IMG/VR virus record: IMGVR_UViG_3300020193_000086
Location: 1-31,699 of that record
Strand: one strand, 5' to 3'
From: a virus
Length of the DNA: 31,699 nucleotides
The notes beneath the pieces were generated by a model, which worked only from the letters and a program-made list of their open reading frames with translations, was not told the DNA's origin and searched no databases. Below are positions 1-31,699 of this stretch, in pieces. Numbering within the stretch: the first letter of the stretch is position 1; every line of letters begins with the position of its first letter. Position numbers and translations under genes: made by a program.

Positions 1-523
1 CACGGACTCTCTTGGTGCGCTTCGCGGGGACAATCATCGGGTCACGCTGGACGGTGCCGAACACTGCGTTGGCGTTGTTGCCAAGAGTGCCAGTCGGGAG
101 CGTGGTGTACACGTCCTTGACTTGGATGGTGCCGTTGTACTGGAATGGAGCGGACATGTTGGCGCCCGCGCGTCCATTCTGCAACGACTTGAACTCTGGC
201 GACGCTAGGAACGCTTCGCCGATGCTGCGCGTCTCGACCTGGGGGAACTGCTGGGTCTGTGCGGCAGCCACTTGGGCAACCGACTCCTTGGCCTGCGCGC
301 CACCCCACGACTCGACTTCGCTCATTGCCTCAAGGCCGCTGATGAGCGACTTGATTTCGCGAATGTCGGTCATGTTCTTGTCGAACGCATTCTTTTGTGC
401 CGAAGAGACGACAACGGTGCCGTCTTCGACGCGGAACGAATCGGCAATTGCCTTATTGTCCGCCATCTTTGAACGAAGTGCTGTCTGCAGTTCATTCAAT
501 CTACTGGTGTCTTGATTAGACAT
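1..523 (-). CDS. Major capsid protein, HK97 fold (N-terminal part, cut by window edge)
   Basis: I translated this frame directly from the minus strand; it reads open from ATG at 523 to the window edge, giving 174 residues without a stop. Residues 1-95 are polar and helical, as expected for a delta/scaffold domain of an HK97-type capsid protein. The segment ETRSIGEAFLASPEFKSL (residues 97-114) then resembles the end of that domain in related actinophage capsid proteins. The following stretch, with TTLPTGTLG, resembles the N-arm. The shell protein would assemble around the scaffold domain, which the prohead protease removes. Third codon positions are rich in G/C, unlike the giant genes upstream, which fits high expression. 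The start has only a weak purine run (AAGAAAG, 11 bases upstream). It is the last gene of the visible operon. The fold assignment rests on N-terminal similarity only, because the core lies outside the window. Confidence 0.82.
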   Translation of the reverse strand, partial: MSNQDTSRLNELQTALRSKMADNKAIADSFRVEDGTVVVSSAQKNAFDKNMTDIREIKSLISGLEAMSEVESWGGAQAKESVAQVAAAQTQQFPQVETRSIGEAFLASPEFKSLQNGRAGANMSAPFQYNGTIQVKDVYTTLPTGTLGNNANAVFGTVQRDPMIVPAKRTKRVR

Positions 524-667
524 GTTTACACTTGCTTTCTTGTGAGTATTTGGACCTGTTGCTTCATGGCTCAGGTAAGCACCCAGCCCTTAGGTATCTA
601 AGATACAGAAAATACTGGCCCTACGGTGTAACTAATTTGGTAAATCAATCTACGTAAATAATTGTTG
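524..667. other. Intergenic leader before the capsid gene
   Basis: This is the largest gap in the window at 144 bases. It holds a short palindrome (594-606). It also holds a possible 13-codon minus-strand reading frame (ATG at 567, TAA ending at 526) that stops two bases before the capsid ATG. I see no convincing -35/-10 pair and no hairpin followed by a T-run. Confidence 0.5.
594..606. promoter_or_regulatory. 13-bp perfect palindrome upstream of the capsid gene
   Basis: GTATCT-A-AGATAC has 6-bp arms around one base. It lies about 70 bases upstream of the capsid start and about 60 bases after the stop of the 916-aa gene. It could be an operator or a protein-binding site. The loop is too short for an RNA hairpin, and chance occurrence is possible. 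Confidence 0.25.
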
Positions 668-3418
668 TTATTTTCGCGGGTATCTTCTTTGAAACCAAGC
701 AAGATTTTTGTCCCCACCACGAAAACCGCCATGTTGTTCTGACCACGACTTAAATTTTGGTTCATCGATTGCCATGAATACTCCGTCAACAATTTTTGCA
801 ATAACTCTTGGGGCGGCGCCAAGTGGTACGTCAGTGTCCCAAATGTACATATCTTGAATTTCCCCGCGTTGTAGGTGGTCGGTAAGCCAACCATACAGTT
901 GTCCGCCCTTGTTTCGAATTTGTTCAACTGGCAGTTGTCTATCGCCCTTTGCGTTTCTGGCTCGCACTCGCTGTTCGGCAACGCCATATGGGGTATAGGC
1001 AATATGAACAACCTTCTTGTAGGAGTTGTCTCTTGTCGTCTTGTAGTCAAACAATCTGTAGCCAGTGCCCTCAGTAACGATGTCCATCCCCTCTTTTGCG
1101 GCGTCATTTACTGCGTGTGTGGCTGAGTGGGCTGATTCCCTGTGCACGGCCATCGACCCAGAGCCACCGTTGTAGCCGACGATACCCATCTTTATAAAAT
1201 CTGGGTCTATTACTGCGGCTTCTGTTTCTGATGGCAATTGTCCTGTTTTCACAAGATGGTCTCGAAGGGTCGATTTACCCATCCCGCCAGGGCCAACAAC
1301 GTGATAGTGCGTTCTCTTGCCTGGGGGTTTGTTCCGTCTGTTTTGGGCAACACGGTCCAGAATGATTTTTGCCATTCTGCGCGCCCCAATATTGGTGTAT
1401 TCACCACTACTGGATGAACGAGCCCCACGCCCCTCTGGACTGAACCTTCTGTAAAACGACAGAAGTTTGTTCCAGTCACCACTCGAAAGTGCGCCTTGCA
1501 TTTTATATTTTTTCGCAATCCCGTATGGGACATTGAAAGACGGTTTTGAATTTCCCCAATCAATAAGGTGCTTCTTCCAGTTTTCTGGCCAATTTTCTGG
1601 CGGTGTTTTTTCAAGGTCGGAAAGACTCATTGACCTAGCACCCCTATTTTGCGGCGGTTCTGGAAGTGGTGGGGCTGGGTCGTCGACTTCCATTTCGGTT
1701 CCCTCGATGATTTCCAGTGTCCGCCCTCCAACATTTCCAGGTGTTGGTACTTCAAGTGACTCAATCACTTCAAGTGGTTTCGGCTCCGACGCCTTCTTTT
1801 CATCATCCGCTCTTCTAATGGAAGCAAGGTCTACGTCTCTTGTCTCGACGTCGACTGGCGTGTCCTTATTGCCAGTCATCAACAGATTTATTTCTTCGTC
1901 CGTCATTCCTATTTCTTTGAGTTTCTTAATAGTTCTTTCTAACGCTTCCCTTCTTCTGTCTATCTGTCTTATTGGTCTTCCCTGTTCGTCTCGTCGAATC
2001 ATGCCAGAGCCGCCATCCGTCTTGCTTCGGGCGCCACGCGAATTGTCTATTTCATTTTCATTTCTTTCAATCGCGCGTTTGACTATCTGTTGCGCCCTCT
2101 GCTTTGTCACACCAAGTTCATCGGCTATTGCCTGGAGAGTTGCGCCCCTTGAGCGCATATCCAAAACTTGTCTATCCCTATCATCGGGGGCCTTGGGACC
2201 ACGCATTCGTCTTTTACTGGGCTTGCTGTTCCTCATCCGCTCTCGGATGTCTGGTTCGAGCCACGCTGCGCCCCAAATCAATGCTGGGTGTAAATCAAGC
2301 GCTTGTATGGTCAATTTGTCGGCATCAATCGGGTCTATTGATGCGTCTGGTTCATACATTTTGTCAATTACTTCTTGCGTAACACCAAGCACCCGTGCCT
2401 GTTCGGCCCTATTTTTGCGTAAACGCAATCTGTCGTAATTGAGAAGTTCTGCTGCTTTGAGTGTTCCGCCCTTTTTTACTTTTGATGGTTTGAACCAAGT
2501 ATTTCTTACTGGTGATTCCCATGGCTCTGGTGGTTCCTCTGGCCTGCCAGCATTACGCTTGCTTACGCTGCGCGCTGCACGTTGGACGGCGTTTGGGTCG
2601 GGCATTTCGCGCCAAGTTCCGTCAAAAATTAATCCGTCTCTATCGTGGTCGCGACGCTCAAGTGGATTAAGGTTTCCAGCGATTTCAATGGCGCGTCTAA
2701 TTTTTCGTCCGATTGTGTTTGGTGTTGCCGCACGAGCAATTGCCCTGCCGATTCCCTTTGATTCATGCAATAATTCAAACAACGACTTATTTCTAATTTT
2801 TCTTCGCCTGTCCTCATTACGCATTTCGCGTCGGACAACAGTTCGAATCATTCTTCTTTCGGCTTCCTGTCTGTTTCTTCTCCCCAAAAATGTCGTTCCA
2901 GCAACACGCGAATAGTCGGTGTTATTGGTGCACGGCATCCAGACTGTTCTGCCTGTTGCAGACGGCATACGTCTTACACCAATACAGCCAAGCATCCTGC
3001 TTCTTTTTCGCGCCGATTCAATATCGGTGAAAACGTCTGGGTCGTTGTCTCGTGGCGAAACCCCTGGGATGAATGACTTTACGCCACCCGAATAAATGGT
3101 TGTCCCTATTGGTGCAGAAACAATGCCACCACCCTCAAGTGTTGCGAATCCACCCAGCGGTTTTGTTTCGCGAAGGTTTTCCCAGCCCCTTTTTCTTTGT
3201 TTTTTCCCTTTCATTTTTCTGATTTTTTGTCGGTCTTTTATTTGCTCGTAGGCTGTCTTCTTTCGTGGTTCGGCTTCACCAGAAAGTTTCAGCAATTCTT
3301 CGTGCGTTTCGCACGGCATCCACTTGCCATCATGTTTATGAGCCCCAGAACAGCCAACCCACTGCGCAGCGCGCAGGGCGAACATTCGCGTATTTACATC
3401 TGATTTGTCGTCAGCCAT
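668..3418 (-). CDS. Mosaic virion-cassette protein with two HTH segments and a C-terminal zeta-toxin-like kinase
   Basis: This 916-aa protein is clearly modular. Two Cys pairs with the pattern GCxG...WMPC lie at C23/C36 and C145/C163. A DxDxDGLIFDGTWREMPDP segment starts at D257 and is followed by AARS at 281-284. Residues about 325-395 look like an XRE-type HTH ending in HPALIWGAAW. Residues about 413-450 look like a sigma region-4-type HTH (LQAIADELGVTKQRAQQIV). GARS motifs start at 462, 593 and 665. The C-terminus, about 700-895, resembles zeta toxins (UDP-sugar kinases): Walker A GPGGMGKST at 709-717, IDPDFIK at 737-743, VHRESAH at 758-764, EGTG at 783-786, then an Arg-rich helix. Its ATG is 9 bases after the previous stop, without a strong ribosome site. 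The kinase fold is well supported; substrate and toxicity are inference. I see no separate epsilon-type antitoxin gene nearby. Confidence 0.85.
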   Translation of the reverse strand: MADDKSDVNTRMFALRAAQWVGCSGAHKHDGKWMPCETHEELLKLSGEAEPRKKTAYEQIKDRQKIRKMKGKKQRKRGWENLRETKPLGGFATLEGGGIVSAPIGTTIYSGGVKSFIPGVSPRDNDPDVFTDIESARKRSRMLGCIGVRRMPSATGRTVWMPCTNNTDYSRVAGTTFLGRRNRQEAERRMIRTVVRREMRNEDRRRKIRNKSLFELLHESKGIGRAIARAATPNTIGRKIRRAIEIAGNLNPLERRDHDRDGLIFDGTWREMPDPNAVQRAARSVSKRNAGRPEEPPEPWESPVRNTWFKPSKVKKGGTLKAAELLNYDRLRLRKNRAEQARVLGVTQEVIDKMYEPDASIDPIDADKLTIQALDLHPALIWGAAWLEPDIRERMRNSKPSKRRMRGPKAPDDRDRQVLDMRSRGATLQAIADELGVTKQRAQQIVKRAIERNENEIDNSRGARSKTDGGSGMIRRDEQGRPIRQIDRRREALERTIKKLKEIGMTDEEINLLMTGNKDTPVDVETRDVDLASIRRADDEKKASEPKPLEVIESLEVPTPGNVGGRTLEIIEGTEMEVDDPAPPLPEPPQNRGARSMSLSDLEKTPPENWPENWKKHLIDWGNSKPSFNVPYGIAKKYKMQGALSSGDWNKLLSFYRRFSPEGRGARSSSSGEYTNIGARRMAKIILDRVAQNRRNKPPGKRTHYHVVGPGGMGKSTLRDHLVKTGQLPSETEAAVIDPDFIKMGIVGYNGGSGSMAVHRESAHSATHAVNDAAKEGMDIVTEGTGYRLFDYKTTRDNSYKKVVHIAYTPYGVAEQRVRARNAKGDRQLPVEQIRNKGGQLYGWLTDHLQRGEIQDMYIWDTDVPLGAAPRVIAKIVDGVFMAIDEPKFKSWSEQHGGFRGGDKNLAWFQRRYPRK

Positions 3419-3427
3419 GACACCAAC

Positions 3428-3826
3428 TTATTTTTTCTGATAAGCCGCAATCAGCGCCTCTACGCGGTCATCTGGATAGCGCTTTTGATACAACCGTGCT
3501 TCAGCAATCTCATCCTTAAACTCTGCGTAAACGTCATTCCACATCTTTCCAAGCAGCGACGTGTCAACGTTGAACAGGCCATCAACCTTTTCGGCTTCTA
3601 TGGCCATATTCTTGAGCGTTCCCTCAATCGCTTCCATGATTTGTGCGCCAATTTTTGTTTCCCTGGGAAATCCCCAGTTTGGATTGACGCCATCGTAGTC
3701 CAGGGATGTAGAGCCATCATCCATTTCCGAAAATGGCGGATAGTCGATTAGTGATATCAATTCCATATGTCGTTTTTCTTGGGCAATTAGAATCGCCTGA
3801 GCGTCTTTTGTTTGTTTTGCGGCCAT
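3428..3826 (-). CDS. Small hypothetical protein between two giant genes
   Basis: This is a 132-aa soluble, mostly helical protein whose family I do not recognise. It has an acidic, aromatic middle (IDYPPFSEMDDGSTSLDYDG) and a helical C-terminal half ending in a Lys-rich tail. It has no Cys cluster, signal peptide, membrane segment or GARS motif. The ATG lies one base after the TAA of the 2435-aa gene. A GGGG run inside the end of that gene can act as ribosome site, so the two are probably translationally coupled. Position in the operon suggests a virion or assembly role. A chaperone for a neighbouring giant protein or an immunity protein are both open possibilities without direct evidence. 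Confidence 0.75.
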   Translation of the reverse strand: MAAKQTKDAQAILIAQEKRHMELISLIDYPPFSEMDDGSTSLDYDGVNPNWGFPRETKIGAQIMEAIEGTLKNMAIEAEKVDGLFNVDTSLLGKMWNDVYAEFKDEIAEARLYQKRYPDDRVEALIAAYQKK

Positions 3827-3827
3827 G

Positions 3828-6800
3828 TTACTTACCCCAATTGGCGACTATGTCATCGCGTCGAGCAATGAGTGTATCAGCAAGCATCTTGGCACGTGCT
3901 GGGTCGCTGACTATGGCTGAAACCTGCTGTCTAATCATGTCATCAGTAATTACGGAAAGACCTAGTGCCTGCCGCTTGAGTTCTGCTTTATCCATGTTGG
4001 TAAAATCGACGTTCCCACGTTTTTGTAGAGAAGTCATTTCCCCAACCTTTGGGCCAAAAGCCATCGTGCCACCACTGCCCTTTTTGGCGCCCTGCGCTCT
4101 GTAGTCAAGGGAACCGCCGACATCAAGACGGACCGCACGTCCATTTTTGTCAATCTTAATATTGTCGTTTAGTGGTGCATCCCAGTTTGCCAACCACGCA
4201 TCGACAACAAAGTTCTGTCGTGCTGCATCATTGTCAGAACGACCACTTGGCATTGATGATTGAATCATTCTGGAAAGCATCACTGGCTCTCCACCCCTAA
4301 TACCCATCTGCAAATCTGCAACTGGTACACCAGCAAGTTCATAAAGTTTGCCCGCGAGAACTTCTGTTTCCATGCGTTCCAAAGCCTGTGCTGGTGATTC
4401 TCCAGCCTTCTTGAGTTTGGTGTAATACTTAGTGCCCATCGGGTCAGTGAGCATTGTTGCTGGGTTTGAGCCAACACTTGGTGGATTTGACTCGTTCCAA
4501 GTATCAACAGTCACTCCACTCTTTGGTGTCGCCGATACTGGGACTGAAGTAGGTGGTGTTGGTGTTGACGAATCACCATCAGCACCGCCGTCGCCGTCTG
4601 TCCCCCTACGTCTCCTTCCTCTTCTGGTCCGCACCATCCCACCAGCAGAGCCCTCCCGACTACGGTCTGGTCGCGTCTTCCAAGTCCTCCAGATGTTTCC
4701 TACTATGCTTCCGTCCGCTTTCTTTGTCATTCTGTCGGCTTCGCTTCTTGTTGTTGGGGCCAGGAACGCCACCAACATCGACCTGTTGTGCAACAGGAAT
4801 GGCGAATCTATAACACCTGGTGATGTACCGCTACCAGAATTGGTGTCGATGCCGTCCACACCGATAATCGGTGCAAAATAACCGATGTTACTGTCGCTAT
4901 TTGCGCTTTGCTTGGTGAAGTCGTCAAGATAATTGATTGCCGCAATAATCTTTCGTGTCTCTTCTGTCTTTTGGGGCGAGTCTGGTTGCTTGTCCAATTC
5001 CTCAAGTTTGTCAATCATTTGCTTGATTATTTGTCCGCTTCTTGAGGTTTCTTTGCTTAGGTCTGGAAGTCCCTTCTTTGCCATTTCGGCAAATTCGCCT
5101 GGTGTCATTTTTGAAATGACTTCGCGGCCACCAACAATTTTCTCTTGTTCGATAATCGCATTGGTTAGATTTCGCATTACCTGAATTTCTCTCTTCAATT
5201 CACTGGCATCAACAATGTCAGCACTTGGCGGTATGAGACCAATAATTGAGTGCCTATCGTTAGGACCGCCATCATAACCGCCCCACGCAGTAGTACCAGC
5301 GATTCTGAAATATTCACCCACCCCATAGGCCCTTGCTCCCTGACCAGGAATAAAACGACCAGGGCTGGTCAAGAACTGTTCAACGTAAGTTTCGCTGTTG
5401 ACCGTTTCGGCTCCAGTTCCGCGAATGATTGGTTGCCACCCAGCAGCAATGAGCGTTCTAATTTGGTCTTCGTCGACCAAGATTGGCTCATCGGAGAATC
5501 CGCTGTTTTCCCACAAGTCGTAGAGAAGTTTGTCGTAGTCTCTTTGGGAAAGTTTCTTTCTTTCTTTTGCCGCCGTCTTGTCGCCACTCAAAATCGCCAA
5601 CATGTTTATGTACTGTGGAGTTATCGTCACAATACCCTTATTATCAACTGCAATTGGCGTAAGTTCTTTCTTTCTGGCGGCCAAATCTCCCGATAGCGCA
5701 TCTGCATCTTTTGTCTTTGTGAATCTGGCAATCATTTTTCGCTTCAAAGCCTGGAATCGCAGTTTTCGTTGTGCTACCTGCAACTTCGGGTCAATAACTT
5801 GACCAGTCCTAAATGCGCCACGGTTCAATCGCCGACTTCGTGCTAGGGCCCGTGCTTCGCGACGTGGGTTGGTGCGCAAAATTCTCTTACCAGCGGCGAG
5901 TTTTACGCCTTTGCCAAGTTCCTGGTCTGATGCCACGTCTTTGGGCAACAATTTGTCGTATCCGCCTCCTGCCTGTGCGACGCTTGACGGATTTTTTGTG
6001 AAATTTGTATCTGGTTTTCCAACTTCCTTGGCGACCAACTTCTTTACTTCCGCACTAAGGTGTTCAAGCCGAGAGAAATCTTTATCCTCTTCCATGTTCA
6101 AAATTGTCAGCATATTGTCGAGCATTTTTTGAACTTTCAAAAATTCTGACCTTAATTTGAGGTTTCCGTCAGCATCGACAATTAATTCTCCAGTCGCCTT
6201 GTCTCTTTCAAACATTGACATACTGCCAGCGTTGACTGCATCGATTAGGCGAAGTGTCATTTCTTCAACATCCTCTCTGGTTATTGCAGAGTCTGCTGGT
6301 CTTGGAGCGTAGCGTCCGCCCTTGCCCTTGGCCCTTTGTCTGGCTGCTCGAATACTTTGTTTCTTGGCGCCACGACTCTGTGCTTCCCAATATTCCTCAA
6401 ATGTTTCTTTCAGTTTCGTGGTCAACTCTTCTTTTGCCTTGCCCAAAGCACCTTCAACTTTGGCTTTTTCTTCATCGGATAGCGAAGCAAAGTACTGACC
6501 GTCGCCATCGATGTCGTCTCTTCCCAGGCGACCTTCGAGTTCAGTGAAATTTAGCCGCCTATTTTCAAATCCAGCAGAAACAGGCGTTCTCGCCGCACTA
6601 CTTGCGCTACGTGCACCCCGTGGTGATGCGGCCCTAGAAACATTTGCTTTTGACATTCTTGTAGAAAGAGAATCGTCCACTGCCCGACGCGTGGACCTGC
6701 TTTGCGCACCACGCATGTCAGTTTGAATCGCCTTAATCAAGTCGAGAATTTCAACTCTCTGGTCTTCATCAAGTGGGAAGAGGGCGTCTGGGCCCTTCAT

Positions 6801-9800
6801 TTGGTCCAAAACTTGAAGCACCATTGCTGCTTCTTTATTGGTGATTTTTTCTCCAGCCTTAAGTTTCACGATGGAGGTAATTGCATCTTCTATATCACTA
6901 TCTGTTGGCACATAGTCTCTTGGAACCCAGTTCCATCGCGACAAACCGCTTCCTTCTCTACCAGTTTCCTCGGAGCGCGCACCTCTGTCTTTTGGGGCCA
7001 TCGGGGGAACTATAAACTTGCCCGAACCCCTCCCCTTCTTGATGATGTCTTCAAATTGCTTGTACAAATCAAGCAACATAACACGCTCATCTTCATCAAT
7101 CTCAACTTTTGCATCTGCGGCCATGAGCAGTTCCATTTGTGCAGCAACCAGCGTTGCCTCTTTTTCGGATACTGGTTCACCCCTACGCGCTTTGGCGATA
7201 ATCATGATTGCGTCATCAATGTCGTTGCCAAGGTCATTATTGGGGCCCGAACTAGACCGCGCACCACGACCACCGTCGTCATCGTCATCTGGTCGTTGAC
7301 CCGTACCGCCAAATATGTCGCGAAGCACATTTCTCATATAATCATCCAGCATCAAACTGAACGTCGCCCTGTCGTCACGGCCAACGTCAGGGTGCATAAG
7401 GATGTTTTTTACTGAGCCAAAGAGAAACTGCATGTCGTCGCTACTAAGTCTTTCGCCGAACGTAAGTGCCAATTGCATTCTGGAGAGTCTGGCCAAGTTT
7501 CTGTCGAGGTCATCCCCACTACCAAACATGTCGCCTGGATTCTGCATCAATCCGAAAACTGTTTGAGACAAAATCATTCTTCGTCGAGTAAGTTTGCCTT
7601 GTCTTATTTGTTGAGCAAAACGAGTGTCTACTTCGTAATCATCCATTGAGCGCGAAAGGTCTGATTCGGAGCGTGCGCCGCGCTCCCTGCTGGCTTTCCG
7701 CTTTTTTTCATCGGCCAACCATCGTCTAAACACCGCTTCTCTTTGCGACTCGGCTTCGTCAGGGCTTATTTCACCGTTGACAAGTTGACGTTGTATCCGC
7801 TCCAGGTCTTGCTGAAAGAAATTTCTATATTTTTGTTCTTCGCTGCGGCGTCGCGACTCGTCTACGGAACCACCAGGCCGCGGCTTGAATGGCGGAGGTT
7901 CAGTTGGCTCAATATCTTCTGGTTCCCTGTAGCGAGACCGTGATTGTGCGCCTCTTTCATTTTCAATTCTTTCTCGTCTGGCAATCTCGCGTTGTGTAAG
8001 ACGACGGTATTCTGCTTCGGAAACATTGCTTGGGCGATTTGCTTCTCTTTCTTCTGGCGTCATATCCGTCATGTCAATTTTTTCGGGGACGAAGTCTTGT
8101 TCGTTTCTTCTGTCTTCTTCTCTATCTAGGGCATTCAGTACGCCCTTAAGGAAATTTGCTTTGTTGTCGGCTTCCGTTCCATCTTGCAGGGCAAAATCCT
8201 CTTGCATATCCCTGACCATTGCATACAGCCACGGCTCATCGACATTTTGTGCCGCCCACCTTCGGGCAACATCATCAACACCGTCATCATATTCCCAATC
8301 TGGGTTGTCCCATCCTTCAAGTTGACCAAGGAGGTCGTTAGCCTTGTCGGTGGCTGCCTTCTGCATTTCTTTGTCCGAGAGTGGGCCCCTTGACCGTGCG
8401 CCCCTGTCCAAGGGGTCTGCCTGCTCAGTATCGGGTTTGCCTGGTGCGGCACGGCGTCTTCGCCCCATCTCCCGATTACGCGGGTCCGACACCCTCTGGA
8501 TTATGTCAAACAGTTCATCCATTGTCTTCTTTAGGGAAGAGTTTTCTCCAGAGTCATCCAGCAAATCTTTTATTGCTGAACTCATGTACAACAGTTCATT
8601 GAGACTTAAATCTGCGCCATCTCCATTAAAGGGGCCAGCGGCGAGGAGTTTTTGTTTTGCACCGTTTAATTCTCGTGCGGCTTCACTGTCCGTAATAGGC
8701 TCACCCATCAATTGCGAGCGACCAAGGTCGGAATACAAGTAGCGATTTATTGTCGCATCAAGTGCTGGGCCATACTTTGCCTTGAATCCCCTGGATGCCT
8801 TGTATTGTTTTATGCTTTCTGGATTGTCAAGGTCAATTTTCTTGAAAGCATATGCCGCCATTGCTTCGAGGACATTTGCCCTATGTGCGTAAACGCTGGC
8901 GCTAACCCCAGGGGCACCTCCACTTTCTAGTGCTCTTAGCGCAGAAGCGGCGTCTGCATCAAGACCACCGTTTATTGCCGCCAAATAATTTTCGAAAGGC
9001 TTTGTTTGTTCCACACTCATTCGCAGCCCCATGCGCTCAATGGTTTTTGCGATTGCCTCTTTTATCATCTTTCTTTGCTCGGGAACAGTTTGATTTTCGT
9101 TGAAGTCCATTGCCGACAATGTGGAAATAACACCAGCCGCGAGTTGACTGGTCTCGTTTGGTTGGTCTGCGTCAACACCGTCCATTCGCTGAGCGCGCAG
9201 CAATGCACCGTCAAAATCGTCGCCTTGCGCCATCCGTGCAAAGTCATCAACGGACGCAGCAAAGTCCAACTTGTCAAATCCGTCAGGAAGTTGCGAGCGG
9301 GAGGCGGCACTTCTATCTGCTCTCCTCAAACGCGAACGCTCTTCGCCCCTGGTACCCCTTGGTTTCCTTATCTTTCCTTCGCGCAAACGAATCATTGGTG
9401 CACGTGAAATTCTTGAATCAAGGGGGTCGCGAGACCTGGAAGCGGCAGACCGACCCTCAGTTCCCCTTGTGAGTCTACGTCTTTCTTCGCCTCTTGTTCC
9501 CTTCTGTTTTCTCAGGGGGCCAGACTCGCGCTTGTCCATTGGCGTTTTCGATTTGCGAACGCTGTCTTGCAAATTCCAAGTTCTGCTTGAACCGCGCCTT
9601 TCTCTGTCGCCACTACTTGAAGGAGCGCCCCTATCACGGTCTTTCTCTTTTCCGATGCTTTCCCATGACTTTAATTCATCAATCAAGTCATCAATGCGAC
9701 TGTCATTGGCGTATTTGCGCTTATTTTTTTCTTCGTTGAGTTTCGACATCACCAGTTTGTTTTCCGCTGGTGTCAGCCCGATGCCTCTTTTTGCCTTTTG

Positions 9801-11135
9801 GAGACCTTTTTCTAGTTCTGGGTTTTCATTTGGCTCAAGACTGGCGCTTATCTCATTGATAATGTCGCTATACGATGATGAACGACGCCCTTTCGGGTTC
9901 CCGATTTCCGACCGCGCGTTCCGTTCTCCTCCGCCACCTGGCTTTCGGTCACTGGCTTTTTCCAGTTGCCTAATCATTCTGTCGGCTGTTCCGTCAACAC
10001 TTGCGCGACGTGCTGTTTCATACGGAACACCAGCAAACTCTCCAACACGGCCATCTCTGTAGTAAACGACCATATCTCCGTTGTCGAGGTCGTACGTAAT
10101 TCGAGAGGCCAATTTCGAACCCCTCGTATCAATCAATCCGAGTCTCTTGCGTTTTAGTCTTGGACCGCTACCGTCATCTGTTCCGTCATATGGTGGAACG
10201 GAGGCCGCCATTGAACGCGCGCCTCGTCTTGCAGTTGACCTTGCCCCATCAGTAAATCGCGTTGGGTCTGGCATTTCGCGCCACGTTCCATCAAAAATCA
10301 TTCCGTCGTTGTCTATGTCGCGACGTGTTCTTGGGTCCATGTCTCCCGATATGAATCGTTGAGCAAGGCCGCGCGCTCGGCTTCTACCACGGTTTGGCGT
10401 GAGCGCTCTGCCAGCAGCCCCCAGGGACCTACCAATTGCATACCCAAGGCGACTCTTCGTAAAAACATCCACAATTTCTTTGGTTGATTGTCCAACGATG
10501 TCACGCTTAATCACCAAACCGCCAGAGTTTTGAATAATCTGCTTATTAATGCTGTGATTTATTCTTTGACCAAATTTTCTTTCTGCCCCAGCGGACATAT
10601 TGGCTTGAATAACGTGTCGAGCAGCATGCCGTGATGCTCTATTTGGTTTTGCGTTGAATGAATTCGTTTCATTATTAAACGCCAGTTGATGCGTTCTGAC
10701 CTTAAATGCAATCTCTCCTTGAATGACGGATTGTTTAAAGTTCCCAACCTTAAACTTCACCGCCACATTTTTTGCGCGAGGCTCGATTGGCAATGGCTTA
10801 TCAACCAACGACGGATATTTGGAAACATTGGGAATGGCTTGAGACTCAATCGCAAACGACAAGGTCTTGGTGTTTATTGTTGCCTGACCAGCCAGGGCAG
10901 CATCTGCTGAACTGAGAATAATGCTCTTCATTACCTCGTCTGACATACCAGAAAATTCACCAACAGAAACACCCATGGGAAGTTGGTCAAGAGATGCACC
11001 GTTTGCGTTGGCCCACTGCGCCCACTCGATGCCCTTATCTGACCATCCGTAGTACTTGACAGAGCCAGTTGACTTCACCACAACACCAAAGTTGACCCCA
11101 CGAACAACGTTTTTTAGGATTGCGTACTGTCTCAT
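3828..11135 (-). CDS. Giant modular virion-cassette protein with repeated helical units, ADP-ribosyltransferase-like and kinase-like domains
   Basis: This protein has 2435 residues. In order: a unique N-terminus; a basic Gly/Arg segment; DxDxDGMIFDGTWREMPDP with Asp 273, 275 and 277; GARS at 297 and 305; a KTSC-like domain at about 338-395; then a long array of helical units broken by NARS (406), GAPS (503), GARS (912), GAQS (1062), GARS (1153, 1291, 1385), GAQS (1476) and GARS (1507). Units at 1305-1368 and 1414-1476 are clear homologues. Residues about 1880-2140 resemble ADP-ribosyltransferases (IIRGTG with R1905, then YGVGEYF at 1937-1943). Residues 2215-2435 resemble a HipA/PI-kinase-like domain (K2240, DAWLANWD ending at D2319, N2325, LDVGG with D2338). 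The start overlaps the previous stop as ATGA with no ribosome site, implying translational coupling. Overall role is inferred: packaged multi-effector precursor. A tape measure is less likely. Confidence 0.85.
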   Translation of the reverse strand: MRQYAILKNVVRGVNFGVVVKSTGSVKYYGWSDKGIEWAQWANANGASLDQLPMGVSVGEFSGMSDEVMKSIILSSADAALAGQATINTKTLSFAIESQAIPNVSKYPSLVDKPLPIEPRAKNVAVKFKVGNFKQSVIQGEIAFKVRTHQLAFNNETNSFNAKPNRASRHAARHVIQANMSAGAERKFGQRINHSINKQIIQNSGGLVIKRDIVGQSTKEIVDVFTKSRLGYAIGRSLGAAGRALTPNRGRSRARGLAQRFISGDMDPRTRRDIDNDGMIFDGTWREMPDPTRFTDGARSTARRGARSMAASVPPYDGTDDGSGPRLKRKRLGLIDTRGSKLASRITYDLDNGDMVVYYRDGRVGEFAGVPYETARRASVDGTADRMIRQLEKASDRKPGGGGERNARSEIGNPKGRRSSSYSDIINEISASLEPNENPELEKGLQKAKRGIGLTPAENKLVMSKLNEEKNKRKYANDSRIDDLIDELKSWESIGKEKDRDRGAPSSSGDRERRGSSRTWNLQDSVRKSKTPMDKRESGPLRKQKGTRGEERRRLTRGTEGRSAASRSRDPLDSRISRAPMIRLREGKIRKPRGTRGEERSRLRRADRSAASRSQLPDGFDKLDFAASVDDFARMAQGDDFDGALLRAQRMDGVDADQPNETSQLAAGVISTLSAMDFNENQTVPEQRKMIKEAIAKTIERMGLRMSVEQTKPFENYLAAINGGLDADAASALRALESGGAPGVSASVYAHRANVLEAMAAYAFKKIDLDNPESIKQYKASRGFKAKYGPALDATINRYLYSDLGRSQLMGEPITDSEAARELNGAKQKLLAAGPFNGDGADLSLNELLYMSSAIKDLLDDSGENSSLKKTMDELFDIIQRVSDPRNREMGRRRRAAPGKPDTEQADPLDRGARSRGPLSDKEMQKAATDKANDLLGQLEGWDNPDWEYDDGVDDVARRWAAQNVDEPWLYAMVRDMQEDFALQDGTEADNKANFLKGVLNALDREEDRRNEQDFVPEKIDMTDMTPEEREANRPSNVSEAEYRRLTQREIARRERIENERGAQSRSRYREPEDIEPTEPPPFKPRPGGSVDESRRRSEEQKYRNFFQQDLERIQRQLVNGEISPDEAESQREAVFRRWLADEKKRKASRERGARSESDLSRSMDDYEVDTRFAQQIRQGKLTRRRMILSQTVFGLMQNPGDMFGSGDDLDRNLARLSRMQLALTFGERLSSDDMQFLFGSVKNILMHPDVGRDDRATFSLMLDDYMRNVLRDIFGGTGQRPDDDDDGGRGARSSSGPNNDLGNDIDDAIMIIAKARRGEPVSEKEATLVAAQMELLMAADAKVEIDEDERVMLLDLYKQFEDIIKKGRGSGKFIVPPMAPKDRGARSEETGREGSGLSRWNWVPRDYVPTDSDIEDAITSIVKLKAGEKITNKEAAMVLQVLDQMKGPDALFPLDEDQRVEILDLIKAIQTDMRGAQSRSTRRAVDDSLSTRMSKANVSRAASPRGARSASSAARTPVSAGFENRRLNFTELEGRLGRDDIDGDGQYFASLSDEEKAKVEGALGKAKEELTTKLKETFEEYWEAQSRGAKKQSIRAARQRAKGKGGRYAPRPADSAITREDVEEMTLRLIDAVNAGSMSMFERDKATGELIVDADGNLKLRSEFLKVQKMLDNMLTILNMEEDKDFSRLEHLSAEVKKLVAKEVGKPDTNFTKNPSSVAQAGGGYDKLLPKDVASDQELGKGVKLAAGKRILRTNPRREARALARSRRLNRGAFRTGQVIDPKLQVAQRKLRFQALKRKMIARFTKTKDADALSGDLAARKKELTPIAVDNKGIVTITPQYINMLAILSGDKTAAKERKKLSQRDYDKLLYDLWENSGFSDEPILVDEDQIRTLIAAGWQPIIRGTGAETVNSETYVEQFLTSPGRFIPGQGARAYGVGEYFRIAGTTAWGGYDGGPNDRHSIIGLIPPSADIVDASELKREIQVMRNLTNAIIEQEKIVGGREVISKMTPGEFAEMAKKGLPDLSKETSRSGQIIKQMIDKLEELDKQPDSPQKTEETRKIIAAINYLDDFTKQSANSDSNIGYFAPIIGVDGIDTNSGSGTSPGVIDSPFLLHNRSMLVAFLAPTTRSEADRMTKKADGSIVGNIWRTWKTRPDRSREGSAGGMVRTRRGRRRRGTDGDGGADGDSSTPTPPTSVPVSATPKSGVTVDTWNESNPPSVGSNPATMLTDPMGTKYYTKLKKAGESPAQALERMETEVLAGKLYELAGVPVADLQMGIRGGEPVMLSRMIQSSMPSGRSDNDAARQNFVVDAWLANWDAPLNDNIKIDKNGRAVRLDVGGSLDYRAQGAKKGSGGTMAFGPKVGEMTSLQKRGNVDFTNMDKAELKRQALGLSVITDDMIRQQVSAIVSDPARAKMLADTLIARRDDIVANWGK
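6708..6896 (-). repeat. Helical repeat unit, copy 2, ending in GAQS
   Basis: These bases encode residues 1414-1476 of the 2435-aa protein. The unit matches residues 1305-1368 (DI-DAI, GE, KEA, ED-R, LDL in register, about 109 residues apart). It is preceded by GARS at 1385 and followed by RGAQS at 1475-1479. The similarity is at protein level; codons differ, so the duplication is old. Confidence 0.7.
7032..7223 (-). repeat. Helical repeat unit, copy 1, between two GARS motifs
   Basis: These bases encode residues 1305-1368 of the 2435-aa protein, flanked by GARS at 1291 and 1385. The unit starts DIDDAIMIIAKARRGEP and is homologous to the next unit. A weaker relative (DLDRNLARLSRMQLALTFGE) lies between GARS 1153 and 1291. 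Another (LEKGLQKAKRGIGLTPAENK) lies between NARS 406 and GAPS 503. Confidence 0.7.
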
Positions 11136-13195
11136 GTTGGGCCAGACATTAGTTGTGATAGTTGTTCTGCTTCTCTGGTTAACGCTTCAAGCCTCTGTTC
11201 GTACAGGGCCTGGATAATGTTCAAGTGAATTTTTTCTCCAGCAGAGAGTTTTCCATCTCCGTAAAGCCTTGACTTAAAGTCGCCAAAGTTGAACGCTCTT
11301 GCGCGAACAATAAGTGTAGCAATAAATTTCAAATGCTGGGCCTTCTGTTGCTCTTTTAGTTCTTGATAGTGCTTCAGGTACAGCGAGTTTTCTTCTTTTT
11401 TGAGCAATCGTCCCAGAGAGAGTCTGGTTCTTTCTGCTATGGATATCTTTGACAAATCGGTTAATCCAGCGCCTTGATTCTGCAGTGGGACAATCTTCTT
11501 TTTTCCACCCAACGTAACAATATCTACGGACCCAGGATTTCTGTTTCTGGTATCTGTCAAGATGTCGGAAATCATTAGTCTTGCAACTTCCGTAAACGGA
11601 GCAGAGGAAAACGACGCATCCGCATCGGTTTTACCGCCTTTGACCGCAGTTTCTGAATCTTCAATCACGTACCTTCGATTGTCGCCAAGTCCAACAAACG
11701 CAATGTTGGGCGCCTCAACGCCAAGGTGCTGTTGAACTTCGGAAGCGTAGCGTTGCGCCAGTGCCTCAAACTTTGCCGAAGGCGATTGTTCAATGTACTT
11801 GTCGCCGTTTGGCATGGTCAACATTAGGCGATTTTTGCCTATTGAATCTCTCTTGATTTGCGACATTTTATTTAGTGATTGCTGCAATATGTCTGGGGAA
11901 ATCTTGGAAAGTGGGCCGCCACGGTTAATGTGGGCAGTTGCGGCAGCAACGGTCGTTATCATGCCGCCAAGAGATTGTGCAACCTGTTGTTCGCGTGGTG
12001 TCGGCGCTGCTTCTTCAGTCTCCGTGACCTGACTATCACCCCTCTTGGCGCGCTTACGGAACGCCATTTCGGTCCATCGCTGTTTCCCGTTTTTCCCAAT
12101 TGCGTTTGGATTGCTAATACCAGAGAACGACTCCGAGTAAGACATTCCCTCCCCTGTTTCCTGCGCAACCATTTTCAATCTTGACGACGGGTCACTTGAA
12201 TTACTTGATTGAATCGCCGTATTTACGGTTCTACCCAATTTTCGTCTTTCCCCGATACTCAATTGTCGCCGCTTTTCTAGCGTGAGAACAGAGCCCCCTG
12301 GAAGGACGTACTTAAGACTTTGTACTCCCGTGTTCGACAAAAGACCCAATTCATCCTGCCCTATCTGGTCTGGACTGGAAACGCTCATCATGTATGTGGC
12401 ATTTTCCATGTCTCTATTGTCTGGAATAGTTCGCAGAACGGACGGTGGAACAACTGGTTCCAGAACAAAACCATCCCTACGGACCATTCTGGTCGTAGGG
12501 GTATCGACAGAACCCAATGGTTTCACGAGTTTCTTGACTTCGGCCAATGCTTTTTGCGGATTGGAAACAGTTACCTTTGGAATCTGTGGCTGGCGTGATA
12601 CGCCTTGTTCTCCTGGCATCTGTCCAGCACCAAGTGGTGTCGCCGTGGTGTTTACATTTGGAGATTCTTGTCTGATTGTTCTAGCAAGCAAAGAGATTGC
12701 AGCACCAAGTGGTCCAGGAATTGCAAACAATTTTTGACCGCACGTAGAAAATCTGTTGTCCGTAAATCTTCCGCCGTATTGAAAGCCCTCAGGGCATCTT
12801 GAATACCCGTCACCACCCCTACGCATACCTGGCAGACCTGGCAATCCTGGCGTCAGCGTTCTTGTTAATGATGACCTAATTGGACTCCTAATCACGCTCA
12901 GGTTTCCAGGGGTGAGCGCGGAGCCAACGGCTTGAATGCCCTGAAGAATCGGATTGTTTGAAGCAACGGCACCGATTCTCTTAAATTCAATATCTCTGCC
13001 CCTGCCGCTTCGCTTGACCAATGCTTTGAACGATATGAGTTCGTGACGGGATGCCGAATAGTTTTTGAACACCATATTGGGGGCTGTGTCAAAATTACGA
13101 AATACAACCCTAGTTTTTACAATTTCAACATCAGGGCAGCACAAACTTTTCTGCCTGATTTTTTTGATTTCCGAAATCATATTTTTATTGGCCAT
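11132..13195 (-). CDS. Modular virion-cassette protein with RCPxG/FTD Cys motif and a degenerate kinase-like C-terminus
   Basis: I place the start at ATG 13195 (687 aa), two bases after the previous TAG and behind a GTGGAT ribosome site. An upstream GTG at 13210 is in frame but lies inside the 223-aa gene. A Leu/Pro/Gly stretch near residues 105-120 precedes RCPEGF...FTD...STCG with C134 and C152. The same C-x17-C motif with FTD in register occurs in the 2506-aa protein. Roughly residues 430-590 resemble the kinase-like end of the 2435-aa protein (YIEQ...EVQQHLGVEAPNIAFVG, then ISDILTDTRNRN). However, the DxG-like site reads PLQNQGAG, so the catalytic Asp appears lost. The rest is helical and Lys/Glu-rich. 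There is no exact GARS. The stop overlaps the next start as ATGA. Function is unknown. Confidence 0.82.
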   Translation of the reverse strand: MANKNMISEIKKIRQKSLCCPDVEIVKTRVVFRNFDTAPNMVFKNYSASRHELISFKALVKRSGRGRDIEFKRIGAVASNNPILQGIQAVGSALTPGNLSVIRSPIRSSLTRTLTPGLPGLPGMRRGGDGYSRCPEGFQYGGRFTDNRFSTCGQKLFAIPGPLGAAISLLARTIRQESPNVNTTATPLGAGQMPGEQGVSRQPQIPKVTVSNPQKALAEVKKLVKPLGSVDTPTTRMVRRDGFVLEPVVPPSVLRTIPDNRDMENATYMMSVSSPDQIGQDELGLLSNTGVQSLKYVLPGGSVLTLEKRRQLSIGERRKLGRTVNTAIQSSNSSDPSSRLKMVAQETGEGMSYSESFSGISNPNAIGKNGKQRWTEMAFRKRAKRGDSQVTETEEAAPTPREQQVAQSLGGMITTVAAATAHINRGGPLSKISPDILQQSLNKMSQIKRDSIGKNRLMLTMPNGDKYIEQSPSAKFEALAQRYASEVQQHLGVEAPNIAFVGLGDNRRYVIEDSETAVKGGKTDADASFSSAPFTEVARLMISDILTDTRNRNPGSVDIVTLGGKKKIVPLQNQGAGLTDLSKISIAERTRLSLGRLLKKEENSLYLKHYQELKEQQKAQHLKFIATLIVRARAFNFGDFKSRLYGDGKLSAGEKIHLNIIQALYEQRLEALTREAEQLSQLMSGPT

Positions 13196-13197
13196 GT

Positions 13198-13869
13198 CTA
13201 TCCACAACACTTTATGCCGTCGTACGGCGCCGTCATGGGAAGTCCGTTGGCATCTTCACCTTCGATTTCCCAATTCTCATCATCTCTAAGGTATTTTACG
13301 AACTCAGGTTCCATAACAAGAAAATCGCTTAGTACTTTTGATGCATGGGCAACGTCGCTGGCTGTCACAACGTTGAGTTCGTCTGTTTTCTGACGCCAAA
13401 TATCATTTGAATAAAAATCATCTTGGGTTTCGGTAAAGTCTTCACTTTTGCCCAGTGCTCGTGTCTTGCCAACGTTTTTGGACAATTTTTGGGGGGCACG
13501 GATTGCGCCGCGCAAATGCCTTAAAAACTGCGTGTTGGTCCAATTTCTTTTTTTGAGTTTCCCCCTGCAGTTTTTCATCCCAGGATGGTGACAACCCTCG
13601 TTGGGCCAGAGTCCTGTCGTTTCGTGGTGCAGCCAGGCGCAGATGTTATTCAACGGATACAGTTCTGGATGGTCTGCAAGAATTATTCTGCAGCGCGTAA
13701 ACCCACCAGGCTTACGCATTATTGGCCGCCAATATCGTAAAAGCCTTTCCAAATTTCCTCTTCTTGGGCCATAGCCGCGAAGAATGTCGCCAGTAATTCG
13801 TTCTTGCGGAAGGTCAAATATGACATCCTGTGGCGCCTTGATGTAATAGAACTCTTCGTTATCTTGCAT
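13198..13869 (-). CDS. Conserved-looking phage protein with Cys/His cluster, function unknown
   Basis: This 223-aa protein has a basic N-terminal half containing RRGNLERLLRYWRPIMRKP (residues 36-54). A dense Cys/His group follows: C60, C77, H81, H82, C93, H94, H95 and C101, around ICAWLHHETTGLWPNEG. This arrangement could bind zinc. The C-terminal 80 residues are acidic. I recall similar RGNLERLLRYWRPIM proteins in actinobacterial phages annotated as hypothetical, but I cannot assign a function. It has no GARS motif. The ATG lies inside the last codons of the 155-aa gene (an 11-base overlap), behind an AAGAGCAG ribosome site. It ends two bases before the start of the 687-aa gene, so the three are probably cotranslated. 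Confidence 0.85.
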   Translation of the reverse strand: MQDNEEFYYIKAPQDVIFDLPQERITGDILRGYGPRRGNLERLLRYWRPIMRKPGGFTRCRIILADHPELYPLNNICAWLHHETTGLWPNEGCHHPGMKNCRGKLKKRNWTNTQFLRHLRGAIRAPQKLSKNVGKTRALGKSEDFTETQDDFYSNDIWRQKTDELNVVTASDVAHASKVLSDFLVMEPEFVKYLRDDENWEIEGEDANGLPMTAPYDGIKCCG

Positions 13870-14326
13870 TTTCTGCTCTTAAATCTCGTTGAATTCGCTT
13901 TATCTTTCGGGTCGGCCCTGTTGCCCATGAATCCGTCATTTGCGGTGACATAACTTGTGTATTTCTCGCAAGTTTGAAGTCTGTTGCTCGATTGTGAAAG
14001 ACAAGCATTTTTTGTTTTCTCTTCAATACGTCGTCATTGATAATGACGTTAGACAACAGACCTTGTGCAACTGGTATCGCTTTGTCTACAAACATAGAAT
14101 ACCAGTGAATTGGGGTTGTTGACTGATGCCCTTGCCATAGGTATTTGTGAAATTCCGTATTTAGAATTTTCGTCATTCTTGGGTTGGCGTCAACAAATTC
14201 CCAGAAATTAGTTACAGTGCCATGACCAATGGCATTTACAATCACGCAGTCGTTTTTTTGTTCCCATGCATCAGCAACAAAATAGACTTTGCTGTTTTGG
14301 TTTTTTCCTACAAGTATTGATTTCAT
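13859..14326 (-). CDS. Hypothetical protein of the virion operon
   Basis: This is a 155-aa protein whose family I do not recognise. The N-terminal third alternates hydrophobic and polar residues (KVYFVADAW, CVIVNAIGHG) like a small beta-rich fold. The rest is mixed, with several aromatic residues, and ends in a basic tail (TRKIKRIQRDLRAENAR). It has no signal peptide, membrane span or GARS motif. The ATG is 8 bases after the stop of the 2506-aa gene, and AAAGG in that space serves as ribosome site. The stop overlaps the start of the 223-aa gene. Operon position suggests a structural or assembly role. Confidence 0.78.
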   Translation of the reverse strand: MKSILVGKNQNSKVYFVADAWEQKNDCVIVNAIGHGTVTNFWEFVDANPRMTKILNTEFHKYLWQGHQSTTPIHWYSMFVDKAIPVAQGLLSNVIINDDVLKRKQKMLVFHNRATDFKLARNTQVMSPQMTDSWATGPTRKIKRIQRDLRAENAR

Positions 14327-14334
14327 GAATGCCT

Positions 14335-17300
14335 TTATCTGTAGAGGTCGCTTACACGCTTTGGGGGACGGAACGTTTTTGGCTTTCGCCGTTTAAGCAG
14401 TCGACGAGCGAGTCTTCGACCAATTGTAACAGATTCGTCTTCGATTGCTTGCCTGACCACATTTCCATACGACGCTACGGATATTGGGGAATCAAAATAT
14501 TCATATGTTCCAACAATATTTCCCCGTATGTCAAAATAATAACCACCCTGAGCGGCTTCGATTAAGCCTTCTTTCCCACGCGGCACATTGTATTTACCGA
14601 CAACACTGCCGTCGGCACTATACAACCTTCCATTCTTGGCGTGGCCATCAACGTTCGGTAGCCAGAAGGCGTTTGGACCAAATTCGCTGTCATGGTCAAC
14701 ATCAATATCTCTAAGGTCAATACCTTTTGCTGGTCGGAAATTTGGATTTCCCCTATTCAGCATGGCATTTAGTCTTGCCGCTGATGCCCTTTCTTGAGCA
14801 GAAACTGTCTGATTTCTTGGCATATCGATTCCGCCAGCCCGAATCCAATTTTCTTCTATTCGTGTCATTTCATCAATGAGCAAATCACGCTCATATGCGC
14901 TGATTTGATAACCATTTTCAAGACGTTCCAGCATCGCAACCCGCGTAGATGGCTTGTCCATATTCATGCTGTCACTTAGTCGCTTGGCACGCTCTCTTCT
15001 TTCGCGTAAAAATTCTTTTACGTCTGGAGGCATGTCGGTAATTTTAAATGTTGTATCGTCTGGATATTCCCCGCGGCTGCTACTCATGGACCGTGCTCCT
15101 CTTTCATTTTTTTTCTTATTTTTATTTCGTTTGCGTTCAACGCCTTCAGCAAACAATTTCCCTAGAGGTGACAAATGGCGAGAATGCTTCACCTCTTCGC
15201 CGTCAACATTATATTTAGATGCCAATTCCATCATCTCTGTAGCCAAACCAGAACGCTGTCTATCTTCATCTACGGTTACATCCGAAATGGTCATATCATT
15301 CGGGTCGTTTAAACCAGCGGGGTCTGCATACCCCTTCTTGGCGAACAAAGCGCCAATATTCTTACCACTTTCGTCCGCAATCCAAATACTGACATCCTTT
15401 TTAGGCGGAACATCAGGGTTCGTGTAATCAATAGTGGAAACCACTCTTGCAGTGACTTTTCTTCCTTTTGAATCATTGAAAGACAGCCTTACTTCGCGTT
15501 GTTCTATGTTTTGTTTATTTCTCGGAGTTTTAATATCCGAAATGACAGTTTCTTTTTGAGGGATTGTCCTACTCATCGCGTAGGGCGGCAATTTTCTGTT
15601 TAGTGCAGTGCGCTGCAAAATTGGCTTAGGGCCGTCATCCCTCAACTCCTGCTGCATGCTTACGGCATCATGACCACGAACGACATTGTTGTGCCGATTT
15701 ATTTTTTCAGTAATCGTCCTCATGTACTCTTTTGTTTTTGCTTCATCAATCTCTTGCATCGCATCAACCCCTTTGTCTGCTATGCCGAATTCTTTCGCAA
15801 AAATAATTGCCAACGGAAGAATTTCTGAAATGTTTCCATCTATCACTGTCGCACTCATATGATGGTTGTTGTCAAGTACACCATCAAGCCCATCTGCTGC
15901 TGCCACCGCTCCGAATCGATGATGTCCATCGATTACGTAACCGTCGCTGGTTACAAAAATTGGTTTTTTGGATGGGTCGAACATTTTGTCTCGCGCTTCA
16001 TCAATTGCTTCCTGCGAGGCGCCCTGTCTTGTCAATTCCTCTACTTTGTCTAAGCCCTTTTTGTAACTATCAAACATTCCAGCAACTTGCTCACCCTTCA
16101 TCTCGCCCTGAGTAGACTTAAGTGTGCTTGTGGGAACTTTTTGTACCGTCTTCCCATCGGCTGTGGTCTTTAACTTGTAACCCCGTCGTCTTAGATATTC
16201 AACAAATTCGTCAGAAACATCGACTTCTTGGTCATTTAGAAACTTCGCAAGTTTTTTTTCTGCTTTTTCTATTTCTGACCGTGGGGCGCCAGCCTCCTTT
16301 AGTTGTTGTACCTTGCTCTCAAGTTCAGCAACCTGCGCATCAAACTTCTTTTGGGCCTGTGAGCCTGGAACTGGCCTTCCTGATGTTTGCGGCATCGCAT
16401 TCCTGGGGATGCCCTTGTTGCCAAGGCAAAACGCACTTGCGCCAATTTGGGTAACTTGACATAAGTCAAACACAAAACGTTTGAATTGCGCTTTGCTTAC
16501 TACACCATCCGTTACTTCAAGTATTTTTTCAATTTCTGCATCTGTTTTGCCCTCGTCCTTCAATTTCTTGCGCATTGCCGCAGCGGCGTCATTCATTTCC
16601 CTTAGTGATGCAACCATTTCGCCAATCTCCTGCATGAACATTGCCGACCCCTCCACGCTTGGCATGTCTACGTCGTAGCCGTTCAATAGTGCCTCGACAC
16701 CCTCTTCGACTGTATTTACAACCTTTTTGGGACGTACGGGTCTTTGGCCAATCGGTGTTGCCTCAACGTCTTTGATTCGCTTTTCCATAAAGGCGTTGAA
16801 TCTCGCTTCAGCGGCTTTTTTCCCAGCCTCAACCAGGTCCCTATCTGCTCTTCTCGATGCAACAAGCCCCATGATTTTTTCGCCGTACGCCTTTGCTTTT
16901 TCTGGGTCATTCGTTGCAACAGTTTTTTTCTTAATGCCCACCTCTTCGGTAAACTGATTTGCCAACTGGAGAATTCTCAAAATTGGAAGGTCAACTCTTT
17001 CAACGGGCATCTGATGAGTCCCTTGACTGCCACCGCGAAACTCTTTGCCAAGTGTCGCGGCCCAGCGATGATGTCCGTCAATTACGTAACCATCCCTTGA
17101 TACAAAAATTGCGTCCTTGTTTGGCTTCCACAATCTACGCCCAATCTTGTCTGCAACATCTTCTGCTGCCTTCAATTCTTGTCGCAGCGCCTTGGCCCCA
17201 TCAAGGTCACCCTTTCTAACCAAATCTCTTATTTTGTCTTCTAGTTTTGCAACCTTTTCCTTTGCTTCACCCAACTGCTTCTTGACTTGTTCCAATTCTT

Positions 17301-20300
17301 CGCCATCAAGGTCTTCGGCATTAAACATCCCGACGATTTTTTGTCCCTGCATATCGCGCTGCGATGCTTTAAGTTTGCTTGAATCGGCCAATTCGGGCTC
17401 ACCAATGGTGTATCCTTGCCCTTTGAGCCATTCCCTAAATTGGTCAGTCAGGTCTACTTCGGTTATTTTTTCAACCGCTTCGGCAATTTCCTCTTCCGAA
17501 AAACCAAGTTCGCGCATTTTTGTGGCTTTTTTGTTCTTCTTTTCCTGAAGCAACCTATACGCCAGTTTTCCTTCTTCTCCACTTTCTGGAACTTCGACTT
17601 CGCCTACTGCTTGAGGCATCATATACCTAGGAATTCCTTGATTGTCATCACAGAACACGCTCGTATTGGCAACATGTATATTGCATAAGTCAAAGACAAA
17701 GTTCTTTAATTCTTCTTTTGTGATTTCGCCATCTTTATACAACTGCTCAACTGTGGAAACTATTCCAGCAAACTCGTCTAGCAAAATATGTGCGCCCTCA
17801 ATGTTCGGCATATCAACTGCATAACCCTGAAGGGCATACTTGACTGCCTCCTGAATGGTCTTTGGTCTCATTGTTGGTGGTGGTGGCTGAAATGGGATAC
17901 CCAGTGCTTCGCGCCACGCACGACCCATGTCTTCGTCTTCGCCAGCAGAAATTACAGAATCGGCCACGTTGGATGAGGAGCGCGCGCCTCGCTCTGCCAT
18001 TGTTCCGCGTGAACGAAGTTCTTCAATTAAGCCGTCTGGGTCGTCTTTGGCGCCAGCGTCCCTGACTTTGCCATAGCCAACGTCATCGAAATCTACTTTT
18101 TTTCCATCCCTGAAAGTGACGGTAAGTCGTCTATCTTGCGGGTCGTACTCAATCTTGCTCGCCAGTTTCGAATTTTTGGGGTCCATTTCCATCGCCACGG
18201 CGGCGGCAGCACGGGCGGCTGGTCTACTTCGCTGCCCCTGGTCAATTTTGTGCACCGCTCTGCGTGCTGCAATTCTTTCGCGCAATGGCCGATATTGCTG
18301 GGTTTCCAGTGAATGCAACTTTTGACGAACGTCATTCAGATGTTGTTCTGCTGACCTTTGTGAGACAACCCGTGCAATCAGGGTTCCGTCACTTCTGGTC
18401 CCAATTATTTCTATTTCGCCTGGCGGGAGAATCAGGCCACCGAATTCTCCGCCCTCTGTGCCAGGGGTTTTATCTGGCAAACCCTTGAATCCTTCAGGCA
18501 CGGTAATAATCATTCTTCTGGTTGTGGTTGAAGCAGCACCATCGGCAACGCCAAGGTCTGTATCACTTTTTACAACGCCAACAAAATGATTATCGATTGC
18601 AAATCGCGTCCCAGAAATATCGCCCATATCGTCGTCAAATATTTCATTCGGCAATAAAATTTCAGCAGCAACACCTTCTGGCAAAACAGAAGAATCAATC
18701 AATTCGGTGAACGGAATGAATTGACTTTCGACAGCATCAATCAGTTGGTCTGGCGTCAACACCAGCATGTTTCGCCAATCCCCTGAGTCGGCGGAGTTCC
18801 ATCTTGCGCTTTGCCATTTTCCGCTAAGCACTTGCTTTTGTCTTGTGGTTGCTGCATCGATTACGCGCTCAGCAATTGACCTACCCCACCTAGAAACTTC
18901 CGCCCTGGTTCTCAATGCAACTGTTTCCACAAGTGCATCCGACATCAATGCGGCATCACGCGATTCCGAGCGAAGACCATCGAATGGGCGTCGAGCATCG
19001 CTGACAACTTGACTTGCTTGACGTTTTCTTCGTCCAAAAAATTTACGTGCTTCGTCTTTGAGAAAGTCTATTTGGCGCTCTACGCCTTCTCTTGTTTGTA
19101 CTTCAACAGAACCCAATCCTGGCACGTTAACTTCCTGCGTATTGAGGTCTGGTATATAAAACTCAGGTGACGGCATGTCTTCGTAACCCAAACCGATTGG
19201 GGAAAGTAGCATATCTATTTCTGGAGTTCTTTTAATTATCCCTGTTGCGACACCCGCGCCAATCTCTGCCTGCAACTCCATCAAGGCTATTGCGGTCGTT
19301 TTTCGTAACTCCTGGGCGACCTTCTCCCACGCCTCACCACGCATTGAGTGTCCAACACTTCCATACGCTGCTTCAATAATTCTCAGCGCTACTAGCGTCC
19401 CTCCATATTCTGGGGAGTTTTCCTTTCCTTCCATTATTAAAGCGTCAATTCTCCCACGCAAAGCGTTATATCGAGTGAGTCTTTCTTTTTCTGTTGCTCC
19501 GTCAAGCACGTGTCTCAACGCAACGGCCTGCCACATATTTGTTTGTGAATACGCCCCACCAGTGCCACGAGAAAACAAATCGTTTATTATTTTTGGCAAA
19601 TCATCAATCATCCCGCCAAGGAATTTTGGGTCGGAAAGCATGTCGGCGTAATTGACTATTTGTCCGTCCATCATTAGGCCACCCATTGGACTGCTGGTCC
19701 TAGGTATAACCAAGTCAGCAGCCAAATCCAACAGTTGTGAATTGTCCATATCTTTGAGGTTTTTGCCAGCGGGTGATTTTCTCAATTTCTCTAGATAGTT
19801 ATACACAGCAGTAACTTGTCGACCATGAATCATTTCGTGATGAAAAATGAGTTGAGCCCTTGCCGTTGTACCCGCGGCCTTTTCCATCACAAACTGTGGA
19901 TTATTTTCACCAACGTCCATTTGTTGTTTGACTCTTTTAAAATCATTAATTCCAGCAAGAACCTCTCTTGCTTCGCGCTCAACAGAGGCCCTATCGACGG
20001 CGCTCGCTATTTTCTGCAACTTTGCAACTTCGGTCCCAGCGCCTTGTGCTTGAAACAACGTAAATTCATCTGGAAATTCTGGTTCATCTCTCATTTGTGC
20101 TAAAAGAGCAATTGGATTTAAGATGATGCCCTGCTGAAAGTCCTCAATAGAGGGCGTCCCTCTATCCGAGACTACGAACATCGCATCGTAACCATAATCA
20201 GTGCTGCCGTTTTTGTGCTCTGCTCGCCAGTCAACCATCCTGACGAATCTTATTGATTGTTCAGCCACTTTGGGATTGTTTTCAAATTGATTTACTATTC

Positions 20301-21855
20301 CAATGAAGTAACCAGCCTCATATTCTTTGACTCTCAGATTATTGCGACGCACCATCTCCAAAAGACGCACACCATCTGGTTTGTCCAGCAACTTTTTGAA
20401 TGCTCTTTCGTCATCGTTGAGGTCTGCATCTGCTTTGGCGAGAATTGTTGCAGCATCGAAATCTGCGCTTGCCAACAGAAGGCGCTCAAGTGCTCTTTCG
20501 CCACCAACAGAATCCACCAAGTCCAAATATTCTTTTCTATGGTTTTTTGACATCTTGTCCAAAGCAAGAAAAACAGCGCCATAATGAATCTTTGCATTGT
20601 GGGCATTCATGGTCATTGTGGGGTCGCCCAAGTCGTCAAAATACTCCGTCAAGTCCACCTTTGCGTGGTCTTTGGCATACTCAAAAAGTGCCGCCCGCAC
20701 CTCATCTGGGCTGGCTTTGGATAGTGAACCTTCCTTTAAACCCAACTTGCTTTCAACGGCAGTAAGTGCAGCACGTTTTTCGTCGTCAATTGCATCTTGT
20801 ATCCTGACGCGTTCAACCTGAAATGCGGTTAGTTCGTCGATTTCTGCATCTGACTTATCTGGATAAGCCTGACGAAGTAATCTTCTAAATTCTTTTTCAT
20901 AGTCGGCCCTGTCTATTGGAACTGCCGTTGCTCTCAAACCTTCAGACCCGTCAGGCCCAGCGGGTGCGGGGGGTGTGGGACCAGCAGGCGGAAACAGCCG
21001 ATAGGGCAGGGTTGACGTGCTCCTTGCACCACGTCTTGCTGCCGCATAGGTTTCGCGCGGAAGTGCGACTACTTGTCCATCTTCATTTTTTGCTATTGGC
21101 ACCGCTTCATTAAGCGTTGCGAGTTTTGTGAGATTGTCCAAACCAATTCGTTGTGCAATGGCAAGAAGCGTGTGGGCAATCGACGGTGTAAAGTCAAAAC
21201 AGTTGCTACCGATTTCGTCCGTGAATTGATTTGCCGCTGGAACACCAGGGGGGCATCTCATTCTTCCGTCAGCATCAACAACTATTCCCAAGGCCCTTAT
21301 GGCGGCTCGCCCAACGGTGCCAGTAATCTGGCCGATGTTTCTACCCAAAGACTTTTGCTTGATTTCTCCAGTTCTTTTGTTTCGTTGTACTGGAGCCTCG
21401 ACTATTTGTGGGCCTTGCCCAGTAACAGCCATCATGTAATCAACTTGCTCTTTATATTCTTTTGGATTCATTGTTGGGCGTTCATCCATCCACCCGACGT
21501 TGGCAACATCGCCCTGTTGCCCATCACGATTTCTTCTGGGGTGAAGAATAATTTCCTGTCCCTCTTGCTTCTTTGCCTTCGGGTCAAAGCAACTCAATCC
21601 CACTCGTTGAAATTTGAGTTTCTTTTTTTCTTTTTCCTTATTGTCTGCGGAGGGGTCCTTGTTTTTGTCCCCGCCTATTGTCTTGCCACCACCAAGTAAT
21701 TCCTTTACCGAAAAATCAGGAGAGAACGGATACAGGGCAATCTGTTTGCGACTGTCGACAAACTGAGATACCCGCTCGGTGGGCGATTTCTTTTCGGCAG
21801 GAGTAAATATTTTGGCCGTAAGAAAGCGAGAAACTACGACTTTACGTTCCTGCAC
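14335..21855 (-). CDS. Giant modular virion-cassette protein with HEXXH, tandem ParB-like and GNAT-like modules
   Basis: This 2506-aa protein starts at GTG 21855, supported by AAAAAGG 9 bases upstream. Modules in order: an RCPPG...FTD...SNC motif (C201, C219); GARS at 276; a Pro-rich stretch; helical regions; HHEMIHG with H673-E674-x-x-H677, the zinc-metallopeptidase signature; a KTSC-like domain at about 1223-1275; GARS at 1290; two related modules at about 1330-1640 and 1712-2030. Each of these contains FVFDLC...FC, GIPR..MPQ and a ParB-like DGYVIDGHHR (D1593 and D1976). A GNAT-like domain follows at about 2120-2240 (ISDVTVDEDRQRSGLATEMM), then GARS at 2253 and a unique end with an Arg/Lys-rich tail. 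No tail-tape-measure hydrophobic pattern is evident. Domain calls rest on motifs; a third zinc ligand and catalytic activity are unproven. A packaged precursor role is inferred. Confidence 0.85.
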   Translation of the reverse strand: MQERKVVVSRFLTAKIFTPAEKKSPTERVSQFVDSRKQIALYPFSPDFSVKELLGGGKTIGGDKNKDPSADNKEKEKKKLKFQRVGLSCFDPKAKKQEGQEIILHPRRNRDGQQGDVANVGWMDERPTMNPKEYKEQVDYMMAVTGQGPQIVEAPVQRNKRTGEIKQKSLGRNIGQITGTVGRAAIRALGIVVDADGRMRCPPGVPAANQFTDEIGSNCFDFTPSIAHTLLAIAQRIGLDNLTKLATLNEAVPIAKNEDGQVVALPRETYAAARRGARSTSTLPYRLFPPAGPTPPAPAGPDGSEGLRATAVPIDRADYEKEFRRLLRQAYPDKSDAEIDELTAFQVERVRIQDAIDDEKRAALTAVESKLGLKEGSLSKASPDEVRAALFEYAKDHAKVDLTEYFDDLGDPTMTMNAHNAKIHYGAVFLALDKMSKNHRKEYLDLVDSVGGERALERLLLASADFDAATILAKADADLNDDERAFKKLLDKPDGVRLLEMVRRNNLRVKEYEAGYFIGIVNQFENNPKVAEQSIRFVRMVDWRAEHKNGSTDYGYDAMFVVSDRGTPSIEDFQQGIILNPIALLAQMRDEPEFPDEFTLFQAQGAGTEVAKLQKIASAVDRASVEREAREVLAGINDFKRVKQQMDVGENNPQFVMEKAAGTTARAQLIFHHEMIHGRQVTAVYNYLEKLRKSPAGKNLKDMDNSQLLDLAADLVIPRTSSPMGGLMMDGQIVNYADMLSDPKFLGGMIDDLPKIINDLFSRGTGGAYSQTNMWQAVALRHVLDGATEKERLTRYNALRGRIDALIMEGKENSPEYGGTLVALRIIEAAYGSVGHSMRGEAWEKVAQELRKTTAIALMELQAEIGAGVATGIIKRTPEIDMLLSPIGLGYEDMPSPEFYIPDLNTQEVNVPGLGSVEVQTREGVERQIDFLKDEARKFFGRRKRQASQVVSDARRPFDGLRSESRDAALMSDALVETVALRTRAEVSRWGRSIAERVIDAATTRQKQVLSGKWQSARWNSADSGDWRNMLVLTPDQLIDAVESQFIPFTELIDSSVLPEGVAAEILLPNEIFDDDMGDISGTRFAIDNHFVGVVKSDTDLGVADGAASTTTRRMIITVPEGFKGLPDKTPGTEGGEFGGLILPPGEIEIIGTRSDGTLIARVVSQRSAEQHLNDVRQKLHSLETQQYRPLRERIAARRAVHKIDQGQRSRPAARAAAAVAMEMDPKNSKLASKIEYDPQDRRLTVTFRDGKKVDFDDVGYGKVRDAGAKDDPDGLIEELRSRGTMAERGARSSSNVADSVISAGEDEDMGRAWREALGIPFQPPPPTMRPKTIQEAVKYALQGYAVDMPNIEGAHILLDEFAGIVSTVEQLYKDGEITKEELKNFVFDLCNIHVANTSVFCDDNQGIPRYMMPQAVGEVEVPESGEEGKLAYRLLQEKKNKKATKMRELGFSEEEIAEAVEKITEVDLTDQFREWLKGQGYTIGEPELADSSKLKASQRDMQGQKIVGMFNAEDLDGEELEQVKKQLGEAKEKVAKLEDKIRDLVRKGDLDGAKALRQELKAAEDVADKIGRRLWKPNKDAIFVSRDGYVIDGHHRWAATLGKEFRGGSQGTHQMPVERVDLPILRILQLANQFTEEVGIKKKTVATNDPEKAKAYGEKIMGLVASRRADRDLVEAGKKAAEARFNAFMEKRIKDVEATPIGQRPVRPKKVVNTVEEGVEALLNGYDVDMPSVEGSAMFMQEIGEMVASLREMNDAAAAMRKKLKDEGKTDAEIEKILEVTDGVVSKAQFKRFVFDLCQVTQIGASAFCLGNKGIPRNAMPQTSGRPVPGSQAQKKFDAQVAELESKVQQLKEAGAPRSEIEKAEKKLAKFLNDQEVDVSDEFVEYLRRRGYKLKTTADGKTVQKVPTSTLKSTQGEMKGEQVAGMFDSYKKGLDKVEELTRQGASQEAIDEARDKMFDPSKKPIFVTSDGYVIDGHHRFGAVAAADGLDGVLDNNHHMSATVIDGNISEILPLAIIFAKEFGIADKGVDAMQEIDEAKTKEYMRTITEKINRHNNVVRGHDAVSMQQELRDDGPKPILQRTALNRKLPPYAMSRTIPQKETVISDIKTPRNKQNIEQREVRLSFNDSKGRKVTARVVSTIDYTNPDVPPKKDVSIWIADESGKNIGALFAKKGYADPAGLNDPNDMTISDVTVDEDRQRSGLATEMMELASKYNVDGEEVKHSRHLSPLGKLFAEGVERKRNKNKKKNERGARSMSSSRGEYPDDTTFKITDMPPDVKEFLRERRERAKRLSDSMNMDKPSTRVAMLERLENGYQISAYERDLLIDEMTRIEENWIRAGGIDMPRNQTVSAQERASAARLNAMLNRGNPNFRPAKGIDLRDIDVDHDSEFGPNAFWLPNVDGHAKNGRLYSADGSVVGKYNVPRGKEGLIEAAQGGYYFDIRGNIVGTYEYFDSPISVASYGNVVRQAIEDESVTIGRRLARRLLKRRKPKTFRPPKRVSDLYR
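15766..16722 (-). repeat. ParB-like module, copy 2, in the 2506-aa protein
   Basis: The bases encode residues about 1712-2030. Shared landmarks with copy 1 are GYDVDMP, FVFDLC with a second Cys 11 residues on, GIPR..MPQ, a sequence ending in GMF, and DGYVIDGHHRF with D1976. The DNA around the DGHHR motif is nearly identical to copy 1. That points either to recent duplication or to conversion there, or to strong constraint. Confidence 0.75.
16936..17868 (-). repeat. ParB-like module, copy 1, in the 2506-aa protein
   Basis: The bases encode residues about 1330-1640: GYAVDMP, FVFDLC...FC, GIPRYMMPQ, a coiled-coil insertion, and DGYVIDGHHRW with D1593. The ParB/sulfiredoxin-like fold uses the DGxHR loop for nucleotide or phosphate binding. 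The DGHHR sites in the two copies are 383 residues apart. Confidence 0.75.
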
Positions 21856-21863
21856 GGCAGGCG

Positions 21864-21870
21864 CCTTTTT
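21864..21870 (-). promoter_or_regulatory. Ribosome site deciding the GTG start of the 2506-aa gene
   Basis: AAAAAGG on the minus strand ends 9 bases before GTG at 21855. No ATG or other good start codon follows for more than 100 codons, so this site supports the GTG start. Confidence 0.6.
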
Positions 21871-21881
21871 CTTGAGTTGGT

Positions 21882-23255
21882 TTACAACTCTGGATTTTGT
21901 TGATTGTTCTCTTCGGAAGCAAGCAATTCAAATTCCAGAAGTGATGACATGAAGTCGTCGTCGATGGTTTGACCCGATTCGGTTGGGCTACCGTCTGCTG
22001 ACTTATTACCCGCAACCCAATTTGCTGGAATCATCGACTCCGCGCCAAGCGCTCTGGCGCGCTTCATGATGTGACGCTTTGCTGCCGACTTGTCTTTTGC
22101 GCGACCAAAAGCCTGGATTGCGTTAGACAAGTCGTCTTTGTTGCTGATTGGATACGAGCCATCTGGAAGGGCTGTGCCCTCTTTGGCCATGCTGTCGCGC
22201 TGTTCGTCGCTGAAAGCACGCTTCAGTGCAATCTCTGCAGCCTCTGCCTCAATTGCCTGCGCGTCCTCTTCTTCGTACTTGTCGTAACCAAGAACCTCAC
22301 CATCAAGAGAGACGAAAACATCATAAGACTTTCCGTCAACCCCATCAATTTCAACAGCGTATGCATCGTAGCCCTCGAACACGTCTGGTTCTACTGCAAC
22401 GACACTGCCTTGAATCGACTTAGTTGCAATTTCTGCAGCGTCATTGAAATCAATCAACATCATCTCATCGACAAGTGACTTCTGTTCAAATGCGGCGCCG
22501 TCCAACTTGTGCCATCCAAGAACTTCGGCACTTGTTCCATCGATAAAGATTTCAATCGGTCTTCCATCTTTTGCTTCGATATCGACGACAAACATGTCAG
22601 CCTCTGCAGAATAACCAGAGTCAAGCACATGGCCCTCAAACATATCTTCCGCTAATCCCTCAACGTGGAGAAGGCCTGGCATGCCCTTTTCTGCCATACA
22701 ACCACCAGGGCAGTCTTCGCACACTGGTTGACCACCTGGGTATACCTTGCGGTCGATTGCGCACATGTATCCACGAGCACCAACATCAGCCGTCTTGTAA
22801 CCCATCGTCTTCAAACGGCGAGACTTCATTTGCTCAAGTTCGTCGTCTTCGTCGTCTTCGTCGTCTTCGTCTTCGGCCACGTCCATGTCTTCGTCGTCGT
22901 CGTCTTCGGCCACGTCCATGTCTTCGTCGTCGTCGTCGTCGTCGTCTTCGTCGTCTTCGTCTTCGTCTTCGGCCACGTCCATGGCCTTGACAGCCATGCG
23001 CTTTTTCTTGCCGTAGCCCTTTTCCCCTTCGGTCTCTTCCTCCTCTTCGGTCTCTTCCTCCTCCTCGACCTCTTCCTCTTCGTATTCCTCATCCATGTCC
23101 GCAGCCTTCATTTGCATGGGCATTGCGCCACACTTGGCACATACCTTGGCGCCTGGCGTATATCCACAGGCTGAAACATCAGCGCCTTTGGCGCACCTTA
23201 AAACGGAGCCATCGGCATCGAGTTTGACCATTGCGTTGTTGTCGTAACTACCCAT
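21882..23255 (-). CDS. Highly acidic Cys-motif protein with PepSY-like repeats and a DUF6582-like C-terminus
   Basis: This protein has 457 residues. C21, C30, C39 and C42 form a zinc-ribbon-like cluster near the N-terminus. A Glu-rich tract (about 55-77) and an Asp/Glu tract (about 95-140, with MDVAEDxDDE repeated) follow. A second Cys group is C165, C179, C182 and C186. Residues about 195-250 and 283-340 look like two PepSY-type units (YAVEIDGVDGKSYDVFVSLD ends in a GEVLGY turn). Residues 348-413 match a segment I remember as DUF6582 from phage protease and structural proteins (EGTALPDGSYPISN, AFGRAKDKSAAKRHIMKRAR). The start has a strong AAGGAG 8 bases upstream and a candidate promoter. It sits just after the protease gene, where scaffold or decoration functions are often encoded, and its charge would suit a scaffold, a DNA mimic or a cation-binding role. 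None of these is proven. Confidence 0.85.
   Translation of the reverse strand: MGSYDNNAMVKLDADGSVLRCAKGADVSACGYTPGAKVCAKCGAMPMQMKAADMDEEYEEEEVEEEEETEEEEETEGEKGYGKKKRMAVKAMDVAEDEDEDDEDDDDDDDEDMDVAEDDDDEDMDVAEDEDDEDDEDDELEQMKSRRLKTMGYKTADVGARGYMCAIDRKVYPGGQPVCEDCPGGCMAEKGMPGLLHVEGLAEDMFEGHVLDSGYSAEADMFVVDIEAKDGRPIEIFIDGTSAEVLGWHKLDGAAFEQKSLVDEMMLIDFNDAAEIATKSIQGSVVAVEPDVFEGYDAYAVEIDGVDGKSYDVFVSLDGEVLGYDKYEEEDAQAIEAEAAEIALKRAFSDEQRDSMAKEGTALPDGSYPISNKDDLSNAIQAFGRAKDKSAAKRHIMKRARALGAESMIPANWVAGNKSADGSPTESGQTIDDDFMSSLLEFELLASEENNQQNPEL
22840..22984. repeat. Low-complexity repeat encoding the Asp/Glu tract
   Basis: Tandem GTC/TTC triplets are interrupted by three exact 17-bp copies of CTTCGGCCACGTCCATG starting at 22871, 22904 and 22967. 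The spacings are 33 and 63 bases, both multiples of three, so length changes would keep the frame. Such DNA is prone to slippage and the tract length probably varies between relatives. Confidence 0.85.
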
Positions 23256-23263
23256 TGTCCTGG

Positions 23264-23269
23264 CTCCTT
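23264..23269 (-). promoter_or_regulatory. Strong ribosome site of the acidic protein
   Basis: AAGGAG on the minus strand lies 8 bases before the ATG at 23255. It is the clearest Shine-Dalgarno sequence in the operon and suggests this protein is made in quantity. Confidence 0.8.
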
Positions 23270-23337
23270 ATTTACGCTGGAAAAGACAGTAGCACGTACT
23301 GCATTTAGCCAATGTATGTCTTAAATCGTTTTCACAA

Positions 23338-23343
23338 ATTATA
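23338..23343 (-). promoter_or_regulatory. Candidate internal promoter (-10 TATAAT)
   Basis: On the minus strand TATAAT occurs in the 123-base gap after the protease gene, about 80 bases ahead of the acidic protein. No good -35 hexamer lies 16-19 bases upstream, so an activator or an alternative sigma factor would be needed. The gap is AT-rich and a chance match is possible. Confidence 0.3.
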
Positions 23344-23378
23344 CTTCACAACGTTATTGCCGAGGGAACAATCCACGA

Positions 23379-26300
23379 TTACCGACGCCTCTTGGAGACA
23401 TCGCCGTCTTCGTCAATCGGCTTGGATGTTTTGTCAATAAATGTTGACATCGCAGCAAGAGATACTTTTTCAAGCAGTTCTGCAAAAATTTCACTTCTTG
23501 AACCAACGGCATTGCCGCGACCAGCAGTTTGTTGCCTATCAACAACCGCCATTACGGAATCCAAAATTAAATCCGCTTCTTTTGCCGTAATTTTGATTGA
23601 CCCAACGTTTGTCCTTCGGGAATTTGGCTTAAAAGCACCAGCCTCATATTTGGTAATCAAATCACGCAAAAGACTTAGACCCTTTCTGATTTCCTGGGTT
23701 TCCGCTTTGTCTATTTCGGTTCTAAGAGAATCACCGATTTTCTTCCACCACGTCGATTCTGCGGTGACCATGGTTCGTGGCGATTTTATGGTTCCAGATG
23801 TTGACCTAGCACCCCTTGATTCCTGTCGCCTTGCATAAGCGCGCTGGAATGTAACCGCTCTTTGAATTGCTCTATCTGATTGACTTCTTGCCCCCCTGTT
23901 ATCGTCATCATCGCCGTCCAGTGTTTCCTCACCAAACGCAGTCCTGTCAAACCCTTCGACGCCTGACTCGTAGCCCCTGTCCACCGCATCGCCCTCTTGG
24001 TCTTCGTCGCCTTCTGCGCGAGCACCCTGACGCTCGGCAACACGCCCCCTGCCGCCAAGAATGCGTACTGCATCAGATTCAATTTCAAGTTCTCCTTCCG
24101 TATCTCGGCCCTGACGCCTCTTGCCCCTTGGTGCTGTTGATGGTTTAATCTTTTTAGCGTCTTCTTCGAGGCTTTCTCGAATCATGCGTAAAGCATTTAT
24201 GATTTTATATTCGTCTTTATTGAGATTTCTGTGATTTTCCATCAGACTTATGGTTTCTTGGTCAAGAATTTCAGCCGCCTCAAGAAGGCTTTCCCTGGTT
24301 TCTTTATCGTCGTCGTCGTAAATTGCATTAACCATGCGGCCAAGTATTTCCTCAACATCGCTTACAAGGCCCTCACGCAGCGTCTCTTTTTTGACCATGT
24401 TGGCAACCGCCTCTGCCGCTTTCTCATATTTCGGCTGATTGCCCTTTTCTGGTTGTTTGGGCGTGTCTTTATCTGGTTGTTCGGGCGTGTCTTTTGGTTC
24501 GGGGAGTTTCTCTGTGGTTCGTCCAACCCTTACTGTTCTTCTATTCCCTTCTTCTGCGACATCCATTCTGTCCAACAACTCCCGTAACTGCGTTCTCTGC
24601 AACTTTTCTTCTTCTGAGGGTCCTTCAAGCACTTCGTCATCGTCACTTCTCCTCAGTGCGTCATAGTCTTCCATCACTAGGTCTTCAACTGTTTTATAAT
24701 TCTCAAGCATTTCTCGTCTTAGTTTTTGGGTTGCTTGCCCCTCTTTGGGAACCGCAACTTCTTTCACCTTGTCACTATTGTCAAACCACCAGTCGACTCT
24801 TTCCGTTGCATCCATCGTCATCCAGTTTGAGGGCAAAACCCCATTTTCAATCCATTTGCTGTTGGGGTCAAATACAAGTTTGCCGTTTTTTCGCGTAACA
24901 GCACGGTGCGCTTTTATGTCGCCCGTTTCGCGCATTACAGGTTTGCCATCTTTATCAAACATGGGTTTGCCATCTGTATCGCGTCGTTGCACTCTCTCAA
25001 TATCGAGAAGTGGGTGTTCGCCATGTTTGAGAAATTTTCCTGCGCGCCTGGTGGAGTCTGCGGACCCCCTGGCTACCCGCTCCCTGTTTTTATCACGAAC
25101 CGCTGCCCCACCGCCACCGCCAGTCCCCTTGTTCGTGCGTTCGTATTCACCCTTATCAACAATCGTGTTCAATATCTCAAAGACTGACCGCCCGCGCTGA
25201 CCCCCAGCACCCCTATTTTGGGCTGGTGCTCCCGCAACCTCAAAGTCACCTTTTACGTCTGGCCATACGGCTCTCAATTCTTCAAGGTCGCCCCTATTGA
25301 TGTTCGGTAGCCATTTCTTTATTTGTGTACCGCGCCCCATTTCTCCAACAGTTGCTTGTTTGGCTGCGGAAATTTCTTTTGCAACACGGCGCAATATGTG
25401 GTCTTCTGGCAAATCTTTCCCAGGTCCAGCAAAATAAGTGTCGAACACACCCGTAATTTTTTTCTTTTCTGTTTCGGTCAGAAGAACTGGCAATGGTTTC
25501 TTTTCGGGTGGTAAGTCCTGATACCACGCGGTTCCACGCCTAATGTTTGCTCCAGCGGCGGTTGTTGATTTTGGCGGTATCCTCTTTTTGGGTTTTCGAT
25601 TCGGCGGATTCGATTCAGACCGCGCACCACGAAGTGCCTGTTGGGCAAATCGCGTTGGGTCTGGCATCTCTCGCCAAGTACCGTCAAAAATCATTCCGTC
25701 ACGGTCAACGTCGCGACGTGTTCTTGGGTCAAGAACCCCTTCGATTCTGGCTAGCGCGGCCCTGCCGCGCCTAACTTTTCCCCCACCACCAATGCCTCTG
25801 CCAATTCTTCCAATTCTTCCAATAAGGCCCTTGGTTGCTGTTTCCACCGCCTCATATGCATCCGCAGACATAGAAGAAGCAATAACAATTCCGTCTTCGG
25901 TAACGTACGTTTCAATTCTGTGATAATCGAAAACTGGGTCAAGTGCAGTTTTGGTTTCAAAAATATGCTCGACAGGGCAGGGGATAAGTAATTCCGATTT
26001 TTCTTCGTGTTGTCCAATTATGGTCTGCAGTGAGTTGACTATTTCGGCCAATCTTGATGCAAGCGCCCCACCCTGTACTATGCTTGTTTTTTCATCAAGT
26101 ATGTTGGCCAAGTCTGAAATTTCTTTTTCAGAACCTTTCTCATTTGAGTCAAAAAATCCACTAGCCACACCATCGCCGTATCTGACGGGAATAACTGGTT
26201 GCTGAACTGATGGCTTACCCTGCACATTCGGAAAATTTGGAACTCGCTGTGGCCTGGGTTGTGCGAATGGCATTCCTTGATTCGGCATTGCTGGTTGAAC

Positions 26301-27107
26301 AATCATCGTCGCACCAAGTTTTTCTGGCTTGCCGAACATGTATTGTTCACCGTTGAAGTGATAACCAAGCCTGAACAACCCCTTGCCTGGCTTCAGAAAC
26401 ACAACAGAACTCTCGTTGGCCTTCATGATTTTTACTGGCCCACCAGTTCTTGACGAAAGTTCTTGCTCTAGTGCCGCAGTCCTGTCGCTGCCTGCTGGCT
26501 GGGCAATACCTTGCGCAAATGGGTCAACTGGCGTCTCTGGTCTTTCTGCAACAGCAACTGCTGGTCCACCCGCCATATGCATCATGTGGGCTTTTTCTTC
26601 GTCTGTTTTTACCGAGATTGTTCCAGTAAGTTGATTTGCGCCATGTAAAACTGGACTAAGTTCATACAGTTCAACTTCGCGTAGGACGTTTGCCTGTTTG
26701 CTGTTGTCATAGATGGCATCAAGCGTTTTGTAACCAATCGACCACTCCTGCTCTTCTCCAAAAAACGCGACATTGGTAAAGGCTTCTCGACCCTTTTCTG
26801 AATTTAGATTAAATTGCACTTTGGCATACAGCCCACCAATACCAGCAATTTTCATCTTCTGCGGAAGCCGTGGGTCGTTGGGGGGGACTTCGTAGATTTC
26901 AAGGACTTTGCCGATTGGGTCATTCCAGTTGTGGCCCCAAACAACTCTTGGCTTACGACGGACAAGACTTTTCGCGAAAGCGCCAGAGGATACGATGTCG
27001 CCCACGGCGTCCTTGTTGCCAATACCAGCAACGAAACACTCGACAATTCCCTGAGCCTCGTCAATATTGAATTGGCCGTTATTCGCCTTGTATTGAATGT
27101 CTTGCAT
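23379..27107 (-). CDS. HK97-type prohead protease (S78 family) fused to a long modular extension
   Basis: This protein has 1242 residues; family members are usually near 200. Residues 1-165 form the serine protease that matures the capsid: His59 in VVWGHNWNDPIGK, Ser123 in EEQEWSIGY, and an acidic partner in EVELYELSPVLHGAN (Glu149 or Glu146). A Pro/Gln-rich linker follows, then a Gly/Arg-rich basic stretch, DPRTRRDxDxDGMIFDGT with Asp 466, 468 and 470, and GARS at 494. The rest is mainly charged and helical, with a Pro/Lys/Glu segment (EPKDTPEQPDKDTPKQP) and GARS at 1072 and 1099. ATG 27107 has AAGGA 6 bases upstream. It follows the portal gene, the standard order. The fusion places likely protease and likely cleavage motifs in one chain, so self-cleavage is possible but unproven. 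Confidence 0.9.
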   Translation of the reverse strand: MQDIQYKANNGQFNIDEAQGIVECFVAGIGNKDAVGDIVSSGAFAKSLVRRKPRVVWGHNWNDPIGKVLEIYEVPPNDPRLPQKMKIAGIGGLYAKVQFNLNSEKGREAFTNVAFFGEEQEWSIGYKTLDAIYDNSKQANVLREVELYELSPVLHGANQLTGTISVKTDEEKAHMMHMAGGPAVAVAERPETPVDPFAQGIAQPAGSDRTAALEQELSSRTGGPVKIMKANESSVVFLKPGKGLFRLGYHFNGEQYMFGKPEKLGATMIVQPAMPNQGMPFAQPRPQRVPNFPNVQGKPSVQQPVIPVRYGDGVASGFFDSNEKGSEKEISDLANILDEKTSIVQGGALASRLAEIVNSLQTIIGQHEEKSELLIPCPVEHIFETKTALDPVFDYHRIETYVTEDGIVIASSMSADAYEAVETATKGLIGRIGRIGRGIGGGGKVRRGRAALARIEGVLDPRTRRDVDRDGMIFDGTWREMPDPTRFAQQALRGARSESNPPNRKPKKRIPPKSTTAAGANIRRGTAWYQDLPPEKKPLPVLLTETEKKKITGVFDTYFAGPGKDLPEDHILRRVAKEISAAKQATVGEMGRGTQIKKWLPNINRGDLEELRAVWPDVKGDFEVAGAPAQNRGAGGQRGRSVFEILNTIVDKGEYERTNKGTGGGGGAAVRDKNRERVARGSADSTRRAGKFLKHGEHPLLDIERVQRRDTDGKPMFDKDGKPVMRETGDIKAHRAVTRKNGKLVFDPNSKWIENGVLPSNWMTMDATERVDWWFDNSDKVKEVAVPKEGQATQKLRREMLENYKTVEDLVMEDYDALRRSDDDEVLEGPSEEEKLQRTQLRELLDRMDVAEEGNRRTVRVGRTTEKLPEPKDTPEQPDKDTPKQPEKGNQPKYEKAAEAVANMVKKETLREGLVSDVEEILGRMVNAIYDDDDKETRESLLEAAEILDQETISLMENHRNLNKDEYKIINALRMIRESLEEDAKKIKPSTAPRGKRRQGRDTEGELEIESDAVRILGGRGRVAERQGARAEGDEDQEGDAVDRGYESGVEGFDRTAFGEETLDGDDDDNRGARSQSDRAIQRAVTFQRAYARRQESRGARSTSGTIKSPRTMVTAESTWWKKIGDSLRTEIDKAETQEIRKGLSLLRDLITKYEAGAFKPNSRRTNVGSIKITAKEADLILDSVMAVVDRQQTAGRGNAVGSRSEIFAELLEKVSLAAMSTFIDKTSKPIDEDGDVSKRRR

Positions 27108-27195
27108 CTACATTCCTTTTGTACCCTGTAATAATAAACCAGTTTTTGGCTTTGGGTGGCAACAATTTCTGCAATTCACCCAACAAATACAGAAA
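27108..27195. other. Gap between portal and protease genes
   Basis: The gap is 88 bases. It contains an inverted repeat (TTGGGTG at 27152-27158 and CACCCAA at 27177-27183) with an 18-base loop and no T-run. A TTTATTATT stretch on the minus strand could be part of a weak promoter. Neither is strong enough to name. Confidence 0.35.
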
Positions 27196-29226
27196 CTAAA
27201 CTGCGAAATTCCAGGCTCGTCTTGCCTCGGTTATTGAAACATCGTTGACCGTTTTTGCCAAGATGTTGGAAAAGACGGCGACACAACTAGACCTAAAGGC
27301 GGTTCCCCTATGGTTTTCATCTTTAAAGGAAAGACTAGACACGTATGCGGAATTGAGTAGGTTGAATGTCTCGAAATTAATTTCTTGGAATCTCTGGATT
27401 TGCGCATTGAGATGCGCTACGACATCTGACCCATTTAAAGATTTTTCTGATATTTCAACAGAGTCTTGAATAATTGTTTGTAGCACTGGTCGTATGTCTT
27501 CATCAAATTGCCTATCCCACACTTCTGTATTGAAAATCGTGTCAATGTTTAATTGACCAGCGGATAGGGCTTTTACCGCATTTTTGCCCCTGATTTTTTC
27601 TAGAGTCACGCGCTGCTGACGCTCAATGGTTCTCTCGAATGCCCTATTGAGAATCGCGGTCCATCTCTGTAGTGAAACGCTGTCCTCTTTTGTTTCAATT
27701 TGAGAATTATGCAGCGACGCCTGTTGCCCTGGCTGAATCGCCGCATTCTCCATGGGCATGTCGGCGGCTGGCATTGGTAGTTGCTGCGGCATTTGGCCAC
27801 CAGGGGGCACCCCTTCCTGTGCAAGTGAGCCAGCCATGGTATTTGGGTCCAACGGACTTGCAACATTGCCTTGAGCGTCTGGCATTCCTGGGATTTGTTG
27901 TGCATTTGGGTCTCCTGGCATACCTGGCATACCTGGCATACCTGGTACACCAGGCATTCCTGGCATTGCGCCTTGCGGTTGTTGCTCCATCTTCTTTTCC
28001 GTATTCGCAATTGGTGTCAAGTTTGGATTCATCAATAGGGAGTCCGCAAGGTCACTCTCCACCTTCTTGCGGCTTGTTGCATCACGATATTCGTTTGTGC
28101 TAATTAATCCCATTTGCACTTCTTCCATAAAATAACGAGAGCGTTCCTGTTTGTACAAAATAAGAACTGGAACGCTTGAAATATCAAAGTCCACATAATT
28201 GACTTCGTCAAGTTCGTCAAAGCCACGTGCCAACAAATCAATATGTGGAAGCATCGTTTCATTCCAAAATACACGGTGTTCTTCTGCCGCGTTGCTAAAT
28301 GTTCTGCCAGAGGCATTTCCAATCACCGACTCTGGAACACCAAAAGCGGCAAGGATTTCTTCTTTTTGAATTTGTCGCATTTGGACGTAGGCAGCATCTC
28401 GCGGACTGGCCGAAGTATCCACATAATCAACACCATCGTCAGACGAAATCACTGTTGTATGTCCTGCTCGGCCAATATTTCCCCTAAATCTATTGCGTAA
28501 TTCATCTTTGTCGTCGTCGCCAATTTCGCCTTTGACAACAAGAATTCCACCAGGTCGACCATCGTTGATGAGGTAGTTGCGGTTGTACACCTTGGCTAGA
28601 TTTTCAATCTCTATTGCAATTCCAGCAGACTCCATTGGTGTTAGTGATAGGTAGGGGTCAAGCGGATGTGGTCGACGAATCCAAAGAACATCGTCTGGTT
28701 TTAGAATCACGGTCTGCCCAGTCGGCATTTTTATTTCATATCCAGCAACAAATTTTTTTGAATCTGGAATCGGTGCGGTGTGTTGCGGTGGCAAAAGGCT
28801 TAGTCCAATAAGTCTTCCATCTTTGCCTTTTATCTTTTCGATAAACGCACCACGTGAAGACATAAGTAACTGAGACGACAGTCTGTAGCGAAAGATAAAC
28901 GCGTTCTCGCCCTCATTTGCTTTTGTATTAAAAATCTCGATGAGTGGGGAGCGCAATGCTCTTCTTCCAGTAAGAACTTGACCGTCCCTGGAATTGTCCT
29001 TGCGAAGAATTATGGGAAGTCTTGCCTGATTGCCAGCAATTGCATCAATACACCTTTGAACCCATGTAATTTTTTGAAACCCTTCGCGATAAGCCCGCTC
29101 AATATCCCACATGTCGTGGTACGGCCTACCCACGCGGCCTGGGTCAAGGCTTATTGGTGCCCCAACACCAATCGCCTTGGCGGCAGCGTTGCCTAGCGAT
29201 TTGTTCTTATATGAGTTCCAAGCCAT
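27196..29226 (-). CDS. Portal protein (HK97-type) with collagen-like linker and helical C-terminal extension
   Basis: This 676-aa protein forms the ring at the capsid vertex through which DNA passes. Residues about 1-400 match the HK97-type portal family: WVQRCIDAIAGNQARLP near 55, then AYVQMRQIQKEEILAAFGVPESVIG, and the GRTFSNAAEEHRVFWNETMLP region. Around 415-440 lie six GxP triplets (GMPGVPGMPGMPGMPG), a collagen-like linker within a Pro/Gln/Met-rich tract to about 500. The last 170 residues are helical. They end in VSITEARRAWN, recalling the TExxRAxN signature of MuF-type head morphogenesis proteins, though the chain stops just after it. Family members are usually 400-500 aa, so the extension is notable. 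It follows the small membrane protein by 7 bases without a clear ribosome site, so coupling is likely. Confidence 0.93.
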   Translation of the reverse strand: MAWNSYKNKSLGNAAAKAIGVGAPISLDPGRVGRPYHDMWDIERAYREGFQKITWVQRCIDAIAGNQARLPIILRKDNSRDGQVLTGRRALRSPLIEIFNTKANEGENAFIFRYRLSSQLLMSSRGAFIEKIKGKDGRLIGLSLLPPQHTAPIPDSKKFVAGYEIKMPTGQTVILKPDDVLWIRRPHPLDPYLSLTPMESAGIAIEIENLAKVYNRNYLINDGRPGGILVVKGEIGDDDKDELRNRFRGNIGRAGHTTVISSDDGVDYVDTSASPRDAAYVQMRQIQKEEILAAFGVPESVIGNASGRTFSNAAEEHRVFWNETMLPHIDLLARGFDELDEVNYVDFDISSVPVLILYKQERSRYFMEEVQMGLISTNEYRDATSRKKVESDLADSLLMNPNLTPIANTEKKMEQQPQGAMPGMPGVPGMPGMPGMPGDPNAQQIPGMPDAQGNVASPLDPNTMAGSLAQEGVPPGGQMPQQLPMPAADMPMENAAIQPGQQASLHNSQIETKEDSVSLQRWTAILNRAFERTIERQQRVTLEKIRGKNAVKALSAGQLNIDTIFNTEVWDRQFDEDIRPVLQTIIQDSVEISEKSLNGSDVVAHLNAQIQRFQEINFETFNLLNSAYVSSLSFKDENHRGTAFRSSCVAVFSNILAKTVNDVSITEARRAWNFAV
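27914..27967. repeat. Six tandem 9-bp units encoding the collagen-like linker of the portal
   Basis: Six units of the type CCTGGCATA, the first three identical, encode repeated Gly-Met/Val-Pro triplets. The 9-bp periodicity keeps the frame, so unit number can vary without breaking the portal. Confidence 0.85.
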
Positions 29227-29233
29227 TTTTTAA

Positions 29234-29413
29234 CTACTCAGCGCCCAATAGATATCCGAAAACTCCACAGGTGACTCCCGCGACGATAAAACCAATAGGG
29301 GGCGCTATAAGGAAGCCTCCTATTGCAGTAAATAGTATAAATGACACCATCAATATATTTGCGAAGGTTGTCCTATTCGCCACTCTTTGTAAAAATGCAC
29401 GCACTTTGTTCAT
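29234..29413 (-). CDS. Small two-span membrane protein
   Basis: From ATG 29413 this encodes 59 residues. A basic N-terminus (MNKVRAFLQRVANR) is followed by two hydrophobic segments at about 17-36 and 38-57, joined by a Pro-Pro turn (APPIG). The protein should sit in the membrane as a hairpin. A GGAG lies only 3 bases before the ATG. A TTG at 29422 is an alternative start, so the exact start is uncertain. It is the first gene of the leftward operon and ends 7 bases before the portal ATG. Size and topology would fit a holin-like or membrane-anchoring role, but its place beside portal and terminase is unusual for a holin. I do not recognise the family. Confidence 0.65.
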   Translation of the reverse strand: MNKVRAFLQRVANRTTFANILMVSFILFTAIGGFLIAPPIGFIVAGVTCGVFGYLLGAE

Positions 29414-29450
29414 GTTCTCCAAACTAGCGCATTTTGTGGTCTACGATTGA
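29414..29450. promoter_or_regulatory. Short divergent intergenic region between virion operon and terminase
   Basis: Only 37 bases separate the two outward-facing transcription units, so promoters must overlap each other or the coding ends. On the plus strand, TACGAT at 29442-29447 fits the relaxed TANNNT -10 pattern of Actinobacteria. It would place transcription start near 29454, at an in-frame GTG, which would be a leaderless start. No good -35 is visible for either direction. Confidence 0.3.
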
Positions 29451-30761
29451 ATGGTGGCTAAAGACTGGAACAAAATCCTTGAATACCTTGAACCCAAGAA
29501 GCCGCAGTATTGCCCTGAGGAGCCGTCAATAAATCAAAAGGTTTTTTTAAGAACGTATTCAATTGAGGCACTTTATGGCGGCGCCGCAGGTGGTGGCAAG
29601 TCGTCGGCACTATTGATGGCTGCGCTTCAATACGTTGACGTACCTGGGTACTCGGCCATTCTTTTTAGAAGAACGTTCGCGGACCTGTCTCTTCCTGGCG
29701 CGTTAATGGACAGGTTTCGAACATGGGCGGACATGCACGACGACATCCATTGGAATAACAACAGTTTCATTGCTACGTTTCCGTCTGGCGCCAGAGTCAC
29801 GTTTGGATACCTAAACAACACAGGTGATTACTTGCGATACAAGGGTTCAGAGTTTCAGTTCATTGGCATGGACGAAGTAACAGAAATTAGGGAATCTGAT
29901 TATCGGTATTTGTTTTCGCGATTGCGTCGTCCTGCAACTGGTCCACTTGCGTCTGTTCCCTTACGTATGAGGTGCGCATCCAATCCAGCACCCAACTGGG
30001 TCAGACAAAGATTTATTGTTGAAGGAATGGAAAAGGGCAGAATTTTTGTTCCCGCTCGACTAACCGACAACCCAGGTATTGATGTTGATTCATACCGACA
30101 GGCGCTTTCGGCGCTCGACCCCGTAGAAAGACGTCGCCTTGAAGAGGGTGACTGGTGGTCAACGACACTCGGCAGCATGTTTGATAGAACCCTGGTTGTT
30201 ATAGTAGATAATGACGAGTTGCCCGTAACGACATCGTCAGCGCGGGTCGTTCGGTTTTGGGACTTGGCGGCAACCGAACCAAGTCAATCCATGCCCGACC
30301 CAGACTGGACGGTTGGAACCCTGATGATGTTCGACCAGGGGATTGCGCACATCTTGGATGTTAGGAAAAAGCGGGTCAAAGCCGACAAAGTTGAGCAATT
30401 CGTAGCCCAAACCGCTCATGAGGACGGCGTAACCGTACCCATAAGAATGGAACAGGAACCAGGGTCGTCGGGTAAGGCTGTTATCGACCAATTTGCCAGA
30501 TATGTCCTTCCAGGCTTTGATTTTGGGGCAATTCGGTCCTCTGGGGACAAAATAACCAGGGCCAGACCATTTGCAGCCGCCCTTGCCAACGGCAATGTAA
30601 GGGCTGTTAGGGGCGTCTGGCTTGGTGACTGGCTGGATGAATTATCGGCTTTTCCCGAATCGGCCCCCCACGATGACCAGGTTGACTCGGCCACGGGGGC
30701 CTTCAATTATTTAACTGGTTTGGGGTTGCCACAGAGGAGAAAAGTCAGTATCGTAGTGTGA
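29451..30761 (+). CDS. terL: Terminase large subunit (packaging ATPase and nuclease)
   Basis: This 436-aa protein has full family length and drives DNA into the prohead, cutting it to genome length. Walker A is GGAAGGGKSS (43-52). Walker B is FIGMDE (137-142). CASNPAP (175-181) resembles the ATPase coupling motif. The RNase H-like nuclease domain has D271 in VRFWDLAATE, acidic residues E334/E336 in MEQEPGSSGK, and HDDQVDS (407-413) with D408, D409 and D412. I take ATG 29451; no ribosome site precedes it, and GTG 29454 is the next codon, so a leaderless start is possible. It is transcribed away from portal and capsid genes, whereas terminase and portal are usually codirectional. No small terminase subunit is recognisable in the window. 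Confidence 0.95.
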   Translation: MVAKDWNKILEYLEPKKPQYCPEEPSINQKVFLRTYSIEALYGGAAGGGKSSALLMAALQYVDVPGYSAILFRRTFADLSLPGALMDRFRTWADMHDDIHWNNNSFIATFPSGARVTFGYLNNTGDYLRYKGSEFQFIGMDEVTEIRESDYRYLFSRLRRPATGPLASVPLRMRCASNPAPNWVRQRFIVEGMEKGRIFVPARLTDNPGIDVDSYRQALSALDPVERRRLEEGDWWSTTLGSMFDRTLVVIVDNDELPVTTSSARVVRFWDLAATEPSQSMPDPDWTVGTLMMFDQGIAHILDVRKKRVKADKVEQFVAQTAHEDGVTVPIRMEQEPGSSGKAVIDQFARYVLPGFDFGAIRSSGDKITRARPFAAALANGNVRAVRGVWLGDWLDELSAFPESAPHDDQVDSATGAFNYLTGLGLPQRRKVSIVV

Positions 30762-30790
30762 GTTAGTTACACACTATTGGGAGATACTGA
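30745..30790 (+). promoter_or_regulatory. Nested stem-loop covering the terminase stop and the next gene's ribosome site
   Basis: The outer stem is TCAGTATC (30745-30752) with GATACTGA (30783-30790), 8 perfect pairs. The inner stem is TAGTGTG (30754-30760) with CACACTA (30770-30776), 7 perfect pairs around a 9-base loop. The terminase stop (30759-30761) lies in the inner stem. The GGGAG ribosome site (30779-30783) is in the bulge and the next ATG starts at the last base of the outer stem. Ribosomes finishing terminase would open it, suggesting coupled translation. There is no T-run, so a terminator is unlikely. Confidence 0.6.
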
Positions 30791-31296
30791 TGACATTGGA
30801 TATTTCTGTCTTTGAAAAATGGCGCAAGGACATCATGGAAATTGATGCCCTGCTGGATGAATACATCCGCACGACACCCGACATTGTCGAAGCGGGCGAA
30901 ATGCTCGTGCAATTGAACATGGTCAAACGTGACATGGGAATTGTCTATGACTCGTTTGCTGGCAAAGTCGGCATGCTCATGGGTAATCGTGGCCTTGTTG
31001 AAACACAGTCTGGCGCCTCGGTTGAAAAGAAGAGCGCAACAGACCGCAAGAAATGGGACCACGGTAAACTTGCAACACGAGTAGCCGAACGCCTGAATGA
31101 AATGTCGGTTGACATGGATACTGGCGAGCGCACCATGACGGCAACACAAATGGTTGAAAAACTGCTTGATTACGCTGCCGTTTCATATTGGCGCGTTGGC
31201 AAGTTGGGAGAACTGGGCATCAACCCTGACCTATATTGTGAACAAGGCGAACACAAAACAAACATAATTGTCCGATTGGGGGACAAAAACAAATGA
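30790..31296 (+). CDS. Helical hypothetical protein upstream of the Rad52-like gene
   Basis: This 168-aa soluble, mainly alpha-helical protein is rich in Met, Asp and Lys, with long amphipathic stretches (residues about 5-60 and 90-140). I see no catalytic motif, Cys cluster or membrane span. GGGAG lies 6 bases before the ATG, within the stem-loop described separately. The stop overlaps the next gene's start as ATGA, so it is probably co-translated with the Rad52-like annealing protein. Such pairing suggests a helper in recombination or replication, but this is inference from position only. Confidence 0.85.
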   Translation: MTLDISVFEKWRKDIMEIDALLDEYIRTTPDIVEAGEMLVQLNMVKRDMGIVYDSFAGKVGMLMGNRGLVETQSGASVEKKSATDRKKWDHGKLATRVAERLNEMSVDMDTGERTMTATQMVEKLLDYAAVSYWRVGKLGELGINPDLYCEQGEHKTNIIVRLGDKNK

Positions 31297-31699
31297 GCGA
31301 CATATACAATCGTCTATCCGAACCATTTCCGCAGGAGATGGAAAAGATAATCAACAAGGGTGGGGTCAATCTGACCTATATCCCTGTCAGCGAAGTCATC
31401 AACCGCCTAAATAAGGTACTTGGTGTTGACAAGTGGTCGATGACCATTCAGAGTTGTCACCGTGACCCCAATGACCCTGAATTTGTGGTCGCGCATGTTC
31501 GCATTGAGTATTTCGTTACAGAATTCAGCACGATTACCCGTGATGGAATCGGCGGACAGAAAATCAAGCGCACCAAGTCGGGTGCGATTCTTGATTTGGG
31601 CGACGAGTTTAAAGGCGCTATTTCCGATGCCGTAAAGAAGGCCGCACAGACATTTGGTGTTGGTCTTTACCTTGCCCGCAGTGAAGAGGCAATGGAAAT
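31293..31699 (+). CDS. Rad52-like single-strand annealing protein (cut by window edge)
   Basis: 135 codons are present and the frame is open to the edge. The pattern matches the Rad52/Rad22 family of phage recombinases: YIPVSEVINRLNKVLGVDKW (residues about 28-47), beta-strand hairpins with VAHVRIEYFV, a DLGDEFKGA turn, and AVKKAAQTFGVGLYLARS near the end. That last segment corresponds to the A-K-A-K-R-A-FG-LG-LY helix of Rad52. These proteins form rings that anneal complementary strands during phage replication and recombination. The start overlaps the previous gene by ATGA. The C-terminal part is missing. Confidence 0.85.
   Translation, partial: MSDIYNRLSEPFPQEMEKIINKGGVNLTYIPVSEVINRLNKVLGVDKWSMTIQSCHRDPNDPEFVVAHVRIEYFVTEFSTITRDGIGGQKIKRTKSGAILDLGDEFKGAISDAVKKAAQTFGVGLYLARSEEAME

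What the first reader, a model, noticed from the sequence alone, without database searches (positions are those of the whole stretch)
668..1320. Zeta-toxin-like kinase at the C-terminus of a virion-cassette protein
Residues 700-895 of the 916-aa protein carry the zeta-toxin order of motifs: GPGGMGKST, IDPDFIK, VHRESAH, EGTG and an Arg-rich helix. Zeta toxins phosphorylate UDP-N-acetylglucosamine and block wall synthesis. GARS at 665 would release a domain of about 249 residues. I see no separate epsilon-type antitoxin gene, so the protein may be held inactive in the precursor, or the host target may be met only after injection.
Basis: partly seen in the sequence, partly recalled or inferred. 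Interest (0 to 1): 0.75.

Follow-up and report, generated by a model that had tools for sequence, protein, structure and literature searches.

The report
Zeta-type kinase carried by phage head

Summary
Residues 667-916 of the 916-aa ORF (window 671-1420, minus strand) fold as a zeta-toxin-family P-loop kinase: AlphaFold pLDDT 90; best solved structures zeta (Z 15.2), PezT (14.8) and AvrRxo1 (13.7), ahead of polynucleotide kinases (13.0) and adenylate kinases (11.3). A 23-sequence family profile finds zeta (1gvn) at E 2e-11. The residues essential in zeta (K46, D67, E116, R158, R171, plus T118) map to K715, D740, E783, R821, R827, T785. The uridine-side UNAG contacts E100 and T128 are not kept, and distant relatives lose E783, so UDP-GlcNAc as substrate is unsupported. 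In 31 of 32 related loci the gene lies directly before the major capsid gene. Other relatives have only the 197-243-aa DUF3721 carrier and no kinase, so the kinase is optional cargo. RGARS-type motifs bound it and recur 18 times in the cassette (0.46 expected), all three in this protein in linkers predicted disordered. Cleavage and injection are inferred. The distant homologue P-SS2 ORF030 (MuF + zeta) was found in purified virions with 96.5 peptides on average (PMC2784084). Zeta kinases fused to phage MuF proteins were already described (PMC5512222): a new variant of a known kind.

The parts
668..3418 (-). 916-aa head-cassette protein: DUF3721 carrier + modules + C-terminal zeta-type kinase; gene directly before the major capsid gene
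   Evidence: synteny
671..1420 (-). zeta-toxin-type P-loop kinase domain, residues 667-916
   Evidence: Pfam, model pLDDT 90, fold search, profile
1268..1294 (-). Walker A GPGGMGKST (709-717), K715 = zeta K46
1190..1207 (-). DPDFIK (738-743); D740 = zeta catalytic base D67; invariant in relatives
1055..1072 (-). EGTGYR (783-788); E783 = zeta E116, T785 = zeta T118; the E is Q, T, M or D in distant relatives
938..970 (-). Lid arginines, residues 817-827; R821 = zeta R158, R827 = zeta R171
1415..1429 (-). RGARS boundary motif (664-668) before the kinase, in a linker with pLDDT < 50 (659-675)
1631..1645 (-). RGARS motif at residues 592-596, in a low-confidence linker (542-596)
2024..2038 (-). RGARS motif at residues 461-465, in a low-confidence linker (455-476)
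2924..3382 (-). DUF3721 carrier region (two copies, residues 13-39 and about 140-165); all that remains in cargo-less relatives
2594..2656 (-). RRDHDRDGLIFDGTWREMPDP, Ca-loop-like module shared with two other cassette proteins
2..523 (-). N-terminal 174 residues of the major capsid protein (cut by the window end), the next gene
   Evidence: homologue in L001
23379..27107 (-). Prohead serine protease (Peptidase_S78) with a long C-terminal extension carrying three RGARS motifs; candidate processing enzyme (inferred)
3828..11135 (-). 2435-aa cassette protein with nine GA[RQ]S motifs
14335..21855 (-). 2506-aa cassette protein with three RGARS motifs and a GNAT-like domain
27196..29226 (-). Portal protein, other end of the cassette

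Best explanation
The domain is a zeta-family small-molecule kinase with a complete phosphotransfer site, carried as optional cargo on a head-cassette protein (DUF3721 carrier) made together with the capsid. Most likely it is packaged in the head, separated from its carrier at the RGARS linker by the phage's prohead protease, enters the cell with the DNA, and there uses ATP to phosphorylate a hydroxyl of an abundant nucleotide-linked metabolite (a UDP-sugar or an NAD-like dinucleotide), pushing the host into arrest or blunting a response early in infection. Shown here: fold, family, catalytic residues, selection in relatives, synteny, optional presence, motif enrichment. Shown by others for a distant homologue: presence of the protein in virions. 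Inferred: packaging of this one, cleavage, injection, substrate, purpose.
For: Fold and profile place it with zeta/PezT/AvrRxo1 over nearly the whole domain, above PNK and AK. Essential zeta residues K46, D67, E116, T118, R158, R171 are all present in the window (literature PMC6356619 and PMC3062530). dN/dS 0.02-0.17 in related pairs. The gene precedes the MCP in 31 of 32 loci. Relatives with a 197-243-aa carrier only and no kinase in 8 contigs up to 172 kb; giant versions carry the kinase with pentapeptide repeats, or with DnaJ and NUDIX. RGARS-type boundary before the kinase, 18 GA[RQ]S in the cassette against 0.46 expected, all three in this protein in segments of pLDDT < 50. P-SS2 ORF030 = MuF + zeta, 96.5 peptides in purified virions. 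Phrappuccino gp57 has a C-terminal zeta two genes after its MCP.
Against: No proof that the window protein is packaged, cut or injected. P-SS2 peptides are counted for the whole ORF, not for its zeta part, and that ORF has a different carrier (MuF). The motif is no more frequent than in shuffled sequence in some relatives (L012, L033). About a third of this protein is predicted disordered, so three motifs in disorder is only modest support. No substrate is shown. E783 is lost in most distant relatives.
Confidence: 0.6

Rival explanations
1. Classical UNAG kinase: the injected domain phosphorylates UDP-N-acetylglucosamine at 3'-OH, blocks MurA and weakens or stops the wall.
For: All residues essential for zeta toxicity are present, including T118 that contacts the UNAG beta-phosphate; closest solved structure is zeta.
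Against: E100 and T128 equivalents are T767 and D791; R120 is shifted by one; relatives lose E116 but stay under purifying selection.
Confidence: 0.3
2. NAD or nucleotide kinase acting on host metabolism or defence, as AvrRxo1 phosphorylates NAD: it would alter NAD or a nucleotide signal early in infection.
For: AvrRxo1 is among the best folds (Z 13.7) and its NCBIfam model matches 6 of 25 relatives (best 3e-5) against 2 for PezT (best 0.04); similar pattern of ATP site kept, UNAG site not.
Against: The window domain itself did not match the AvrRxo1 model at E 0.1; its Z is lower than that of zeta; no NAD site was tested.
Confidence: 0.28
3. Polynucleotide end-healing kinase that repairs tRNA or DNA ends in the infected cell.
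For: PNKs are the next folds (Z 13.0); weak PHROG polynucleotide kinase hit (E 0.087).
Against: PNK matches only residues 34-208 of the model (156 aligned) and lower; the profile hit to zeta is many orders better; no ligase or phosphatase match in the same protein.
Confidence: 0.1
4. It acts in the producing cell late in infection (for example stopping the wall or excluding superinfection) and is not delivered.
For: Gene lies among structural genes, which are usually expressed late; no antitoxin was recognised.
Against: Fusion to a head-cassette carrier and the P-SS2 virion data favour packaging.
Confidence: 0.15
5. A structural domain without enzymatic role.
For: Loss of the E116 equivalent in relatives; location next to capsid genes.
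Against: Walker A lysine, catalytic Asp and R821 are invariant in 23 rows; the whole domain is absent in relatives that have the same capsid gene.
Confidence: 0.07

Closest known systems
Zeta / PezT UNAG kinases (PF06414; PDB 1gvn, 3q8x, 2p5t)
   Same: Fold over ~199 residues, Walker A lysine, catalytic Asp, Glu and Thr of EGT, two lid Arg
   Different: 15% identity; E100 and T128 contacts absent; no epsilon-type antitoxin found; fused to a phage head-cassette carrier
Zeta-like kinases in polyvalent proteins and MuF fusions of phages (Iyer et al. 2017, PMC5512222), e.g. cyanophage P-SS2 ORF030
   Same: Phage structural-region protein with a zeta-type kinase; P-SS2 ORF030 was found in virions (PMC2784084)
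   Different: Carrier here is a DUF3721 protein before the MCP gene, not MuF; modules bounded by RGARS-type motifs; 24% identity to the P-SS2 domain
Mycobacterium phage Phrappuccino gp57
   Same: C-terminal zeta domain in a long protein two genes from the MCP
   Different: 26% identity; DGT in place of EGT; different N-terminal part
AvrRxo1 / XopAJ NAD kinase (named only, not fetched as a control)
   Same: Zeta fold, kept ATP site, UNAG contacts not kept, protein delivered into a target cell
   Different: Delivered by a type III secretion system into plants; the window domain does not match its NCBIfam model
MuF polymorphic toxins (PMC5576092)
   Same: Toxin-like C-terminal domain on a phage head protein, thought to be injected
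   Different: No MuF domain here; that paper does not mention zeta

Membership tests
Zeta toxin family (UNAG kinase of a toxin-antitoxin pair) | Zeta/PezT fold | tested here: met
   Model pLDDT 90; zeta Z 15.2 over 199 residues, PezT 14.8, PNK 13.0, AK 11.3
Zeta toxin family (UNAG kinase of a toxin-antitoxin pair) | Sequence profile | tested here: met
   Pfam 39 bits against 22.3, all 25 relatives match at E <= 0.1; profile to 1gvn E 2e-11. The Pfam cut-off itself is unspecific
Zeta toxin family (UNAG kinase of a toxin-antitoxin pair) | Catalytic residues K46, D67, E116, R158, R171 (essential, PMC6356619) | tested here: met
   K715, D740, E783, R821, R827; E783 not kept in distant relatives
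Zeta toxin family (UNAG kinase of a toxin-antitoxin pair) | UNAG contacts E100 and T128 (partly dispensable in zeta) | tested here: not met
   T767 and D791 by profile alignment; so it is filed as a zeta-fold kinase, not as a UNAG-kinase zeta toxin
Zeta toxin family (UNAG kinase of a toxin-antitoxin pair) | UNAG contact R120 | tested here: inconclusive
   EGTGR in zeta, EGTGYR here; shifted by one residue
Zeta toxin family (UNAG kinase of a toxin-antitoxin pair) | Cognate antitoxin gene | tested here: inconclusive
   PF08998 found in none of 12 records, but the control was silent too
Zeta toxin family (UNAG kinase of a toxin-antitoxin pair) | Phosphorylates UNAG | not testable with these tools
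   Needs an enzyme assay
Polyvalent / virion-delivered phage effector proteins | Multidomain protein encoded in the portal-capsid region with a conflict-type enzymatic domain | tested here: met
Polyvalent / virion-delivered phage effector proteins | Present in the virion and injected | not testable with these tools
   Only literature on the homologue P-SS2 ORF030
MuF polymorphic toxins | N-terminal MuF domain | tested here: not met
   No PF04233 match in the window protein; present in P-SS2 ORF030
Polynucleotide kinase | Best fold and profile with PNK | tested here: inconclusive
   PNK folds rank below zeta and AvrRxo1 but share the kinase core

The most novel reading that the evidence does not exclude
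A phage-carried branch of the zeta fold with a substrate other than UNAG (for example NAD or a nucleotide signal), delivered with the DNA by a cargo gene next to the capsid gene, gained and lost between related phages and cut free at a repeated RGARS-type linker by the prohead protease.
Probability: 0.25. Interest if true: 0.75.

Novelty: new variant of a known kind. Interest (0 to 1): 0.55.

Why it matters
It turns a general proposal (phages inject toxin-like enzymes) into a testable case: a defined 250-residue kinase with known active-site positions, relatives with and without it, and two cultured phages with the same domain, one of them with published virion proteomics in whose text the zeta domain is not mentioned. 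A delivered metabolite kinase without an antitoxin would be a clean way to see how phages change host metabolism in the first minutes.

Tried and rejected
Close relatives of the window domain in named phages: none. Relatives in the species genomes of genome contigs: none in two pattern-limited scans. Single-sequence search of the PDB: only P-loop noise; the family profile was needed. Pfam Zeta_toxin match as sole proof: rejected, since the model passes its cut-off in 13 of 14 control genomes. Epsilon antitoxin search: silent, also in controls. Similarity of the Gordonia phage protein before the MCP to this carrier: none; it is an S78 protease. ADP-ribosyltransferase reading of the C-terminus of the 2435-aa protein: no Pfam or PDB support. 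Defence-system models: nothing for this protein. Literature on zeta domains in virions beyond PMC5512222: none found in the held library.

Full report
Setting. The window is a 31,699-base virus record, classed linear, probably a fragment. On the minus strand it reads portal (27196-29226), prohead protease with a long extension (23379-27107), an acidic 457-aa protein, a 2506-aa protein, three smaller ones (155, 223, 692 aa), a 2435-aa protein, a 132-aa protein, the 916-aa protein of the finding (668-3418) and the first 174 residues of the major capsid protein. Among the nearest named phages by terminase and by capsid protein are Gordonia phages such as Chidieberevirus at 43-46% identity, which have an ADP-ribosyltransferase gene in the same region but gave no zeta match.

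The domain. Residues 667-916 match Pfam Zeta_toxin at 38-39 bits, cut-off 22.3. That model passes its cut-off in 13 of 14 ordinary control genomes, so I did not rest on it. Thirty-two related loci came from viral contigs, down to 33% identity. With the window domain and 24 of these as the alignment, AlphaFold gives pLDDT 90 and pTM 0.88. Foldseek gives the same leaders. A profile of 23 sequences, including two cultured phages, finds zeta at E 2e-11, with Pnkp1 next among true kinases at 3e-4. The family assignment is therefore firm.

Active site. The alignment, whose chain numbering puts the Walker lysine of 1gvn at 46 as in the literature, maps K46 to K715, D67 to D740 (the second Asp of DPD), E116 to E783, T118 to T785, R158 to R821 and R171 to R827. 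K46, D67, E116, R158 and R171 are essential in zeta (PMC6356619); the T118 equivalent is needed in PezT (PMC3062530). E100 and T128, which touch the UDP ribose and the uracil, map to T767 and D791; both are partly dispensable in zeta. So the phosphotransfer machinery is kept and the UNAG-specific contacts are only partly kept. AvrRxo1 shows a similar pattern and phosphorylates NAD instead (PMC5087710; PMC5491322). Across 30 rows, E is found in the window's clade and its neighbours (10 rows); the others have Q, T or M, and the two cultured phages have D (L023 reads QGVG, L053 was not read). Pairs from several of these clades are under purifying selection, dN/dS 0.02-0.17, so the variants do not look decayed.

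Cargo. In 31 of 32 loci the major capsid gene follows directly, and the one exception is cut by the contig end; 29 of 32 show the same DUF3721 carrier, the other three being cut at the 5' side. A search with the carrier alone found relatives in which the protein before the capsid gene is only 197-243 aa, with DUF3721 as its only Pfam match in the two scanned, and eight such contigs, up to 172 kb, contain no match to the kinase profile. These contigs may be incomplete. Two others have giant versions of 2861 and at least 2986 aa, with pentapeptide repeats in one and NUDIX and DnaJ domains in the other, both with the zeta domain. The kinase thus looks like an optional module, not a part that the capsid needs.

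Boundary motif. GA[RQ]S occurs 18 times in the cassette proteins, 0.46 expected by shuffling: three in the protease, three in the 2506-aa, nine in the 2435-aa and three in this protein. Relatives show variants such as RGLRS, RGLAS, RGMAS, GGMRS before the kinase, enriched in most but not all. In the full-length model (mean pLDDT 61, so only local confidence is used) all three motifs of this protein lie in segments with pLDDT below 50, between folded modules; 316 of 916 residues are that low, so this is modest support. Since the S78 protease itself carries three copies, cleavage by it is a natural guess; in giant Salmonella phage SPN3US the prohead protease cuts several head proteins, itself included, after a short motif (PMC10052503). 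Nothing here shows cleavage. The part of the capsid protein in the window does not carry the motif.

Virion evidence. Searching named phages with a distant relative found cyanophage P-SS2 and Mycobacterium phages Phrappuccino and Settecandela. P-SS2 ORF030 has MuF (35.6 bits) and Zeta_toxin (77.8 bits) domains. Its virion proteomics list this ORF, labelled major capsid protein, with 96.5 peptides on average (PMC2784084); the word zeta does not occur in the paper. A zeta-kinase protein is thus present in purified particles of a cultured phage, although the count does not say which part of it. Phrappuccino gp57 has a C-terminal zeta domain two genes after its capsid gene.

Known before. Iyer et al. 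[quoted passage not shown] MuF toxins are the related concept in temperate phages (PMC5576092). New here, as far as I could check, are the non-MuF carrier next to the capsid gene, the presence and absence across relatives, the repeated boundary motif, and the residue-level argument that UNAG should not be assumed.

Verdict. Zeta-family kinase: very likely. Virion cargo: likely. Release at RGARS: plausible. UNAG as substrate: open, about one in three.

Noticed in passing
L035:5649-10148 (NC_013021.1 17648-22147): Cyanophage P-SS2 ORF030, labelled major capsid protein or head morphogenesis, is MuF + zeta kinase and has 96.5 peptides on average in purified virions.
   Followed up: yes
L036:4601-7867 (NC_054727.1 38600-41866): Phrappuccino gp57 (1088 aa, hypothetical) ends in a Zeta_toxin domain, two genes after the major head protein.
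   Followed up: partly
window 668-27107: RGARS/RGAQS-type motif 18 times in four cassette proteins, including this one and the prohead protease extension.
   Followed up: partly
window 23379-27107, 3828-11135, 668-3418: The same Ca-loop-like module (RRDxDxDGxIFDGTWREMPDP) occurs once in each of three cassette proteins.
   Followed up: partly
L053:7953-16538 and L067:7923-16882: Giant versions of the carrier protein with the zeta domain, one with pentapeptide repeats, the other with NUDIX and DnaJ domains.
   Followed up: partly
L051-L064: Cargo-less relatives: a short DUF3721 protein directly before the major capsid gene.
   Followed up: yes
window 14335-21855: 2506-aa protein with a GNAT-like domain (Pfam 21.1 bits in a fragment), a weak DarA_N match, and by eye an HExxH and two DGHHR (ParB-like) motifs.
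   Followed up: no
window 2063-2185: Sigma-70 region 4-like HTH (residues 412-452) inside the 916-aa head-cassette protein.
   Followed up: no
fold search, A0A6J5LTH6: An uncultured phage protein named anti-CBASS Acb1 (1134 aa) holds a region with the same fold (TM 0.61, 27% identity).
   Followed up: no
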